From a virus: a stretch of DNA of 64,000 nt. The DNA lies in the IMG/VR virus record IMGVR_UViG_3300047994_000617, positions 62,001 to 126,000 of that record; one strand, 5' to 3'. The notes under the pieces are model-generated. The model was not told the origin of the DNA. It made no database searches and was given only the letters and a program-made list of their open reading frames with translations. Position 1 is the first letter of the stretch, and the number at the start of each line of letters is the position of its first letter. The translations under genes were made by a program, and so were the position numbers. This document shows, piece after piece, positions 1-64,000 of the stretch.

Positions 1-288
1 TGGGTGGAGGGTTTGCCCGCGACGAGTATCCGCGTGCGCGTGTCGAGCTACGGAGAGCAGCCCTCGGGCTATGCGCAGGTCTACGGCTGGGGCGACACGA
101 CCCCGCACGACAAGTCGGGGCTCTGGCCGGCGCCCTATGGGCACGTCCGTCAGCCGCGACGCATCGTCGCGCCACTGCCCGATCCCGAGCAGACCCTCGG
201 CGAGACGTCGCTCGTCGATTTCCTCATGTTCACCGACCGGATCGGCGCGCCGCCGCGCGAACCGCAGGTGAAGCTGCACAAACGTTAA
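1..288 (+). CDS. 3' end of an unrecognised protein (partial)
   Basis: The reading frame is open from the first base of the window, so this is the C-terminal part (about 95 codons) of a gene starting upstream. A GTG at position 4 could act as a start, but no ribosome binding site can be judged. The peptide is polar with several Trp, Tyr and Pro residues and ends in a basic tail. I recognise no domain. It lies 25 bp upstream of the next gene on the same strand, so it probably belongs to the same structural/lysis-like block. It could be the tail of a virion or adsorption protein, but that is only an inference from position. Confidence 0.5.
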   Translation, partial: WVEGLPATSIRVRVSSYGEQPSGYAQVYGWGDTTPHDKSGLWPAPYGHVRQPRRIVAPLPDPEQTLGETSLVDFLMFTDRIGAPPREPQVKLHKR

Positions 289-313
289 CGGCCCCAGGCC
301 AAGGATTTTTGCC

Positions 314-757
314 ATGTCCGCTGTTGCCCCCAGCCTCATCCTGCCCGTACAAGTCATCAGCCCCGTCCCGTGGACGGGGAACATGCAAGCCGTCGTCACC
401 GTCAACTGCCTCGACGGCGATACCGGCCAGACGGCCTCCCGCGCGAGCGCCTGGATCCAAGTGCCACCGGGCATGATCCCCCAGCTCTCGCTCGGCCTCA
501 GCGCGGAGACCGGTACCTTCGGGTGCTACCTCGAGACCTGCAACCAGGTCGTCGCCGGCGCCGCCGTCGACACCCCCCGCCCCATCGGCTACTTCAAGCA
601 GACCCCCGGGGCCGCGCTGCCGACCTCCACGCCGATGTCGGGAGGCCAGCCCACCGACAACTGGGTCCGCGTCCAGAGTCAGGTCGGCAACGGCGGCAGC
701 GTCGCATGGCTGGTGAGCGGTCGCTTCATCGCCGCGTCGTACGCGCAGCAGCTCTGA
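314..757 (+). CDS. Small beta-rich protein, unknown function
   Basis: 147 aa from an ATG preceded by an AAGGA-like site about 10 bp upstream. The sequence is dominated by short Val/Thr/Ser-rich stretches and contains three Cys, which suggests a small all-beta fold. There is no signal peptide or membrane segment. It stops 12 bp before the composite cell-wall enzyme, so the two are probably co-transcribed. In size and character it resembles the 139-aa protein at 19671-20090 (beta-rich, Cys-containing), but I cannot show homology by eye. A minor virion or decoration protein is a reasonable guess from the context. Confidence 0.6.
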   Translation: MSAVAPSLILPVQVISPVPWTGNMQAVVTVNCLDGDTGQTASRASAWIQVPPGMIPQLSLGLSAETGTFGCYLETCNQVVAGAAVDTPRPIGYFKQTPGAALPTSTPMSGGQPTDNWVRVQSQVGNGGSVAWLVSGRFIAASYAQQL

Positions 758-769
758 TCTCGAGGTCGA

Positions 770-3700
770 GTGGCCCTCTTGCTGATCCAGGCGGGGACTG
801 GCGGCGCGCTCTGCGTCTACGCCAGCCCCTTGCCTGACGTCAGCCCGGGCCACCCGGACACCACCACCGCGCCCGGCATGCCCGGGCCGACCAAGGCCGC
901 CCTCGGCCCCGTCCCCTGCATCGTCGGCGTCAACGCCCGGGGCTCCGAGACCCCGGAAGAGATCCTCGCCTTCGCCACGGCGAAGACGGGCCGGGAGCTC
1001 TGGTGGGGTGCGCTGATCGGCGTCTCCCGGGGCTGCCAGAGGGTCCGCGACCTGTGGATCGCCGGCGCTGGGGCCCTCGCCCTGGTCCTCATCGACGGCA
1101 TGGCTGGCGTGAAGCCGCCCACCGAGATGCAGAAGGGCTTCACCCAAACCATCGTCGCCCTCGCGCGGTCCGGCGCGATCCTTTTGGTCGTCAGCCACAC
1201 GTACATCGACCAGGGCAAGGCGATCACCTCGACCGCCGAGATGGCGCGGACCGCCACGGGGTGGTCGCTGCCCCCTCCGCCCGTCGGGGAGACCGTGCGC
1301 CGGGTCCAGATGCCCGCCGGCGAGACGCCAGCCCCTCCCGGCTGGCGCGGGGGCCTGGTGGTCTTCTCGACGGGCTCGGGCCCGGCCGATGGCGGCGCCC
1401 ACCGCGACCAGATGGGCAAGCTGCTCCCGCTCATCCTCGAGGATCGGGTGCGGCCCCTGGTGAGCCTGGCGGAGCGGCCCGAGGTGGTCGCCTCCGCGGT
1501 GCCGGCGAGCTCGCCGGAGCCGGAGGCCGAGACGGGGCCGTGGAGTCGCCTGGGCGCCTTGCCGGCGCATGGATCTACGGCTGCACCTACCGCTGCACCA
1601 ACCGCTGCACCAACCGCTGCACCAGGGCGCACGACCGCAGACGGGGCGCGGCGCTACCTCTTGATCGGCGACTCGTTCGCCCAGGGCTTCGGGCCGCCCC
1701 TCGCCGAGCTGGCCGGGAAGCGGCGCCTCGCCTTCCGGGGGGTCGGCATCAAGTCGACCACGATGGGCGACTGGCTCACGGGCGGGCGCGGGGCGGACCT
1801 CCGCGGCGCCGTCGAGGCCGCCGACCCAACGGTCACGATCGTGTCGCTCGGTGCGAACGACATGGCCGGAGGCGATGCAGCGGGCCGCCGGGCCGGGGAC
1901 GTTATCGACACCCTCCGCCGCAACGGCTCGGCCGCAGTGCTCTGGGTGGCGCCGCCGAAGATGCCCACCGAGAGCGCCCCCTTCCGCACCGCCCTCGCCG
2001 AGGCGTGCAGAGTCCGCGACGTCCGGGTCTTCGACACCATGACCGAGCTCCCGCGTCTCGAACGCCGGCAGGGAGACTTCCATCCCACGCCACCGGCCTA
2101 CCAGGCCTGGGCACGCGCCATCGCCGACTGGGTGCCCTTCGCCGACCCCGCCGCAGTACCCGATGCCCGGTCCGCTGAGCCCAGGTCTCCAGGTCCGGCG
2201 CCCGCTCCACCGCCGGCGCCGGCGCTCGTCACGCTCCTCACGCAGATCGACGCGCGGTGGCCGAACCGGAGCCGCGCAGCCGATGGGATCGCGCCCTCCG
2301 AGGCCCACCACAAGGCGAATCCCAAGAGCGACCACGAGCTGCGCAATGCGCTCGACATCACCTACGACCCCATGCACGGGCCCGACCTCGAAGCGCTCGC
2401 CGAGGCCGCGCTGGGGGACGACCGGATCGACTACGCGATCTTTCGCCGGCGCATCGCCAACCCGGCGAAGGAGTCCGGGGCGTGGCGGCCGTACACCGGC
2501 ACGAGCCCACACGAGGACCACCTCCACATCTCCATCCTCGCCGACCACCGGGACCACGCCGAGCCGTGGGACCTTGCGGGGGTGGGCGATGCCGCCGCTT
2601 CCCGGGCGCCGGCGGGACCGGCAGAGCGCCTCCCCGGCACCGCGCTGCCCTTGCCGCGCCCCCTGGGGCCGGGCGAGGGCCGGGCGACCGCTGACCCGTC
2701 CTTGCTGCTCGGCGAGCGCGCGGCGGACTTCGCGCTCGACGAGCAGCGTTCCAGGCCGACCGCGGCGCGGATCGAGAGCTACCGGCGGGGGACCAGCAAA
2801 GCCGGGGAGCCGTGGGATGCCGCCGCGTTCGCGTTCAGCGCGGCGTCCGTGCTCCAGCCCGGCGAGCGCCTTCCGCACCCGGGCACGTCCCGTGTGAGCG
2901 TCCTCGTCGGCGGCGGGGGCTTCCGGCCCCGAGGAGCCGGGTACACGCCCCGGGCCGGCGACGGCGCCATCTTCGCCTACCGCGGCGACCCTCGCGCTGG
3001 CGGCCAGGGCCGCGTGGGGCGGGTGACGGTGCCCCCCGGTGAAGACGGGCGCTTCGAGACGATCGAGGGCGACGTCAACGGGGCCTGGGGCCAGCGCGAG
3101 CACCGCCTCGACGAGCCGGCCTTGCTGGGCTGGATCGCGTACCCGATCGCCGAAGCCGTCAAGCCCGCGGTCCTCCCGGACTCGATCGTCGTCGAGGACA
3201 TGGGGCGCCTCCCCCTCGAGGAGTACGTCGCCCGCGTGGTCACGGGGGAGCTCGGGGAGAGCTGGCGCCAGCCCCAGGCCCTGGCGGCGCTGGCGATGGC
3301 CGCGCGCACCTACGCGGTCTACATGATGCGGCACGGGGGCTGGGGCACTGAGCAGAAGCCGATCCCCAATTCGACCAACTTCCAGGTCGTCCAGGGCGCG
3401 CCGACGGCGCTCGCGACCCAGGCCGCGCAGGCGACCCGCGGCGGGCTGATCTACTACAAGCACCAGCCCATCCTCGCTTTCCACAACGCGGGCGCGATCT
3501 GGCCGAGGAACGCGCGCACCGGCGCTGGCGGGCGCGACGACTCCCGCACCGAGAAGAACATCACCTACAACGGTGGGCGCTCGGGCCGAAACGTGAAGCC
3601 CGCGCCCATCGGGACGCACGCCGTCGAGGGCAACCGCGGGTGCCTCTCCCAGAACGGTGCCGACGAGCTCGCCCGCCAGGGTCTCACGTGGCCCGAGATC

Positions 3701-3889
3701 CTCCGGTACTTCTACGGCGAGGACGTCGAGTTTTCGATCCCCGAGCCGGCGGGCCGGCGGGCGCCTCGACCAGGCCCTCGTCCTCGTCCCGCCCCAAGAC
3801 CCTCCGACGAGGGATCGGGCGCGGGCGCGGGCGCGCTGATCGCTGGGCTCGGCGCCGCCGCCGTGATCGCCGCCATCGCGAGAGGATGA
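770..3889 (+). CDS. Composite cell-wall enzyme: alpha/beta hydrolase-like, SGNH, M15-like, CHAP-like, SpoIID
   Basis: 1039 aa from a GTG start. Residues about 45-240 carry a nucleophile-elbow-like GVSRG, an IDG and a later His, suggesting an alpha/beta-hydrolase fold. A TAAP repeat linker (about 270-287) follows. Residues about 293-460 form an SGNH/GDSL hydrolase with IGDSF, SLGAND and a terminal DFHPTP. Residues about 483-600 match phage-type M15-like endopeptidases: SDHELRNALDITYDP and YTGTSPHEDHLHIS keep the His/Asp/His metal ligands. Residues about 645-795 look like a CHAP domain, but the position expected for the catalytic Cys reads WDAAAFAF and lacks it. Residues about 800-990 are a SpoIID/LytB domain ending with YFYGEDVEF. 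The C-terminus is Pro/Arg-rich with a final hydrophobic segment. The likely role is peptidoglycan remodelling by a tail-associated lysin. Domain order and key residues are read from the sequence; the role is inferred. Confidence 0.82.
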   Translation: MALLLIQAGTGGALCVYASPLPDVSPGHPDTTTAPGMPGPTKAALGPVPCIVGVNARGSETPEEILAFATAKTGRELWWGALIGVSRGCQRVRDLWIAGAGALALVLIDGMAGVKPPTEMQKGFTQTIVALARSGAILLVVSHTYIDQGKAITSTAEMARTATGWSLPPPPVGETVRRVQMPAGETPAPPGWRGGLVVFSTGSGPADGGAHRDQMGKLLPLILEDRVRPLVSLAERPEVVASAVPASSPEPEAETGPWSRLGALPAHGSTAAPTAAPTAAPTAAPGRTTADGARRYLLIGDSFAQGFGPPLAELAGKRRLAFRGVGIKSTTMGDWLTGGRGADLRGAVEAADPTVTIVSLGANDMAGGDAAGRRAGDVIDTLRRNGSAAVLWVAPPKMPTESAPFRTALAEACRVRDVRVFDTMTELPRLERRQGDFHPTPPAYQAWARAIADWVPFADPAAVPDARSAEPRSPGPAPAPPPAPALVTLLTQIDARWPNRSRAADGIAPSEAHHKANPKSDHELRNALDITYDPMHGPDLEALAEAALGDDRIDYAIFRRRIANPAKESGAWRPYTGTSPHEDHLHISILADHRDHAEPWDLAGVGDAAASRAPAGPAERLPGTALPLPRPLGPGEGRATADPSLLLGERAADFALDEQRSRPTAARIESYRRGTSKAGEPWDAAAFAFSAASVLQPGERLPHPGTSRVSVLVGGGGFRPRGAGYTPRAGDGAIFAYRGDPRAGGQGRVGRVTVPPGEDGRFETIEGDVNGAWGQREHRLDEPALLGWIAYPIAEAVKPAVLPDSIVVEDMGRLPLEEYVARVVTGELGESWRQPQALAALAMAARTYAVYMMRHGGWGTEQKPIPNSTNFQVVQGAPTALATQAAQATRGGLIYYKHQPILAFHNAGAIWPRNARTGAGGRDDSRTEKNITYNGGRSGRNVKPAPIGTHAVEGNRGCLSQNGADELARQGLTWPEILRYFYGEDVEFSIPEPAGRRAPRPGPRPRPAPRPSDEGSGAGAGALIAGLGAAAVIAAIARG
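1580..1627 (+). repeat. 12-bp tandem repeat encoding a TAAP linker
   Basis: Four near-identical 12-bp units (core gctgcaccaacc) encode a Thr-Ala-Ala-Pro linker that separates the alpha/beta-hydrolase-like region from the SGNH domain of the surrounding gene. It stays in frame, so copy-number change would only alter linker length. Confidence 0.85.
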
Positions 3890-4557
3890 CCATGACGAAG
3901 AGAGCCGCTTCTGCCGCCACCTCCAAGCCCCTGCATGCCGAGCTCGCGAAGCTTTGGGCGAGGCGGGATGGATCCGTCGTCCTCTGGCAGGCGACGGCAC
4001 CAGCCGGCCCCGAGGCCCTGATCTATCCCGACGAGATCCTGGCGGTCGCCGCGCCGGGCTGCGCGGTCCGCCGCGGCCCGGCGTCGCTCGTGGCGAACGG
4101 GGCACCTATCGCGGCGGCCGTGGCGACGATCTTGGGCACCGGAGGGACGTTGCCCACGAGGCAGACTCTCCCGCGCCACTACCGCGAGCTTCGGAGCGGC
4201 CCCGGCATGGACTACCCGGCCGAGATCGTGGTGGGCGAGAAAGCGTACGTCCCCGGGCGCGCGTGGAACGTGCGCGTGCACGGGACGTTCGAGAAGTTCG
4301 TGAAACAGGCGTCGCCGGCCGATCTGATCGCGGACCTGGCAGGGATGGGCGTCGAGCTTCACTCGTTGATGACCGCGCACAGCGGGGGCGTGCCCCTGGT
4401 GGTCGCCAACGCGGACGCGCGCCGACGGGTCGTCAACGTCGGCAAGGCCATCGAGCAGATCGGACGCGCGCTGCCAGCAGCCGTCTCTCGGGCAGCGAAG
4501 GCGGACGCCATGGCGCTCTCGTCGCGGACGAAGCGCAAGAAGGGGTCGGGACGATGA
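3886..4557 (+). CDS. Unrecognised 223-aa protein
   Basis: The start ATG overlaps the stop of the composite cell-wall enzyme (ATGA), implying translational coupling. The frame is open further upstream, but the overlap and the loss of sensible composition before it favour this start. The N-terminus is a short Ala/Ser/Lys stretch. The middle is rich in Val, Ile and Ala and the C-terminus ends in a basic tail (RTKRKKGSGR). The opening style (Ser/Thr/Ala-rich leader, then a compact domain) is shared with the next gene, which is coupled to it by another ATGA. I do not recognise a domain. It may be a partner of the DUF6884-like protein encoded immediately downstream. Confidence 0.65.
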   Translation: MTMTKRAASAATSKPLHAELAKLWARRDGSVVLWQATAPAGPEALIYPDEILAVAAPGCAVRRGPASLVANGAPIAAAVATILGTGGTLPTRQTLPRHYRELRSGPGMDYPAEIVVGEKAYVPGRAWNVRVHGTFEKFVKQASPADLIADLAGMGVELHSLMTAHSGGVPLVVANADARRRVVNVGKAIEQIGRALPAAVSRAAKADAMALSSRTKRKKGSGR

Positions 4558-5798
4558 CCACGACGAGCAGCTCCGCCTCCATCGCCAAGCCCCGGCGCCC
4601 GGAGCTCGTTGCCCGCTACGAGAGAGGCGGCCGCAAGGCGGTCTACTACCGCAGCAATGACGGGATCGAGGCCGTGGTGGCGGGCGGGACCATCACCGCC
4701 TGCAAGGGGCGCGGGAAGGTCAAGGAAGGGCCCGCGAGCGTCCTCCGCGGCAAGAGTGCCGTCGGCCTGGGCGACGCCGCGCGGATGCTGCTTGAGGGCC
4801 CAGGCGGCACGCCGATCGGGACCAAGGGCCTGGTCACGGTCTTCGTCGCCTACACCCACGCCGGCGGCGTCTGCTGCTGGTCCCGGGAGCGAGACGTTGC
4901 GGCGGCGTCGGCGAAGAGGCGCCAGGGGTTCGTCAGGGCCTTCATGGTGCCGGCGTTCCGCGACACCGACGGTCCCCAGGGGATCCCCGAGCACGTCGCG
5001 CCGCCGTGGCGAACGTCGGATCATCCGCGCGGAGGCACGACCGAGATCCAGAGCGTCCTCCTGCCCAAGGCGAAGTTCCCGACCCAGGCGGACGCCGCGC
5101 TCTGGCTCGTCGCGCAGAAGAAGCCCTTCCGCGCGGACCGCATCGAGGACTCGGGGAGGGTCAAGGCCGGCAACTACTGGAGCGCGCGACAGCACGATCC
5201 TCGCCGGGGCGTGCGCTACGCGACGATCCCCTTCGGTCAGTCGGGGATCCTGGCGCGGATCGAGGCGAAGGGAACGCCGAAGCAGGCGGCGGACGGCGAC
5301 CGCGAGGCCATGCTGGCCCGCCCGCGCGCCAGCAAGGGGACCTCCAAGGCCAGGCCGGGCCCCGTGGTCCTGGTGGGCAGCTCCAAGACCCAGCTTGACA
5401 CCGGCGCCCCCGTGCCGGCCTCCAAGCGCTACACGTCGGCGCTCTTCGTCGATTCGCTCGCCTACGCCAGGAAGCTCACGCTGGGGGGTGGCACCGTCCG
5501 GATCCTCTCCGGCAAGCACGGGCTCCTGAAGCCCACCACGAAGGTCAAGCCCCACGACGAGACGCTGGCGGAGATGTCCGCCGCCGAGCGCCGGGCCTGG
5601 GGGCGGCGGGTGCTCCGCCAGCTCCTCGCCGAGTTCGGCTCGGGGCCGCGGACGTTCATCTGCCTCGCCGGCGATACCTACGCCAAGACCATCTACGCCG
5701 CGGGACCTCCCGCTACGTGGGACTGCAAGGAACCCCTCAAGGGCGAGGCCAATGGCGTGCGGTTGACGCACGTCCGGCGGCTCCTCGCCGCACGCTGA
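4554..5798 (+). CDS. Protein with C-terminal DUF6884-like domain
   Basis: 414 aa, start overlapping the preceding stop (ATGA). Residues 1 to about 260 are unrecognised. Residues about 268-400 resemble the DUF6884 family of phage and plasmid proteins: VLVGSSKTQ, SALFVDSLAYAR, ILSGKHGLL with a following proline-rich turn, then FICLAGDTYAKTI. A second protein at 58092-59786 has the same architecture in mid-protein (VLVACAAQK, SSPLFRKSLAYAR, ILSARHGVM, VFLAGDDYEIG). The family's biochemical role is not settled to my knowledge. The conserved Ser/Lys and Lys-His-Gly residues suggest a nucleotide- or nucleic-acid-handling fold related to YaaA-like proteins, which is inference. Confidence 0.72.
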   Translation: MTTTSSSASIAKPRRPELVARYERGGRKAVYYRSNDGIEAVVAGGTITACKGRGKVKEGPASVLRGKSAVGLGDAARMLLEGPGGTPIGTKGLVTVFVAYTHAGGVCCWSRERDVAAASAKRRQGFVRAFMVPAFRDTDGPQGIPEHVAPPWRTSDHPRGGTTEIQSVLLPKAKFPTQADAALWLVAQKKPFRADRIEDSGRVKAGNYWSARQHDPRRGVRYATIPFGQSGILARIEAKGTPKQAADGDREAMLARPRASKGTSKARPGPVVLVGSSKTQLDTGAPVPASKRYTSALFVDSLAYARKLTLGGGTVRILSGKHGLLKPTTKVKPHDETLAEMSAAERRAWGRRVLRQLLAEFGSGPRTFICLAGDTYAKTIYAAGPPATWDCKEPLKGEANGVRLTHVRRLLAAR

Positions 5799-5821
5799 TC
5801 GCAGAGAAAAAGGAGACCCCC

Positions 5822-7393
5822 ATGGCTGCTGTGACCGTCGCCGTTCCCGATCCTCCTGGCCCCGATCCGTACCCCCCGCAGTACGGAGCGTGGCAGGACT
5901 GCTCTGGGGTCGGCCCGAACCCCCTGGCCGAGCTCGCCGAGGCGGCCGCCGCCGGAGACCAGGTGCGCCTCGAGACGGCAGCGACTGCGGCGATCACCGG
6001 GGCCGGCGCTCGCGTGACCTACGTCTGCAACGTCGCTGGGGCCGACACGGCGCCGGCGTCCATCTCCATTCCGATCGCTCAGGTCCGCGCCGTGCGCCTC
6101 AAGGGGCAGACGACGGGCCTCCAGGCGACGGTGGCTCCCACCAATGCCGCCGGGGGCTCCGGGTCGGGGAGCCCCGCGAACGCCTGGGCACGGGGGGGCA
6201 ACGCCTTCGGCACGGGCACCAGCTACTTCGGCACCACCGATGGCGGCGACGTCCTGGTGGGCGTGGCGGCGGGCCTCGCCAACGTCTGGCTCACCGCGGA
6301 CGGGGTAAACCTCACCCTCACGGCGCCGTCGGGCGCCCTCACGCTGACCGCGCCCGACGGCGCAATCGCGCTGCGCGCCGGTGGGCTCTCGGTGATCGCT
6401 GCCACATCATCCGGGATCACCGTCGGCAACTTCGGGACGTCGACGACGACGCTATCGGGCGGGACGGGCGGGCTCACGGCCGATACCACGGGCCCCCTCA
6501 CCCTCGGCGCCACGCTCGCGCCGAGCTTCCAACTCGGCAACCTGTCGATCGGCCTCGCGAGTTCGATCGAGGTCGGCGACGCGATCCTGTCGATCGTGGA
6601 CAATTCCGGCGGCCAGATCCACGAAGGCGGAGCCGGCGCCGCGTTCGCGAACATCGCCGATTCGCTGCAACTTCGGACCGTCAACAACGGGCCTGTTGTC
6701 CTCGCTGCCGCCGGCTCGGGCTCCGTCGAAGTCGCTGGGCCTGGGGGCATCAGCCTTAGTCCCTCGGTGGCTGCACCGAACGCTTCCGCCGGCGTCGACA
6801 TGAGCGGCTGGACGACCCTGGGGCTCGGCCTGCCTCAGATCCCGGCCGCGACACTCCTCGCCATCGCGACCCCGCTCGCGGGCCTGACCGCGTTCGACAG
6901 CACCAACTCGATCGTCCGGGTGAACGTCGGGAGCCCGGGCACCCCGAACTACCGCAAGGCCGCGGGCGGGCCGCTGGTCCGCGCCACCAACACGAGCGGG
7001 CAGTCGATCCCCGCCACCACCAGCACGACGATCACCGGCTGGACCGCGGTCACCAACGTCGGCGCTGCGTTCGTCCCGGCGACCGGCATCTTCACGGCCC
7101 CCGTCCTCGGCGACTACTTCGTGTCCGCCGGCAGCCAGTACGTCGCCGGGACCACGATCCTGAACGGCGCCTACCGCGAGTCGGCCCTCCAGAACGCGAG
7201 CGTCGTCGAGACGCGCGAGGTCACCGCGCAGGTGGCCTCGATCAGCGCGGTCTTCTCGCCCTCGTTCTCTACGAAGCTGCCGCTCAGCGCCGGCGACACG
7301 CTGGCCATCCAGACCTACCAGGGAACCGCTGGGGCCCTCGCGCTCTCGGCCAACGCCCCCAACAACAGCCTGGCGATCTCGCTGGACTCCTGA
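5822..7393 (+). CDS. Fibre-like protein 1 (shared anchor + beta-solenoid + C1q-like tip)
   Basis: 523 aa with a strong AAGGAG ribosome binding site 9 bp before the ATG; the longer open frame upstream overlaps the previous gene and is not used. Residues 1 to about 115 (VPDPPGPDPYP, AAGDQVRLETAATAAITGA, ISIPIAQVRAVRLKGQTTGL) are shared with the proteins at 8096 and 8873, which have quite different C-termini. Residues about 160-340 are short alternating Leu/Thr/Gly strands typical of beta-solenoids. The last 140 residues (TSTTITGWT, ATGIFTAPVLGDYFVSAG) resemble C1q/TNF-like tip domains of phage fibres. The protein is probably a tail fibre or receptor-binding protein. The shared N-terminus would be the virion anchor. 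Confidence 0.75.
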   Translation: MAAVTVAVPDPPGPDPYPPQYGAWQDCSGVGPNPLAELAEAAAAGDQVRLETAATAAITGAGARVTYVCNVAGADTAPASISIPIAQVRAVRLKGQTTGLQATVAPTNAAGGSGSGSPANAWARGGNAFGTGTSYFGTTDGGDVLVGVAAGLANVWLTADGVNLTLTAPSGALTLTAPDGAIALRAGGLSVIAATSSGITVGNFGTSTTTLSGGTGGLTADTTGPLTLGATLAPSFQLGNLSIGLASSIEVGDAILSIVDNSGGQIHEGGAGAAFANIADSLQLRTVNNGPVVLAAAGSGSVEVAGPGGISLSPSVAAPNASAGVDMSGWTTLGLGLPQIPAATLLAIATPLAGLTAFDSTNSIVRVNVGSPGTPNYRKAAGGPLVRATNTSGQSIPATTSTTITGWTAVTNVGAAFVPATGIFTAPVLGDYFVSAGSQYVAGTTILNGAYRESALQNASVVETREVTAQVASISAVFSPSFSTKLPLSAGDTLAIQTYQGTAGALALSANAPNNSLAISLDS

Positions 7394-7408
7394 GCGAACG
7401 GACGACCC

Positions 7409-8026
7409 ATGAACCCCACGAACCTGCCCATCCACATCTTCGTCGACAACATCCCGCTCGTTCGCGCGCTCGCGTTCGGCGTGGGGGACGGCTACCCGCG
7501 CGGCCACTACCCTGCGATGGAGCAGACGGCCACCGACCACCCGCTCTTCGGGGCCCGGAAGACGCCGCACGACGTGTTCCTTCATCCTCGCTACAGCGCA
7601 ACTGCGGCGCACGAGACCGCGCGGCAGAAGCAGGAAACGCCGACGGAGCATTTTGCTCGCGACGCCGAGCACCGCGCGGCCGCGCTCGAGGCCATCTCGC
7701 CCGACGTCGCAGCATCTTTCTCGGCGCTGTCCGCGTCGGACGCCGAGTCCGCCGGGCTCTGCCCCGCTCACTTGTGGGAGGACCAGCAGATCCCGGCCGT
7801 CGAAGCAGTGGCGCAGACCCTTCGGCGCTCGGTGCCGAAGGTCGACGAGGAGGGCGCCCAGGGGCCCAGTCGCGGGGGCCCGGTGCTCGAGCAGCGCCCC
7901 GTCGTCGAGGTCCTCCGGCCCGCCATCCCGCCCGGCGTACGCCTCGGCGTTCGCTCCCAGCTCGCAGCCCGGGCCGCCGCGGCCCACGCGCCGACGCCGG
8001 CGGCAGACGGCGCGACCGATTCCTGA
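7409..8026 (+). CDS. Unrecognised 205-aa protein between fibre genes
   Basis: 205 aa from an ATG with a weak upstream purine stretch, 15 bp after fibre-like gene 1. The first 70 residues have mixed hydrophobic and aromatic content (HIFVDNIPLVRALAFGVGDG). The middle is acidic and helical, and the C-terminus is Ala/Pro-rich and probably disordered. There is no signal peptide. Position between two fibre genes suggests a fibre-assembly chaperone or accessory structural protein, but nothing in the sequence proves this. Confidence 0.6.
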   Translation: MNPTNLPIHIFVDNIPLVRALAFGVGDGYPRGHYPAMEQTATDHPLFGARKTPHDVFLHPRYSATAAHETARQKQETPTEHFARDAEHRAAALEAISPDVAASFSALSASDAESAGLCPAHLWEDQQIPAVEAVAQTLRRSVPKVDEEGAQGPSRGGPVLEQRPVVEVLRPAIPPGVRLGVRSQLAARAAAAHAPTPAADGATDS

Positions 8027-8095
8027 GGCCGTCCCGGCTGCTGGCCGCGCCGACCTTCCGGCTCCCTTTGCTGACCGTCTTGGAGAAGCCCGAAC

Positions 8096-8863
8096 ATGAC
8101 TGCCGTCACCCTCACCGTCCCCGATCCCCCCGGTCTCGATCCTTACCCCGCGCTATACGGGCCGTGGGTGGACTGCTCCGCGCTCGGCCAGAGCCCCCTG
8201 GCGGAGCTCGCCGAGGCGGCGGCCGCCGGCGACCTCGTTCGCCTGGAGACGGCGGCGACCCAGGCGCTCACCGGCGCCGCCGCCCGGGTGAACATCGCCG
8301 GGAGCGTGGCAGGCTCTGACACGGCGCCCCTGACGATCACCACTCCGATCTCCCAGGTCCGCGCCGTGCGTCTCAAGGGGCAGACGACGGGGCTCACTGT
8401 GGCGGTCGCGTCGACCAACGCCGGAGGGCCGCAAGGCCAGACGGGACCGGCGGGACCGGCGGGACCGGCAGGGCAGGTGCCTCGCGTGTTCCTCGCCAAC
8501 GTCGCCCACGCGCGGGCGTTCGAGGCGATCCTCTTCCAGAACGCGACGGACGCCGACCCGTACGTGATCACCAACCCCAACGCCTTCCAGGCGGCAGGGC
8601 AAGGAAACATTGCCTACCCGGGAGGAACGACCTGGGACCTGACCCTGGCGCTCTACGACAACACGGGGACGTTCGTGGAGAACGTTCCTCTGGCCTCGGG
8701 CGCGTTCGCGATCACCACCGGCTTCTCGCCCGCCTTCACCGAGCTCGGCGGGGTGATCGCGACGCCCTTCACCGTGCCCCCTGGCTACTCCATCTTCGTT
8801 CTGATGACGCCCACGGGCACCTTCGACCTCACCGGCGTGACCTTTGTTCTTCTGAACCCCTGA
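8096..8863 (+). CDS. Fibre-like protein 2 (shared anchor + collagen-like stalk)
   Basis: 255 aa. Residues 1 to about 113 are close to the N-terminal domain of fibre-like proteins 1 and 3 (VPDPPGLDPYP, AAGDLVRLETAATQALTGA, ISQVRAVRLKGQTTGL). A short Gly-X-Y stretch, GPQGQTGPAGPAGPAGQ, at about 116-132 is collagen-like and would form a trimeric stalk. Residues about 135-255 form a different beta-rich tip. The anchor-stalk-tip order is that of phage fibres and receptor-binding proteins. It ends 9 bp before fibre-like gene 3, so the genes form one transcription unit. Confidence 0.75.
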   Translation: MTAVTLTVPDPPGLDPYPALYGPWVDCSALGQSPLAELAEAAAAGDLVRLETAATQALTGAAARVNIAGSVAGSDTAPLTITTPISQVRAVRLKGQTTGLTVAVASTNAGGPQGQTGPAGPAGPAGQVPRVFLANVAHARAFEAILFQNATDADPYVITNPNAFQAAGQGNIAYPGGTTWDLTLALYDNTGTFVENVPLASGAFAITTGFSPAFTELGGVIATPFTVPPGYSIFVLMTPTGTFDLTGVTFVLLNP

Positions 8864-8872
8864 GGCGCTCCG

Positions 8873-10042
8873 ATGACCACCACCGTCTCCCTTACCGTCC
8901 CTGATCCTCCCGCGTCTGCCGCCGCCCCCGCCTACGGCCCGTGGCAAGACTGCTCGGGCCTCGGTCAGAGCCCGATGGCGGAGATCGCCGCGGCCGCGAC
9001 CGCGGGGGACCTCGTGCGCCTGGAGACCGCCGCGACGGCGGCGATCACCGGCGCCGCCGCCCGCGTGAACATCGTCGGCCGCGTCGCGGGCTCCGACGCC
9101 GCGCCACTGACGATCGAGGTCCCCATCTCCCAGGTGCGCGCCGTGCGCCTCGGGGGCTCCACGACGGGCCTCACGGTCGCCGTGAGCTCCAGCAACGCGG
9201 GAGGGCCCCAGGGGGCGCCTGGGCCGGCTGGGCCTGGCGGGGTCGGCAACCCATGGGGCCCGGGGACGCTCGGCGGGCTGCACGTCACGGTGGCGATGTC
9301 GCCCTACGAGGCGACAGGACCTCTCTACTTCACGACGCTCGTCGTGGACGCGGGGGCGGTGCTCGACCTCTCGGCGCCGCTCGCGGGGCTCCTCCTGGGG
9401 ACCGTCTCCGCGGACATTGCCGGCACCCTCCGGATCAACGGAGGCAACGGTCAGCCAGGCGCCGCTGGCGGCGCCGGCGGCGTCGGGGGCGGCTACGGGG
9501 CCCAGGCCGCCAACGGCAACGACGGCTCGACCGAGGGCGGCGACAGCCCCACGGGCTACCAGTTCGGCGGGGGCCAGGGAGGCAACGGAGGCGCCGGAAC
9601 CGTGCCCGGCGGGACGACCAGCACCGAGGGCCCGGCGAACGTGCCCCGGGACCTCTGCGGCGCCCTGGCGATGGCCTCCACGCCGTCGTTCGTGGCCGCG
9701 GGGATCCCCGGGGCCGGGGGCTCCGGAGATGGAACCTACAGCGGCGGAGGCGGGGGCGGGATCGGGGGCATGGGCTGGCTGGGCGCGCCCACCGTGACGC
9801 TCCGCTCCACGGCCGTGCTCCAGAGCCGCGGAGGCAACGGGGGCATCGGCGACCCAGCAGGGACGACGGGCGGAGGCGGAGGGGGCCCCGGTGGTATCTG
9901 GACGGTGATCGCGACGACGCTGATCAACGACGGGGTGACCGTGGACGTCGCCGGAGGCCTCGGGGGCACGGGGCCGGGCGGAGGCAGCCACAACGGGCAA
10001 CCGGGAACGGCGGGATCGGCTCTGAACGTGGTCCCTGCGTAG
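8873..10042 (+). CDS. Fibre-like protein 3 (shared anchor + Gly-rich tip)
   Basis: 389 aa. Residues 1 to about 110 repeat the shared N-terminal domain (AAAATAGDLVRLETAATAA, ISQVRAVRLGGSTTGL). A brief collagen-like stretch (GAPGPAGPGG) follows. The remainder begins with a beta region and continues into a long Gly/Ala-rich section with repeated GG/NG motifs, as in Gly-rich adhesins and some phage fibre tips. No export signal is present, which fits a virion protein better than a secreted cell-surface adhesin. The three paralogues keep the anchor and exchange everything after it, which is the pattern of modular receptor-binding proteins. Confidence 0.72.
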   Translation: MTTTVSLTVPDPPASAAAPAYGPWQDCSGLGQSPMAEIAAAATAGDLVRLETAATAAITGAAARVNIVGRVAGSDAAPLTIEVPISQVRAVRLGGSTTGLTVAVSSSNAGGPQGAPGPAGPGGVGNPWGPGTLGGLHVTVAMSPYEATGPLYFTTLVVDAGAVLDLSAPLAGLLLGTVSADIAGTLRINGGNGQPGAAGGAGGVGGGYGAQAANGNDGSTEGGDSPTGYQFGGGQGGNGGAGTVPGGTTSTEGPANVPRDLCGALAMASTPSFVAAGIPGAGGSGDGTYSGGGGGGIGGMGWLGAPTVTLRSTAVLQSRGGNGGIGDPAGTTGGGGGGPGGIWTVIATTLINDGVTVDVAGGLGGTGPGGGSHNGQPGTAGSALNVVPA

Positions 10043-10256
10043 GCGGCCTCTCGACGTCCACCGCCAGGCCGGCGCCGAAGAGCTGGCGGCCGTGGAGCCT
10101 ACTACGTCGAGGAAGAGCACGGCGAGGAAGAGGAGCGCGGCGAGGAGCTGGAAGGCGTCGAGCGCCGCGCCGATCTGGCCACCACGGGCTCGACCCGCGC
10201 GAGCGAACGGCTTGAAGTGAGACGGCCTCCTTCGTAGCATCCGTCGTCCTCGAACC

Positions 10257-10700
10257 ATGCACGTCTCCGACTTCCTGTCGAACCGCTACGCCATAGCCGT
10301 CGCCGTCCCTCTGGCGCTGCTGGTCGTGTCGGCGTGCGCGAAGAAGTTGGTGAGGGGCCCAGGAGGCTGGAAGCAGTCGGATTGGCACTACGGGCTGGAG
10401 ACCTCCCTGGCATCGCTCTCCGCGACCCTGATCTACCTGGGGGACATTTCCATCGCGCAGCGCGGACCCGCCGCCGTGCGTTCCGAGCTGTTCACGTCCC
10501 GCGTCGAATGCGCGCTGGGGTTCGCGGTCCTCTCGCTGGCGTTCGTTTTCGTGACACTTACGCTCCACCAGGACCACCAGATCCCAGCGGCCGCGAGCCC
10601 GCCCCGCCTGCTCCGGGACCCTGCGTTCTGGAAGCTCTGCGTGCTTGGAAATTTTCTAGGTGCGGGCGTGATGTTCGGGTTCATACTCTGGAAGGTGTAG
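10257..10700 (+). CDS. Four-helix membrane protein, unknown
   Basis: 147 aa with four hydrophobic segments (roughly residues 12-30, 45-65, 82-102 and 121-145) separated by short polar loops. Such small multi-span proteins in phage-like contexts include holins and superinfection-exclusion proteins, but no family motif is visible. The 214 bp upstream (10043-10256) contain no convincing gene. The next gene, also membrane-associated, starts 3 bp downstream, so the two are probably co-translated. Confidence 0.6.
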   Translation: MHVSDFLSNRYAIAVAVPLALLVVSACAKKLVRGPGGWKQSDWHYGLETSLASLSATLIYLGDISIAQRGPAAVRSELFTSRVECALGFAVLSLAFVFVTLTLHQDHQIPAAASPPRLLRDPAFWKLCVLGNFLGAGVMFGFILWKV

Positions 10701-10702
10701 TC

Positions 10703-11470
10703 ATGGCCGACGCGCAGCCGAACAGCATACGGTCTCGGGCGGCCGAGACTCAGGGGATCTTCTTGGCGCTTCTGGCCGTTGGCTTCGGCGCCGCTGGTGG
10801 TGCGTTGCACGCGGAGATCTACATTCTCTGTGGCGCGCTGGCTGGGGTCATGGCCGCCACGCGGATCGTGGCGGCCTCCGGGCGGCGGCGACCCAGCGCG
10901 ACGATCCCACCTTGGGCGGGGGTTAACGCGTCTAGCGACGCATTGAGAGAGTTGCACCTCGCCCGCGCCATGCGCGATCTTGCGGTGAATCGCAGCGAGT
11001 TGGTGAGCGAGCGCTCACGTGCCGCCGCGTTGCTCGCCGTGCGCGCGGCCAGACGGCCGGGCCCGGGGTCGTCCCTGGATTTTGCGCCGCGGTCGCACGA
11101 GGAAGTGCTGCTCTTCAAGCTTGCCCACGCGACGCGCCGGTCCGGGTCCAGCAAGCTGGAGCTGTATCGGGCGGGATACGATATGCGCCAGGCAGCGGCT
11201 CGCTACAGGATCGCGGTCGACGTGCTCACCCAGGCCCTTCAAGAGCCCGAGGTCGCTGGTTCCGAGGTCGCTGGTTCCGAGGTCGCTGGCTCCGAGGTCG
11301 CTGGCTCCGAGGTCGCTGGCTCCGAGGTCGCTGGCTCCGAGGTCGCTGGCTCCGAGGGCGCTGGCTCCGAGGGCGCTGGCTCCGAGGGCGCTGGGCCGGA
11401 GAGGGACACGAAGGACGCGGCACGGGCGGAGACTCGACGGGAAAGGACGCGGGAGTCGGGGCACGGTTGA
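10703..11470 (+). CDS. Membrane protein with EVAGS repeat tail
   Basis: 255 aa. The ATG 3 bp after the preceding stop is chosen because two adjacent hydrophobic segments (about residues 18-58) follow it directly; the longer open frame overlaps the previous gene. Residues about 75-180 are helical and rich in Arg and Ala. Residues 183-232 consist of ten 5-residue units (EVAGS changing to EGAGS), followed by a charged tail. Topology is probably two helices in the membrane with the repeat domain in the cytoplasm. No family is recognised. It is likely to work with the four-helix protein encoded just upstream. Confidence 0.6.
   Translation: MADAQPNSIRSRAAETQGIFLALLAVGFGAAGGALHAEIYILCGALAGVMAATRIVAASGRRRPSATIPPWAGVNASSDALRELHLARAMRDLAVNRSELVSERSRAAALLAVRAARRPGPGSSLDFAPRSHEEVLLFKLAHATRRSGSSKLELYRAGYDMRQAAARYRIAVDVLTQALQEPEVAGSEVAGSEVAGSEVAGSEVAGSEVAGSEVAGSEGAGSEGAGSEGAGPERDTKDAARAETRRERTRESGHG
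11249..11398 (+). repeat. 15-bp tandem repeat (EVAGS/EGAGS)
   Basis: Ten tandem 15-bp units of the form gaggtcgctggctcc. The first seven encode EVAGS and the last three the variant EGAG(S/P). Identity between neighbouring units is near perfect, indicating recent expansion. The repeat length keeps the frame open. Confidence 0.92.
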
Positions 11471-11759
11471 CGGACCTCCCCGCGTGAAGCAGCTTCGGCA
11501 CCGTCGCGGCCTACTGGCCCCTGCTACTCCCGTCCGTTGTCCCTGCGGCGGACGCACTGGACCCGTCGAGCGTCGGTGCGTCCGGCCAGCTCGACCTGCT
11601 CTCCTGGCGGCTCCGCCCGGGCAAGCCGTTGCCCCTTCATCTCCACCGGGCGCACCCCGGTTCTCGAAGTCGACAGGATCGACTCGGTGCGAGCCGACGG
11701 CCGCCGGCCCGTGGCGCCAGGCGATGATGCGCCGGGCGCGCCGGGGTATGCTGGCGGTG
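11471..11759. other. Intergenic stretch without a supported gene
   Basis: These 289 bp separate the repeat-tailed membrane protein from the small lipoprotein gene. Open frames exist on both strands but have Arg/Pro-dominated translations without plausible starts. No repeat or strong hairpin stands out. It probably carries the promoter of the lipoprotein gene. Confidence 0.4.
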
Positions 11760-12041
11760 ATGAACGCGCTTCGCCTTGCCGGTGCTGCCATGGTCGCCAT
11801 GCTCACGGCGGCCACCTTGCTCGGCTCTTCCTGCTCCTCGCCGAATCCTCCCGCTTGTGGGTTCCCCACGCCGGGCGAGACGGCCGCGGACGGTGGCCCG
11901 GACCCCTGCCACTGCGATCCGCCTCCCGCGCTCGACCTCGGGGCCTGCGCCTGCCTGTCTGGAACGCCGCAGGACATCGCCGTGTACAACGGGTGCATCG
12001 CGCTCTATCGGCTGGAGATGATGGACGCCGGCGCAGATTGA
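11760..12041 (+). CDS. Small predicted lipoprotein
   Basis: 93 aa. The N-terminus has a hydrophobic signal segment ending in a lipobox, LLGSSC, at about residues 21-26. The mature part is short, Pro-rich and contains five further Cys (CGFPTPG, CHCDPP, CACLSG), so it is probably a disulphide-stabilised envelope lipoprotein. An ATG 12 bp upstream in frame is an alternative start. Such small Cys-rich lipoproteins are common in myxobacterial chromosomes and are not typical phage genes. The gene is convergent with the outer-membrane protein gene at 12075, with only 33 bp between the two stops. Confidence 0.55.
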   Translation: MNALRLAGAAMVAMLTAATLLGSSCSSPNPPACGFPTPGETAADGGPDPCHCDPPPALDLGACACLSGTPQDIAVYNGCIALYRLEMMDAGAD

Positions 12042-12074
12042 CGTCGGCACTCGCGCCTGGCCCCTGCTCGCCTT

Positions 12075-13202
12075 TCAGAACGACGCACCTACGCCGGCGC
12101 CGAGCCTGCCGGCGGCGCCCCCGAACCTGCGTGCCGTGACGTTGTTCCACTCGTTCGTGCCGCCCGCGAGCTTTGCGACCCCGACCACGTCCGTCGCCAC
12201 GTCGACGTAGAACCGCCCGACGAGCGGAGCGTCAACGTGGACAGCCCCACCCCCACCGCCAAAGAGCACCGTTTGGTGCAGCGATGGAAACGCGGGCGTT
12301 CCCGCGGACTGCTGGGCCGCTCCCAGATCGGCGACGACGCAGCCGGCGAGCGAGACGGTCCACGCCCGATGGACGCATCCGGTGAGGCTCCCCGCGACGA
12401 GCGAGGTCGTGACGTTGACGGTGGGGCCTGGGCTTGGCAGTCCGATCCCTGGCTGCTGAGGATCCCAACGGAACCCTCCCATCAGCGACCATCCGCCCCG
12501 GCGCCACTCCTGCCGCTGCACCCCCCCTTCCAGGGCTACCCCGAAGAGCGCGCCCCACGTGCCCCCGAAGTCCGCCTGGGCCCCGACGACCACCCGCGGC
12601 ACGAAACGGGGGCCCGCGAGCGCACCTGGCGACGCGGCCGAGGCGACCACGGGCGCTGGCGGCGACGGCTTCGGCGACTCGGCGGGCGCCTGCGGCTCCA
12701 CGGGCCGCGGCGACGGAGCGGGCGGAGCTGGCGCTGGGGGCGGAGCACCGGCTGGCTCGTGTGCGGGTCCCACGATGGGGATGAGCCAGGAGGCGACCCT
12801 GCGGCCTGCGCTCTCGACGACGCCCTGGCACGTCGGCTCAACGAGCTCGTCGCCGCCCATGCGCTTGCCGTTCTCGTCGTACATCGCAAGGGTGGCGACG
12901 AAGGCTGGCTTCCCCCGGTGGATCTTCACCGTGATGCGCCTCGGCGCGGTCGGGGTGAACGGATCGATGCCCGCGAAGCGCACGGCGACGAAGTGGTGGA
13001 AGTAGACTTCTTCTGGGCACGACGCGAGGCCCGCCGGGCGCTCGTACTCGAGCCGGGCTTCATCTGGCGGGGGGCCGTCTGCGAGCGCTGGCGAGGCCGC
13101 GAGCAGGAGCAGCAAGCCAAGCGCGACGGCGCCGCCCGTCAGCCGGTGGGCGTCGACGTGATGCACGCGCCTCCGGGGGGTCTGACGGCCAAGGGTGAAC
13201 AT
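12075..13202 (-). CDS. Outer-membrane beta-barrel-like protein
   Basis: 375 aa from the ATG that places a signal peptide (ALGLLLLLAASPALA) near the N-terminus; the longer frame upstream is not convincing. Residues about 42-140 form a periplasmic domain with two Cys. A Pro/Ala-rich linker covers about 145-190. The last 180 residues alternate Gly/aromatic strands and end in Phe (GAGVGASF), the classical C-terminal signature of outer-membrane barrels. Similar linker-plus-barrel proteins are numerous in myxobacteria. Within this element it may be a host-derived gene altering the cell surface, for example phage exclusion, but that role is inference. Confidence 0.7.
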   Translation of the reverse strand: MFTLGRQTPRRRVHHVDAHRLTGGAVALGLLLLLAASPALADGPPPDEARLEYERPAGLASCPEEVYFHHFVAVRFAGIDPFTPTAPRRITVKIHRGKPAFVATLAMYDENGKRMGGDELVEPTCQGVVESAGRRVASWLIPIVGPAHEPAGAPPPAPAPPAPSPRPVEPQAPAESPKPSPPAPVVASAASPGALAGPRFVPRVVVGAQADFGGTWGALFGVALEGGVQRQEWRRGGWSLMGGFRWDPQQPGIGLPSPGPTVNVTTSLVAGSLTGCVHRAWTVSLAGCVVADLGAAQQSAGTPAFPSLHQTVLFGGGGGAVHVDAPLVGRFYVDVATDVVGVAKLAGGTNEWNNVTARRFGGAAGRLGAGVGASF

Positions 13203-13248
13203 GCGCGCGTAGCCCCGCTCGACTGGTACAGGGAGGCGGTCCGGGATG

Positions 13249-13479
13249 CTACCAGCGCGAGCGCGAGGGGGACATCGTCGAGCGAGGGGTGAGGGCCTGC
13301 GCGAGGCCATGGACTTCGTCGGGTTCGTCGAAGACGACCACGAGCTGCCGATGACGGAAGAGGCCGACGGCGCCGACTGCGGCACCCGGGAGGAGTTGGA
13401 GAAGGACAGCGGTCCAGCCGCGGCCGAGGTCGACGGCGCGCCGGCCAGGGGCGGGGGCGAGGGGATCGTCAGGAGCCAT
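13249..13479 (-). CDS. Possible small membrane-associated protein (uncertain)
   Basis: In the 374 bp between the outer-membrane gene and the antirepressor gene, the best candidate is a 76-codon minus-strand frame with a GTAGAGG-like site and one hydrophobic patch (WTAVLLQLLPGAAVGAVGLF). An overlapping plus-strand frame (13309-13629) cannot be excluded. Neither resembles a family I know. The region may be only the promoter of the outer-membrane protein. Confidence 0.22.
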   Translation of the reverse strand: MAPDDPLAPAPGRRAVDLGRGWTAVLLQLLPGAAVGAVGLFRHRQLVVVFDEPDEVHGLAQALTPRSTMSPSRSRW

Positions 13480-13576
13480 GCCTCTACATCGACACGACCG
13501 GGGGAGGAGTTGCTTCGGCGCGGTCGATTTTCCCGCAGGAGGGGCTCCGGCTTGGTCTCGACGGCCGGGGCGAGGC

Positions 13577-15475
13577 TCAGGGGCCGACGGGAGAGCGGCG
13601 CGTCGCCTGGGCATGCGCGCGAGGCGTGAGCGGGCTGCGTGGGGCACGCGGCACGGGGCGATGCCCCAGCCGAGGCCCACGACGGCGCGGGCTCTCCGTC
13701 GCTGCCGGCGGCGAGACCGCTCCGTTGCCGGAGGAGGCGGGCGGCGCGGGCGGCGCACCGGGCACGGGAGGCGCCAGCGCGCGAGAGAGGAGGCGCTTGT
13801 AGCTCGCGGAGGCCCGTTGCCAGCGCTCAAGGGCTTCGTCGAGCTTCTCCCGCAAGGGATCGTCCTCGGGGAGCCCAGAGAGCGCCTCGCAGAGCGACAT
13901 GGCGGAGCTCAGGGCCATGTTGAGGGAGGTGACGTCCTGCGGCGCCACGCGGGCGTCGGGGCCCTTGCCGACGAAGTCCATGAGGAGCTGCTCCGTCGCC
14001 TTCAGGAACATCGTCGCCCCCTCCAAGCGCTCGGCGGGCGCGGAGGCGTGAAGGACGCCGGGCATGACCGAGATCGCCTCGGTCAGCATGGCTGCGAGCT
14101 GGAGATAGTGCTCCACCGTGGGCCGGGCGGGAGGCGTGGACCCCAGGAGGGCCAGCCGGATCCGGGGATCGAGCGAGGAGCCCAGGAGGCGGAGGGCGGT
14201 CGTTACGTGGCGCTCGGCGGCGGCCGGTGCGGGTGGCAGCGCGGGGCGCCCCGTGGGCCTGGCGGCGACAGGGGCCCGCTGGGGACGAGCGGGCCTGGCC
14301 GGGGGCGGCTCCAACGCAGCCAGCGCGACCAGGGCCCGCTCGATGGTGTCGAGCCGCTGCTCTACCGCCACCGGGTGCCTGGGGACGTCCGCCGGTCCCG
14401 CCTCCGCTTCGGGCGTAGACGACGAAACCGGCAGCACCGGCTCGCCACGTCGGAGGTTCGGGAGAACCTTGTCCTGGAGGTAGTCTCGGAGGAGCACGCC
14501 GCGGGGCTTGCGCGTGAGAAGGAGAACCCGGTCCTGACCCGCCTGGGTGAGGATCGTAAGATGGTTCACGTTTGCACGAACCAGATTCGTTCTGGTTCGT
14601 GCTGCGTTCGCCTTGAATTCGCGCAGATCGTTGCCCCTGAGCACCAAGAAGTGCTCGCCCTCGTGTACCTCGTTCGACCAGACCGACGTGAGTTGCTGCG
14701 CGATGACGCCGGCCTCGTAGTCGAGCGGTGCGTCCAGATCGCCGGCCACCATGACCATCTCGCCGCGGAAGGGGTGAAGGGGGATCGTGTGGCCGCCGAG
14801 GACGACCGCGTTGCCCTCGGTGTTCATTGCGATCGGGGGCATCGCCGCAGTTTCGGGAGCCTGCGCCGCCCGCGCCGAGCTCCGCACGGGCTGCGGACCA
14901 AGACCAGCGAGGGCCGCGCGGATCAGATCGGCGAGCGGCTCGACGTTCACCCGCTCCCCGAGCGCCGCGATGGCGCGGTTGGCCTCCGCCGGGCGGTATC
15001 CCAGGCGGGTCAGCCCGCCGCGGAGCAGATCCGCGGGATCCGGCTCGCCGGAAGGAGTCCGTGTCGCGGGAGCGGAGACAGCCGTGGCAGTCGGCGTGGC
15101 CAGGGCTGCGGTCGGGAGGATGGGGGCGCGCGGATCGTGGACTTCCACCGGGCGCTCGGGGCGAGGCGGGGCCACCATCGGCTTCGGTTCCCCCGCAAAC
15201 CGCATCCACTTCCGTCGACCAGGGAAGTGTCGGATGACCTGATGCTGCGCGTCCTTGGCGATGGCCTGGTACTCGCCGCCACCCCAGAGGGCCACGGCTT
15301 GATCCCAGGTCTGGATCTCGTCGACGTCGAAGTCGCGGGGCGCGTACTCGGCAGGTGCGCCCGCCCGCCGCCGGCGGACGAAGCAGACGAAGCGGACCGC
15401 GAGGTCCGCGGGCACCGTCCGGGCGGGTGAGCCGGCAACTTTGGGCGGGCCGAAGCGCCTCTTGGGCGCGCTCAA
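13577..15475 (-). CDS. BRO/Rha-type antirepressor-like protein with RuvA-C-like domain
   Basis: 632 aa starting at a TTG that overlaps the stop of the upstream nuclease gene (TTGA). Residues about 20-80 are an unrecognised N-terminal domain with a WxxAxxLWGGGEYQ stretch. Residues about 128-175 (LLRGGLTRLGYRPAEANRAI, then LIRAALAGL) look like the UBA-like C-terminal domain of RuvA. Residues about 200-335 resemble the BRO-N/antirepressor fold: a beta strand pair, VIAQQL, then LTILTQAGQDRVLLLTRKP and LPNLRRGE. The rest is helical with Pro-rich linkers. In phages such proteins relieve repression or modulate host transcription. The fusion with a RuvA-C-like module is unusual. This is the last gene of operon A. 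Confidence 0.62.
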   Translation of the reverse strand: MSAPKRRFGPPKVAGSPARTVPADLAVRFVCFVRRRRAGAPAEYAPRDFDVDEIQTWDQAVALWGGGEYQAIAKDAQHQVIRHFPGRRKWMRFAGEPKPMVAPPRPERPVEVHDPRAPILPTAALATPTATAVSAPATRTPSGEPDPADLLRGGLTRLGYRPAEANRAIAALGERVNVEPLADLIRAALAGLGPQPVRSSARAAQAPETAAMPPIAMNTEGNAVVLGGHTIPLHPFRGEMVMVAGDLDAPLDYEAGVIAQQLTSVWSNEVHEGEHFLVLRGNDLREFKANAARTRTNLVRANVNHLTILTQAGQDRVLLLTRKPRGVLLRDYLQDKVLPNLRRGEPVLPVSSSTPEAEAGPADVPRHPVAVEQRLDTIERALVALAALEPPPARPARPQRAPVAARPTGRPALPPAPAAAERHVTTALRLLGSSLDPRIRLALLGSTPPARPTVEHYLQLAAMLTEAISVMPGVLHASAPAERLEGATMFLKATEQLLMDFVGKGPDARVAPQDVTSLNMALSSAMSLCEALSGLPEDDPLREKLDEALERWQRASASYKRLLSRALAPPVPGAPPAPPASSGNGAVSPPAATESPRRRGPRLGHRPVPRAPRSPLTPRAHAQATRRSPVGP

Positions 15476-16176
15476 GCTGCCCTCCGAGCCGCGATCAGCG
15501 CGGCGAAGCGATCGAGCTGGTCCGCGCCGGCGTCGGCGATGGCCGCCTCGATCATCTCGGCATCCGCGGGCCAGCCCAGGAGGCAGCCCTCGCACGGCAC
15601 GCGGTCCGGCTTCACCTTCGCCAGCGAGGTGACGGCGTGGCCGCAGCCGAGCCCGATCCGGTTCCTGGAGAGGTACGGCCGCGTCACCGCCACCATGGGA
15701 ATGTCGATGCCCGCTGCGCTGGCGGAGGTCGCCATGGCCTCCCGCTGGGCCGCGCGGAGCAGGCACAGCGCGAAGGGAGGCAGCGGCTCGGCCCCCTGGT
15801 TGTCGTGGGCGGGGACGATCGGCCGGGGGCGGCCGGTCCCGCAGGACCAGAGCCCGAATCCCTGGGGGAGCCGGTCCTTCGACGGGACCACGCGCTGCCA
15901 GGGGCTCGACACCGCGATGTACCGACGGGTCGCATACCGCGCGAAGGGCGCGCTCTTCTCCGGGCCCTCCCGGTCGAGGTCTTGGGTCGAGTCCTTGATC
16001 TCGATGAACTCGACCCTCGGCCCCATCGAGGGCCACAGGGCGACGGCGATCACGTCGGCGACGCGCACGCCCTCGACGCGAGCGCCGGGGGCGCTCTGCA
16101 CCTGCCGGAGGAAGGCCCAGCGGTCCGCGGGGTACTGCCGGCGGAGCCTCTCGGCGATGGTTGCCTCACGCGACAT
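15472..16176 (-). CDS. PD-(D/E)XK nuclease-like protein with C/H cluster
   Basis: 234 aa. Residues about 36-75 contain the core of a PD-(D/E)XK nuclease: VRVADVIAVALWPS followed by VEFIEIKDSTQDL, giving the Asp...Glu-x-Lys signature. The downstream KSAPFARYATRRYIAV, the PQGFGLW turn and overall size resemble MmcB-like nuclease-fold proteins used in DNA repair. A possible zinc site, CGHA...CEGC, lies at about 186-206. The start overlaps the preceding coiled-coil gene by 11 bp and the stop overlaps the antirepressor start, so the operon is tightly coupled. It probably cleaves or binds DNA. Family assignment is by motif only. Confidence 0.65.
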   Translation of the reverse strand: MSREATIAERLRRQYPADRWAFLRQVQSAPGARVEGVRVADVIAVALWPSMGPRVEFIEIKDSTQDLDREGPEKSAPFARYATRRYIAVSSPWQRVVPSKDRLPQGFGLWSCGTGRPRPIVPAHDNQGAEPLPPFALCLLRAAQREAMATSASAAGIDIPMVAVTRPYLSRNRIGLGCGHAVTSLAKVKPDRVPCEGCLLGWPADAEMIEAAIADAGADQLDRFAALIAARRAA

Positions 16177-16726
16177 GGCCAGCCTCCTTCCGGGGGAGCA
16201 GCGGGCAGCCCTCGGGCAGGGCCGGGGGCACGGCGCAGCGGTCCGGCGGCGGCGGGGCCCGGGGGTCGACGCGCTCGACCGCAGGCGGGGGCGGCAAGGA
16301 GGCCGGGCTCGCCCGGCGTGGCGCGTCGACCTCCCACTCGGCCTCGGCGTCGTCGAGCCGGTCGAGGATGGTGGTCGAGGCGTCGAGGTAGCCTCGGATG
16401 TTGAGCTCGAGGTGGCGAAGGTCCGCGGGGATCGCGGACGTGGGGGCCTCAAGCTCCTTCTGGAGGTCCACCAACCCGGTGCGGGCCATCTCCAGAGAGC
16501 GCCGCACGTCGGCGATCCCGGGGACGTGGAGCCCGCCTGCAACGCCCGCCGCCGCGAAGACCTGGACGGCGGCCTCGCTGCCGTGCCGCAGGGCGTCCAT
16601 GGCCTGGGCCTTGGGGGTCATCACGGAGTCGCGACGGAGCATGTCGTCGACGACGAGGTGGAGATCGTCCAGCGCGCGATGCGCGGCGACGATGCAGGAA
16701 CGGATGGGATCGATGGCGGTTGTCAC
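16166..16726 (-). CDS. Helical protein, unknown
   Basis: 186 aa from a GTG overlapping the stop of the DUF6197-like gene (GTGA). Residues 1 to about 130 are strongly helical with heptad-like Leu/Ile/Val spacing (possible coiled coil). The C-terminal 55 residues are Pro-rich and disordered with two Cys. No domain is recognised. It sits between the DUF6197-like and nuclease genes in operon A and is translationally coupled to both. Confidence 0.6.
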   Translation of the reverse strand: MTTAIDPIRSCIVAAHRALDDLHLVVDDMLRRDSVMTPKAQAMDALRHGSEAAVQVFAAAGVAGGLHVPGIADVRRSLEMARTGLVDLQKELEAPTSAIPADLRHLELNIRGYLDASTTILDRLDDAEAEWEVDAPRRASPASLPPPPAVERVDPRAPPPPDRCAVPPALPEGCPLLPRKEAGHVA

Positions 16727-17175
16727 GTTGCCCTCGCGGGCGCGGAAGCCTCGATCGCCGCGTCGAGCGCCGAGAGCACCTCGGCGTGGGTGCGCCCGGG
16801 CGCGTCGTGCCAGTCCATCGCGGCGAGGAAGCTCGCGCCCTGGCCCGCGCACCGCGCGAACAGCAGGAGCGCCTCATCCGTCCCCTGCTGGGTCCCCTTC
16901 GCCGCGCGGAGGGCGCCGTAGACGTCCCAGCAGACGGCAGCGTCGCTCCAGGCCGGGCAGCCGTGCCCGTTGGCATCGACCGCCTCGTGGTCGGCGTCGC
17001 CGTGCAGCCAGCGGGCCTCGTCGTCGAGCCGGGCGCGGGCGGAGCGGAGCAGGACGTGGGGGTCCCGAATCTTCAGCGGGATGGGCGGCGGGGGCTCGAC
17101 GGGGAACGGAGCCGGGGCGCTCGGGTTGACGGACGGATCTCGGCGTACTACGGCGCGCGCAGCGCTGCTGTGCAT
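16723..17175 (-). CDS. DUF6197-like protein, copy A
   Basis: 150 aa. The ATG at 17175 is preferred over the in-frame ATG at 17187 because GGAGG lies just before it (GGAGGTTCCC-ATG), the same arrangement as in copy B at 29478. The core WLHGDADHEAVDANGHGCPA followed by WDVYGAL and HDAPGRTHAEVLSALD fits the DUF6197 family found in phages and actinobacterial/myxobacterial elements. Copy B shares this core and the HSSAAR-type start. Function is unknown. Conserved Asp, His and Cys residues could bind a metal or ligand. Both copies face a ribbon-helix-helix regulator across a conserved promoter region. Confidence 0.72.
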   Translation of the reverse strand: MHSSAARAVVRRDPSVNPSAPAPFPVEPPPPIPLKIRDPHVLLRSARARLDDEARWLHGDADHEAVDANGHGCPAWSDAAVCWDVYGALRAAKGTQQGTDEALLLFARCAGQGASFLAAMDWHDAPGRTHAEVLSALDAAIEASAPARAT

Positions 17176-17237
17176 GGGAACCTCCATGTTCTCGGCGTTA
17201 GGGCTCCCCTCGCGGCTGCAATCCGCTTTGGGGGCCC
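17174..17237 (-). promoter_or_regulatory. Conserved leader of DUF6197 gene, copy A
   Basis: About 55 bp upstream of the DUF6197 start match the equivalent segment at 29477-29537 almost base for base (gggaacctccat, cggcgt, agggctccc, cggctg, atccgc). It contains an inverted repeat, GGGCTCCC (17201-17208) and GGGGGCCC (17230-17237), which can pair with one wobble. Conservation beyond the ribosome binding site points to an operator or RNA leader structure. Confidence 0.6.
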
Positions 17238-17278
17238 GATCTACTGACGGACGAGCATGACCCTTTGCTCGACGAATT

Positions 17279-17303
17279 GCAAGAATTAAAATCGAATCCT
17301 TGC
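17279..17303. promoter_or_regulatory. GCAAG-n15-CTTGC dyad, probable RHH operator/promoter, copy A
   Basis: TTGCAAGA at 17277-17284 and CTTGC at 17299-17303 enclose an AT-rich core (TTAAAATCG) that is striking in this GC-rich DNA. The same dyad recurs at 29574-29599. A possible -35 (TTGCTC, about 17265) and -10 (TAAAAT, about 17287) for the RHH gene overlap the dyad, so binding by the RHH protein would autoregulate it. Confidence 0.6.
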
Positions 17304-17336
17304 TACGAAGCGGGTGCCCGGGTTAGGGTGCGCGCG

Positions 17337-17615
17337 ATGGCTGGCAAGGCAGGGAGAAGCGGGCGCCCAGCGGGGGCCACCGAGAAGAGGGCCTACCAGG
17401 TCCGCCTTGAGATCGTTGAAGCGGATGCGTTCGACGTGCTCGTCCAGCGACGCGACGCCGAGGCGACGCAGGCAGGTGCGACAGCGAACGCGTCCCGTGT
17501 TCTGCGCGCGCTTGTCCGTAAGGCTCTGATCGAAGAGGGTCTGCTCCCAGAGTCAGGGTCGGGGCCGCTCGCCGAGCCCTCGCCGCCGAAGGGAAAGGCG
17601 AAGCGCCGACACTGA
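17337..17615 (+). CDS. Ribbon-helix-helix-like regulator, copy A
   Basis: 92 aa. A basic N-terminal arm rich in Gly, Lys and Arg precedes a short strand (YQVRLEIVEADAFDVL) and two helices ending in LRALVRKALIEEGLL, the pattern of ribbon-helix-helix DNA-binding proteins. Copy B at 29631 aligns throughout (VQIRLELDEAEALEAL, LRAIVRHALIAEGLL). Both are divergent from a DUF6197 gene with a conserved dyad between them. It probably represses its own and the divergent promoter; plasmid-partition or antitoxin-like roles are alternatives for this fold. Confidence 0.68.
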   Translation: MAGKAGRSGRPAGATEKRAYQVRLEIVEADAFDVLVQRRDAEATQAGATANASRVLRALVRKALIEEGLLPESGSGPLAEPSPPKGKAKRRH

Positions 17616-17691
17616 ACGCGCGCGGATAGCGTTTCCGCTCGTCGCCCCGAGCCAGCCCGCACGGTGATAGGCTTCGCAGCCGGGAGGCAAC

Positions 17692-19290
17692 GTGGACCTT
17701 CAGCCCGGCCAAGAGATCGACCACTACACCCTGATCGAGCTGCTCGGCGAGGGCGGCCAGGGGGCCGTCTGGAAGGTCCGGGACCCGCGCGGCGGAGGAG
17801 TCATACGCGCGCTCAAGCTGGTGTCGCTCGCCGATGCGGGGCCCGACGGCTTCGAGCGCGCGCGCCGCGAGGGGCGCATCCTGGCTGGCGCTGAGCATCC
17901 AGCGCTTGTGGCTTGTCACGGGCTCTTCGAGGATCTGCGCGGCGGCTTGCTCGGCTTGGTCATGGACTTCGTCGAGGGCTCATCGCTCGCCTCGGCGCTC
18001 GACGCACAGCGTCTCGATCGCGACCGCGCCGAGGCAGTGATCGAACAGATCGCGGAGGCGCTCGCGTACATCCACAACGCCGGCCTCGTGCATCGCGATC
18101 TGAAGCCCGAAAACGTGCTCCTTCCAGCGGCGTTCTGGGAGGACCCGCGCCGGCCCGGGGCCGTCAAGCTCATCGACTTCGGCATCGCCATGACCTCGAA
18201 GAGGAAGACCCGCGTGACCGCCGCGGGCCTGGTCATCGGCACCCCGCCGTATCTCGCCCCCGAACTCATGGTTGCCGGCTCTTGGGGACGCTCGGAGGGG
18301 CCCGCGCGCGACGTCTTCGCGTTCGGCGTCCTCGCCTACGTGCTCCGCTTCGGAGCCCACCCGTCGGGCCTCGGGCTGGACGCTCCCATGGTCGAGTACG
18401 CGCGTGCGTACCGGGCGGCGAGCTGGCCGCCGCCCGCCGCTGCCGGTACCTACTTGGTGGCCTGCTTGGCACTTCTTCCCGAGGATCGGCCCCGAGATGG
18501 GGCGGCGGTTCTCTCGCTTGTTCACGGACTCGCTACCACGCCGGGGACGGTAACAAGACGCGAGGGGCCGCCCGGTGCCGATGCGCCGGTGCCCGCGCCG
18601 CCCGTTCGGTCCGGGAGTCGTCCCGGTACGGTCCTCGCGGAGCAGATCGCTGTCGAGCCGCTTCCTCCGGGTGCCTCGGGCACGGAGGGTCCGCCACGAC
18701 CGAGGGTCCCGGTTGTGGGAGCCGCACCGCCGTGGGCAAGGACGAGAGAACTGGCGGACGCGCCGCCGCCGGCGCTCGCCCCCCGTCGAGCGGTCCTGGT
18801 GGCCACCTTGGCTCTGGTGGTTCTCGCGCTCGCGTTCGGCGCCGTGGCCCGTTGGCCATCACGAGAGACAGACGAACCGGGCGCGCCGACCAGCGAGCCG
18901 TCCGCCGATCCCGTGCCGATGCAGCCCGAGTCCCCGCGCTCGGGCGCAGCGCTGTCGCGCACACGCCCACCACGCACATTGCCCAGCCATCAGCCTGCGG
19001 CGTGCGACAAGCGATGCAACGGGGCCTGCGTGCCGCTCGACGATCCGCGGTACGGGTGTAGCGGGCCCAATTGCGCGCCAACAGACGTGTCGAGCGACCC
19101 CCGAAACTGCGGCATGTGCGGCGTCGGGTGCACGCCGCTAGCAGACGGGGCGCCACCGACCTGCCAGAACGGTGCGTGCGACGCTCGGTGCTACCCCGGC
19201 TTTCACTCCGACAACCGACGGAGGTGCATCCCCGACGCGCCCCCGTCGCTCACGTCTCCGTCCGCGGCGCCAGCCGGGTCGGCGCCGTAA
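17692..19290 (+). CDS. Hanks-type Ser/Thr protein kinase, single-pass membrane
   Basis: 532 aa from a GTG. The kinase domain covers residues about 10-275: glycine loop LGEGGQGAVWKV, the Lys in ALKLVSL, catalytic loop HRDLKPEN, DFG in IDFGIAM, and GTPPYLAPEL. All key residues are present, so it should be active. A Pro/Ala-rich juxtamembrane region leads to one membrane helix at about 365-388. Beyond it lies a small Cys-rich domain (CDKRCNGACVP, CGMCGVGC, CQNGACDARC) of the kind frequent in myxobacterial secreted proteins. Orientation is probably kinase in the cytoplasm, Cys-rich part in the periplasm. Its place between phage-like operons suggests a host-derived passenger or a signalling device of the element. 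Confidence 0.9.
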   Translation: MDLQPGQEIDHYTLIELLGEGGQGAVWKVRDPRGGGVIRALKLVSLADAGPDGFERARREGRILAGAEHPALVACHGLFEDLRGGLLGLVMDFVEGSSLASALDAQRLDRDRAEAVIEQIAEALAYIHNAGLVHRDLKPENVLLPAAFWEDPRRPGAVKLIDFGIAMTSKRKTRVTAAGLVIGTPPYLAPELMVAGSWGRSEGPARDVFAFGVLAYVLRFGAHPSGLGLDAPMVEYARAYRAASWPPPAAAGTYLVACLALLPEDRPRDGAAVLSLVHGLATTPGTVTRREGPPGADAPVPAPPVRSGSRPGTVLAEQIAVEPLPPGASGTEGPPRPRVPVVGAAPPWARTRELADAPPPALAPRRAVLVATLALVVLALAFGAVARWPSRETDEPGAPTSEPSADPVPMQPESPRSGAALSRTRPPRTLPSHQPAACDKRCNGACVPLDDPRYGCSGPNCAPTDVSSDPRNCGMCGVGCTPLADGAPPTCQNGACDARCYPGFHSDNRRRCIPDAPPSLTSPSAAPAGSAP

Positions 19291-19303
19291 GATCAGCTAC
19301 TTC

Positions 19304-19342
19304 GCCAGCATCACGATCGCGCCGTCGTTCGCGGCCGTCCCG
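19304..19342 (-). pseudogene. C-terminal remnant of a beta-propeller protein (possible)
   Basis: On the minus strand the last codons before a TAG read TAANDGAIVMLAK, closely resembling the C-terminus of the intact propeller lipoprotein at 20163 (ending NQGDGNLVRVAK). No matching N-terminal part is present, so this would be a decayed fragment of a paralogue. The short length makes the call tentative. Confidence 0.35.
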
Positions 19343-19371
19343 CCAACCGTGGCCTTTAAGGCTACGGTTGG
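19343..19371. terminator. 14-bp inverted repeat after the kinase gene
   Basis: CCAACCGTGGCCTT and AAGGCTACGGTTGG flank a single T, 13 of 14 positions pairing. The hairpin begins 52 bp after the kinase stop. There is no T-run, so it could be a factor-assisted terminator, an mRNA-stabilising hairpin or a protein-binding palindrome. Confidence 0.5.
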
Positions 19372-19545
19372 TTCAGACGGGAAACGGTGAAGCTCGCCTC
19401 GCCCCGCCGCGCGCGTCCGTGCCATCGAGCGGGCGGTAACAGGCGAGGCGGGCATGTCTCGCGCCGCCGCCGACGACGCGACGCCCGGCGTCGAGGGCGC
19501 GCGGTCCTCTCCCCTGGGCGCCACGCGCCCTGGCAGCCACGCACC

Positions 19546-19643
19546 ACTTATCAGGTCACGAGGCCGTAATAAGGCGAATCGGGTCACGCCGAAGAGGTTG
19601 GGGGGATCTTGTTGCCGCCCGATGTTCCGGCGCAGGCTAGAGG
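19546..19643 (+). promoter_or_regulatory. Duplicated 98-bp intergenic element, copy 1
   Basis: This segment and 30001-30098 align without gaps and share most bases. Landmarks are acttatc, gtaataaggc, aatcgggtcacgccga and ttgttgccg. Within it, the 10-mer TCRGGTCACG occurs twice as a direct repeat (19551-19560 and 19579-19588, 28 bp apart), and CTTAT/ATAAG form a small dyad. It ends 27 bp before the gene at 19671; copy 2 ends 25 bp before the gene at 30124. TAATAA could be a -10 element. It is probably a shared promoter/operator read by one regulator. The rest of 19291-19670 has no supported gene. Confidence 0.68.
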
Positions 19644-19670
19644 CCCAACAGGCCCCACAGGAGAGCGCCC

Positions 19671-20090
19671 ATGCAGAGCCAGAGGATCCCCATTTCCGGT
19701 ATCGCGACCACGACGACCAGTAGTGCAGCGGCGCGCAAGTTCGTCATGCCGCTCCCGTTCGACGGCTCATGGGCCATCAACGGGCAGATCATCGCCACCA
19801 ACCCGGCCTCGGGCCGGCAGACTTGCGTCTACAACGTCACCGCATCGGGCAACTGCGTCGCCGGCGCCGTGACCGAGACCGATGGCGTGGGCCCCTCGGC
19901 CTGGCCGACCCAGCCGTCCCCGACCCCGCTGGCGGGCGCCTTGGTCACGGTGGTCTTCAACAACGGCTCTGCCGCCGCGCCCCCCGTGGCCCAGATCAAC
20001 CCGACCGCCGAGATCGAGCTCACCGGGTCCAGCGTCGGCGCCCTCGACTGGAGCTGCGAGCTGACCGTCACGCTGACCACGGTACCCTGA
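19671..20090 (+). CDS. Small beta-rich protein, unknown
   Basis: 139 aa from an ATG with an AGGAG-containing site upstream. The protein is rich in Thr, Val, Ala and Asn, has short alternating hydrophobic strands and three Cys, and has no clear signal peptide. It is similar in character to the 147-aa protein at 314-757. It is the only gene downstream of copy 1 of the 98-bp element, so its expression is probably tied to that switch. It could be a minor capsid or decoration protein or a secreted effector; the sequence does not decide. Confidence 0.58.
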   Translation: MQSQRIPISGIATTTTSSAAARKFVMPLPFDGSWAINGQIIATNPASGRQTCVYNVTASGNCVAGAVTETDGVGPSAWPTQPSPTPLAGALVTVVFNNGSAAAPPVAQINPTAEIELTGSSVGALDWSCELTVTLTTVP

Positions 20091-20162
20091 TCGGGCGGGG
20101 GCTAGTTCGCCACCGTCCGGCCTCGGAAGCTCGGCCGTCGCGCGTCGCCGGCCCGCCGCACG

Positions 20163-21503
20163 CTACTTCGCCACCCGCACGAGGTTGCCGTCTCCCTGGT
20201 TGGCCCAATAGACCGCCGTCGCGTCGAGCGCGAGCGCGACCGGCTGGCCCTGCCCCGACGCGAGCACGGTGATGCTTCCCCCGCCGATAGGCGCCCGCGC
20301 GATCGTTCCGCCCGTCAGGTTCGTCCAGTACACGTTGCTGTTGTCGACGGCGATGCCGTTGGGGCCATCCTGCCCGAACGCGAGCATCATGGGCGTTCCA
20401 CCACCGATCGGAGCCTTCATCACGGTCCCGTCGCCGCTGTTCGTCCAGTACACGCTCAGCGCGTCGACCACGACCCCAGCCGGCATGTTCTGGTCCGTTG
20501 CGATGGGGGTTGGTCCGCCCACGCCGAGCTGGGTCGGGATCTTGGTAACCGTCCCAGCCGTGGCCAAGTAGGTCCAGTAGATGCTTGTGGCGTCGATTAC
20601 CATGGCGGAGGGCATCGGCGCCGAGCTGAGCTGCGCCCGTGGACCGCCACCGATAGGTGCGCTGAAAATTCCAACACCAGCCGTCCAATAGACGCTGGTT
20701 CCGTCGACCGCCACGGCCAGGGGCGCGTTCTCGCCGGAGGCCAGCGGTACCGACGTCCCCCCTCCCTTCGGCACGCTCATCACGGAGCCGTTGTTGGAAC
20801 CCGCGCTCCCGCCGTTCGCCCAGTAGACGCTCGTGGCGTCGACGACGATGCCCGCAGGGTTGATCTGCCCGCTCGCGATGGTCGCGGGCGTTCCACCGCC
20901 CTTGGCCACGCTCCTCACCGTCCCGTCGGCCTTGGCGGTCCAGTAGACGTTGGTCGCGTCGACCGCGATCCCGGCCGGGCTCCCCTCGCCCGGGACGAGC
21001 AGTACCGGCAGACACATCGACCCAGCGCACCCTGCCCCCAGGCACCCGTGCCCACAGGCCCCGCAGTTGTCGGGGTCCGTCGCGAGATCCTTGCAGACCC
21101 CCGAGCACGAGGTCTCCGTCCCGCACCCTCCGCTCGAGCTGGTCGAGGACGAGCTGCTCGACGAGGCCCCCGAGGACGTCGAGCTGGAGGAAGAGGTCAT
21201 CCCCGAGGACGTCGAGCTGGAGGAAGAGGTCATCCCCGAGGACGTCGAGCTGGAGGAAGAGGTCATCCCCGAGGACGTCGAGCTGGAGGAGCTGCTGGTC
21301 ATCCCGGTGGAGGACGTGGACGAGCTCGCCGAGGTGGACCCGGTGCTCCCCGTCGAGCTGGAGCTGGCGGTGGTCGTAGTGGTCGTGCCTGCCCCCGTGC
21401 CGGACGCCAAGGGCCAATCCTCGAACGAAACGGCGCAGGCCCCCAACCCCGCCACCATCGCCAAGAACCCTAGGAACGCCCACCTGTAGCTGTAGATCAT
21501 CAT
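20163..21503 (-). CDS. Lipoprotein with Ser/Thr linker and YWT beta-propeller
   Basis: 446 aa. The ATG overlaps the stop of the Rha-like gene (ATGA). A signal segment ends in the lipobox GLGAC at about residues 19-23. Residues about 38-125 are a Ser/Thr linker with GMTSSSSSTSS units. A Cys-rich knot follows (CSGVCKDLATDPDNCGACGH). From about 165 to the end, seven repeats of about 40 residues with the core VDATNVYWT and a GGG turn form a six- or seven-bladed beta-propeller. This architecture is characteristic of myxobacterial surface lipoproteins, not phages. The first 13 residues (MMIYSYRWAFLGF) match the start of the 40-aa frame at 22718, suggesting that the lipoprotein was joined onto the start of an element gene. 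Confidence 0.82.
   Translation of the reverse strand: MMIYSYRWAFLGFLAMVAGLGACAVSFEDWPLASGTGAGTTTTTTASSSSTGSTGSTSASSSTSSTGMTSSSSSSTSSGMTSSSSSTSSGMTSSSSSTSSGMTSSSSSTSSGASSSSSSSTSSSGGCGTETSCSGVCKDLATDPDNCGACGHGCLGAGCAGSMCLPVLLVPGEGSPAGIAVDATNVYWTAKADGTVRSVAKGGGTPATIASGQINPAGIVVDATSVYWANGGSAGSNNGSVMSVPKGGGTSVPLASGENAPLAVAVDGTSVYWTAGVGIFSAPIGGGPRAQLSSAPMPSAMVIDATSIYWTYLATAGTVTKIPTQLGVGGPTPIATDQNMPAGVVVDALSVYWTNSGDGTVMKAPIGGGTPMMLAFGQDGPNGIAVDNSNVYWTNLTGGTIARAPIGGGSITVLASGQGQPVALALDATAVYWANQGDGNLVRVAK
21170..21293 (-). repeat. 33-bp tandem repeat in the Ser/Thr linker
   Basis: Three full copies and one partial copy of a 33-bp unit (plus-strand core gacgtcgagctggaggaaga) encode the repeated GMTSSSSSTSS linker of the propeller lipoprotein. 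Copies are virtually identical, implying recent slippage or recombination. Confidence 0.88.
21468..21492 (-). repeat. 25-bp duplication encoding SYRWAFLG, copy 1
   Basis: These 25 bp are identical to 22796-22820. On the minus strand they encode the SYRWAFLG peptide at the N-terminus of the propeller lipoprotein. In both places the coding frame begins at an ATGA overlap with an antirepressor stop codon. Confidence 0.85.
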
Positions 21504-22615
21504 GTCTGAACCTCCCTCGGTGCTCCCGGCGCCGTCGCCGCCGGGATCGCCAACTGGACGCCGCCAGCGGGCAGTGGTCGCAGCCACCCCTCCGTCCGGA
21601 GGCGCTCGCAGTTCTTCCGGAACGTGGCCTCTGCGATGTCCTCGTCCATGATCATGCACTGGGCATAGGTCATGCGGGCGTAGTCGATTCGCAGCGCGCC
21701 AGCTTCGTCGCACTGGGTAGCCAGGAAGCGGAGCGTCCTGCCGGCGGAGCTACGCCACCGGACCCTCTCGGCCGCTGCGACGATCGCCTTGCCGACGGGT
21801 GTCGTGGGGCTCTTCGCCGCTTCGCGCGCTTCTTCGGCCCGCTCCGCTGCTTCGCGCTTTGCCCGTTCCTGGAGGGCGCGGGCTTCCAGCGCCGCGGCGG
21901 CGTCGCGCACGGCGCGCTCCCCGTTCTCCCCCCGCACCTCGTGCTCCAAGAAGATGTGGTAGTCCTCGGCAATCTCGCGGGCGGCCCGGTAGTACCTCTC
22001 CCAACCCACGTACTGAGAGCCGTTGCCGCCCTCGGCGAGCGCCGCGATTTCGTCGTCCAATTCCTGCGAGGTCTCCATCGTCCGAGCCCGCGCCTCCGCC
22101 GTGAACCGGAGCCAGCGCTTGAGCCTCGCCAGTTCGGTGGACTCGGCCTCGAGGGCAGCGAGACGCGCGGCGGCCAGCGCAGGGGCTTCGGGGGCGGGGC
22201 GGGCGATCTTTCCGTCCACCGCCATCAGGAAGACCCGTACGACGGCGACCTGGAGCTGGACCGCCTTCTTGGTCTTCAGCCGCATCGTGATGAGCACGGC
22301 GGCCTCGCGGTTCAGGTAGTAGACCCTGACCGGCTGCGAGCGACCCTTCCCGGAGCTGACCACTTCCGTAACCGTTCGGAAATAGGCGCCATTATTGGCG
22401 TCGCCGCCGGCGACGCCAATCTCGGCGAGCAGGCCCTCCTCGTTGGCCTTCTTGATGTGCGTCCGGATGTCGCGCTCGTTGGCCAACTCGGCGCGCGCCG
22501 CGAGGTCTACGTCCTTGATCCAGTAGTCGGTCCCGTCGCCGAAGAGCATCCATCCATCGACCTGAATGGGAACGAGCGCGGTCGCGAGTGCGGCTCCATC
22601 TACGCCCATGGTCAT
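21500..22615 (-). CDS. Rha/ORF6N-type antirepressor-like protein
   Basis: 371 aa. Residues about 15-130 match the Rha/ORF6N-like N-terminal domain of phage regulators (IRTHIKKANEEGLLAEIG, RVYYLNREAAVLITMRLKT, QVAVVRVFLMAVDGK). Residues about 155-235 (ELARLKRWLRFTAEARAR, then GWERYY and EDYHIFLEHEVRG) are homologous to the middle of the P22_AR_N-type protein at 22837, although the N-terminal domains differ. The C-terminal part is a coiled coil followed by a winged-helix-like region. It probably controls a lysogeny or gene-expression decision by binding a repressor. The start follows a conserved leader; the stop is coupled to the propeller lipoprotein. Confidence 0.75.
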   Translation of the reverse strand: MTMGVDGAALATALVPIQVDGWMLFGDGTDYWIKDVDLAARAELANERDIRTHIKKANEEGLLAEIGVAGGDANNGAYFRTVTEVVSSGKGRSQPVRVYYLNREAAVLITMRLKTKKAVQLQVAVVRVFLMAVDGKIARPAPEAPALAAARLAALEAESTELARLKRWLRFTAEARARTMETSQELDDEIAALAEGGNGSQYVGWERYYRAAREIAEDYHIFLEHEVRGENGERAVRDAAAALEARALQERAKREAAERAEEAREAAKSPTTPVGKAIVAAAERVRWRSSAGRTLRFLATQCDEAGALRIDYARMTYAQCMIMDEDIAEATFRKNCERLRTEGWLRPLPAGGVQLAIPAATAPGAPREVQT

Positions 22616-22620
22616 CTCAG

Positions 22621-22649
22621 TCCTACCTTTCCCTACCCAGCCAACGCGC
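22621..22649 (-). promoter_or_regulatory. Conserved leader of antirepressor genes, copy 1
   Basis: A 29-bp segment 6 bp upstream of the Rha-like start matches 25 of 29 bases of 23715-23743, upstream of the other antirepressor. On the minus strand it reads GCGTTGG...GGTAGGGAAAGGTAGGA. The AGGA end is the ribosome binding site; the conserved part beyond it suggests shared translational or transcriptional control. Confidence 0.5.
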
Positions 22650-22717
22650 TCCGGGCTATGGGGCTCCCGCCTACGCCTCGGGCTCGGGAAGCCGTTCCGC
22701 GCGCCGCGCGTCCTCGC

Positions 22718-22840
22718 TCATGATGTCGGGCCCTTCTGGGGCTTGCGCGGCCCGTCGCCCTCTTCGAGCGCGTCGAGGGCACGCTGGGCGCGGAGCCCTA
22801 GGAACGCCCACCTGTAGCTGAAGCTGGTCACGATCGTCAT
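22718..22840 (-). CDS. 40-aa peptide coupled to the P22_AR_N-type gene
   Basis: A short frame whose ATG overlaps the stop of the antirepressor gene at 22837 (ATGA). It begins MTIVTSFSYRWAFLGL and continues as a charged helix (RAQRALDALEEGDGPRK). The SYRWAFLG part is the same, to the nucleotide, as the start of the propeller lipoprotein, which also follows an antirepressor. Coupling and the repeat argue that it is translated. It may be the intact ancestral small gene that the lipoprotein has replaced elsewhere. Function is unknown. Confidence 0.5.
   Translation of the reverse strand: MTIVTSFSYRWAFLGLRAQRALDALEEGDGPRKPQKGPTS
22796..22820 (-). repeat. 25-bp duplication encoding SYRWAFLG, copy 2
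   Basis: Identical to 21468-21492 and located at the same relative place, at the start of the frame following an antirepressor gene. The match ends abruptly on the downstream side, marking a recombination or fusion point. Confidence 0.85.
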
Positions 22841-23709
22841 CCTTCCTTGGGCGCCGCTGCAGGTTCCGCTCCGTCACCCGCGCGTCGCACCCAGTGGAAA
22901 TAGCCGCGGCGTGCAGCGCGACGCCGGAGAAGTTCCGCATCCAGGTCGTTGACGGCCGCGAGGCCGTCGAGCCCCTGCATCTCCTGCTCGAGGAAGAGGA
23001 TGCAGTCCTCCACGATCAGGGTCGTAGCAACGAGGTGGCGCTCCCAGCCCACGACCGGCCCCACCACCTGCGCGCGAGAGGCTGCGTGTTCGTCCTGGAT
23101 CTGGTCGTTGACCTGAAGCACCCGGGCGCGCAAACCGGCGATGAAGCGCGTCCATCGCCGGTACTTGGCCAGCTCCGCGGCGTCAGCCTCCACCTGAGCG
23201 GCTCGTGCTTCCAGCTCAGCGATCCGACTGGAAACCGGCGGTGGCAGTGGCGTCGCAAAGTGCGGGTTCACGGCGGCGCCCTCAAACGTGTAGGCCGCGA
23301 GAGCCTCGTACATCTCCTCCTGGATCCCGTCCAGCCGCGCCCGGACCTCATCACGGACGCGGGTACGATCGAACCCGAGCAGGAAGGCCGGTAGGTATTT
23401 CAGGTCGAGCGCTAGGCCGTCCTGTTCGCCGCTCGGGGAGGGGTATCGCATCATGCGACACCCCCCACGGTAGGCTCGTTTTGCCCGCGCCTTCGCTGCG
23501 TTCACGGCCGCGCCGAGGCGCTCCGCGATTTCGGCCGGCAGCACGTACCGATGCCTATCCTCGCCGAGCAGCAGGCGCACCGCGAAGAGGCCGGACACGC
23601 TCACCTCGGCGACCGCCTTCAGGCCGACCCGAGGGATCTCCTGCTTCGGTCGCGCGGCGCTCGCGGTGAGTCTCGCCTGTTTCGCCTTGGTCGTGGTCAT
23701 CCTGGTCAT
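22837..23709 (-). CDS. P22_AR_N-type antirepressor-like protein
   Basis: 290 aa, ATG preceded by the conserved GGGAAAGGTGGGA leader. Residues about 25-140 resemble the P22 antirepressor N-terminal domain: a strand (VSVSGLFAVRLLL), IAERLG, a Lys/Arg-rich helix, GLALDLKYLPAFLLGFD and VRARLDGIQEEMYEALAAY. Residues about 165-255 (ELAKYRRWTRFIAGLRAR, VGWERH, EDCILFLEQEMQG) are homologous to the middle of the Rha-like protein at 21500. Two regulators with different N-termini but one shared effector domain point to domain shuffling. Confidence 0.72.
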   Translation of the reverse strand: MTRMTTTKAKQARLTASAARPKQEIPRVGLKAVAEVSVSGLFAVRLLLGEDRHRYVLPAEIAERLGAAVNAAKARAKRAYRGGCRMMRYPSPSGEQDGLALDLKYLPAFLLGFDRTRVRDEVRARLDGIQEEMYEALAAYTFEGAAVNPHFATPLPPPVSSRIAELEARAAQVEADAAELAKYRRWTRFIAGLRARVLQVNDQIQDEHAASRAQVVGPVVGWERHLVATTLIVEDCILFLEQEMQGLDGLAAVNDLDAELLRRRAARRGYFHWVRRAGDGAEPAAAPKEG

Positions 23710-23714
23710 AGTGG

Positions 23715-23743
23715 TCCCACCTTTCCCTACCTGACCAACGCGC
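23715..23743 (-). promoter_or_regulatory. Conserved leader of antirepressor genes, copy 2
   Basis: This is the counterpart of 22621-22649 (25 of 29 bases shared) just upstream of the P22_AR_N-type gene, including the GGTAGGGAAAGGT purine tract and the distal GCGTTGG. Confidence 0.5.
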
Positions 23744-23810
23744 GGCGCGCCCAACGGCTTCCCGAGACCCGCGGCCCGGGCGGCGCCGGCGGGAGCCCCG
23801 GCAACAGCTT

Positions 23811-23828
23811 CCTCTCCTGCGGGAGAGG
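23811..23828 (-). terminator. Short hairpin after the acetyltransferase gene
   Basis: CCTCTCC and GGAGAGG form a perfect 7-bp stem with a TGCG loop, 45 bp beyond the stop of the GNAT-like gene. There is no T-run, so a terminator role is uncertain; it may be an internal processing or attenuation hairpin of operon B. Confidence 0.3.
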
Positions 23829-23872
23829 GTGGCAGGCGGGTATGAGGAGTGCGGCGGCGGACCGGGCGGCCA

Positions 23873-24655
23873 TCAGTGGAGGCTCCCACCGTCGCCATCG
23901 GACACGGCAGACGCGGCTTCCGACGCGTCGGTGCCGTACGCTTCCAGCCCGAGAGCCCGGCGACTCGGGCGCTCGTACTCGAGGTTCATCGCCATCATCG
24001 GCTCCCTCGCCCCGTCCCAGTGGTTCTTGGGGAGGAGACTGAAACCGAGCCGACCCCAGTGCTTGACGAGCTTCGCGATGGCAGCGGCCTGCTCCGCGAG
24101 CGCCGCCTCCGTGCGCTCGGCCTGCGGATCCTCGAATTGGAGGGGGAACGGCTTGCAGACGGCGATCCCGCAGCCGTGGTGGAACGCGTCGAGGAACCGT
24201 GTCGCGGCGGCGAGCCCGAGATCCTGGCCGCGGTGAGCCGGGTCGACCTCCAGGCGGCGCAACAGCAAGAGGCCCTCCGTGCAGACGTCGTGAAGATCCG
24301 GGATGTCCTTGTGGGGCTCCTCGGTCGACGCATCGTAGACCGCTTCGTAGGCCCGCAGGAGCTCGTGGCTGTGGCAGTCGCAGGCTTCCGAGAAGTCCCA
24401 CGTGTCGCACGGGTGCGCGATGGTGCCCTCGACGATCCCGACCTCCACGGCCTCTCCCCGTTCCTCCTCCTCGCGGAGCACATGGAGGATGTGGCCGTCC
24501 ACATCGAGCACGCCCTCCGGCTCCTGCTCGCCGAAGAGGCACTGACGGATGCTGAATCGGACCTCGTAGTGGCCCTCATGCGTGCCGCGGTTCGCGAGAA
24601 CGCGCGCGAGCCGTCGGCCGCCCTTGGTCTTCTTCCCCTTGCGCTCTCTGGTCAT
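23873..24655 (-). CDS. GNAT-like acetyltransferase
   Basis: 260 aa with a Lys/Arg-rich start (MTRERKGKKTKGGRR). The region about 120-205 fits a GNAT fold: LLLLRRLEVDPAHRGQDLGL provides strand 4 and the acetyl-CoA-binding R-G-x-x-L-G-like loop, and KLVKHWGRLGF supplies the late motif with the conserved aromatic residue. Residues about 60-110 are acidic and contain CDTWDFSEACDCH, a possible metal-binding insertion. The substrate is unknown. In phages GNAT enzymes can modify host RNA polymerase, tRNA or restriction factors. It is part of operon B. Confidence 0.65.
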   Translation of the reverse strand: MTRERKGKKTKGGRRLARVLANRGTHEGHYEVRFSIRQCLFGEQEPEGVLDVDGHILHVLREEEERGEAVEVGIVEGTIAHPCDTWDFSEACDCHSHELLRAYEAVYDASTEEPHKDIPDLHDVCTEGLLLLRRLEVDPAHRGQDLGLAAATRFLDAFHHGCGIAVCKPFPLQFEDPQAERTEAALAEQAAAIAKLVKHWGRLGFSLLPKNHWDGAREPMMAMNLEYERPSRRALGLEAYGTDASEAASAVSDGDGGSLH

Positions 24656-24716
24656 CGGTCCCCCTTCGCTCGCCCCTCGGGCCCTTTCGCGATCTCCGCC
24701 TCCGTCTCAGCGGCGG

Positions 24717-24785
24717 TCACCACGACCCCTCCAACCGCACGCTCCCCGCCCCGATCCCCACCCTTGGTCGCCCCGGCGCCGGATC
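24717..24785 (-). pseudogene. C-terminal remnant of a PEGA-like protein
   Basis: The last 22 codons before the stop read DPAPGRPRVGIGAG then SVRLEGSW, almost identical to the C-terminus of the intact protein at 25113 (DPAPTRPRVGIGAG, NVRVEGSW). Upstream the similarity stops, so this is the 3' end of a deleted duplicate, indicating that the secreted protein was once present twice in tandem. Confidence 0.7.
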
Positions 24786-24817
24786 CCGGCGCCATGCTCT
24801 CGGAGAAGGCGTGCCCA

Positions 24818-25066
24818 TCAGACCGATCCCTCCTCGTCCTCGTGTCCGGGCTCTCGGGTCGTGCCTACGACGGTCAGCTTGCCGTCGCCCATGAGGCACC
24901 AGATGAACCCGGCGGAGACATCTTCCGGCGGGAGCGGGGCGAGCGCGTTGACCTCGACCATGAGCGCGTCCATCTCCGCGACGAGCGCGCTCGTCCGGGC
25001 CTCGATGGCTTCGAGGCGCGCGGCCTTCGCCGGGTCCGACGGCCAGTGGTGACGGGGCTTGACCAT
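24818..25066 (-). CDS. Small acidic protein, unknown
   Basis: 82 aa. A helical first half (ARLEAIEARTSALVAEMDAL, probable coiled coil) is followed by a short hydrophobic strand (FIWCLMGDGKLTVVG) and an acidic tail. It lies between the PEGA-like gene and the PEGA remnant in operon B. It is plausible as an element gene by codon use and spacing. No family is recognised. Confidence 0.5.
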   Translation of the reverse strand: MVKPRHHWPSDPAKAARLEAIEARTSALVAEMDALMVEVNALAPLPPEDVSAGFIWCLMGDGKLTVVGTTREPGHEDEEGSV

Positions 25067-25112
25067 CAGCGCACCTCGCGGTCAGGGGCCCGCCCCGGCG
25101 CTTTGGGCTTCG

Positions 25113-26549
25113 TCACCACGATCCCTCCACCCTCACGTTCCCGGCCCCGATCCCCACCCTCGGCCTCGTCGGCGCCGGATCTCGAAGCCCCAGCCACAAG
25201 GCTCCCCCCGCCACGCCAGCCGCCCCCGCGATCAGGGTGACCGTGGTGGCCGCCCCCGTCGCGCCCCCGAGGCTTGCCGCGTTCCGCGCGGCCTGGGAGC
25301 ACGTCATCGTGAACCCGTCGCACCCGCCCTTGTTGACGTTCGATTCGTGGAGGGTGATGCCCCCCAAGACCGCCGCGGCGGCCAGGGAGGCCACCCCGAT
25401 CCCCCCGACCACCCAGGGGCCGACGCTGGTCCGCCCCTCGCCTGGCAAGGGCCCCCTGGGCGCCACGGGGCCCACCGCGGAGGGGAGCGCGCCCGACGCC
25501 GCCACGGGCCCAGCGGGCGCCACCACCGGCGGAGCCTCGGCGCCCACCACTACCGGCTTCGTCTTCCCCTCGACGAGCTGGACCTCCAGCGTCCACGGGG
25601 CATGCCCGGGCGCCCTCACCACCAGCGTGTGGACGCCCGGATCGAACGGGAGCGCGATCCCCCAGGTCCCCGAGGCGCCAACTGTGGAGCTGCCCTCGGT
25701 CACCACCAGCTCCGCTGGCGCCCCGGGGGCGAGCTGGAGCTCCAGCCGCGGGAGGCGGGCCGCCACGGCGTCGATCCGCGCCTGGACCTTGGCGATCCGA
25801 GGATCGCCCGGGAGGAGCTTCTTCAACGCCGACCTGTAGGCTTCCCAGGCCGCAGCGACCCGGCCCCGCCGCTCCTCGCAATCGCCGAGGTTGGCCCGGG
25901 CGCCGGCGGCGGCCTCAAGCTGGTCCGAGGCCCGGAACCGGGCGCAGGCTGTCGGCAGGTCGCCGGCGGTCAGCGCGGTCCTGCCTTGCTCGTAGAGCTC
26001 CAGGGCAGCGGCGGAAGAGGGCTGGTCCTGGGGCGGCTGGGCCTGGGCGAGGGAGGGGGAGAGGCCGAGGAGCAGGAAGAGCGCGAGGAGCAGCGGAGCC
26101 CAGAGGTCCGAGATCCCCAGCACGGCGGCGCTCTTGGCGAACGCGGCCTTGCGCTTCTCGTTCAGCCCGTCCTTCGCCGTCGAGACCAGGCAGTCTCCGA
26201 TCCGGCCCCAGCGCCATCCCCACGAGAGCGGGGTCCCGAACGCAGACGGGTTCCGCTCGCTCGCGAAGTGCCCCCACGGGTTCGTGCGGTCGTGGCCGCA
26301 CACGATGAGCCGCGCGAGGAGCGCGCCGCGGGGCTCTCGCGCCGCGCGGGCGGCGAGCCTCGCGACCCACACCGGCGGCACGTAGCTGAACGCCTCCTTG
26401 GAATGAAGAGTACGGGCCTTCCGGACGTCTTCGTCTGTCGGGTCGAAGGCCGGGCACGGCTCCCCGGCGTACGAACCGTGCTCGGCCCATCCATCGGAGC
26501 GCGCGGTGCGCGGATCCTCGGCCTGAACTTCGCGGGTCTCGGTGCTCAT
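25113..26549 (-). CDS. Fusion: element-type N-terminus + myxobacterial PEGA-like secreted protein
   Basis: 478 aa, start overlapping the upstream stop (ATGA). Residues 1 to about 148 are a soluble, Trp-rich domain of unknown type (VCGHDRTNPWGHFASERNPS, WGWRWGRIGDC). Only then comes a typical signal peptide (LLLALFLLLGLSPSLAQAQ, about 150-170). It is followed by a tetratricopeptide-like helix pair, a PEGA-like domain (LRLELQLAPGAPAELVV-type strands, GVHTLVVRAPGHAPW) and two C-terminal membrane segments. The second part is a standard myxobacterial secreted protein. A signal peptide in the middle of a protein makes no sense for export, so this looks like an in-frame fusion of two genes, or the downstream part uses an internal start. 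Confidence 0.75.
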   Translation of the reverse strand: MSTETREVQAEDPRTARSDGWAEHGSYAGEPCPAFDPTDEDVRKARTLHSKEAFSYVPPVWVARLAARAAREPRGALLARLIVCGHDRTNPWGHFASERNPSAFGTPLSWGWRWGRIGDCLVSTAKDGLNEKRKAAFAKSAAVLGISDLWAPLLLALFLLLGLSPSLAQAQPPQDQPSSAAALELYEQGRTALTAGDLPTACARFRASDQLEAAAGARANLGDCEERRGRVAAAWEAYRSALKKLLPGDPRIAKVQARIDAVAARLPRLELQLAPGAPAELVVTEGSSTVGASGTWGIALPFDPGVHTLVVRAPGHAPWTLEVQLVEGKTKPVVVGAEAPPVVAPAGPVAASGALPSAVGPVAPRGPLPGEGRTSVGPWVVGGIGVASLAAAAVLGGITLHESNVNKGGCDGFTMTCSQAARNAASLGGATGAATTVTLIAGAAGVAGGALWLGLRDPAPTRPRVGIGAGNVRVEGSW

Positions 26550-27151
26550 GATGCAGACGCTCCCATGGGCGCTGGCGTGGCGGCGAAGTCGCGCACCTCA
26601 ACGTCGCGCTGCGCCTCCAGCGCGGCGGCGCACTCGGGGGCGCGTCCGCTCACCGCCAGCGCGCTGGCGAGAGCATCCGCGAGCGCCTCTGCGCCGCGGG
26701 CAACGATCGCCCGAGCGCGGCCTTGATAGACCCAGCTATCCCGATCCCACGTATGCGGTCGCGCAAGCCACTGCGCGGCACGGTTGATGTACAGAGGTTC
26801 GTAGCAAGTAAAGCCGGGTCCCGAACTCGGCCGACGGAACCAGAGTCCGTCGAGGTCTCGGAGGGCTACGATCGCCGAGGGGAATTTGGGCGGCGTCTCA
26901 AGGTCGTACGCGAGGATCAGATCCTCACGCGCAAGGAGCGCCTCGTAGGCCCACCCACCCAGAGAAATGGCGTGCGTCGGGCCGCGAAGCACGGTCGTGA
27001 CAGGCCGCGCGCACGACGCGGCGAAGTCCTCGACGCGCCACGAGACTGAGTTCCACGTCGGACCCTCCTCGCGGACGAACGCTGCCTCTGCGGTCGTCGC
27101 CGCGGCCTTGAAGTCGAAGCCATCGACCCATCGGTTCTTGTGCAGGTACAT
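26546..27151 (-). CDS. Unrecognised 201-aa protein
   Basis: 201 aa from an ATG at 27151; the longer frame upstream overlaps the previous gene's leader and is less likely. The N-terminal half is rich in aromatic residues (MYLHKNRWVDGFDF, TWNSVSW, LWFRRPSSGPGF). The C-terminal 60 residues (ARAIVARGAEALADALASAL, ECAAALEAQRDVEVRDFA) resemble the ending of the protein at 27234 (TAALDAKRDDEVRALA). The two may therefore share a C-terminal helical domain. It is coupled to the PEGA-fusion gene by ATGA. No function is assigned. Confidence 0.6.
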   Translation of the reverse strand: MYLHKNRWVDGFDFKAAATTAEAAFVREEGPTWNSVSWRVEDFAASCARPVTTVLRGPTHAISLGGWAYEALLAREDLILAYDLETPPKFPSAIVALRDLDGLWFRRPSSGPGFTCYEPLYINRAAQWLARPHTWDRDSWVYQGRARAIVARGAEALADALASALAVSGRAPECAAALEAQRDVEVRDFAATPAPMGASAS

Positions 27152-27233
27152 GATCCGGTGCCTCCCTACAGGTTGCGCTCCCGGGTCGAGCGACCCGCGA
27201 GCAGTTCGGCTGCCGCGCGCTCCGCCGCAGTGC

Positions 27234-27779
27234 TCACGCCGCGCCGCCCGCCAGAGAGGCCGCGAGCGCGCGCACCTCATCGTCGCGCTTCGCATCGAGC
27301 GCAGCGGTGCGCGACATCATGCCGCCCACCTCCGCGACCCACCCCTCGGGGTGGGCCGTGCCGCGGCGGTTGGCGTCGCCGAGCGCTGCCGCCCGGGTCA
27401 GCCCCTCGTAGGCGAAACTCGGGCGCCAGAGCGTCGCCGCCGCGATCTCGAACGGCGTCAGCCCCTCCTCCGGATTGGGCCCCGTGGTGGAGACCGCCGC
27501 CCCGTCCCACTCGTCGAGGTCCTTCGCCTCGGCCTTGTATACGGCCACGATCGCGATGGCGTAGAGCCGCGCCTTGCGCGATCGTGCTCCGATGTAGCGC
27601 CAGGGCTCCATGGTCCCGGGCGCCTTCCCCTCGGCCAGGAGCACCTCGGGGTCGAGCGGTCGCGTGGTCCCGACGCGGTAGTGCAACGAATCAAGTTCGT
27701 CCCAGATTTGCTGGCGCTCGCTCCGAGGGAGCCGCGCCGCCGCCATCTCGCCCATGCCGCGCCCGCTAAAATCTTGCAT
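27234..27779 (-). CDS. Unrecognised 181-aa protein
   Basis: 181 aa. The ATG at 27779 is preceded by a perfect TAGGAGG at optimal spacing, which decides the start. An in-frame ATG at 27851 abuts the upstream stop and would add 24 residues, but has no such site. The protein is helical with LERQQIW-like and GARSRKARLYAIAIVAVYKA segments. The ending TAALDAKRDDEVRALAASL is similar to that of its downstream neighbour. Its leader contains a 29-bp inverted-repeat sequence also found before an internal start in the upstream gene. Function is unknown. Confidence 0.58.
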   Translation of the reverse strand: MQDFSGRGMGEMAAARLPRSERQQIWDELDSLHYRVGTTRPLDPEVLLAEGKAPGTMEPWRYIGARSRKARLYAIAIVAVYKAEAKDLDEWDGAAVSTTGPNPEEGLTPFEIAAATLWRPSFAYEGLTRAAALGDANRRGTAHPEGWVAEVGGMMSRTAALDAKRDDEVRALAASLAGGAA

Positions 27780-27801
27780 CGAGAGCCTCCTAACGCCGCG
27801 A

Positions 27802-27830
27802 GCCGCCCCCAGCGTGACCTGGGTGGCGGC
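27802..27830 (-). repeat. 29-bp palindromic repeat, copy 1
   Basis: Identical over 29 bp to 28228-28256. The sequence is a near-perfect dyad (GCCGCC...CTGGG...GGCGGC) that would fold into a strong hairpin. On the minus strand it is followed within 9-22 bp by GGAGG and a start codon at both locations. Confidence 0.75.
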
Positions 27831-27851
27831 TTGTACTCGCGGCGTTGCCAT

Positions 27852-28580
27852 CTACCCCGCGGGCGCCGTCGAGACGGCCGAGGCGGCAAGCGCGGCCGCA
27901 ACGACCGACCAGGGGATCTCGCGCCGCACGATGCTGGCTGCAACGAGGGCCTCGTCGTCGGTTAGTTCATGTTGAAAATGGTTGTACCCGAAGGCGGGAC
28001 CGACGAAAGCACCGAGCGCCCGGATCGCCCGGAGTCGGTGCTCAAGGTCGACGTCCGCCTGATCCGCCGCCCATAGGAGCCAGTTCGGGCGGGGGCATTG
28101 TTCCCATGCCTCCTGCGGGCTCACGTCGCCGAGGCCCAGAAGCCAGGCTTTCCCGTTTGCGCAGAGGGTCTTCTTGGCGACACGGACGAGGGTCTCAAGG
28201 GCGTCCACGGGTCCTCCGACGCCGCAGGCCGCCCCCAGCGTGACCTGGGTGGCGGCGGTGCGCGCGGCGTTCCTTGCGTCATGCGGCGGGCTCTCGGGCG
28301 CGGTCGGGCCTGGGTTCGCCTCGTCCGTGATGACATCCGCGCGCGGACCGGCCTCGCCGGCCTCATCTTGGACGCTCCGCAGCAGATCAAAGCCGGCTTG
28401 TACGCGCCAGGCAGCGACACCCGGATCGGTCGGCCCCCTCCGCGCTCCGAACCGCTCCTCGGGCGCCGGGAAGTGCCCCACGTGGACGCGTCCCTTCTGG
28501 CCGCAGACGTTGCACGGGCGCTGGGGATCCTCGATGGTCATGTCGACCGAGGCGACCGCGACGCTGGCGCGAGCGCTCAC
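27852..28580 (-). CDS. Protein with N-terminal CxxC/H cluster, unknown
   Basis: 242 aa from a GTG that overlaps the preceding stop (GTGA); an ATG at 28541 is an alternative. Residues about 23-38 hold a possible zinc site (CNVCGQKGRVHVGHF). The C-terminal 118 residues (GKAWLLGLGDVSPQEAWEQC, AIRALGAFVGPAFGYNHFQ) follow the second copy of the 29-bp palindrome, a GGAGG and an in-frame GTG at 28208. They may therefore also be made as a separate protein. The ending is Ala-rich and hydrophobic (WSVVAAALAASAVS). No family is recognised. Confidence 0.55.
   Translation of the reverse strand: MSARASVAVASVDMTIEDPQRPCNVCGQKGRVHVGHFPAPEERFGARRGPTDPGVAAWRVQAGFDLLRSVQDEAGEAGPRADVITDEANPGPTAPESPPHDARNAARTAATQVTLGAACGVGGPVDALETLVRVAKKTLCANGKAWLLGLGDVSPQEAWEQCPRPNWLLWAADQADVDLEHRLRAIRALGAFVGPAFGYNHFQHELTDDEALVAASIVRREIPWSVVAAALAASAVSTAPAG
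28228..28256 (-). repeat. 29-bp palindromic repeat, copy 2
   Basis: The same 29 bp as 27802-27830, here inside an open frame where it encodes AATQVTLGAA. It lies 20 bp upstream of an in-frame GTG (28208) that has GGAGG at good spacing, so it may act as a leader hairpin for internal initiation. Confidence 0.75.
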
Positions 28581-28795
28581 GACGGCCCCCACGCTTCCCG
28601 CGCCTCCGCGTCCATCCGCTCCGCCAAGCCCCTCTCCGGGACCCCAGTGTCCAGGAGGGCGTACAGGGCCCGCGCCCGCTCGCGCTCGGGGCGCGGGTCG
28701 CAGCTCCCCCCGTGCTCGGGGTCGCCGAGCTCCCGCCCGATCGGGTTGCCGATCCGGCAGCGGGGAGAGCAGGGGCGGCGGGCGGTTACGTTCAC
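28577..28795 (-). CDS. Small Cys-containing protein, unknown
   Basis: 72 aa from a GTG overlapping the stop of the 55-aa gene (GTGA); its own stop overlaps the next GTG. Three Cys in the first half (CSPRC, SCDP) could form a small metal site. The second half is a charged helix. The chain of overlaps on both sides supports translation. Confidence 0.5.
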   Translation of the reverse strand: MNVTARRPCSPRCRIGNPIGRELGDPEHGGSCDPRPERERARALYALLDTGVPERGLAERMDAEAREAWGPS

Positions 28796-28959
28796 GCCCT
28801 GTAGCCCTCTCGGGCCCGTCGCCGCGCCTCCCGGTACTCCTCGGGCACCGGGAGGCCGATGGTTTCCTCGACGTCCCGCCGCTGCGCCTCCTGCTCCTCA
28901 CGCTGCCGGTTCTGATACTCGGGCGGGATCGTGTCGTCGATCGGGTCGTCGTAGCCCAT
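28792..28959 (-). CDS. 55-aa charged peptide, unknown
   Basis: Starts 3 bp after the stop of DUF6197 copy B. The product is acidic then basic and helical: MGYDDPIDDTIPPEY, EEQEAQRRDVEE, YREARRRAREGYRA. It is coupled to the next gene by GTGA. Small size and context suggest an accessory or regulatory peptide of operon B. Confidence 0.5.
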   Translation of the reverse strand: MGYDDPIDDTIPPEYQNRQREEQEAQRRDVEETIGLPVPEEYREARRRAREGYRA

Positions 28960-28962
28960 GGT

Positions 28963-29478
28963 CTACCTCACCCCCGCGCGCGAACGTACCACACCCGCAT
29001 CAGCCGAGAGCGGTCGCGGGGCGAGGGCGATGGAGTCGTCGAGCGCGGCGAGGACCTCGGCGTGGGTCCGCTCGGGGGCGTCGTTCCAGGTGGCGAGGGC
29101 CAGGAAGTCGTGCCCGGGATCGCTGCTGTTGTGGAGCCCGAGCGCGCGGGCCACAAGGTGGAGGGCCTGGTCCGTCGCCTGGTCGGTCCCGTGGGCGGCC
29201 GCGAGCGCCCCCCACACGTCCCAGCGGCTCGCGGCCTCGTCCCAGGGCGCGCAGCCGGCCCCGTGACCATCGACGCTGCTGTGGTCCCTGTCCCCGTGGA
29301 GCCAGCGCTGGGGGACGCCGAGCAGCTCTCGGGCGAAGCTCAGAACGGCCAACGGGTCACGCGTCTTGGGCTCGGACGGCGGCGGAGCGGGCTCCGTTGG
29401 GACGATGACGACGAGCGACGGTGCGGCGTCGTGGTTGGCGGACGCAGAACGAGCTACGTTGCGCGCAGCGCTGGACAT
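28963..29478 (-). CDS. DUF6197-like protein, copy B
   Basis: 171 aa from the ATG placed 5 bp after GGAGG, the same as in copy A. The core WLHGDRDHSSVDGHGAGCAP, WDVWGAL and NDAPERTHAEVLAALDDSI is clearly paralogous to copy A at 16723. The N-terminal 45 residues are Pro/Ala-rich and less conserved. It is the first gene of operon B and faces the RHH regulator at 29631 across a conserved promoter region. Function is unknown. Confidence 0.72.
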   Translation of the reverse strand: MSSAARNVARSASANHDAAPSLVVIVPTEPAPPPSEPKTRDPLAVLSFARELLGVPQRWLHGDRDHSSVDGHGAGCAPWDEAASRWDVWGALAAAHGTDQATDQALHLVARALGLHNSSDPGHDFLALATWNDAPERTHAEVLAALDDSIALAPRPLSADAGVVRSRAGVR

Positions 29479-29537
29479 GGGGAACCTCCATCTTCGGCGT
29501 GAGGGCTCCCGGGCGGCTGTTATCCGCACGGGAGCCC
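29477..29537 (-). promoter_or_regulatory. Conserved leader of DUF6197 gene, copy B
   Basis: Counterpart of 17174-17237. It contains a perfect inverted repeat, GGGCTCCC (29503-29510) and GGGAGCCC (29530-29537), separated by 19 bp that include the conserved cggctg and atccgc. In copy A one arm differs by a change that still allows G-U pairing. Confidence 0.6.
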
Positions 29538-29573
29538 GACTGTGGGTGCACAATAGCCAGCCTTGACTTTCTT

Positions 29574-29599
29574 GCAAGACGTAAATCGTAACGACTTGC
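29574..29599. promoter_or_regulatory. GCAAG-n16-CTTGC dyad, probable RHH operator/promoter, copy B
   Basis: Second copy of the dyad at 17279-17303 with the same TTGCAAGA arm and an AT-rich centre (GTAAATCGTAA). A consensus-like TTGACT (about 29563-29568) lies upstream and could be the -35 of the RHH gene promoter. Confidence 0.6.
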
Positions 29600-29630
29600 G
29601 GACGGTCTCCATTCCACCTAGGTTTGCGGC

Positions 29631-29921
29631 ATGGCGGTGCGCAGGGCGCCCAGGAAGAAGATGGGGCGGCCCCCGTCGGCGACGGAGAAGGTCGCCGTTC
29701 AGATCCGGCTCGAGCTGGACGAAGCGGAGGCACTTGAGGCGCTGGTAGAGCGTCGTCGCCGAGCCGCAGCAGATGTTGGCGCAACGGTGAGCGCTGCAGC
29801 GGTGCTGCGGGCCATCGTGCGCCATGCGCTCATCGCCGAGGGGCTACTCCCGACAACGCCCGGGGCCGATGCGTCGCCGCCAGCCACCTCGCCTCCCACC
29901 GGGAAACGCGTGCGCGGCTAA
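29631..29921 (+). CDS. Ribbon-helix-helix-like regulator, copy B
   Basis: 96 aa. A basic arm (RRAPRKKMGRPPSATEK) is followed by VQIRLELDEAEALEAL, a loop and LRAIVRHALIAEGLL, matching copy A at 17337. The arrangement is that of an MetJ/Arc-like DNA-binding protein with an N-terminal tail contacting the backbone. It probably binds the GCAAG/CTTGC dyads at both promoters. The identity of arms in the two operators suggests cross-regulation between operons A and B. Confidence 0.7.
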   Translation: MAVRRAPRKKMGRPPSATEKVAVQIRLELDEAEALEALVERRRRAAADVGATVSAAAVLRAIVRHALIAEGLLPTTPGADASPPATSPPTGKRVRG

Positions 29922-30000
29922 GGCCGCTGGGGGCCGGCGCTGCCCGACGTGCGCGTCGAGCAGCGCTCCCTCCCTCCGCTTCGCCGGGGCGAAGGCCCCT

Positions 30001-30098
30001 ACTTATCGGGTCGCGCCGCCGTAATAAGGCAAATCGGGTCACGCCGAGGCTCGGTTCGAGCCTTGTTGCCGCTCGGTGCTCGGGCGCACGCTGGACGC
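30001..30098 (+). promoter_or_regulatory. Duplicated 98-bp intergenic element, copy 2
   Basis: Aligns without gaps to 19546-19643: acttatcgggtcgcg, gtaataaggc, aatcgggtcacgccga, then ttgttgccg and gggcgcacgct. The TCGGGTC(A/G)CG decamer occurs twice, 28 bp apart, as in copy 1. It ends 25 bp before the ATG at 30124 and thus controls the histone-like protein and the long plus-strand block that follows. Confidence 0.68.
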
Positions 30099-30123
30099 TG
30101 GCCCGGCCCCGGGCGGAGCATCC

Positions 30124-30288
30124 ATGAGCGCCATCATCCAGCCCCCCAGTTCCACGCGGCGGCGCCAAGGCGTCCATGCGCGGTGGCGGGCGTTGCGGCT
30201 CGCGCTCTGGAACTCCCTCCGCCTCGAGGGCGGGCGGATCGTCATCGTCGTCCCCGGCGCGAGGCCGGTCCCCCGAGGTAGCGCATGA
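30124..30288 (+). CDS. Small basic protein, unknown
   Basis: 54 aa, strongly basic (STRRRQGVHARWRALRLALW) with a short hydrophobic strand (GGRIVIVVPGARPV). It is the first frame after copy 2 of the 98-bp element and is coupled to the next gene by ATGA. It may bind nucleic acid or act as a leader peptide for the downstream gene. Confidence 0.5.
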   Translation: MSAIIQPPSSTRRRQGVHARWRALRLALWNSLRLEGGRIVIVVPGARPVPRGSA

Positions 30289-32009
30289 GAAACGACAAGA
30301 GGGTGCAGCAAAACGTCGTCGTCTACATCGGCAACCCGCCCCCTGGGGGCCAGACGGTGATCAAGCACGGCACCAACGGCACGCACAGCGTCCAGTCCCA
30401 CCCCACGGCGGACGCCGCCCTCACGGGTGCCGGCCGCGCGGGCAACGCGGCCGTGCGGCGCTGGAAGATCGCCCACGGGGGCGTCCCCTTCGAGGTCGTC
30501 GACTACGGCAACGGCAAGGTGGAGCTGCTGCGGGACAACTCGATGGTCGCGACCTGTCGCCCCACGGCGGAGGGCTTCGCCCTCACCAGCTCGCCGGGGA
30601 TCTCGGCGGGGGAGTTCGCGCACCTCGAGCGCCTGGTCGTCCGCGGGGAGCACGACGTCTTCGGTGGTCACCGCGTCCCCGGCACCACCAAGAGCGCGGA
30701 GCCGAAGAGCAGCGGCAAGCCGGCGAAGAAGACCACCGCGAAGAAGACCACCGCGAAGAAGACCGCCGCGAAGAAGACGGCCCGCAAGGCGAACAAGGCT
30801 GCGAAGACGTCCAAGGCCAGTCAGAAGGCCGAGAAGGGCGTCAGGTACTTCGTCAAGGTCACCGCCGGTGGCCAGCTCCTCGACGTCTTCGGGCCGTTCT
30901 CTGCCAAGCAGGCGGAGAAGAAGGCCGCCGAGCTTGGCGCGGTGGGCGCAGAGGTCGTCTCCGCGAAGGGCGCCGACGTGGAGACCCTGACGCAGGCCGC
31001 GCAGGCCACCAAGGCGAGGGCGAAGAAGCCGAGGAAGGCGGCCGCCAAGAAGACGGCCGCGAAGAAGACGGCCAAGAAGAACCCCGAGGGGACGGCGACC
31101 TTCAAGGCCGGCGCCCACCACGTCCGCGTTCACTACCCCGAGGGCGTCAGCCAGAAGCGCGTCCAGGGGGTCCTGAACCGTCACCCGCCCGAGAAGACGA
31201 AGCTCGCGACGATCACGAAGGCCCTGAAGCGGATCGGGGCGTCGTTCGTGCCGTGGGAGGGCGCCGAGGCGAAGACCATGACGGCCGCGAGCGGGCTCTA
31301 CCAGCAGAAGGGGGGCAAGCCCGCCTCGAAGAAGCCCGCCTCGAAGAAGCCCGCCTCGAAGAAGCCCGCCTCGAAGAAGCCCGCCTCGAAGAAGCCGGCC
31401 TCGAAGAAGCCCGCCTCGAAGAAGCCGGCCTCGAAGAAGCCGGCCTCGAAGAAGCCGGCCTCGAAGAAGCCCGCCTCGAAGAAGCCCGCCTCGAAGAAGC
31501 CCGCCTCGAAGAAGCCCGCCTCGAAGAAGCCGCCCTCGGAGGCCCAGCTCGCCGCGCTCGCCGAGGGGCGCGCGAAGCGCACCGGGAGCACGGTCAAGCC
31601 GGCCCCCAGGCCGCCCACGGCCAAGAGGCCGGCGAAGGCTCCGAGGGCGAAGAAGCCCCCGAAGATCCCGGTGCCGAGCAAGCCGCACGTCCCGCCCAGC
31701 GCGCCCGCGAGCGGCCCCCGGGCCTCGCAGCACAGCCCGGACATCGGGCCGCGCACCACGCGATCCCCGGGAAGCCTCTCCGACGAGCGGTTCCTGCACG
31801 AGCTCCGGACCACGCTGCAGAACGACGGCCTCGGCGAGCACTACGAACCGGCCAAGCACGTGTGGCTCGCCGGCGGCAAGGCCCTGGTCCTCGCGTTCAT
31901 GGCCGAGCGCGGCATCACGGACCCGGTGGCGGGCTTCTCGCAGTGGATCGCTGAGAACCCCGCCGAGCGAGACGCCCTCCTCCAGAAGCCCATCCACGCC
32001 GCGGCCTGA
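30285..32009 (+). CDS. Histone-H1-like Lys-rich DNA-binding protein
   Basis: 574 aa. Residues 1 to about 130 form a compact domain (VVVYIGNPPPGGQTV, FEVVDYGNGKVELL). A first Lys/Ala-rich stretch (KKTTAKKTAAKKTARKA) follows at about 140-180, then a small beta-alpha domain (GVRYFVKVTAGGQLLDVFGP). Another Lys-rich linker leads to a domain at about 270-340, and then fourteen KPASK-type pentapeptides. The C-terminal 90 residues are again folded (LSDERFLHELRTTLQNDGL). Lys/Ala/Pro repeats are the hallmark of histone H1-like proteins, so it probably compacts DNA, either of the element or in the virion. Confidence 0.75.
   Translation: MRNDKRVQQNVVVYIGNPPPGGQTVIKHGTNGTHSVQSHPTADAALTGAGRAGNAAVRRWKIAHGGVPFEVVDYGNGKVELLRDNSMVATCRPTAEGFALTSSPGISAGEFAHLERLVVRGEHDVFGGHRVPGTTKSAEPKSSGKPAKKTTAKKTTAKKTAAKKTARKANKAAKTSKASQKAEKGVRYFVKVTAGGQLLDVFGPFSAKQAEKKAAELGAVGAEVVSAKGADVETLTQAAQATKARAKKPRKAAAKKTAAKKTAKKNPEGTATFKAGAHHVRVHYPEGVSQKRVQGVLNRHPPEKTKLATITKALKRIGASFVPWEGAEAKTMTAASGLYQQKGGKPASKKPASKKPASKKPASKKPASKKPASKKPASKKPASKKPASKKPASKKPASKKPASKKPASKKPASKKPPSEAQLAALAEGRAKRTGSTVKPAPRPPTAKRPAKAPRAKKPPKIPVPSKPHVPPSAPASGPRASQHSPDIGPRTTRSPGSLSDERFLHELRTTLQNDGLGEHYEPAKHVWLAGGKALVLAFMAERGITDPVAGFSQWIAENPAERDALLQKPIHAAA
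31319..31530 (+). repeat. 15-bp tandem repeat (PASKK)
   Basis: Fourteen consecutive 15-bp units (cc[cg]gcctcgaagaag) encode Pro-Ala-Ser-Lys-Lys in the histone-like protein. Units differ only at one wobble base, so the array is recent and probably length-variable between strains. Confidence 0.95.
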
Positions 32010-32015
32010 TCGACC

Positions 32016-35000
32016 ATGGGCGGCGAGAGCGGCAACGGGCAACCGCGGGGCGCTGGTGGCGCACCTGCACCGGCAGCGCCGACCCGCACCGGCGGGTTCG
32101 CGTCGTTGGGGCTCGCCCCGCGTCCGCCCGTGCCAGCCCCCGCTCCAGCCCCGTCGCCCGCGCCGCCCCCGCCGACCCGCACCAGCGGGTTCGCGTCGCT
32201 CGCCGGCCGCGCGCCGCCGGCTGCTCCGGGCGTTCGGGTGGCTTCTCCGGCGCCGGCGACTCCGCAGGCCCGCACCAGCGGGTTCGCGTCGCTCGCCGGC
32301 CGCGCGCCCGCTCCCCGCCCCCCGCCGCCGGCGCATCCCCCTGCTCATCCCCTGGTCCCGCCGATCACCGGGACCCCGATCGTCCGCTACGTCGGCGCCC
32401 TGCATCCCCACCTGACGGGCCTCGAAGGCCGCGTCATCACGTCGGCGAGCGGGAAAGCGACCGTGCAGTGGCGGCGCCCCGGCGGTGGCGTTCGCCTGGG
32501 GGATCGCCAAGACCCGGCGAGCTACGCGTTCGCCGAGCTCGTCGTGCTGCCGGAAGGTTACTCCGAGGGCTTCAAGAACGCCGCGGAGCGCGAGCGGGCC
32601 ACCGCGCCGGCGCCATCGGTGCGCCCCCCGTCGGCCCGTCCGGCCTCGTCGCGTGGCCCGTCGTCGCGCGAGGCGCGCGATCCGTTCGCGGAAGAGAACC
32701 CCCGCGAAGCGATCGTCCGGTACATGGGGGCCGAGCCTTACCTCCGCCAGCTCGAGGGGCGCGTGGCCCAGCGCATCGGGCACGAGATCCTCGTGCTCTG
32801 GCGGCAACGCGGCGGAGCCAGGTACGCGCTGCGCGCTGGGGAGCCGCGCTACGTGCCGTTCAAGGCGCTGCGCGTCCTCCACGGCTACAGCCCTGACTTC
32901 CGGCGCCCCGGCGAGACTTGGCCGGACAGCCAGAGCGCTCGCGGCGACATCCCTTACCTGACCGCCCTGTTCGCGGCGCTCGGGGACGAGCGCCTGGCCG
33001 AGGACGCCTACACCGCCTTCCTGGGGGCGCGCCAGTGGGGGTGGCTCGACAACAAGATCAAGATCCGCCGGGTCAAGCTCGCGCTGGACAACTCCATCGG
33101 CGAGGGAGAGCGAAGCGACAGGGCGCTTCAGGCTCTGGCCGGCGTCGACGCGGAGGGGATGAAGTGGAAGGTCGGCGCCCGGGTCACCCTCGGCGCCCGT
33201 GGCGCCTACAGGGGGCGCAGCGGGACCGTCATCGCCATCTCGCCCTTCCCCCGCTACGACAGCCGCGAGGTCGAGATCGATCCGGAGCCGGGGGACCCGG
33301 GGAAGATCGTCGAGGAGGTGCGCGTCGAGGACCTCGTGAACGGGCCCCTGGCGCCCGCGACGGGTCGCGCACAGTCCGCCGTGGGGGGCGTCGCCGCCGT
33401 CGCGCCGCCGGCCGCGGCGCCCGAGCCACCGGTCGTCCCGCCGCCCTCCCTCCATGAGGAGCCGGCCCCCGTGGCCGCGGCGCCGACGCCCGTCGTGGGT
33501 TCGATCCAGGCGCTCCGGGCGCTCCCCGTCGGCACGAGGCTCCGCCAGGTCAAGAACGTGCTGGGGACCGTCGAGCGCGGTGGCGGACGTCGGATCGAGG
33601 CGCAGAAGCCCAAGGGGATCGTCCTCAGGGTCGACGCACCGGGCACGAAGCACCACGGGGCGACGTCGGACATCACGTTCAGCAACCTGGGCAGCGTGGA
33701 GCCGCGCCCCCACGGCTTCGCGCTCTTGGACCGGAGCAAGCGGTTCCTCGCCGAGTACGTCGTGGAGGAGATCCCCCACGGGGCAGCCTCCCCCGCGCCG
33801 GCGGACGACCTGCGCGCCCGGATCGTGGCCTTCCTCCAAGGCAACCCCGAGTCCCAGATGGCCGTGATCGCCCGCGCCGTGGGAGGCCCGGACAAGCCTG
33901 GCCAGGACGCCGTGTTCGCCGAGCTCCGTGCGATGCGGGGCGAGGACGTCATCTGCCACGAGCCCAAGGACGGCCGCGGAAAGGTGTGCAGCCTGAAGGC
34001 AGCGCCCGCGGCAACCGCCCCGGCCGCGCCTCCCACACCCACGATGCCCGGCCAACCGCGCGCACACCACGTCGCGATCTACGGCGGCAAGGAAGTCGTC
34101 GTCGACTACGTGCCGGACCCCAGGCGCGAGTTCAGCGTCGCCGCGATGCGCGTCAACGACAATTTGCCCACGGGGAAAACCGGGCTCGTCGTCACGCCGA
34201 AGGGACAATACTTCCTCATCACGGAGGGTAAGCGGACCTCCCAGCTCATCGCGCCGGGAGATGTCCCCACCGCGCTCGCGAAGCACCTTCCGGGGACGAC
34301 CATGCTGCCGGCGAAAGCTGCCGAGGCGCGCGCCGACCAGGAGACGCCCGGCGCGGCGGCCGTCTCGACGCCCCAGAGGGCCGCCGAGGTGCTGCGGGCG
34401 AACCTCGCGCCGAGGTTCGCCGGGCACTACCTCGACATCACGGCCGAGCGAGGCGTCGGCATCACCGTCGCCAAGACGGCCCCGCACGAGAGGCTGGGGA
34501 TCCCCTCGTCGAGCCTGCCCTACTCGATGAGCATCGCGCCCTCGCAGTACGCCACCAACGTCCAGTGGCGCGACCTGACCGTCAAGTTCACGGGGGGCGA
34601 CGACCAAAAGGAAGCCCTAGAGGCCGCCGGCCTGACGGTGATCCGCCGGTCGAGCGACATGACGCCGGAGGCGGCCGTCGCCAAGGTGCTCGCCTGGCCC
34701 GGGTGGGAGACCCTGGTGGGGATCTACAGCGCTGGCAACCAGGCTCCCGAGCCCGCGCACACGGCACCGGCCGCACCGTTCAACCCCCTCGTCGTCGTCC
34801 ACGTCGGCGACACCCCCAAGCACCCGAAGTGGGCCGCGATCCGCGAAGCGCTCCGCGATCCGGGACCCGAGAATCGGGCGCTCGCCGCGACGCTGATCGA
34901 GGAGGTCAACAAGGATCGCCAGGCCGCGATCCGCCGGCAGATGGCCCGCGCCGCCATGGAGCACAACCGGGCCCGGCTCGAAGTCGCGGGACTCACCGTC

Positions 35001-38000
35001 GGCGAGCCGCTCGCCAGGGTGATGGCGAAGTGGATCGGCGAAGGCGTGCCGACGCCGCAGGACCTCGACGCGTGGATCGCCGAGGCGGGTCCGTGGACGC
35101 CCGAGCCGCCCCTCCCGAAGCCCGCGGCGCCCGCCTGGGATCCGGCGCGCAAGGAAAAGAACCTCCGCCCGGGGATGCGCCTCGTCCTTGAGCGCGGGGT
35201 CCACGAAAACAAGCGGACCTTTCTGTCGATGGAGCCGCACGTCCCGCGCGCAGCCGCGCCGCAGAAGAAGCGGAAGAAGGGCGACGCGCCCCCTCCTCCC
35301 TCGCAGCACGCGGCCCGCTGGAACTTCGTGTTCCGGATCGACGACATCGGCCCGAAGTACGGAGCGCTGGAGCGGATCGACGACGTGACCGTCGTCTGGG
35401 GCCCCAGGGGGTTCAAGCTGGTGAACGCCGCCGAGGTCTACGTCTTCGGGGTCGACGCGACCGAAGCCGCGCCCCCGTCGGTCGGCACCTTGCGCGCCAC
35501 GCTGACCGAAGAGCACCGGAAGGCCCGTGTCGCCTCTGAGGTCTACCACAAGGACCAAGCCGGCGACTGGCTCCACCATGTGCGGAGCATCCTCCGCACG
35601 GCGGAGGCAGGCCGCGCGGAAGACAAGGCACTCCGCGACGTCGAGGACGCGCTGGCGCTGCAGCAGGCCCCCTCGCCCAGGACGCTCGATCCGCTGCGCC
35701 TCGGGCGCCTGATCGAGGCCATGGAGGACGCCCAAGACTACGAGGGGCTCCGCGAGACCCTGATCGAAGCCCGCGAGCTGGGGGCCCACGGCGCCCCCTC
35801 CGGCCAAGCCGCCCTCTTCGTCGAGGCGAGCGCCATCGGCGACGAGCTCGGGCGGCTCAACAGGATCAAGTTCGATCCGCTGCGCGAGAAGGTCCGCAAG
35901 GCGGTGGCCCTGGCCCGCGCGCACGTCGACCGGAAGGGCCCGGCCTACGCGCAGGCACGGGATGCCCTGAAGGCCGCCATCGCCGCCTACCGGGCACGCC
36001 GCCCGGCCCAGGCGCCCGCGCTTCCCCCGGCCGAGCAGCACGCGGCCGCGCTGGTCGAGCACCAGGCCGAGGCGCTCTCCCGGAAGTTCGAGGAGAAGCC
36101 CCCCTGCGCAACCGAGGAGGGCGTGCTCGCTGCCACCGCCGGGGAGTACCGGACCGTCGAGGAGGTCTCGGGGCTGCTCGGGGGGTGCGATCCCGATCTC
36201 GTCCAGAAGGTACTCACCAAGCTCGCCGACGAGTTCAAGCTGCGGAAGACCTTCACCAAGGACAAGCCCACGCGCTGGGGGCACGACGTGCCGCCCCACC
36301 GCGAGGACTGGGCCGTCTACCGCCGCGGGGCCGACATCTACGGCGACACCTCCTTCCTGACGGCCTCGGGACAGCTCCCTGGCTTCTCCGTGAAGCACCT
36401 CGGCATGGGGGAGTTCGTGCTCAACACCCCCAGGGGCGAGGTCGAGTTCGACCGGATGCGCGGGGTCGACTTCCCGGGGCAGACGGGGCGCTCCCACCTG
36501 CTCTACGCCACCCAGAACCCCGAGGCGCTCGCGCTCCTGCTGAAGGAGATGCGCGTCGACGAGCGGCTGGCAGAGGAGGCAGCCCAGCAGCCTGCCGCGA
36601 CGGCAGCCCAGCAGCCTGCTACGCTTACAGCCCAGCAGCCTGCTACGCCGGCAGCTCAGCAGCCTGCTGCCGGCGCGCCGGCCTCCGAACAAGCGGGGAG
36701 GCCGGGCTCTGCGCGGGAGGCCGCGGCTGCGCCGCACCGGCTCACCATGGCCGAGAAGGCCGCGGATCTCTGGGCAGCGTTCACGCCCAGCGAGCGCGCC
36801 GCGGTGGCGGCGGGGGGGATCTTCCCCGCCAAGCCGATGGAGCAGGCGGCGCGGGAGGGCTACGCCGGCCGGGAGCTGACCGTGGCCCTCATGGACCACG
36901 CCAAGCAGCAGAAGAGCGCCGAGCGGCAGGCACCCCACGGCAAGCCCGAGGGGAGGCCCGATCGGGTCCGCGCCGCGCTTCAGGAGACCTCCCAGCGCGT
37001 GGAGGCGGCCCGGAAGCCGACCACCGAGGCCGTGTCCTCCGCCGCCGGCGAGGCACGCGCCATCCAAGCCGCCGAGGACGCCGGCACCGTCTCGCCCGCC
37101 GCCATGGCCGGCGTGAAGCTCTCGTCCCCGCCCAACCCGGACGACGAGGCCGTCTCCGACATCTACGCGCCGGTCGAGCACCGGACGGCCGCTGCCCGCC
37201 GCGACGCGAACATCAAGGCCATGTGGCTCGCCTCGGACCTCGAGGCGCGCCCCCGGCCGCTCACCAACGACGACCGCCTGGTGCTCGCCGCCTACTCGGA
37301 CTGGGGCGGCCTCGGGATCGAGAAGGCGGCGAGGAAGTTCCCGCCGGGCTTCCCGGTGCCGGAGAAGCGCCAGCTCATCCACGCCTACTTCACGCCGCCC
37401 TTCGTGTGCTCGGAGATCGCGCGCGTCACGCGGCCGTTGATCGCCGGCCTCGACGGGAAAGAGGAGGGGCGCATCCACGCCCTGGAGCCGTCCCTTGGCA
37501 TCGGTCGCTTCCCCCTCGCCTTCTCGGGCCCGGGCTTCGAGGCCCTGTCCTGGCATGGGGTCGAATACTCCAAGCTCAGCTTCAAGATGGTCCGCGCCCT
37601 GCGGCCGGACATGGACCTCTACCAGGGTCCCTTCGAGAGCTGGGTCACCGAGAAGGGGCCCGAGTTCCAGGGGCGGCTGCGCCTTGTGGTGAGCAACCCG
37701 CCCTACGGCGAGCGCGGCCCTGCCTACACCAAGGATCCGGATCGGAGCTACCGCGAGATTCGCGCGGACAACTACTTCCTCCGCCGTGGGCTCGATCTCC
37801 TCGGCGCCGGCGGGCTCGGGATCTACATCATCCCATCGGGCTTCCTCACCGGCAAGACCGCCGACGCCCGCAAGATCCGCGAGCAGGTGCTGCGCCGCCA
37901 CCATCTGTCGGCGGCCTTCCGGCTCCCCAACGAGGTGTTCAGCCTCGCCAATGTCGTCACCGACATCCTCTTCTTCCGCGCCCGCGGCGGCATCCTGGAG

Positions 38001-41000
38001 AAGGTCGACGAGGCGGACCAGTTCATCCTCGACGGCAAATACTACGAGGCGTTCACGGACCACATCCTCGGTACGGTGGTCCCGAACCCGCCCCCCGAAC
38101 CTGGGCAAGAGGGCAAGCGGCAGTGGCACACGAGCGCCGAGGGCTACACGGTCGTCGGCGAGTTCAAGGGGCTGCCTCCCGAACTCGAGGAGCGGCCGAT
38201 GTGCGCCGCATGCGTGCACATGACGCCGGCGCCGGCGGCGGCCAAGCCGCGCAAGGCCGACAAGCCCCTCGGGCCCCCGCCGACGGCGGCGGAGGCGATG
38301 GTCGAGAACGATGAGCGCATGGCGGCCGCCGTCGGCCTCGGGCGCCGCGTCGAGAAGTTCCTGGCAACCGTTGCCAACCCCGACGTCGAGCCCGTGGGCT
38401 GGGAGGAGCTCCACGACGACCTGACCCAGTGGGGCGCCAAGCATGGTCCGCCTGCGGCCGACAAGCCCGTCCTGGCGCTGGCCAAGGCCGAGCGCGGGCC
38501 GCTCGGCCAGGGGGCCCCTGGGGGCGCAGGCTGGCTCCTCAAGGCGTTCCTCGGCAAGTCGGCGACCCTGATCGAGCCCCTGGCTGAGAAGCCCTCGTGG
38601 ATGCCCCGGTACACCGGCAACCCCCACGACCCGCTTCAGGTGGGGGAGTACCTCTTCCGGAACAAGAAGGCGCTCACCATCGGCGAGCTGCCCGGCAAGG
38701 ACGCCGCTCCGCTCTTCGCCGCCGGGTGGTGCGAGGACTCGACGGCGCCGGCGTGGGTCGAGCGCCTGGACTTCCGCGGGAACCTCTACCCGCCGGACGA
38801 TTACATGTTCGGGGAGCTGTGGCCGCGGCTCGACCGGGCGAGGGCCCGCGCCGCTCTCGGCGACACTCAGGCCGCCGCCCAGGCGACGCGGCTCCTGGAG
38901 GCGATCCAGCCGGCAACCTTCGACGAGATCGAGGTGAGCCCCCAGGACGGCTTCGTGCCGCTCGACGTGCTCGGGGAGTGGCTGGACACGATCAACCACG
39001 GACACGACGCGCTCACCCTCGTCCGCGCGGACGGCATCGTCCACATGGCCGGCGTCCCTTACGACGAGCACCTCCCGGGCATCTCGGGGCTCTCGGACGT
39101 TGCGCTGATGTGCCTCGGCTGGATCAACCACGACTACGTGGTCTTCAAGCCGTCTGCCAAGGACGATGACGCTCAGCAGATCGACGCGGATCGACTCATG
39201 TACGCGCGCGAATGGACCGAGAAGTTCCGGGCCTGGCTTGACGCGCGCCCGAAGCCCCAGCGCGCCGTCGAGAATGCCTACCAGCGGGCCCGGCAGGGCT
39301 ACCGGCAACACGCCTACGGAAGCGCGCCCCTCCGGCTCGCCCGCTGGAACCCGGCCGTCGTTCTGAACCCCCACCAGATCGCCGGGGCTCGCCGGGTCAA
39401 CGCAAACAGGGCCGGCGGTCTTGGCTTCCAGGTCGGCGTCGGCAAGACCTACACGATCCTGGCCGCCCTGGCGCTCGCACGACAGGAAGGGCGGGCGCGC
39501 CGGCCCGTCATCTGCGCGCCCCAGAAGATCGCCTTCCAGTGGATGGCGAACATCAAGAAGGCGCTCCCCGACTTCCGCGTCGTCGTCATCGGCATCAACA
39601 AGACGAAGAAAAAGACCGGGGAGGACTCCAGCGACACGGACTCCCCGGAGGAGCGCAGCCGCAAGTGGGCCCGCTTCATGGGCGGGGAGTTCGACGTCGC
39701 CGTCGTCACCTACGATTCGTTGCCTCGCACACTGATGGACGAGGAGTCCACCCTCAAGTTCGTGGAGGGCGTGACCGCCATCGAGCGCGAGGTCGCGCTC
39801 CGCGCGCGGAACGCCAAGAAATCGGTAAAGGGCGAGCTGAAGAGGTACGCGGAGGAGAAGGGCGTCATCGATCGGAGGATCAAAAAGCTCGAGGCCACGA
39901 TTGAGAACCTCACGGACGCCACATGGCCATCGGCGAGGCCGAAGCTCGCGAAGGCTCGCCAGGACCTCGCGGTGGCCCAGGCGAAGCTGGAGGTCCTCGA
40001 CAAGAAACACCTCGGGTCGCTGACCGAGCGCCAGGACGCGATCCTGGAAGAGACCGTCGGCAGGTTCATCGCGGAGATGACCGAGCTCCCGGGCACATGG
40101 AAGCCGGACCCCGACATCATCTGGAACAAGATCGGCGTCGATTGGATCGCCTTCGACGAGGCGCACAACGGCAAGAACCTGCACATGCCGGCCGACCGCG
40201 AGGGCGGCAGCGTGCCCAAGTACATGGGCAACGCGGGCGACGGATCGAAGCGCGCATGGCACTGGTTCTTCCGGTGCTGCGACGTCCAGTCCCGCGGCGG
40301 CGAGGTCGTGCTGGCGACCGCGACGCCGGCCTCCAACAGCCCATTGGAGTTCTACAACCTCGTCAAGCTGATGGACAAGGACGCCTGGACCCGGATCGGG
40401 ATCTACGATCCAGAGGCGTTCATCGACAGGTTCTGCATCCTCCAGATCGAGGAGGTCATGAACGCCGAGATGGAGGTCGAGCAGCGCTTGGCCTGTGTCG
40501 GCTTCAAGAACGCGGACGAGCTCCGCTCGGTCATCTACCGGCTCTGGGAGTTCAAGACGGCCAAGCAGGCAGGTCTCAAGCTCCCCGCGGTGACGCAGGA
40601 GCGCGTCTTCGTCGACATGGATGCCGCCCAGGAGCAGAAGTACGTCGATTACGTCAAGGCCATCGAGGACGAGCTCTCCAAACCCAAGATCCCGGGCCAG
40701 AAGAGCGGCAAGATCCTCGGCCTGCTCGCCCGCATGGCGATGGTGTCCATGCACAGCCAGCTCGACGAGGGCTTCAAGTGGAAGACCGCGGGCGCCGTCG
40801 ACAACCCGCACTCGCCGAAGTTCGACGCGCTCGCCAACAACATCCTCAAGATGCCCCACTGCGGGCACATCGTCTTCGCCGACTACATCGCGGCCCACGC
40901 ATGGATCCGCGACGTGCTCGTCGAGGCCGGCATCCCCGCCGATCGCATCGGCATCCTGAACGCCGTGGTTGCGCCGAAGGCGGCCGACCGCCTGCGCATC

Positions 41001-42299
41001 GCCCGGGAGTTCAACGGCGATGCGGCCGCGGGGATCCCGCCGAAGTACGACGTCCTCATCTCCAACGAGATCGGCGAGGAGGGCGTGGACCTCCAGGATC
41101 GCACCTGCGCGATCCACCAGCTCGACGTGGGCTGGACGCCGAAGAAGAACGACCAGCGCATCGGACGCGGGGTGCGCCAGGGCAACACGCTCAGCAACAT
41201 CCACCTCTACTACTACCTCGCCAACCGCAGCCAGGACGGCGTGCGGCTCGACATGGTGCAGGGGAAGCAGAACTGGATCGACAGCCTGCTCGAGGGGAAC
41301 GCCAGCGTGGTCGCCAACACGGCCGCCCAGTCGACCCTCTCCCGCAAGGACCTCCTGGTGCTCATCTCCCGCGACCCGGAGGCCACCAGGAAAGCCTTCG
41401 AGGCGGCCGAGGCCGAGGCCGAGGAGAAGCGCAAGGTCAAGGTCGCCAAGGTGGCCACGGACACGCTGCGGGCCGCCGCCAGCCGCTTCGAGCGCGCACG
41501 CACCGAGACGGACCAGGCCACCGCCACGGAGCTCCTCTCCGCCGCCCGGCAGAAGCTCGCGGGCCTCGCCAAGGTCCCGCCGGACGTCTGGCCCTGGGCA
41601 GGCTGGGCGCAGGCTGCGGAGCAGGCCCCGATGCTGGTCCCGAAGGAGCCGGGCGCCCCCGTCTACGAGGGCCTCCAGGTCGCCATGCCCAAGATGCTCG
41701 ACCGGAGCGTGATCGAGTGCTCCGAGTTCGGGCGAATCGACGGCTCCGACATCGGCAGCCGCTTCGCCGGCGCCGCGCACTGGGAGAAGGTCTCGGCCGA
41801 AAAGGTCTCCCACCTCCATCTTGAGCCCCCGATGCGGATCGCCGAGGGCAGCGGCACGCCCTGGCCGGCGGACGACCAGGCCGGCATCGACAAGGCCATG
41901 CAGGACCGATGGCTCGACCGGCTCCGCCACGGCGCCGGCGCGGCCGACGCCTGGCGTGCCCTCGGCTGGGTGTACGGGCCCTCCCGCTGGGTCGAGGCGC
42001 AGTGGTCGCGATGGGGACGCGACGTCGTGGCCGCGCTGGCGAGCACCGGCGGCTGGGCCCAGAACCTCCAGATCCCGGCGCTGCGGAGAGGGCTGCTCGT
42101 CCAGGGCCTCACGCCGCCGTTCAGCGACGTGCTCCCGCCGACCGATGCCGGGTACGAGGAGTTCCTGCGGATCGCGCCGATGGCGGGGCTCAAGTTCACG
42201 GAGCTGGAGAACATCGCCGTGTTCTGGTGGAACCGCGGGATCCCCCGGACCCTGCTCTCGGCGGGCCGCGACGCACAGCCACAGTCGAGGGCCGCATGA
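32016..42299 (+). CDS. Giant N6-adenine methylase-like / SNF2-type helicase (DarB-like), 3427 aa
   Basis: The N-terminal 100 residues hold three tags (RTGGFASLG, RTSGFASLAGR twice) in Pro/Ala linker. KOW/SH3-like modules appear at about 123-160, 234-270 and 386-425. Ala/Pro linkers and helical regions follow. A DNA methylase domain at about 1700-2020 has SNPPYGERGP (about 1892). A helicase of the SNF2/DEAD superfamily follows with GVGKTY (about 2475), FDEAHNG (about 2711), ATATPASNSP, and a C-terminal lobe with GEEGVDLQ (about 3019) and QRIGRGVRQGN (about 3046). Methylase-helicase fusions of this kind are known from phage P1 DarB and many plasmids, where they protect incoming DNA from restriction. 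All key motifs are intact. The length is far above the usual 1700-2300 aa. Confidence 0.85.
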   Translation: MGGESGNGQPRGAGGAPAPAAPTRTGGFASLGLAPRPPVPAPAPAPSPAPPPPTRTSGFASLAGRAPPAAPGVRVASPAPATPQARTSGFASLAGRAPAPRPPPPAHPPAHPLVPPITGTPIVRYVGALHPHLTGLEGRVITSASGKATVQWRRPGGGVRLGDRQDPASYAFAELVVLPEGYSEGFKNAAERERATAPAPSVRPPSARPASSRGPSSREARDPFAEENPREAIVRYMGAEPYLRQLEGRVAQRIGHEILVLWRQRGGARYALRAGEPRYVPFKALRVLHGYSPDFRRPGETWPDSQSARGDIPYLTALFAALGDERLAEDAYTAFLGARQWGWLDNKIKIRRVKLALDNSIGEGERSDRALQALAGVDAEGMKWKVGARVTLGARGAYRGRSGTVIAISPFPRYDSREVEIDPEPGDPGKIVEEVRVEDLVNGPLAPATGRAQSAVGGVAAVAPPAAAPEPPVVPPPSLHEEPAPVAAAPTPVVGSIQALRALPVGTRLRQVKNVLGTVERGGGRRIEAQKPKGIVLRVDAPGTKHHGATSDITFSNLGSVEPRPHGFALLDRSKRFLAEYVVEEIPHGAASPAPADDLRARIVAFLQGNPESQMAVIARAVGGPDKPGQDAVFAELRAMRGEDVICHEPKDGRGKVCSLKAAPAATAPAAPPTPTMPGQPRAHHVAIYGGKEVVVDYVPDPRREFSVAAMRVNDNLPTGKTGLVVTPKGQYFLITEGKRTSQLIAPGDVPTALAKHLPGTTMLPAKAAEARADQETPGAAAVSTPQRAAEVLRANLAPRFAGHYLDITAERGVGITVAKTAPHERLGIPSSSLPYSMSIAPSQYATNVQWRDLTVKFTGGDDQKEALEAAGLTVIRRSSDMTPEAAVAKVLAWPGWETLVGIYSAGNQAPEPAHTAPAAPFNPLVVVHVGDTPKHPKWAAIREALRDPGPENRALAATLIEEVNKDRQAAIRRQMARAAMEHNRARLEVAGLTVGEPLARVMAKWIGEGVPTPQDLDAWIAEAGPWTPEPPLPKPAAPAWDPARKEKNLRPGMRLVLERGVHENKRTFLSMEPHVPRAAAPQKKRKKGDAPPPPSQHAARWNFVFRIDDIGPKYGALERIDDVTVVWGPRGFKLVNAAEVYVFGVDATEAAPPSVGTLRATLTEEHRKARVASEVYHKDQAGDWLHHVRSILRTAEAGRAEDKALRDVEDALALQQAPSPRTLDPLRLGRLIEAMEDAQDYEGLRETLIEARELGAHGAPSGQAALFVEASAIGDELGRLNRIKFDPLREKVRKAVALARAHVDRKGPAYAQARDALKAAIAAYRARRPAQAPALPPAEQHAAALVEHQAEALSRKFEEKPPCATEEGVLAATAGEYRTVEEVSGLLGGCDPDLVQKVLTKLADEFKLRKTFTKDKPTRWGHDVPPHREDWAVYRRGADIYGDTSFLTASGQLPGFSVKHLGMGEFVLNTPRGEVEFDRMRGVDFPGQTGRSHLLYATQNPEALALLLKEMRVDERLAEEAAQQPAATAAQQPATLTAQQPATPAAQQPAAGAPASEQAGRPGSAREAAAAPHRLTMAEKAADLWAAFTPSERAAVAAGGIFPAKPMEQAAREGYAGRELTVALMDHAKQQKSAERQAPHGKPEGRPDRVRAALQETSQRVEAARKPTTEAVSSAAGEARAIQAAEDAGTVSPAAMAGVKLSSPPNPDDEAVSDIYAPVEHRTAAARRDANIKAMWLASDLEARPRPLTNDDRLVLAAYSDWGGLGIEKAARKFPPGFPVPEKRQLIHAYFTPPFVCSEIARVTRPLIAGLDGKEEGRIHALEPSLGIGRFPLAFSGPGFEALSWHGVEYSKLSFKMVRALRPDMDLYQGPFESWVTEKGPEFQGRLRLVVSNPPYGERGPAYTKDPDRSYREIRADNYFLRRGLDLLGAGGLGIYIIPSGFLTGKTADARKIREQVLRRHHLSAAFRLPNEVFSLANVVTDILFFRARGGILEKVDEADQFILDGKYYEAFTDHILGTVVPNPPPEPGQEGKRQWHTSAEGYTVVGEFKGLPPELEERPMCAACVHMTPAPAAAKPRKADKPLGPPPTAAEAMVENDERMAAAVGLGRRVEKFLATVANPDVEPVGWEELHDDLTQWGAKHGPPAADKPVLALAKAERGPLGQGAPGGAGWLLKAFLGKSATLIEPLAEKPSWMPRYTGNPHDPLQVGEYLFRNKKALTIGELPGKDAAPLFAAGWCEDSTAPAWVERLDFRGNLYPPDDYMFGELWPRLDRARARAALGDTQAAAQATRLLEAIQPATFDEIEVSPQDGFVPLDVLGEWLDTINHGHDALTLVRADGIVHMAGVPYDEHLPGISGLSDVALMCLGWINHDYVVFKPSAKDDDAQQIDADRLMYAREWTEKFRAWLDARPKPQRAVENAYQRARQGYRQHAYGSAPLRLARWNPAVVLNPHQIAGARRVNANRAGGLGFQVGVGKTYTILAALALARQEGRARRPVICAPQKIAFQWMANIKKALPDFRVVVIGINKTKKKTGEDSSDTDSPEERSRKWARFMGGEFDVAVVTYDSLPRTLMDEESTLKFVEGVTAIEREVALRARNAKKSVKGELKRYAEEKGVIDRRIKKLEATIENLTDATWPSARPKLAKARQDLAVAQAKLEVLDKKHLGSLTERQDAILEETVGRFIAEMTELPGTWKPDPDIIWNKIGVDWIAFDEAHNGKNLHMPADREGGSVPKYMGNAGDGSKRAWHWFFRCCDVQSRGGEVVLATATPASNSPLEFYNLVKLMDKDAWTRIGIYDPEAFIDRFCILQIEEVMNAEMEVEQRLACVGFKNADELRSVIYRLWEFKTAKQAGLKLPAVTQERVFVDMDAAQEQKYVDYVKAIEDELSKPKIPGQKSGKILGLLARMAMVSMHSQLDEGFKWKTAGAVDNPHSPKFDALANNILKMPHCGHIVFADYIAAHAWIRDVLVEAGIPADRIGILNAVVAPKAADRLRIAREFNGDAAAGIPPKYDVLISNEIGEEGVDLQDRTCAIHQLDVGWTPKKNDQRIGRGVRQGNTLSNIHLYYYLANRSQDGVRLDMVQGKQNWIDSLLEGNASVVANTAAQSTLSRKDLLVLISRDPEATRKAFEAAEAEAEEKRKVKVAKVATDTLRAAASRFERARTETDQATATELLSAARQKLAGLAKVPPDVWPWAGWAQAAEQAPMLVPKEPGAPVYEGLQVAMPKMLDRSVIECSEFGRIDGSDIGSRFAGAAHWEKVSAEKVSHLHLEPPMRIAEGSGTPWPADDQAGIDKAMQDRWLDRLRHGAGAADAWRALGWVYGPSRWVEAQWSRWGRDVVAALASTGGWAQNLQIPALRRGLLVQGLTPPFSDVLPPTDAGYEEFLRIAPMAGLKFTELENIAVFWWNRGIPRTLLSAGRDAQPQSRAA

Positions 42300-43222
42300 C
42301 GAAGCGCGCACTGCCGTTGACCGCGAGCGTCGTGATCCAGCGGGTGAAGCAGGGGGGCGACCTCCGCGGCCACCGCATCCTGGAGTTCGAGAGGTACTAT
42401 GTGCGCGCCGTACCCGGCGGCCGGTGGGAAGCCTGTCGCTACGCGGCGATCGAGACCCCCCTGCGGCTCACCACAGGGGAGGCGGCCATCGTCCAAAACC
42501 TCGGCCAGCCCGGGAAGACGCCGCAGGACGCGGCGCGCCGCATGTGGAAGTTCGCCACGGAGCGCGCAGCGGCCGAAGGCGTGTGGCTGGTGGATGACGA
42601 CCTCCCCGAGGCGCTGCGGGCCGGCGTCAACCTGATGCCGCTGGAGAAGGCCTTCGCCATCCACGACGCGATCGCGATGAGCCGGTCGGCGGGGATCGAC
42701 GCGGGGACCTTCATGGAGCGGCACGCAACGCGCGAGCGCGCAGCGAGCGAGCCGGACATCTGGCGCATCTTCCGGGGCCGCGTGTGCGTCGGCGACTTCG
42801 GCGGCGGCAACGAAGACGAGGCGGTCGACGTGGCCGTGCGCGCGGGTGCGACGAAGCGGGGCGAGCGGGGGCTCAGGGTGGTTCGGCGCGACCTGGCTCG
42901 GCTCTTCGCCGCGGCCGAGGCGCACGGCGAACAGTCGGAGCCCGAACACGAGATCGGCGACCTCCAGGGCTACGTGCAGAGCGCGTGGGACGTCCTCACA
43001 TCAAGCCAACGGCGCGAGGTGTACGGCGCTCACGGCCCGGAGACGTCCGACCTCGCGTCCTTCGGGACACTGATGTCGCACGCATCCGGCTCTCGGCACG
43101 AGGCGGCGACGCTGCGCGCCATCCTGATCACCTGTTGGGCCCTCCTGCCGCGTGCGCAGCGCCGGGCCGTCTATGAGAGGCACGCCGCTGACGTCGCCGA
43201 GTGGCTTCCGGAGGGCGCATGA
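42296..43222 (+). CDS. Unknown protein with FGG-type 40-aa module
   Basis: 308 aa coupled to the giant methylase by ATGA. Residues about 1-130 are an unrecognised alpha/beta domain. Residues about 155-198 carry a short module (IWRIFRGRVCVGDFGGG, then AVDVAVRAGATKRGERGLRV). The module recurs at the end of the next protein and at the start of the 165-aa protein at 61830. The C-terminal part is helical (VLTSSQRREVYGAHG, CWALLPRAQRRAVYERHAAD). The recurring module may be a small interaction domain shared by proteins of this block. Confidence 0.6.
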   Translation: MTKRALPLTASVVIQRVKQGGDLRGHRILEFERYYVRAVPGGRWEACRYAAIETPLRLTTGEAAIVQNLGQPGKTPQDAARRMWKFATERAAAEGVWLVDDDLPEALRAGVNLMPLEKAFAIHDAIAMSRSAGIDAGTFMERHATRERAASEPDIWRIFRGRVCVGDFGGGNEDEAVDVAVRAGATKRGERGLRVVRRDLARLFAAAEAHGEQSEPEHEIGDLQGYVQSAWDVLTSSQRREVYGAHGPETSDLASFGTLMSHASGSRHEAATLRAILITCWALLPRAQRRAVYERHAADVAEWLPEGA

Positions 43223-43953
43223 AGGGCCCCCGGTTCGCGATCCACACCCGCGACGGTGAGGCCGTCTCGGTCGTCACGGCCCGGAACGAGACGGCGGCTT
43301 GGAATAAGCTCGCCCACCAACAAGGCCTCGGCGACGCCAGGCGCGCCGACGCCATGGCACCAGGCTGGCGGGACCGCTTTGTCGTGACGGACACGCGGGA
43401 CCTACACACATGGAGGATCGTCACGACGAAGGGCGCGCAGAACATGGGGGCGTTCCTGGCGCGCACGGCGGCGAGCGCGCTGGACGTGCTGGCCCACAAG
43501 CAGCGCTTCCGGAGCGCCAAGCATGCGGAGGCCCACGAGGCCGGCTGGGCCAAGCGCTACCGGGTTGCGCTTGAGACCGTAGCCGGTGGCCAGGGGGCCG
43601 CGAACGACAGTCGCGTATCGGCAGCAGACTCCGACGTCGAGGACTTCGCCGTGTTCAAGGATGTCGCGACGGGCTGGGGTCCTCCCAAATGGGAGCGCGT
43701 CGGCACGGTGTCAGCCGCCACCCCCGACGATGCCGCGATCGCTGCCAGGTCCCGCTGGTCGGCGGAGGATTCGCTGATGCTTCGGCCGCTCGGGAAGCCT
43801 CAATACGGCACCTTCCGCATCTTCCGGGGTCGCGCGGACCTCGGAGTTTTCGGAGGACGCGACGAGGCCGGGGCGCTCGACGTCGCAGTGCGGGCGGGGA
43901 CGATCAAGCGGGGCGAGCGCGGGCTCCGGGTGGTGCAGGAGCGGACCAGATGA
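43219..43953 (+). CDS. Unknown protein with repeated small domains and FGG-type module
   Basis: 244 aa, coupled by ATGA at both ends. Residues about 1-55 and 60-115 look like two copies of one small alpha/beta unit (AAWNKLAHQQGLGDARRADA / ALDVLAHKQRFRSAKHAEA, each followed by GW and a basic pair). The C-terminus carries the FGG module (FRIFRGRADLGVFGGRD, ALDVAVRAGTIKRGERGL). No enzyme motif is present. Modular repeats suggest a scaffold or binding protein acting with its neighbours. Confidence 0.6.
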   Translation: MKGPRFAIHTRDGEAVSVVTARNETAAWNKLAHQQGLGDARRADAMAPGWRDRFVVTDTRDLHTWRIVTTKGAQNMGAFLARTAASALDVLAHKQRFRSAKHAEAHEAGWAKRYRVALETVAGGQGAANDSRVSAADSDVEDFAVFKDVATGWGPPKWERVGTVSAATPDDAAIAARSRWSAEDSLMLRPLGKPQYGTFRIFRGRADLGVFGGRDEAGALDVAVRAGTIKRGERGLRVVQERTR

Positions 43954-46900
43954 CGAGCGCCAGACAGATCCGAGGCTCCGCCTTCATGGCCTCCCTCCCC
44001 CCGGGAGGGGATCCCACCTCCATCCGGGAGCGGGAGGCCCTCGTCCTCGATGCCGTCCGCCGGGGGATCGCCCAACCCATCACCTGGGCGCCGGTGAAGA
44101 CCCAGATCCCCGGCCATACGGGGGTCGTCTACGTCGCCACCGACACCCTCCGCTTCGGGGTGCCCGGGCCCACGAGCACGAGTCTCGTCGCGCCAGCGGA
44201 CCGCCGCGAATGGGCAGGCGAGCCCGGTGACTGGAACTGGGTACGGATCGCCGTCACCGCCGACACGGCCCAGAAGATCGCCGACCAACTCGGCGTGCTC
44301 CTGCCCACGGACAAGATCCTCGACTTGGCGCACGCCCAGGCGGACGTCCACCTCACCCCCCACGTCCAGATGAACGTCACCGCCACCACGGAGGGGATGC
44401 TTCAGCACCACGTTGCCATCGAGGCCGAGCGGGCCGGACGCGAGGGGTTGATCTCGACGATCGGCAAGGACTGGATCCTCGGCAACGAACTCTGCCCGCC
44501 GCCCTGGGGCGGGCCTCCGGCGCACCCGCTGGGTTACGACGGGGCGATCAACTACGGCTGGCACACCGACCAGGCCCCGACCCGGAACGGCCCCTACGTG
44601 GCCCAGCCGGGCATCGTGGTGTGGCAGAGCCGGGGCCTCCGGCACAACCGCGGGCACGTCGACTACAGCCAGTGGGTCCCGCGGTTCGTGGCGCCGTGGA
44701 TGGAGGTCGACGGCCAGCGGGTGAGTACCGCGGACGTGATGCAGTCCAAGGAGCTGGCGGGCCTCGTGAGCTACGAGGGGCCGCTGCGGTCGGTCCGGCT
44801 GCCGGACGCCCCCTCCCGCAAGCTCCAGAACCGGACAGCGCGCCCGGGAGCGGGGGAGCGGCCGGCGCCCGAGGCGGCGGACCCCTTCGACGCCCTGGAA
44901 GCGGGCGCCCCAAGCCCCACGCCCGACACGTTCTACAGGAGCGCCAACGGCGACGTATGGATCGGCACGATCGAAGACGGCATGTTCCGCTGGAACGCGG
45001 CCGCGGTCTTCAAGCCGCCGCGCGAGAAGACGCTGCCGGGGCATGCTTACCGCATCGGGCCGCTCCGCGACTGCGGCGAGGGCGAATGCACTTTCGATCT
45101 GCTCGAGGACCTGGAGCTGGTGCCCGTCCACGGAACCGACATCGACACCAGCGGGGCGTCCCAGGAAGCCCCTTCGCCACCAACCGGCTCTGGTCTCTGT
45201 GACCCCTTCGCCGATTACCGCGCCGAGCACCCCGAAAGCGGCGTCAACGCCTTCGGTCTCGCCTTGTTCGCCAGGATCCGGAGGGCGCCCGGCAATCTCG
45301 CGTTCTCGCCGGCCTCGATCTGGACGGCCCTCGCGATGCCCTTTGCCGGCGCGCGCGGTGAGACCGCGGAGCAGATGGCGCGGACGCTCGACGACCATCG
45401 GACGAGCCGCGAGATCGTGCCCGCCGCCGGCGTGGTCGTCTCCCGCATCAACGAGCCCCGCCCCGGCACGACAATCCGCCTCGCCAGCCGCCTCTTCGGC
45501 GCCCAGGGCTACCCCTTCCAGCCCGCCTACCTGAGGCTCACCCGGGAGACCTTCGGGGCCCCGCTCGAGCCCGTCGACTTCGGAGCCGCCGAAGCGGCCC
45601 GCGCGCGCATCAACGGGTGGGTCGCCGAGCAGACCGAGGACCGGATCAAGGACCTCCTGCCCGAAGGCAGCGTCGACAGCCTCACGCGCCTCGTGCTCGT
45701 CAACGCGATCTACTTCCTCGGCAAGTGGGCGGCGCCCTTCGAGGCCACCGGGACCCGCCCCGCGCCCTTCCACGCCAGCCCCACGGACGTCCGCCAGGTG
45801 CCGACGATGGCGCAGACCCTCCACTGCCGCTTCGCCGACGTCGCCGGCGTGAAGCTGGCGGAGCTGCCCTACCGCAACAACGACCTCGCCATGCTCCTCG
45901 TCCTCCCCGCGGAGGTGGACGGCCTCGCCGCCCTCGAGGCCCGGCTCTCCCCAGCGGTCCTCGCCGACTGGGTAGGCGCGCTCTCCGAGGCCCGCGTCCG
46001 CGTCCGGCTGCCGAAGTTCGAGATCGCCCCCGAGGGCTTCTCCCTCGGCGCCGCGCTCAAGGCCCTGGGGATGCCGCTCGCGTTCGACCCGGCCCGGGCC
46101 GACTTCACAGGCATCGCCGAACCCACGAGCTCCACCGAGCGGCTCTTCCTGTCCGACGTCTTCCACAAGGCGTTCGTCAAGGTGGACGAGGAGGGGACAG
46201 AGGCCGCGGCGGCGACGGCGATCGTGGCGAAGGCGGTGTCGATGGATCCGCGGCCCGAGGCGGACTTCAACGCCGACCACCCCTTCCTGTTCTTCCTGAG
46301 GGACACGAATACGGGGATGGTGCTCTTCATGGGCCGCGTCAGCGACCCGGCCGCCAGCGCCCCCGGCACGCGCGATGCCGGCGAGCCGCTTTTGCTGGGT
46401 CCCACCGATCCCTCTTTCGACTTGGCGGAGACCGGCGCGCCCGAGGCCGGGTCCAAGGTGATCGACCTCGGCGACCACATCCTCCGGTTCGTCAATTCGT
46501 TCCGCGATGCGAAGTTCCTGGGGATCACTTTCCCCGGCCAGTGCGGCGGGATGGCCTCCACCGTCCTCGACTACTTCTTCGCCGACCGCCCAGCGCCGAC
46601 CGGCAGGACGACGCCTCCCGTGAGCGATCCGCTCGGCGCCTACATCCAGGGCCGCCAGCAAGACTCTCTCCTCTTCGGCGGGAACATCGCGCACTTCGCC
46701 AAGATGCTCGTCAACCCCGACGACGCGGACATCGCGCGGCAGTCGGCAGCCTCTTTCGCCGAGGTCCGGCGCGCCATCGACGCGGGGAAGCCCGTGCTCC
46801 TCGGGCTCATCCCCCATCCGTGGTCGCTCGACCCAAGGAAAGTCACGCGCGCACACCAGGTCGTGGCGCACGGGTACATGGTCGGCGACGACGGGGGCCG

Positions 46901-49900
46901 CTCGGTACTCATCTGGGACCCGAACCGGCCGCTCGTGAGCGGCAACTACCTCTACCAGGCCGCAGGCACGCTGCACTGGATCGAGCCCGCGACGCCCACG
47001 CTCCGCTCGGTGGAGTGGCGGGGGTTCTTCGTCGAAGCGGGCTACGTGCCCAGGGATCCACCGAAAGTCGAGGAGATGATGGCCACGAACGATGCCGGTG
47101 CGCCCGCGGACCCCTTCACGGCGCTCGACGCGGCCGACCCACTCGACGTGCTCCAGGAGAAGGTGCTCGACCCGCTCCACGAGGCCGCGAAGGGGACGTG
47201 GTTGGAGAACGTGCGGACGGCCCAACGCGACTACCTGAAGAGCACCTGGGTCGCCGACACGAAGCTCGGCGACTTCCTCCGCCTCAACGATCCGCCTCCG
47301 CCGGCGCCCCCGGCGATCCCCGCCGAGGGCGCGACGTTCGAGCTCTACCCGAAGCCCCTGAAGCTCAGCCCCGAGGCCGGCGATCCCGCAGCGGAGCCCG
47401 AGCCGAGCCGCACCGACGTGCTCCTCGAGGTCCTCCGGATGCGCCGAGAGCGGCACGTCGCGCCCTTCTCCAGTTGCAACATCACCGGCGCCGAGTGGAG
47501 CGAGGCGGAGGCCCGGGCGCGCGCCGCAGCGGCGAGGGCGCGGAGCAACCTCGACGCTGGCAACCTCGACCTCGACGCCGGCGACGCCCAGGGGGACCAG
47601 GCGCTCGCCGCGGCGGGCAAGGGGGCGGGGATCGGCGCGGCGGTGGGGACGGTGCTCGAAGCCGTGCCGGTCGTCGGCCCTCTGCTCCACGTCGTCGCAG
47701 TCGTCGTCGGGGCCATCGCCGGGGCCATCGCGGGCGCCACGATGGACACCTTCCATCTGGAGACGCCGGTCGTCGCCGCCGGCCTCGTGGTCGCGATGCA
47801 CGTCCTGCCGAACCTGCTTTTCAGCGGGATCGACACGGTGACCGTCGACAACGGCACCAACAAGCATCCGCCCGAGGAGCACGCGGCGCGCCTGGCCCGA
47901 TACCTCCTGCTCTGCATGGGCGCCGTCCCGAACTCCTGGAAGCTCTACAACCCGAACGACTTCCACAGCCACGACAACCCGTACATGGAAGCGGTCGATC
48001 CCCGCTTCCCCCTCACCGATCCCCGCTACGACGCGCGGATCAAGGCGGCCGTGTCCCGGGGCATCCTCCTGCCGCCGGACGTGTCGACGCCAGCCCAGGC
48101 GCAGGCGCTGCTCCTCGCGTTCCGCGCGATCCTGGCACCCTCCAAGCTCCTCCAGTGGAGCCAGGTGCAGGCCCACCTCCCCCAGCTCCGCCGCAACATC
48201 CAGCACCTCCGCGCCCTCGCCGGCGAGACGGGCGACGACCCGGAGCTCCGCATCGCGCTCGGGGGCGACGTCCAGCCGCACTTCTTCTACCCGCACGGGA
48301 CCCACGTGGCTCCGCGGCACGTCCAGGCGCCTCGGCCCGCGCCGGCGGCACCGCGCCCGATCCTTCGTCTTCCGGCCCCCCGGCGCCCCCTCGCGCCGGC
48401 GCCGCCCGATCCCTTCAGGGATCTCCGACCCCAGCCAGAGACCAGGAGCCCCACGATGACCACGGACGCACCGGAGGACCCCTTCCAGACGCTCACCGAC
48501 GCGGGCGCACCCGCGGATGCCGGTGAAGCAGGCGCTCCTCCCGAACCGTGGAGACTAAAGGACCCGACGTGGCGTCCCGTCGTGGTGCGCGAGGCGACCG
48601 CGGCGGACCTGCACCAACAGGGCTGGCTCCCCGCGTATTCAAAGGGCGCCAAGGTCTTCGCCGTGCCTCCTGGGGTGGGCGGCGGATGGGTCGACCTGGG
48701 GGGTCGAACCGCGGTCGGGTACTATTTCTCGCCGCAAGAACCGTGGCGCGGCGCCTCCGTGGGGGACAGCCCGCCCGGTGAGATCCTCCCGGCGATCACC
48801 AACGGATCGGTCTCCGGGTACCCCGTCGACTCGCGCGACTGGAGTCAGGGGATCCTCGGAGAAGCCGGCACCTGGACCTACTTCCGGTTCAAGGAAAACC
48901 GCCGCATTCCTCTCGCCTCCGGGATCCGAGACGTGGCGCGCGCCGACGCGACGACGCGCGAGAACTACGGCAGCTTCACCGAGCCGATCACGATCTACCG
49001 CGTGCCAGCCGACGGCACCGGGGAGTGGGTCGTGGTCTTCACGAACCGGAACTGGAAGTACGACCGCTACCGCTACGACCGCGACGCGTGGATGCACTTC
49101 GACAGGACGCTCGCCAGCGGCGTGCCCGAGGGCGAGGCGGAGGCGCGCGACCGCCAGATCCAGGGCGACGAGCGCCGAATGGGGGAGCCCAACGTCGTCG
49201 TCCTGCGCACGCCGAGCGACGACTGGATGGAGCACCGCTTCGTGTGGGACACGAAGCAGGGCGGCGTGCCGGAGCCGGGGAGCGGCGCGTACGGCATGGC
49301 GCCGGGCGCGCCGAAGCGGAGCGAGACCGCAGGCGCCGAGGGCGGGGGCGAGCCTAGCTCCTTCGCCGGCGGCTCTCTGGTGTCGATCTGGCACCCCACC
49401 GATCAGCGCTGGCAGGACGTCGCCCGCACCCAGCCCGGCCCGCGGGGCGCAGACCTCGCCACCGACGTCGGCACCCTCTGCGCCAAGGCGCTCTCCGTCC
49501 GGTTCCCGGGCCCCCTCTTCGTCCAGGTGATCCGCCGCACGCCGGGCTCCCGGGGCGTCACCCTGCTCGTCGCGCGCGACGGGCAGGCCACGGCGCAGGA
49601 GTTCCCCGCCGGGGGCGTGGAGCCCTCCTGGCCGGGCTGGACGCGGGCCTCCGGCGTGGCGCCCACCCGTCCACGCCCCGGCCGCTACGACGGCGACGGG
49701 GACACGTTCGCCTCGAGCTCGACCGTCTCGATGTGGATCGCCCGAGGTGGCACCTGGGAGGACCTCGCCGAGGCGCTCCCGCACCGAGACGTCGACATCG
49801 GCAGCCTCCTCGCCAAGCACGTCGTCCATTCGACCGCGCAGAAGTCGACCCGCACCGCCCGCGCCCGCTGCGTGCGGCGAGGCGCCGATGGGGCGCCGAT

Positions 49901-52900
49901 GGAGACGACCCTCTTCGCCTGCCGGCCCGGCGGCGACGTCCACGCGGAGCGGTTCTCCGCCGGCGAGGCGCCGAGCTGGGCGCGGCTCCCCGAAGGCGAC
50001 ACGGGCGGACCAGAGGCCGAGGGCACTCCCGGCAACCCGGCGGACTTCATCGGCGGCGGGATCGTATCGCTCTGGATCCCCCAGGCGGGGCGCTGGGAAG
50101 ACGTCGCTCGCACCAAGCCTGGAGCTCGGGGCGCCGGCCTCGCCCAGGAGCTCGGCGCCCACCTGCTCGGCGTGCTCGCGCAGACCGTGCCCGGTGAGCC
50201 CGTGTTCGGGGTGGTCGTCCAACGCGACGCCGCCCAGAAGGGCATGCTGCTCTTCGCCAAGGCCCGCGGCGGCGCGATCGCGGGCGAGTGGTTCCCCGCC
50301 GGGAGCGCACCGCACTGGCCGTGGTGGGCGCAGGAAGCCCGTCTCGCGCCCCCGCCGCGATCGGCCGCCTACCAGGGCGACGCCGACATCTTCGAGCACG
50401 GCTCGCTCGTCTCGCTCTTCAACCGCGCGGCGGGCGCGTGGGAGGACCTCGCCGAGTCCCGTCGCACGGGGCCGTTCGACCTGAGCCCGGAGATCGCCGG
50501 GTTCATGGCCCGCGACTTCGCGGACCGGGCGCAGCTCGCCGGCCTCGCCCGCTACGTGAAGCGCGACCCGCGCACATGGACGGGGACCGTCCTCGTGGCC
50601 TGCGGTCCCGGCGGCAAGCCCCGGGAGGAGCACTTCCCGACGGGGACGACGCCCACCTGGGGGAAGCTGCTCTCGGCGGGGGAGACCGGAAAGGCGGCCG
50701 AGGCCGGCGGCCCGGCCGAACCGAGCGCCGGGCCGAACCTCTACGTCCGGCCCACGCGGGGTCTCGATCGCGCGCAGCGACGGCGCGGGGCCCGCGCGGC
50801 ATGGACGCTCTCCGAGTACGTGCGCTCGCTTCCAGGTGCTGCGGAGTGGTTCAACAACGTCTTTCCCGTCGTGATGCCACGCAGGCCCGAGAGCGATCAG
50901 GAGAGCATCGTCCTGGAAGCGCTCGCCTACGAGGGCAAGCCCATCGGCAGCGCGGTACCTGAGCAGTGGATGGGCTTCAAGGTCGTGCCGAAGAACTGGA
51001 CGATCGACGCTGTGCGCCAGTTGGGCCGGGGCGTTGACCTCGGCATGATGAACGCGAACGGCACGTTCCAGGCCATCCGGGGCAGTGATGTGAAGGGCTA
51101 CATGGACGTGCCGCGCGGCATGGTGTCGGGGCACGCCTACCGCATCCGTCCGCTGTCCGTTGAGTGGCAGCCTGGGGAGCGCATCGAGATCGTCGAAGAC
51201 CTCGGGATTAGGCCGATCCATGCCGGGAACGAGTTCGACGACTGGGACGTCATCATCGGCACCGACCCCGATGCGGACGCGGGCGCTCCCCCTGGCGCCA
51301 TCGAGCGCGAGCTCACCCGAGAGATCGCCGCCAACCTCGCCCTCTGGTGCCGCGCCTGGCCGGTGGCCTGCGACCCCGAGGACTTCGGCACGCCGGCCGA
51401 CCTGCGGGGCCTGTGGACGATCCGCGGTGCGAAGGCGCTCCGGAGCTTCCAGGAGTGGTTCAACGATCGCGCGCGCGCCTCGGTGCTGCCGGTCGACGGC
51501 ATCCGGTGGCCCGGCACGACCAGGGCGCTCGCGGCCTGGGCGTCGGGCGCGAGCGGCGAGGCTGGCGATCCGCTCGACACGCTGCAAGCTGGGCTGCTCG
51601 ATCCTCTGCACAAGTTCGCCGAGGAAGCCGCCCCGGAGATCGAGCAGGCGCGGCAGGCCCAACGGAACTACCTGAAGGGCACCTGGGTCAGGGACTCGGC
51701 GCTCGGGAGGTTCCTGCGCCTCGACGTCCCCGATCCCGTGACACCCGTCACGCTGACCCCGGAGCCTCCGCCGTCCTACCCGGTCGTGCCGGTGCCGTCG
51801 CGAGCGAAGCCCCCGCGCCGGGCGCCGAGCGGATCGCCACCCCTGCGCGCGCCGCAGACCATCCTGACCCCGGAAGCCAGCAAGCGGAACGCCTTCCTCG
51901 CGGACGTGGGCGCGCTCCCGGCAGACCCCTTCGAGGACATCCTCGACGTCGGCGACATCGATCCAGCCCAGTGCGCCGCGCTGGCGACCCTGCTCGCCCA
52001 GCTCGATCGCCGGTTCCCGTTCCGGGGAAAGGGCCCGCTCGACGGGCTCGCGGAGACCGATCAGGGCGTGCCCTACCTCCGAGTGACCGGCGATCCCGGT
52101 CGCACCGTCGGCGGGACGCGCACCGGGCCCGACCTCCGGGCGCTGAAGCGCGCGGTGATGGGCGATCCCCGTGCGGAGCAAGCCTACGAGGCGGTCGAGG
52201 ACGGCGCCCGCTACCTGGTCGTCGTCGCCAAGCCGCTCCCGGCTCGCCGCCAGGACCCTTCCGCCTGGGATCTGGGCGCGCTCGCTCCGCGCGGCGAGGC
52301 ATCCGGCGCGGGCAGTGGTGAGACGGGCGACGAGGCGGGCTTCCCCTGGGTAGCGGTCGGTGTTCTCGCGCTGATCGGACATTTCATCGCGCGATCCTTC
52401 CCTCCCACGGACGACAAGGCCGAGGCGATCAACGCGTACCGGGCTGCCGTCGCGAAGGGGCTCACGGACCAGCAACTCGGCGAGGCAACGCCCAAGCTCC
52501 TCGCCAACCTGGGTGGCCGGGCAGGGTGCGAGAACATTCTCGACGCCATCGAAGGGACGCGAACGCCGGACAGCCTTACGGACCAGAACCAGCGCTCGAC
52601 CTACAACATCCTGAGCGGAGCGTTTCGTGGGGGCGAACCGGGCGATCTGATGCGCTCGATCTTCCGGGACCTCGGCGGCGCGCCCGGGGCGCGCAAGCTC
52701 CTCGCGGCGCTCTACAGCGGTGGCCCGACGGCCGATCTCACGCCCCTTGGCCAGCGGGTCGCCCGCACGGTCGGCAGCAAGATGCGCGCGGAGCACGGCG
52801 ACGCGAGCGGTCCCCTCGAACCCTGGGGAGCAGCGTTCGAGCTCGTCCATCAGGTGGACCGTCTCTGGCCGAACAGGTCGCGGATCCACGACGGCGTGTG

Positions 52901-53546
52901 GGAGGGCAAAGAGCCGCACGCGGAGACCGGGACGGGCCGAGCGCTCTTCGTGGGCTTCACCTACGACCCGGACAAGGGCCTCACCCGCGCCGACTTCGAG
53001 CGGATCCTGGGCGGACTCGCCCGCGATCCACGCTACCTCGCGCACTATACGGGAAACGCCCGGGAGCCGTGGCGCATCGTGCTCGCTCTCGAGACCGCGG
53101 CTGACTGCAGCCCGTGGAACTTCTCGGGAGGGCAGACGGGAGGGCCCAGTCCGGAGACCGCCGGCGCCGGCGAGCCCTTTGCGGCCCTGACCACGCTGCT
53201 CAACCAGATCAACGCGCGCTACCCCAACCGGGACACCGGCCGCCAGGACGGGATCCAGACCGAGGGAGGCCGCTTCGCGCTGGCGATCACCGAGGACAAG
53301 GCCGCGCACATCGGCGCGCGCCTCCCGTCCCTCGCACAGCTCGCCGCCGCGGTCCGGGCCGATCCGCGCTGTGAGCGGGCGGAGTTGCTCGAGCCGCACT
53401 TCTGGAACTCGACCGAGGTCCCCTACCTGCGGATCTTCACCCGAGCGGGATCGGCCTCCGAGGACGACCGGCGCTGGAACCTCTCCGCGCTCGGCGGGAG
53501 CGACACCGGCGAGGCCACCCAGCCGAGGACGAGCGCCCGGTGCTGA
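43950..53546 (+). CDS. Giant 3198-aa modular protein with serpin and papain-like protease
   Basis: Start overlaps the preceding stop (ATGA); it begins MTSARQIRGSAFMASLP, like the tagged enzymes downstream. Order: unknown domain with NYGWH and HNRGHVDYSQ (about 60-260); HAYRIGPL module (about 330-410); complete serpin (about 419-805) with the signature FNADHPFLFFLRDTNTG and hinge EEGTEAAAATA; papain-like protease (about 830-1035) with GQCGGM, AHQVVAHGYM and WDPN; DPLH helical module (1062); hydrophobic segments (about 1225-1290); an unknown domain; four tandem 100-aa repeats (about 1804-2250); HAYRIRPL module (2395); peptidoglycan-binding-like region (about 2480); DPLH module (2540); three degenerate M15-like units (about 2672-3170) with one membrane segment. 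DPFxxL peptides mark most joints. It is probably an internal virion, injected or cell-surface protein; this is inference. Confidence 0.8.
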   Translation: MTSARQIRGSAFMASLPPGGDPTSIREREALVLDAVRRGIAQPITWAPVKTQIPGHTGVVYVATDTLRFGVPGPTSTSLVAPADRREWAGEPGDWNWVRIAVTADTAQKIADQLGVLLPTDKILDLAHAQADVHLTPHVQMNVTATTEGMLQHHVAIEAERAGREGLISTIGKDWILGNELCPPPWGGPPAHPLGYDGAINYGWHTDQAPTRNGPYVAQPGIVVWQSRGLRHNRGHVDYSQWVPRFVAPWMEVDGQRVSTADVMQSKELAGLVSYEGPLRSVRLPDAPSRKLQNRTARPGAGERPAPEAADPFDALEAGAPSPTPDTFYRSANGDVWIGTIEDGMFRWNAAAVFKPPREKTLPGHAYRIGPLRDCGEGECTFDLLEDLELVPVHGTDIDTSGASQEAPSPPTGSGLCDPFADYRAEHPESGVNAFGLALFARIRRAPGNLAFSPASIWTALAMPFAGARGETAEQMARTLDDHRTSREIVPAAGVVVSRINEPRPGTTIRLASRLFGAQGYPFQPAYLRLTRETFGAPLEPVDFGAAEAARARINGWVAEQTEDRIKDLLPEGSVDSLTRLVLVNAIYFLGKWAAPFEATGTRPAPFHASPTDVRQVPTMAQTLHCRFADVAGVKLAELPYRNNDLAMLLVLPAEVDGLAALEARLSPAVLADWVGALSEARVRVRLPKFEIAPEGFSLGAALKALGMPLAFDPARADFTGIAEPTSSTERLFLSDVFHKAFVKVDEEGTEAAAATAIVAKAVSMDPRPEADFNADHPFLFFLRDTNTGMVLFMGRVSDPAASAPGTRDAGEPLLLGPTDPSFDLAETGAPEAGSKVIDLGDHILRFVNSFRDAKFLGITFPGQCGGMASTVLDYFFADRPAPTGRTTPPVSDPLGAYIQGRQQDSLLFGGNIAHFAKMLVNPDDADIARQSAASFAEVRRAIDAGKPVLLGLIPHPWSLDPRKVTRAHQVVAHGYMVGDDGGRSVLIWDPNRPLVSGNYLYQAAGTLHWIEPATPTLRSVEWRGFFVEAGYVPRDPPKVEEMMATNDAGAPADPFTALDAADPLDVLQEKVLDPLHEAAKGTWLENVRTAQRDYLKSTWVADTKLGDFLRLNDPPPPAPPAIPAEGATFELYPKPLKLSPEAGDPAAEPEPSRTDVLLEVLRMRRERHVAPFSSCNITGAEWSEAEARARAAAARARSNLDAGNLDLDAGDAQGDQALAAAGKGAGIGAAVGTVLEAVPVVGPLLHVVAVVVGAIAGAIAGATMDTFHLETPVVAAGLVVAMHVLPNLLFSGIDTVTVDNGTNKHPPEEHAARLARYLLLCMGAVPNSWKLYNPNDFHSHDNPYMEAVDPRFPLTDPRYDARIKAAVSRGILLPPDVSTPAQAQALLLAFRAILAPSKLLQWSQVQAHLPQLRRNIQHLRALAGETGDDPELRIALGGDVQPHFFYPHGTHVAPRHVQAPRPAPAAPRPILRLPAPRRPLAPAPPDPFRDLRPQPETRSPTMTTDAPEDPFQTLTDAGAPADAGEAGAPPEPWRLKDPTWRPVVVREATAADLHQQGWLPAYSKGAKVFAVPPGVGGGWVDLGGRTAVGYYFSPQEPWRGASVGDSPPGEILPAITNGSVSGYPVDSRDWSQGILGEAGTWTYFRFKENRRIPLASGIRDVARADATTRENYGSFTEPITIYRVPADGTGEWVVVFTNRNWKYDRYRYDRDAWMHFDRTLASGVPEGEAEARDRQIQGDERRMGEPNVVVLRTPSDDWMEHRFVWDTKQGGVPEPGSGAYGMAPGAPKRSETAGAEGGGEPSSFAGGSLVSIWHPTDQRWQDVARTQPGPRGADLATDVGTLCAKALSVRFPGPLFVQVIRRTPGSRGVTLLVARDGQATAQEFPAGGVEPSWPGWTRASGVAPTRPRPGRYDGDGDTFASSSTVSMWIARGGTWEDLAEALPHRDVDIGSLLAKHVVHSTAQKSTRTARARCVRRGADGAPMETTLFACRPGGDVHAERFSAGEAPSWARLPEGDTGGPEAEGTPGNPADFIGGGIVSLWIPQAGRWEDVARTKPGARGAGLAQELGAHLLGVLAQTVPGEPVFGVVVQRDAAQKGMLLFAKARGGAIAGEWFPAGSAPHWPWWAQEARLAPPPRSAAYQGDADIFEHGSLVSLFNRAAGAWEDLAESRRTGPFDLSPEIAGFMARDFADRAQLAGLARYVKRDPRTWTGTVLVACGPGGKPREEHFPTGTTPTWGKLLSAGETGKAAEAGGPAEPSAGPNLYVRPTRGLDRAQRRRGARAAWTLSEYVRSLPGAAEWFNNVFPVVMPRRPESDQESIVLEALAYEGKPIGSAVPEQWMGFKVVPKNWTIDAVRQLGRGVDLGMMNANGTFQAIRGSDVKGYMDVPRGMVSGHAYRIRPLSVEWQPGERIEIVEDLGIRPIHAGNEFDDWDVIIGTDPDADAGAPPGAIERELTREIAANLALWCRAWPVACDPEDFGTPADLRGLWTIRGAKALRSFQEWFNDRARASVLPVDGIRWPGTTRALAAWASGASGEAGDPLDTLQAGLLDPLHKFAEEAAPEIEQARQAQRNYLKGTWVRDSALGRFLRLDVPDPVTPVTLTPEPPPSYPVVPVPSRAKPPRRAPSGSPPLRAPQTILTPEASKRNAFLADVGALPADPFEDILDVGDIDPAQCAALATLLAQLDRRFPFRGKGPLDGLAETDQGVPYLRVTGDPGRTVGGTRTGPDLRALKRAVMGDPRAEQAYEAVEDGARYLVVVAKPLPARRQDPSAWDLGALAPRGEASGAGSGETGDEAGFPWVAVGVLALIGHFIARSFPPTDDKAEAINAYRAAVAKGLTDQQLGEATPKLLANLGGRAGCENILDAIEGTRTPDSLTDQNQRSTYNILSGAFRGGEPGDLMRSIFRDLGGAPGARKLLAALYSGGPTADLTPLGQRVARTVGSKMRAEHGDASGPLEPWGAAFELVHQVDRLWPNRSRIHDGVWEGKEPHAETGTGRALFVGFTYDPDKGLTRADFERILGGLARDPRYLAHYTGNAREPWRIVLALETAADCSPWNFSGGQTGGPSPETAGAGEPFAALTTLLNQINARYPNRDTGRQDGIQTEGGRFALAITEDKAAHIGARLPSLAQLAAAVRADPRCERAELLEPHFWNSTEVPYLRIFTRAGSASEDDRRWNLSALGGSDTGEATQPRTSARC

Positions 53547-53607
53547 CCTCCGGTGTCCAGCGTTCGATGGGCGATCCGCGCGGCACGCGCCGAGGGAGGG
53601 TCCCGTC

Positions 53608-54138
53608 GTGAGTCCCGAGGTGTGGGCCCTGGTCATCGGCTCGACGATCGCGCTGGGGATGTTCGCGCAGAAGGCTCTCGACAAGTGGGCGCGTCCGCCT
53701 GCCCCGCCCACCCCCCCGGTGCCCCAGACCCCGCCGCCGCCCGCCCTCGATCCGCGGCTCACGACGCTTCCCCAGCCTCCGCCGATGGTGGTGGCGTCCC
53801 CCACGTACCTCACGCCGGCGCCAGCCACCTTCCGGAATCCGCAGGAGAGCGGCGGTGAGTGCATGGGCTGCGCCGCTCACGGGAGAGATATTGCGGACCT
53901 GCGCAAGCTCGTGGAGCGCCTCCAGAGCGAGACGGTGAAGCTCGGAGATTTCACCCTGCTCAAAGAAGAGTTCGTCGAGGAGCGCAAAGAGGACCGGGCG
54001 ACGCGCGCGCGGATCCAGACCTACTTCGACAAGAAGGCGGGCGCCAAGGAAGCGCTCGCGCATCTCGGACGACAACACCAACTGCCGCGGGGCGGCGGAG
54101 ACTTCGGCAATGGTAACGGAAGCGACAGCATCCCCTGA
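53608..54138 (+). CDS. Single-pass membrane protein with coiled coil
   Basis: 176 aa from a GTG after GAGGGAGGG. An N-terminal hydrophobic segment (VWALVIGSTIALGMFAQKAL) is followed by a Pro-rich linker (about 30-75), a CMGC pair and a charged helix (IADLRKLVERLQSETVKL) likely to be a coiled coil. It ends in a Gly-rich tail. The build, one membrane anchor plus coiled coil, resembles spanin-like or tail-accessory proteins near lysis genes. It lies upstream of the holin-like gene. Confidence 0.58.
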   Translation: MSPEVWALVIGSTIALGMFAQKALDKWARPPAPPTPPVPQTPPPPALDPRLTTLPQPPPMVVASPTYLTPAPATFRNPQESGGECMGCAAHGRDIADLRKLVERLQSETVKLGDFTLLKEEFVEERKEDRATRARIQTYFDKKAGAKEALAHLGRQHQLPRGGGDFGNGNGSDSIP

Positions 54139-54331
54139 TACGGAGCCCCCGACCTGGGCCCGGATCTACGAGCTCTGCCTCGAAGGTCTGGATGACACGA
54201 CGGACGACGGACCGCCGCTCACCGCGGAAGAGCGGGAGACCGTCCTGGCGAACCACCGCGGGCACGCCGGCGCCGTCGGCCCCGCCAGCGGACAGGCGGG
54301 CCCCGTCCTCGCGCTTCCGCCGAACCACTGA
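54110..54331 (+). CDS. Small acidic protein, unknown
   Basis: 73 aa. The ATG lies 29 bp inside the previous gene and reads in another frame, a common arrangement in compact phage operons. The product is acidic and partly helical (WARIYELCLEGLDDTTDDG). No motif is recognised. Codon use and position just before the holin-like gene support it moderately. Confidence 0.45.
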   Translation: MVTEATASPDTEPPTWARIYELCLEGLDDTTDDGPPLTAEERETVLANHRGHAGAVGPASGQAGPVLALPPNH

Positions 54332-54348
54332 CCGATACCGGAGGAATC

Positions 54349-54822
54349 ATGGAGACGACCGTCATCGCCCAACAGGCCCGAATGCTGCTCATCGCCCTGT
54401 GGGCGAGGCTCAACTGGAAGACCACCCTTCTCGGGGTGCTCTCCGCGACCGCGGTCGTCCTTCAACGCATCCCGGACGCTTCGCCGCACTGGCAGGACGT
54501 CGTGGCGGCGGTCGCCCTGACCGTGCTCGGCGCGCTCGGGGTCGACCCAAACCGGTTGCCCGCGGGCGAAACCACGGCGTCGGCGCTGCTCTCGTGGGCG
54601 CAGATCAACTGGCAGACCACGCTGGCCGGCGTGGTCACCGCCGGCGTGGTGGTGCTCCAGCGCGACGGGATGCTGCACTGGCAAGACGGGGTGGCCGCCC
54701 TGCTGCTCACAGCGCTCGGTGCGCTCGCTGTGGATCCCCACCGCGTGCCGGTGCCGTCCGTCGCCCCCCGGCCCGCCACGCCCGCCGATCCCCCTGCCCC
54801 CTCCCCCTCGACCCCGCAGTGA
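54349..54822 (+). CDS. Holin-like membrane protein made of two repeats
   Basis: 157 aa with GGAGG 6 bp before the ATG. Residues about 20-68 and 83-130 are copies of one unit: LNWKTTLLGVL / INWQTTLAGVV, then VVLQR, HWQDVVAAVALTVLGALGV / HWQDGVAALLLTALGALAV, ending VDPNR / VDPHR. Each unit gives two hydrophobic helices, so four in total. The W-K/Q-T-T start and the W-Q-D second helix are typical of small holin-like proteins, which are normally single units. A Pro-rich tail follows. It would form the membrane lesion for the GH25 endolysin encoded at 62324. Confidence 0.62.
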   Translation: METTVIAQQARMLLIALWARLNWKTTLLGVLSATAVVLQRIPDASPHWQDVVAAVALTVLGALGVDPNRLPAGETTASALLSWAQINWQTTLAGVVTAGVVVLQRDGMLHWQDGVAALLLTALGALAVDPHRVPVPSVAPRPATPADPPAPSPSTPQ

Positions 54823-54836
54823 TCGGAGCACCGTCG

Positions 54837-55742
54837 ATGGAGCCCTCGTCCAAGCTCGCGGGCTTCGCGCTCCTCGGCCAATCGCTCCCGGTGGCGCGGA
54901 TCTTCGTGGCGATCCCCGTCCCGGCCGATCTGGGCGCATCTCTGGGCCGGGCGACCGCCCGCACCCGGAGCTCCGCGCCCGCCGCCCGGTGGACGGCGCC
55001 GGCGGCGCTGCACATCACCCTCGCCTTCCTCGGCGACGTCCCCTTCGCGCGCCTGCCGGAGGTCCTCGGCGCTTGCTTCGAGGTCACCCTGCAGCACGCC
55101 CCGATCGATCTCGTGTGCGTCGGCGCTGGCGTCTTCAAGGGTAAGCGCCCCAAGGTCCTCTGGGCCGGCCTGATCGGCGCCACGGCCGCGCTCGAGGCGG
55201 TCCACCGGGATCTCCTCGCCAGCCTCCAGCCCCTCGGCGTCCCGCCCGCGCAGCACCCCTTCGCGGCGCACATCACCCTGGCGAGGGCCGAGGACCCCAA
55301 CGGCGACCCGGCGCTCGTCCGGTGCGCCTCGGCCCTCCAGGACAGCGACTTCGGCGCCATGCGCGCCGCCGAGATGGTGCTCTACCGGAGCGACGGTCCG
55401 CCGCGGCACCACGCCTACACGCCGATCGCGCGGCTCCCATTCCGGGGGCGCGATGGGGCGTCGGCGAAGCCAGCGTTGGAGGAGTTGGAGGAGCGCATCC
55501 GGGCGGCCTACCTCCGGGTGACCGGCGGGAAGCTGAACGAGAGCGTGACCCTGGCCAAGCTCCGCGCCGAGCTCCCCGGCGCGCCCAGGGAGGCCGTGGA
55601 CGAAGAGCTCCGCCGGATGCAGCAGGAGCACGTCGCGGTGCTCTACCCGATCGATGACCCGCGGCGGCTCCGGCCCGAGGACCACGCCGCGGCGATGAGG
55701 GTCGCCGGAGAGCGGCGCGACATCGTGGCCCTGACGAGGTGA
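54837..55742 (+). CDS. 2H phosphoesterase (RNA 2',3'-cyclic phosphodiesterase / ThpR-like), tagged
   Basis: 301 aa. The N-terminus carries the tag KLAGFALLG (residues 6-14). Residues about 18-200 are a 2H phosphoesterase with both catalytic motifs, HITLAFLG (about 58) and HITLARA (about 144), as in ThpR/2'-5' RNA ligase-like proteins; FVAIPVP is the usual first strand. Residues about 215-300 add a winged-helix-like domain. Phage 2H enzymes include the anti-CBASS nuclease family that degrades cyclic nucleotide signals, and RNA-end-healing enzymes. Which applies here cannot be told from motifs. The next gene begins within a few bases. Confidence 0.82.
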   Translation: MEPSSKLAGFALLGQSLPVARIFVAIPVPADLGASLGRATARTRSSAPAARWTAPAALHITLAFLGDVPFARLPEVLGACFEVTLQHAPIDLVCVGAGVFKGKRPKVLWAGLIGATAALEAVHRDLLASLQPLGVPPAQHPFAAHITLARAEDPNGDPALVRCASALQDSDFGAMRAAEMVLYRSDGPPRHHAYTPIARLPFRGRDGASAKPALEELEERIRAAYLRVTGGKLNESVTLAKLRAELPGAPREAVDEELRRMQQEHVAVLYPIDDPRRLRPEDHAAAMRVAGERRDIVALTR

Positions 55743-55745
55743 TGG

Positions 55746-56921
55746 GTGGCCGTCTCGCGCAGGCTGGAGGGGTTCGCGCTTCTCGGGGTCGCTGCCGCGC
55801 CCGCGCCGGAGAGTGCGCGCCTCGCCGGCTTCGCCCTTCTGCGGCCAGCGCCGGCGCCGGCACCCGAGAGCGCGCGCTTCCGCGGCTTCGCCGCGCTCGC
55901 CGCCGTCCCCGGGCCGATGACGCTGCAGCGCTTCGTCTCCCTGCCCCCGTCTCAGCGGCCCCTCCTGGTGGTGGCCGACGGAATGGGCCTCGATTCCTCC
56001 GGGGTGCTGGAGGGTCTTCGTCGGCTCGGTGTCCGCCCCGACGTCATCCAGCACGCCGACACCGGCGACGAAGGAAAGAAGACCGTCGCCTTCCGCGAGG
56101 TCCGCCAGGCCTGGCTCCGAAGGATCGGCTTCCCCGAGTTCGTGCTGGTGAAGCGACCGCCGGGCATCTCGGGCAAGACGGGCATGTTCTTCGAGACGCT
56201 CGGCGAGAAGTGCATCGCCTACGACACCCTCCCCGGCCACGCCTTCGGGAAGAAGAGCTGCTCGAAGGAGTGGAAGATCGAGCCCCAGGAGACGTGGCTG
56301 GCGAAGTACCCGCCCGCCAAGGCGCTCTGGGACCGCGGCGACAAGGTGGTGAAGGCGATCGGGTACGACGCGGGGCCGCTCGACTCCCGCCGGGCCCACA
56401 AGCTCACCAACGACGACCGCTACGAATACATCTACCCCCTCCGCGAGTGGGGTTGGGACCGGGCCCGCATCCGCGCCGAGCTCGCGGCGGTGGGGGCGCC
56501 CATCCCGCCCAAGAGCGCCTGCACCTTCTGCCCGGCGGCGAAGCCCTGGGAGATCGCGGAGCTCGTACGCGACGAGCCTGAGAAGGCCGATCAGATCGTC
56601 GCAATGGAGGATGCCGCCCGGCCGGGCCTCCGGGGCATCGAGGGGCTCTGGGGCGAGGGACGCAAGGGCTTCCGGATGGTCAAGGGCGTCCCCAAGCCCA
56701 CAGGCGCCATCGCGCGCCCTGGGTCGATGGCGCTCTTCATCCGCCAGCTCCGCGCCGACCCCGCCCTGCTCGAGCACTACCTCGCCATGCGGCCCCCGGA
56801 GCCCGTCTACCTCGGTCCGGTGGGCGGCATCCCGCGGTTCCGGGGACCCACCAACGACGCGCCCCCTTCGCGCCGGCGCCTGCCACTCGTCGAGCATGAG
56901 CCGCTCTCGGAGGCTGGATGA
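55746..56921 (+). CDS. PP-loop/adenine-nucleotide alpha-hydrolase-like protein, triple tag
   Basis: 391 aa from a GTG 3 bp after the previous stop. Three tags lie in the first 52 residues: RRLEGFALLG, ARLAGFALLR and ARFRGFAALA. The domain from about 60 on resembles PAPS-reductase/PP-loop proteins: a beta strand, then GMGLDSSGVLEGL in place of the usual SGGKDS, HADTGDE, KKSCSKEWK (about 168) and CTFCPAAKPWE (about 258). Cys in the last two may hold an iron-sulphur cluster or carry sulphur. The altered loop suggests that ATP binding is changed. It may act as a pair with the canonical PP-loop protein at 59783. Confidence 0.72.
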   Translation: MAVSRRLEGFALLGVAAAPAPESARLAGFALLRPAPAPAPESARFRGFAALAAVPGPMTLQRFVSLPPSQRPLLVVADGMGLDSSGVLEGLRRLGVRPDVIQHADTGDEGKKTVAFREVRQAWLRRIGFPEFVLVKRPPGISGKTGMFFETLGEKCIAYDTLPGHAFGKKSCSKEWKIEPQETWLAKYPPAKALWDRGDKVVKAIGYDAGPLDSRRAHKLTNDDRYEYIYPLREWGWDRARIRAELAAVGAPIPPKSACTFCPAAKPWEIAELVRDEPEKADQIVAMEDAARPGLRGIEGLWGEGRKGFRMVKGVPKPTGAIARPGSMALFIRQLRADPALLEHYLAMRPPEPVYLGPVGGIPRFRGPTNDAPPSRRRLPLVEHEPLSEAG

Positions 56922-57793
56922 CCTCCGCGCGCCTCGCCGGCTTCGCCCTGCTCGGGACCCGTCCGCCTGCGCCCGCGACCGACTGGAGGGCGTTCTCGCG
57001 GGCCCTGAAGAAGCTGCTCTGGGGGCCGCTGTTGTCCATGCTCCACCCGCTGGGCGATGCCGGATGGAACGACGGCGGCTGCAGAGTGCTCGCAGACGCC
57101 AATCTCCTCTGGCTCCCCCGAGCGACGCGGTACGTGGTCACCGGCACGCACGACCACGGGCCTGGCGGCCCCGCCAAGGTGCAGCACGTGCTCGTGCGGG
57201 TCGGGGATCGTTACCTCGACGGCGACGGGGCCTCGACAGAGGCCACGCTGCTGAAGCGCTGGCGCACCCAGGAGGACGTGGCGAACGCGCGGCTCGCGCC
57301 CGATCCTGCTGGGCTCTTCGCCGATAGCGCCGAGGAGATCCCCCAGGACCGCGAGATGTCCGAGGAGATTGCTGCGGTGCTCCGCAACAAGCTCTCGGCC
57401 CTGATGCCCGCGGACGCGCGGCCCGCCGCCGCGCTGGTGATCGCCCAGACCGCCGAGGGCCTCTTCGCCGCGATCCGCAGCCACAAGCACGGGGGCAGGG
57501 TCTGCTTCCCCGGCGGCACGATCGAGCCGCGCGAGACGCCCGCCCAGGCGGCCGCCCGCGAACTGGGGGAGGAGACCGGCCTCGAGGCTGGCCCGATGAA
57601 GCACCTCGGGACGCGGGACGACAGCGAGCACGTCTGCGCCCTCTTCCTGGCCCCCGCCTGGCACGGGGCGCTCCGTTCCTCCCGGGAGGGCGAAGCCTTC
57701 TGGGCAACCGAACGAGACCTGACGGGGGCCTCGTCGGCCTTCCCCGAGTTCAACCGCTGGGCCTTCGAGCGCCTGGCTGCAAAGGCGACATGA
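56918..57793 (+). CDS. Nudix hydrolase with extra N-terminal domain, tagged
   Basis: 291 aa, ATGA-coupled. The tag is MTSARLAGFALLG. Residues about 20-140 form an unrecognised domain (AGWNDGGCRVLADANLLWLP, VQHVLVRVGDRYLDGDG) with one Cys and several His that hint at a papain-like or transglutaminase-like fold. Residues about 165-285 are a Nudix domain with a complete box: GGTIEPRETPAQAAARELGE followed by ETGL. Substrates of phage Nudix enzymes include ADP-ribose, NAD(H) and capped RNA. Next to a 2H phosphoesterase this would suit degradation of nucleotide signals or ADP-ribose derivatives, by inference. Confidence 0.82.
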   Translation: MTSARLAGFALLGTRPPAPATDWRAFSRALKKLLWGPLLSMLHPLGDAGWNDGGCRVLADANLLWLPRATRYVVTGTHDHGPGGPAKVQHVLVRVGDRYLDGDGASTEATLLKRWRTQEDVANARLAPDPAGLFADSAEEIPQDREMSEEIAAVLRNKLSALMPADARPAAALVIAQTAEGLFAAIRSHKHGGRVCFPGGTIEPRETPAQAAARELGEETGLEAGPMKHLGTRDDSEHVCALFLAPAWHGALRSSREGEAFWATERDLTGASSAFPEFNRWAFERLAAKAT

Positions 57794-58095
57794 AGGACGT
57801 CGACCGAGAGGCACCGACCCCGCGAGAGAGCGCGACGTGGGAGTTCCAGAGGGGGGTCGCCAAGGGGCTTTCCCAGCAACTGCAGGACGAAGAGATCCGG
57901 CTCGGGAAGGTGTCCCCGTCGCTCGATACCGGCCGGGCCAACATGCTGCGCTACCAGCGCATGGTGGTCGACCACTATGCCGCGCTCTTCGAGCGCGAGG
58001 TGCGCCCGGGCGCGCCCGGGATGGGCGCGCGAGACCGCAGCGAGTTCTCCGCGCTCGTCCGCCTGGTGCAGGCGTTGCTGGAGCCGCGCGCGTGA
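57790..58095 (+). CDS. Helical 101-aa protein, unknown
   Basis: 101 aa, ATGA-coupled to the Nudix gene and GTGA-coupled to the next gene. Almost entirely helical and charged (GVAKGLSQQLQDEEIRLGK, MVVDHYAALFEREV). There is no tag. It may be a small subunit or adaptor for the neighbouring enzymes. Confidence 0.6.
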   Translation: MKDVDREAPTPRESATWEFQRGVAKGLSQQLQDEEIRLGKVSPSLDTGRANMLRYQRMVVDHYAALFEREVRPGAPGMGARDRSEFSALVRLVQALLEPRA

Positions 58096-59786
58096 GCCGC
58101 CCAGCGAAGCCCAAGGCGCAGAACGCGGAGGTCGTGCGTCCCAAGCGCGGAGCGCCGGCGGGCACCGTCGCCGCAGATGCGGCGAAGGACGGGAAGTGGC
58201 CGGAGGACACCCTCGGGATCCTGACCCTGATCCAGGAGCACCAGGGATCCGGCGCGAAGAAGTGGGGCGCCAACCACGAGGGCTTGCCCCGGGCAACGAT
58301 CGACCGCCTCGTGCGTGAGCAGCTCGTCCAAGAAGTCTTCATGAGCGGGCTGCCCGTGACGACGAAACATCCCCGCAAGCACTTCCCCACGCTGCTCATC
58401 ACGACCGACGCCGGGGACGCGCTCGTCGCCACCGGGAACGACGGGGCCGCGGCGGTCGGGACCGCGCCAGCGCCGCCCGACGCCGATGTCCAAGAGGAGC
58501 AGCCTCCTTTGAGGGCCGCGCGCCCCGCCGGCTCTCTGGCCGCGGACGCAATCCGCTGGGCGAACCGCACCCGCGAGCAGGTGGCCCGGCTCACCGCGAC
58601 CGAGCGCGAGACGTTCTACGAGATTCACGCGGCGGAGACCCTCCGTATCGCCATCCAGGCGGCCAAGAAGGCCAAGATCCCCGAGCCCGAGCGGGAACTC
58701 GTCGCGCGCGCAGCGCTGGCCTCGCACCCCGAGCTCCGCCCCTTCCTCGAGGTCCTCCCGGCGGAGGGCAGCACGCTGCCGGGCGCGCCGGTGGTGCTCG
58801 TCGCCTGCGCCGCCCAGAAGGTCGATACGCACGGGCAGCGCGTACCCGCGGCCGATCTCTACTCGTCCCCCCTCTTCCGCAAGAGCCTCGCCTACGCCCG
58901 CGCGATCACCTCCGAGGACAACATCCGGATCCTCTCTGCGCGGCACGGAGTGATGCGCCTCGACGACCGCATCGGGACCTACGAGACCCCGATGAGCAAG
59001 CTCAGCAAGCGCGAGAGCAGTGCGTGGGCAGAGCGGGCGCGCAACACGATCATGTCGGAGTTTGGGCACGAGCGGTCGCGTCAGGTCGTCTTCCTCGCCG
59101 GCGACGACTACGAGATCGGCCTGCCCGGGCAGTGGCTGGTGGCGCGCCCCCTGGCGGGCAAGTCGATCGGCCAGCGCCTCCACTGGCTCAACGACCAGCT
59201 CCGTGCTCTCGGGGCCTCCGAGACGCCCGCTCCCAAGGTCGCGCCGCCGCGGCGCGCACAGATCCGCCTGAATACGAAGGGACGGCCGTGGCGCGACGTC
59301 GAGGCCCTCGCCTGGAACGGCGACCTCTTCATCCACGAGGACAACGAGGACCCGGACATCCTCCGGGTGACGCACGCGCCGACCGGCCGGATGATGCCGG
59401 ATCCCTTCTCGGATCTCGTATCCGCCCTGTCGTTCGCCGTAGAGCTGAACGATCCCGCCGTCCGCCCAGCGCTCGACGCGCTCATCCAGGCCACCGCGAA
59501 GCGAGGAAAGGACGCGATCACCGTTGCCGGGAGACGTCTGCGGCAGGTGCTGGACGCGAGGGAGGCTGCGCGTGGTCGCGCGGCGGCGCCGGCGCCGCTG
59601 GACGAGGCTCCGCCATCGTCCCAGCTCGCCCTCGCTCCTGATGCGCCGCCTGCACCGGCGCGGGCTCGCACGGCTGGCTTCGCCCTGCTCCGGGCCATCC
59701 CCCGTCCACCCGCCACGCCGCCGGCGCGTCTCGCCGGGTTCGCCCTACTCGCTTCCCTCCCGGCGGGGAGGTCGGCCGCCGGATGA
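58092..59786 (+). CDS. DUF6884-like protein with two C-terminal tags
   Basis: 564 aa from a GTG overlapping the previous stop. Residues about 30-110 resemble a winged-helix region (GILTLIQEHQGSGAKKWG, LITTDAGDALVATG). Residues about 233-385 are DUF6884-like: VVLVACAAQKVDT, LYSSPLFRKSLAYAR, ILSARHGVMRLDD, VFLAGDDYEIGLPG. A later alpha/beta region contains PDPFSDLVSAL. The C-terminus ends with RARTAGFALLR and ARLAGFALLASLP in Pro/Ala linker. The tag works therefore at either end of a protein. A shorter relative is encoded at 4554. Confidence 0.74.
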   Translation: MSRPAKPKAQNAEVVRPKRGAPAGTVAADAAKDGKWPEDTLGILTLIQEHQGSGAKKWGANHEGLPRATIDRLVREQLVQEVFMSGLPVTTKHPRKHFPTLLITTDAGDALVATGNDGAAAVGTAPAPPDADVQEEQPPLRAARPAGSLAADAIRWANRTREQVARLTATERETFYEIHAAETLRIAIQAAKKAKIPEPERELVARAALASHPELRPFLEVLPAEGSTLPGAPVVLVACAAQKVDTHGQRVPAADLYSSPLFRKSLAYARAITSEDNIRILSARHGVMRLDDRIGTYETPMSKLSKRESSAWAERARNTIMSEFGHERSRQVVFLAGDDYEIGLPGQWLVARPLAGKSIGQRLHWLNDQLRALGASETPAPKVAPPRRAQIRLNTKGRPWRDVEALAWNGDLFIHEDNEDPDILRVTHAPTGRMMPDPFSDLVSALSFAVELNDPAVRPALDALIQATAKRGKDAITVAGRRLRQVLDAREAARGRAAAPAPLDEAPPSSQLALAPDAPPAPARARTAGFALLRAIPRPPATPPARLAGFALLASLPAGRSAAG

Positions 59787-60982
59787 CCTCGGCGCGCACC
59801 GCAGGCTTCGCCCTGCTCGGGCAGCTCCCCTTTCCCGGGACGACGCCGGCGCCGACGCCTGCCCGGGCGCGGCGGGGGACGACGGGACTGCCCCAGGCCC
59901 CGACGAAGCGCCAGTTCCTGGCGCGGATGCTGATCGAGCAGTTCCCGACCCTCCGCTACGACTTCGCGCCGAGCGCGGACTTCGACACGCCCCCTGTGGA
60001 CCCCCTCTCGTACGACCACATAATCGTGGCGTTCAGCGGGGGGAAGGACTCCCTCGCTCTGGTGCTGCTCCTCCTGCTCCTCGGCGTCCCCAAGGACCGG
60101 ATCGAGCTCTGGCACCACGAGGTCGACGGTGGAGAGGGCGAGGGGCCCGGCGGTCGGACCTCGACCCTCATGGACTGGCCTTGCACGCCGGCCTACTGCG
60201 CAGCCGTCGCCCAGGCCCTCGGGCTCAAGCTCTACCGCTCTTGGAAAATCGGCGGTTTCGAGATGGAGATGCGCAAGGAGAACGCGCCCACCGCGGGCTA
60301 CCTCTTCGAGCGCCCGGACCGGAGCTTCGAGCGCGGGGGAGGTCCGAGCGACGACGGGACCCGACGCATGTTCCCGGCGAAGGTCGGGGACCTCGGCAAG
60401 CGCTGGTGCAGCGCCTACCTGAAGATCATGGTCGCGGACATCATCCTCCGCAACGAGCCACGCTTCCACGGCGCGCGCACGCTGGTGCTCACCGGCGAGC
60501 GGGGCGAGGAGTCCTCGAAGCGCGACACCTACAAGGTCTTCCAGAAGCACCGGGCCGACCTCCGTGACGGCCGGGTCCCACGTCTGATCGACCAGTGGCG
60601 CCCGGTGCTGCGCTGGCCCGAGCCCGAGGTCTGGAAGCTGATCGAGCGCTTCAAGATCAACCCGCACCCCGCGTACCACCTCGGCTGGGGGCGCGTCTCG
60701 TGCGCCGCGTGCATCTTCGGCAGCCCCAACCAGTGGGCTTCGATCCAAGCGATCAACCCGGCGCAGTTCGACCTGATCGCGGCCTACGAGGACGACTTCG
60801 GCCACACGATCGACAACCACCGAAGCGTGCGGGAGATGGCGGCGCTCGGCACCCCCTTCCCCGGGATGCAGGCCCGGCACATCCGTGCCGCACTCTCCCG
60901 CACCTACGACGAGCCCGTGTTCGTCGACCCCTGGACCCTGCCTCGAGGTGCGCTGCTCGGCGACGCATCCGGGCCCATCTGA
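59783..60982 (+). CDS. PAPS-reductase/DndC-like PP-loop protein, tagged
   Basis: 399 aa, ATGA-coupled; the start is MTSARTAGFALLG. The PP-loop AFSGGKDSLALV is intact at about 82-93. WCSAYLKIMVAD (about 207), LTGERGEESSKRDTYKVFQ (about 235) and SCAACIFGSPNQW (about 306) follow, with an additional WPCTPAYC at about 133. This motif set is that of phage and DndC-like PAPS-reductase-family proteins, which activate substrates with ATP and often use a 4Fe-4S cluster. Possible roles are sulphur incorporation into DNA (phosphorothioation-like), tRNA thiolation or nucleotide reduction. No dndA/B/D/E gene is nearby, so the DNA-modification role is only a possibility. Confidence 0.83.
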   Translation: MTSARTAGFALLGQLPFPGTTPAPTPARARRGTTGLPQAPTKRQFLARMLIEQFPTLRYDFAPSADFDTPPVDPLSYDHIIVAFSGGKDSLALVLLLLLLGVPKDRIELWHHEVDGGEGEGPGGRTSTLMDWPCTPAYCAAVAQALGLKLYRSWKIGGFEMEMRKENAPTAGYLFERPDRSFERGGGPSDDGTRRMFPAKVGDLGKRWCSAYLKIMVADIILRNEPRFHGARTLVLTGERGEESSKRDTYKVFQKHRADLRDGRVPRLIDQWRPVLRWPEPEVWKLIERFKINPHPAYHLGWGRVSCAACIFGSPNQWASIQAINPAQFDLIAAYEDDFGHTIDNHRSVREMAALGTPFPGMQARHIRAALSRTYDEPVFVDPWTLPRGALLGDASGPI

Positions 60983-60993
60983 AGGAGCTCATC

Positions 60994-61833
60994 ATGGCCA
61001 CGTTCTGGATCTACAAACGCGACGACGACGGGCGGTGGCGCCGCTGGCCGTCCGCGACCTTCCCTGATGCGAAGGGAGCGCCCCAACACTGGAAGACCCA
61101 GGCGGCGGCGGTGACCTACGCCAAGAAGGAGATCGGCATCGACTGGAACGTGCGGCCCGCGAAGGCGCGCTACGCGAAGTCCCAGCCCCAGGATCCCAGG
61201 CCCTCGACCAGGGCGCAGAAGAAGACCGCTTCCGCGAAGATGCGCACGAACAAGGCCCGGCAGGGCTACGTGGCCGACGGCCGGCTCGAGGGCGGCGGCG
61301 AGTACCGCTGGACGGTGAAGTTCCCGAACGCCGAGAACGCCCAAGACTTCGCCCTCGCCATCGCTCCCGAGGTCCGCAGCTTCACGGCGAAGGGCACCTC
61401 CGTCACCTTCGCGTCGAGCCCCAACCACTGGCCCGGGACCCTCTTCGCCGCCGAGATCGAGAGATTCGGAGGGACGCACCCCTACACGCGAGACGCGGAT
61501 CCCCAGCCGTCGCTGACGTTCCCCCACGCCCGGGTCTTCTGGATCTACGTCGACGGCAAGAAGGACACGAAGGCCGGGAGGTTCGGGGCCAAGTCCTCCG
61601 ACAAGGCCATCGACCTCTGGCGGAGGAAGACGGGCCGGCACGACGTCGCTGCCCACCGCCTCTCGGCGTCGCCGCTCCCGACCACCCAGGAAGAGGCGGA
61701 CTGGAGGGGAGAGACCGAGCTCTCGGACGAGGCTGTCAGCGAGGAGGATCGGGCCGACTACGAGGCCGAGCTGAAGGCGAAGCGGAGCCGGGCGGCGAAG
61801 AAGACCGCCAAGGCTCCGAAGAAGCGCAGATGA
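60994..61833 (+). CDS. Unknown basic protein with repeated FWIY units
   Basis: 279 aa with GAAGGAG before the ATG. Two similar starts of a small domain occur at residues 1-60 (ATFWIYKRDDDGRWRRWPSA) and about 178-225 (ARVFWIYVDGKKDTKAGRFG, KAIDLWRRKTGRHD). Between them lies another domain (YRWTVKFPNAENAQDFALAI). The C-terminus is Lys/Ala-rich (SRAAKKTAKAPKKRR), as in the histone-like protein. It is probably a nucleic-acid-associated modular protein. No enzyme motif is present. Confidence 0.6.
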   Translation: MATFWIYKRDDDGRWRRWPSATFPDAKGAPQHWKTQAAAVTYAKKEIGIDWNVRPAKARYAKSQPQDPRPSTRAQKKTASAKMRTNKARQGYVADGRLEGGGEYRWTVKFPNAENAQDFALAIAPEVRSFTAKGTSVTFASSPNHWPGTLFAAEIERFGGTHPYTRDADPQPSLTFPHARVFWIYVDGKKDTKAGRFGAKSSDKAIDLWRRKTGRHDVAAHRLSASPLPTTQEEADWRGETELSDEAVSEEDRADYEAELKAKRSRAAKKTAKAPKKRR

Positions 61834-62327
61834 TCGTCTGGCGCATCCTCGCCGACGGCGTGGACCTCGGGCTCTTCGGAGGCCGGACGGCCGCCGCCGC
61901 TCGCCAGGTGGCCGAGCGCGCCGGCAAGGTCCACCCCGGCCAGGCCGGCGTCGAGGTGCGCCCGTCGGCGATTTCGCTGGAGCTCACCCCGACCCACGAC
62001 GCCGCCCTCCGCGCGATCGTCGCCCTCTACCAGGCCGCCGTGGAGAAGGAGCGCGAGCACTGGGGCGAGGCAAGCGCTGAGCGGCGCGCCGCCAAGGGGG
62101 TCGATCCCGTCCTGGTGGTGAAGAGCTACCACCGCACCCTCCACGCCCTCGCCGCGCTCGGCCTCATCACCGACCAGGCGCACCCGAAGGTCTTCGGCGA
62201 GCGTCTCCGGAAGGGCCACTGGGGCCACCGGCTCGGGGGCACGCGCACCGATCGCTACGTCCAACACATCGTGCGGCCGACGCCGCTCGGGCTCGAGTAC
62301 GTCGCCCAGGAGAACCCCAAACCATGA
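61830..62327 (+). CDS. Unknown 165-aa protein with N-terminal FGG module
   Basis: ATGA-coupled at both ends. Residues 1-50 carry the recurring FGG module (VWRILADGVDLGLFGGRT, RQVAERAGKVHPGQAGVEV). The rest is winged-helix-like (KSYHRTLHALAALGLITDQ, LRKGHWGHRLGGTRTDRYV). It may be a DNA-binding regulator. It immediately precedes the GH25 endolysin. Confidence 0.62.
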   Translation: MIVWRILADGVDLGLFGGRTAAAARQVAERAGKVHPGQAGVEVRPSAISLELTPTHDAALRAIVALYQAAVEKEREHWGEASAERRAAKGVDPVLVVKSYHRTLHALAALGLITDQAHPKVFGERLRKGHWGHRLGGTRTDRYVQHIVRPTPLGLEYVAQENPKP

Positions 62328-63076
62328 TCCCTCGCGGTCTTCCCACCCCTCCCCCCGGTTCGATCCTGATCGTCGACGCCTGGGCCGGGCAAGGCCAGCT
62401 CGACGTCCCCGCCCTCGTCCGCGCCGGCGCCGCGGCGATCATCGCCAAATGCACCGACGGGCTGCACCTGGACAACCCGCCGAAGGCGCTCGACGCCGAG
62501 TGGCTCCGCACCTCCCAGGCCTGCCTCGCCACGGACACGCCCCTGGCGCCCTACTGCGTGATCGAGCCCAACACCGACCCCGTCGCCCAGGTCCAGCGCG
62601 CCCTGGAGTACCTCCAGAGCCTCTACGGCACTTGCGGGGCCCGTCTCGGACCGGTCTTCTGCGACTTCGAGCTCGCCGCGCGCGAGACCGGCGCGGCCGC
62701 CCTCCACGCAGCTCGCGTCTGGACCGACACCATGACCTCGGCCCTCGGGCGCCCCTGCGGGCTCTACACCATGCCGGCGTTCCGGGACGAGCTGGTGAAG
62801 CTCGCCGGGGGGATCAGCGGCCCCGCGGCGAACGACATCGCCGCCCTCGGCGCGCTCCCGCTCTGGCTCGCCGAGTACGGGGTGGCCGCCCCCAGGGTGC
62901 CCCGCCCGTGGTCCCGGGCGGCCTTCTGGCAGCGTTCCGGCGGTCGGGTCGCCTCTCCCCACGACTACGCCACCCTCCCCTGGCCCAACGCCCACGGGGC
63001 GGAGGTTGACGTCGACGTGAGCGTCCTCGAGGGGACCGTCGAGGACTTCCTGGCGCTCGGCCTGGAGGCTGCCTGA
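62324..63076 (+). CDS. GH25-type muramidase (endolysin-like)
   Basis: 250 aa, ATGA-coupled. The fold markers of GH25 lysozymes are present: a first strand with Asp (LIVDAWAGQGQLD, about 14-26), AAIIAKCTDG (about 40), the catalytic pair in VFCDFEL (about 111), LWLAEYG (about 179) and the closing FWQRSGG with VDVDVSV. There is no signal peptide, so release would depend on the holin-like protein at 54349. It would cleave the MurNAc-GlcNAc bond in the host wall. The last 263 bp overlap an opposing gene. Confidence 0.82.
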   Translation: MIPRGLPTPPPGSILIVDAWAGQGQLDVPALVRAGAAAIIAKCTDGLHLDNPPKALDAEWLRTSQACLATDTPLAPYCVIEPNTDPVAQVQRALEYLQSLYGTCGARLGPVFCDFELAARETGAAALHAARVWTDTMTSALGRPCGLYTMPAFRDELVKLAGGISGPAANDIAALGALPLWLAEYGVAAPRVPRPWSRAAFWQRSGGRVASPHDYATLPWPNAHGAEVDVDVSVLEGTVEDFLALGLEAA

Positions 63077-63389
63077 GCACGAGCGACCCGATCGCCGTCG
63101 CGGCCTGCCCGGCCGGCGTAGGCGCAACGCGCGCCTCCGCTTGCGGGTCGGGCCGCTCGGGGCCGCTCTCGTCCCAGCCGCGCCGAGCCATCTCGCGGCC
63201 GTCGCAGAGCGCGCAGCGACGGACGGCCGCTGGCCGTCTGATGGCCTGCCCGCCGACCTTGGCGATCTTGTTCCTCCGACACAGCGACGTGTAGCCATCG
63301 CGCGCGCGGGCCTCGCGAACAAAGCAGCACCAGGTCCAACCGCCCGTGCTCGGCCGCCAATAGAGCTTGTCGGTGAGGCCCGTGCTCAC
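62814..63389 (-). CDS. Cys-rich small protein overlapping the endolysin gene
   Basis: 191 aa from a GTG overlapping the stop of the gene at 63386 (GTGA). The first 75 residues look genuine, with a zinc-ribbon-like set of Cys (WTWCCFVREAR, YTSLCRRNK, RCALCDGREMARRGW). The remaining part is Arg/Pro-rich and lies antisense to the endolysin gene, so it may be an unselected extension. No family is recognised. Confidence 0.45.
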   Translation of the reverse strand: MSTGLTDKLYWRPSTGGWTWCCFVREARARDGYTSLCRRNKIAKVGGQAIRRPAAVRRCALCDGREMARRGWDESGPERPDPQAEARVAPTPAGQAATAIGSLVLRQPPGRAPGSPRRSPRGRSRRRQPPPRGRWARGGWRSRGERRPDRRNAARRPPGTTGGAPWGRPPRTRRARAGARRGRRCRSPRGR

Positions 63390-63706
63390 GGGCCCTTCGT
63401 GGCCAGGTCGCGCAACGCGGCCACGACGCTGAACGCGGGCCCGCCGACATCGGCCCGGCTCGCCTGATCGCGCTCCCAGCGGAGCAAGGCGAACGGCTCC
63501 GTCGGCGCCTCGGTCGTGGCGCGCGCCGCCGGCGCCGCATCTGGGGCGGCGACTGGCGCTGGCTCCGCTGGCGGCTGGCACGCCGGACAGTACCAGCGGC
63601 GGCACTGCTCCGGCCCGGTGCGCCGCCAGCCTCGCCGGCCAGCGACGCACCGGGCTGGCCCGTTGACGCCGCAGGTCGCGCACTTGGCCGGGGATACGGT
63701 GCTCAT
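63386..63706 (-). CDS. Small zinc-ribbon-like protein
   Basis: 106 aa, coupled by ATGA to the gene upstream. Residues about 8-42 carry CATCGVNGPARC and CRRWYCPAC, two Cys pairs spaced like a zinc ribbon. A Pro/Ala linker follows, then EPFALLRWERD and a final helix. PFALL is reminiscent of the tag used by the plus-strand enzymes, but lacks its Arg and Gly. Probably nucleic-acid or protein binding. Confidence 0.55.
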   Translation of the reverse strand: MSTVSPAKCATCGVNGPARCVAGRRGWRRTGPEQCRRWYCPACQPPAEPAPVAAPDAAPAARATTEAPTEPFALLRWERDQASRADVGGPAFSVVAALRDLATKGP

Positions 63707-63987
63707 CTCTCGGGGGCGCTCCCATCCTGTACGACCCCGAGCCTCCGGAGCACATCGGCGGCGGACCGCTGGAAGGGTTCCAGCTCGACGCCCCCGGGTA
63801 GGCTCCCAGCCCCTTCGAGCCGCCGGACGTCCGCGAGCACCCCTTGGAGCCGCCGGGCCCAGGCGTGGACGTCTGGCGCCAACGGGACGCCCGTGTCGAC
63901 ATCTCGCGGGTGGGTCACCCAGAGATCGAGCCCTGCCTCCACGGCGTCGGACAGCTTGAGGTCCAACGTTGCGCACCGGACTTTCAC
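63703..63987 (-). CDS. Small helical protein, unknown
   Basis: 94 aa, ATG at 63987 only 13 bp from the window edge. It has a short N-terminal strand (KVRCATLDLKLSDAVEAGLD) and a charged helical remainder (VHAWARRLQGVLADVRRLEG). It is the first visible gene of a minus-strand operon whose promoter may lie beyond the window. Confidence 0.52.
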   Translation of the reverse strand: MKVRCATLDLKLSDAVEAGLDLWVTHPRDVDTGVPLAPDVHAWARRLQGVLADVRRLEGAGSLPGGVELEPFQRSAADVLRRLGVVQDGSAPER

Positions 63988-64000
63988 TCTGCGGACCAGA

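What the first reader, a model, noticed from the sequence alone, without database searches (positions are those of the whole stretch)
45207..46365. A complete inhibitory-type serpin inside a giant phage-like protein
Residues about 419-805 of the 3198-aa protein form a full serpin, with the C-terminal signature FNADHPFLFFLRDTNTG and a hinge EEGTEAAAATA that fits the P17-P9 rule for inhibitory serpins. Counting from the hinge, P1-P1' would be Val-Ser, suggesting an elastase- or subtilisin-like target. Bacterial serpins exist, but to my knowledge a serpin embedded in a multi-domain mobile-element protein beside a papain-like protease is unusual. Predatory myxobacteria secrete many proteases, so the serpin could shield a virion or injected protein from host or prey proteases.
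Basis: partly seen in the sequence, partly recalled or inferred. Interest (0 to 1): 0.84.

Follow-up and report, generated by a model that had tools for sequence, protein, structure and literature searches.

The report
Protease-trap domain inside giant phage protein
A virus of soil myxobacteria carries, built into one of its giant proteins, a complete copy of a bacterial "mousetrap" protease inhibitor (a serpin), a kind of inhibitor almost unknown in viruses of bacteria, which may protect the virus from its host's protein-cutting enzymes.

Summary
Residues 420-805 of a 3198-aa protein (window 43950-53546, +) are a complete serpin: Pfam E=1.2e-104 over the whole model, AlphaFold2 pLDDT 88.5 with the reactive loop disordered, PDB Foldseek hits all serpins, 65 of 67 strongly conserved positions kept, and every hinge rule for inhibitory serpins met. 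Counting from the hinge gives Val763-Ser764 as P1-P1', a prediction only.

The window lies in a 128.6-kb IMG/VR record. The serpin's nearest kin are Myxococcota serpins (best 53-54%). The same Polyangia genome that holds them also holds fragments of a close relative of this virus, whose gene after DarB lacks a serpin, so the serpin was probably captured.

No serpin was found in cultured phages and no paper on phage serpins turned up. Two other IMG/VR phage-like contigs carry small standalone serpins, so the embedding is the unusual part. The host protein also has a domain fused to cell-wall amidases elsewhere, and modules shared with proteins beside a candidate capsid gene. Best reading: a captured suicide inhibitor tethered to an envelope-acting viral protein that blocks host serine proteases. 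Fold and inhibitory competence are well supported; target, site of action and virion location are inferred.

The parts
43950..53546 (+). P0001, 3198-aa modular viral protein that contains the serpin; start ATG overlaps stop of upstream gene
44025..44816 (+). N-terminal domain (res ~26-289), shared with Polyangiaceae proteins that carry PG_binding_1 + Amidase_2, with phage-contig proteins, and with the 682-aa gene of a relative virus
45207..46364 (+). Complete serpin domain (res 420-805)
   Evidence: Pfam PF00079 E=1.2e-104; AF2 pLDDT 88.5, pTM 0.88; Foldseek PDB
46188..46220 (+). Reactive-centre-loop hinge EEGTEAAAATA (res 747-757, P17-P7)
46236..46241 (+). Predicted P1-P1' bond Val763-Ser764 (by counting; untested)
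46266..46316 (+). C-terminal serpin signature FNADHPFLFFLRDTNTG (res 773-789)
46512..46949 (+). C39-like/papain-fold cysteine peptidase candidate (res ~855-1000; Cys865, His969/974)
   Evidence: Pfam PF13529 E=6.7e-5, just under cut-off
47601..47735 (+). Glycine-rich hydrophobic segment (res ~1218-1262), possible membrane segment; similar kind of segment in the relative's 682-aa protein
   Evidence: sequence; weak phrog_594 hit at 1193-1262
49368..50669 (+). Four-copy VS(I/M/L)W repeat (res 1807-2240)
51324..51530 (+). Module (res 2459-2527) shared with g061, a protein of the capsid-region cluster
51969..53483 (+). Three degenerate copies of a module shared with g067 475-605 (res 2674-, 2963-, 3077-)
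32016..42299 (+). P0002, 3427-aa DarB-like (methylase + helicase) anti-restriction protein upstream

Best explanation
P0001 is a modular, cell-envelope-acting protein of a large virus of Polyangia (myxobacteria). Into it a myxobacterial serpin was captured, without its lipoprotein signal, as a working suicide inhibitor. When a serine protease cuts the exposed loop (predicted at Val763-Ser764), the loop should insert into sheet A as strand 4A and trap the protease as an acyl-enzyme. The rest of P0001 would stay attached through the C-terminal serpin strands, so the protease is disarmed while bound to the viral protein. This would protect P0001 and its neighbours from host envelope or secreted proteases during entry or lysis. 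Shown: serpin fold, intact hinge and conserved core positions, native embedding in the viral protein, Myxococcota kinship. Inferred: inhibition, target, envelope location, protective role.
For: Whole-model Pfam match; PDB hits; AF2 model with only the loop and the C-terminal tail below pLDDT 50, and Foldseek TM 0.80-0.87 to solved serpins, many of them inhibitory. 65 of 67 positions that are at least 90% conserved in 48 other serpins are kept, loop length 23 in a range of 18-26. Hinge E-E-G-T-x-A-A-A-A-T as in inhibitory serpins. Quick tree places it among Myxococcota serpins with moderate support (SH-aLRT 80-92, none starred), nearest 53-54%. The same genome (G207) holds those serpins and fragments of a relative of this virus with DarB 67-69% identical. 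Envelope setting: N-terminal domain fused to PG_binding_1 + Amidase_2 in Polyangiaceae, and in a phage contig where that linkage is my reading of the sequence (L145); modules shared with g061 and with g067 (SpoIID + SGNH). GC3 of the serpin is close to the rest of the ORF (0.95 vs 0.89-0.92). Host-type serpins have lipoprotein-like leaders (own reading), consistent with periplasmic or surface targets.
Against: No signal peptide or secretion route is evident on P0001, so envelope exposure needs virion delivery or lysis. No biochemical or virion proteomic data. P1 may be off by a few residues. Serpins can act as substrates or have non-inhibitory roles. Only one copy of this architecture was found, so conservation of the fusion cannot be tested; G207 was searched with only a 1000-aa part of P0001 behind the serpin (empty).
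Confidence: 0.5

Rival explanations
1. P0001 is a polyprotein: (E/D)(T/A)G sites between modules are cut by a viral maturation protease or by the in-cis C39-like peptidase, and the serpin works as a free protein.
For: [ED][TA]G is enriched in P0001 (25 vs 7.7 expected, 0 of 100 shuffles) and in g061 (15 vs 6.4) but not in DarB (5 vs 6.4), and many sites lie at module boundaries, e.g. GTRDAG-EP at 809 right after the serpin. C39 peptidases cleave after small residues at GG/GA (established knowledge).
Against: Acidic, Ala/Gly/Pro-rich linkers would give the same enrichment; no strict site just before the serpin; C39 match is borderline; shuffling ignores that linkers have biased composition.
Confidence: 0.15
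2. The serpin regulates a viral protease (the neighbouring C39-like domain or a maturation protease), not a host enzyme.
For: Serpin and C39-like domain are adjacent; cross-class serpins that inhibit papain-like enzymes exist (SERPINB3 is among the PDB hits; its cross-class activity is from own knowledge).
Against: No Trypsin_2-type serine protease in the contig; reactive loop holds no (E/D)(T/A)G; a one-shot suicide inhibitor fixed 1:1 beside a protease would simply kill it.
Confidence: 0.1
3. The serpin is a non-inhibitory passenger or binding module.
For: Some prokaryotic serpins are thought non-inhibitory (a Streptomyces clade, PMC8233489).
Against: All hinge rules met and 65/67 conserved positions kept although the nearest relative is only 54% identical, which implies maintained function of the loop-insertion machinery.
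Confidence: 0.12
4. It acts on prey or competitor proteases outside the cell after lysis, for the benefit of lysogens or the predator group.
For: Myxobacteria secrete many proteases (established); serine recombinase near the contig end (own reading) and chromosomal copies of the core gene set in Polyangia are compatible with lysogeny.
Against: Nothing links P0001 to secretion; fusion to wall-acting modules favours the viral particle or lysis.
Confidence: 0.08
5. Assembly chimera joining a bacterial serpin gene into a viral ORF.
For: Metagenome contig; reads not available.
Against: In frame on both sides, linkers of the viral type on both sides (DPF, DAGEP, ETGAP), similar GC3, no leader left, and closest serpins only 54% identical.
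Confidence: 0.03

Closest known systems
Chloropin (PDB 8gxv, Chlorobium limicola serpin; PMC10090351)
   Same: Best solved sequence match (E=9.7e-76); same hinge type (EKGTEAAAATA) and same loop length in the alignment; experimentally inhibits serine proteases, P1 Arg
   Different: Standalone cellular protein; P1 Arg versus predicted Val; DNA-accelerated inhibition not tested here
Lipoprotein-like serpins of Polyangia (L140 7488-8831, 8893-10284, 10331-11617; L014-L016)
   Same: Closest sequences (47-54%), same part of the tree
   Different: Single-domain proteins with lipoprotein-like leaders; the viral copy is internal and lacks a leader; loop sequences differ after P7
Poxvirus, baculovirus and giant-virus serpins (BFVD hits)
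   Same: Virus-borne serpins
   Different: Viruses of eukaryotes; 10-32% identity; none shown as part of a giant multi-domain phage protein
Standalone serpins in phage-like IMG/VR contigs L094 (136 kb) and L096 (22 kb)
   Same: Serpin without signal peptide in a contig with phage genes
   Different: 337 and 360 aa, single domain, 42-45% GC, not placed with the Myxococcota serpins in the tree
Phage protease inhibitors lambda CIII (FtsH; PMC1838920) and T4 PinA (Lon)
   Same: Phage proteins that block host proteases
   Different: Small, unrelated, target cytoplasmic AAA proteases

Membership tests
Serpin superfamily (PF00079, MEROPS I4) | Full-length match to the family profile | tested here: met
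   positions 3-370 of 370, 351 bits vs cut-off 27
Serpin superfamily (PF00079, MEROPS I4) | Serpin fold with central sheet A | tested here: met
   AF2 pLDDT 88.5, pTM 0.88; Foldseek PDB E=1.3e-38, TM 0.86
Serpin superfamily (PF00079, MEROPS I4) | C-terminal signature of the PROSITE type | tested here: met
   FNADHPFLFFL, res 773-783; pattern recalled from own knowledge
Inhibitory serpins | Hinge P17 E, P15 G, P14 T/S, P12-P9 small, P8 T/S | tested here: met
   EEGTEAAAATA; alignments
Inhibitory serpins | Metastable native state and loop insertion on cleavage | not testable with these tools
   needs stability and cleavage assays
Inhibitory serpins | SDS-stable covalent complex with a target protease | not testable with these tools
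   needs expression and assay
Peptidase C39-like (PF13529) | Profile match over cut-off with Cys/His/Asp(Asn) | tested here: inconclusive
   23.9 bits vs 24.0; QCGG, H and DPN visible
Virion / entry protein of a phage | Encoded by a virus, shares modules with capsid-region proteins, found in particles | tested here: inconclusive
   shared modules with g061, g067; no capsid family recognised; no proteomics

The most novel reading that the evidence does not exclude
A virion-borne serpin: the first protease-trapping counter-defence known in a virus of bacteria, delivered as one module of a (perhaps self-processing) giant envelope protein. It would imply that host serine proteases are an antiviral barrier in myxobacteria, and that host lipoprotein serpins and viral serpins share targets.
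Probability: 0.15. Interest if true: 0.85.

Novelty: new variant of a known kind. Interest (0 to 1): 0.63.

Why it matters
[quoted passage not shown] A serpin kept intact inside a viral protein gives a concrete, testable setting: a virus in conflict with host proteases. It would add a new class to phage counter-defences and show a serpin working as an internal module, where trapping would tie the protease to a giant partner. It also points to a little-known group of viruses whose core genes sit in several copies in Polyangia chromosomes.

Tried and rejected
Close-relative scans of IMG/VR with the serpin, the capsid candidate g064 and the C-terminal 2367 aa of P0001: no relatives. tblastn of 2998 aa of P0001 against phages and plasmids: the hits listed cover only the serpin; the two phage hits are unannotated faecal contigs whose serpins carry lipoprotein-like leaders, so likely bacterial genes. 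L095 and L151 from IMG/VR have serpins with signal-peptide-like leaders, L151 in chromosome-like surroundings, and were set aside. Two genome-search runs with long queries gave no answer (45, 48). 'Serpin' with 'prophage' or 'phage genome' in papers: in the two papers opened the hit was the author name Serpini. AF2 of the N-terminal domain was poor (pLDDT 54) and was not searched. The careful serpin tree did not finish; the quick one is used.

Full report
WHAT WAS CHECKED. The window is positions 62001-126000 of a 128,625-bp IMG/VR virus record, possibly a fragment. The gene runs from ATG 43950 to the stop at 53546, 3198 aa. Its ATG overlaps the stop of the gene before it. Residues 432-800 match Pfam PF00079 over the whole model, 351 bits, E=1.2e-104. 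It is the only serpin in the record. Chance is not an issue.

IS IT AN INTACT, INHIBITORY-TYPE SERPIN? AlphaFold2 with 48 relatives gives pLDDT 88.5 and pTM 0.88. The segments below pLDDT 50 are residues 337-349 of the 395-residue construct, which is the reactive loop, and the C-terminal tail. All 50 PDB matches listed are serpin structures, with TM to the query about 0.80-0.87, including 8gxv chloropin. Of 67 columns that are at least 90% conserved in 48 other serpins (46 from genomes of bacteria and archaea, two from phage-like contigs), the query keeps 65; the two changes are N to S and I to L. The loop has 23 residues between hinge and signature, inside the 18-26 range. The hinge EEGTEAAAATA meets the inhibitory consensus. 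Counting from P17 (Glu747) gives P1 Val763 and P1' Ser764. P1 by counting is a lead, not a measurement: loops of the nearest relatives have quite different residues there.

WHOSE SERPIN IS IT? Adding Polyangia genomes found through the virus's own genes brought closer ones, 53-54%. In the quick ML tree the viral serpin lies among Myxococcota serpins (one Rhodocyclaceae MAG sequence is also in the group), with SH-aLRT of 80-92 and no starred set around it, so its exact place is uncertain. All seven Polyangia genomes that carry the capsid-region gene g064 have at least one chromosomal serpin, and G207 has six. The three in tandem in G207 look like lipoproteins (own reading of the leaders). The viral copy has no leader and is internal, whereas in the relatives examined the serpin is the C-terminal or only domain, apart from two planctomycete ORFs with 101 and 165 extra residues behind it.

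IS THE PROTEIN VIRAL, AND WHAT IS IT? The record encodes a DnaB helicase and an FtsK-type ATPase, a DarB-like methylase-helicase of 3427 aa, and a GH25 endolysin-like protein. g064 has homologues in 7 of 290 genomes of the class, up to six in one genome. Around them the genes g058, g019, g061, g062, g064 and g067 recur in the same neighbourhood. No capsid, portal or terminase family was convincingly recognised, so the virus type is unsettled. In G207, contigs C49, C50 and C188 hold pieces of a closer relative: g064 end, g065, g066, g067, DarB at 67-69%, then a 682-aa gene. By tblastn that gene shares with P0001 only the N-terminal domain (44% over 104 aa); it has no serpin. The serpin is therefore a lineage-specific addition as far as these data go, with the caution that the relative is in fragments.

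The N-terminal domain of P0001 (res ~26-289) occurs in Polyangiaceae proteins with PG_binding_1 and Amidase_2. It also occurs in five IMG/VR contigs of 75-362 kb, one of which (L145) shows the same amidase-type arrangement by eye. Later modules of P0001 are shared with g061 and g067, the latter having SpoIID and SGNH domains. P0001 also has a Gly-rich hydrophobic segment and several internal repeats. Together this points to a protein that works at the cell envelope. Whether it is in the particle is not shown.

HOW IT MOST LIKELY WORKS. By the established serpin mechanism, a serine protease attacks the loop, the loop inserts into sheet A, and the enzyme is trapped as an acyl-enzyme. In P0001 the cut would split the chain after about residue 763, but the 2400-aa remainder would stay attached by the C-terminal strands of the serpin. 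One viral protein could thus disarm one protease. The likely targets are host envelope or secreted serine proteases, with P1 Val suggesting enzymes that like small aliphatic residues (elastase-like, alpha-lytic type). That last step is inference. No Trypsin_2-type protease is in the record, which argues mildly against a viral target; other protease families were not searched one by one.

PRIOR ART. tblastn found serpin-like stretches in 2 of 50,697 phage records, both unannotated faecal contigs with leader-bearing serpins. Named BFVD structural matches are all from viruses of eukaryotes; some rows have no name. Paper searches found no description of a phage serpin; the library lacks most subscription journals, and only a few of the papers were opened. 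IMG/VR does hold two other phage-like contigs, L094 and L096, with standalone serpins without leaders. So phage serpins are rare, not unique. The embedding in a giant modular protein was seen only here.

LIMITS. One metagenome contig, no reads. The tree is a quick one. Pattern-based scans of IMG/VR miss divergent serpins.

Noticed in passing
window 32016-42299 (three copies near the N-terminus), 54837-60982 (g099, g100, g101, g103, g104): A short motif R-(L/T)-(A/S)-G-F-A-(L/S)-L (e.g. MTSARLAGFALLG) recurs at the ends of a DarB-like protein, a LigT-type phosphoesterase, a NUDIX protein, two PAPS-reductase-like proteins and a DUF6884 protein. It may be a tag that sorts a set of injected counter-defence proteins into the particle. 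P0001 begins MTSARQIRGSAFMASL, perhaps a worn form.
   Followed up: partly
P0001 (43950-53546) and g061 (G000:C1:52360-58647): [ED][TA]G tripeptides are enriched in these two giant proteins and often lie at module boundaries: processing sites or linkers.
   Followed up: partly
L113, L116, L118-L121, L111-L112: A gene set g058 (transglutaminase-like), g019 (ATPase), g061, g062, g064, g067 (SpoIID) is present in several copies per genome in some Polyangia: a provirus-like family of unknown capsid type.
   Followed up: partly
L094 (9983-10996), L096 (9983-11065): Standalone, leaderless serpins in phage-like contigs near RNA ligase genes.
   Followed up: partly
L140 7488-11617: Three serpin genes in tandem, each with a lipoprotein-like leader and a different reactive loop, in one Polyangia genome.
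   Followed up: no
window 63561-63648 (-) and G000:C1:127501-128268: A tRNA-Gly and, beyond the window, a serine-recombinase-like gene near the right end of the contig: possible integration end.
   Followed up: no
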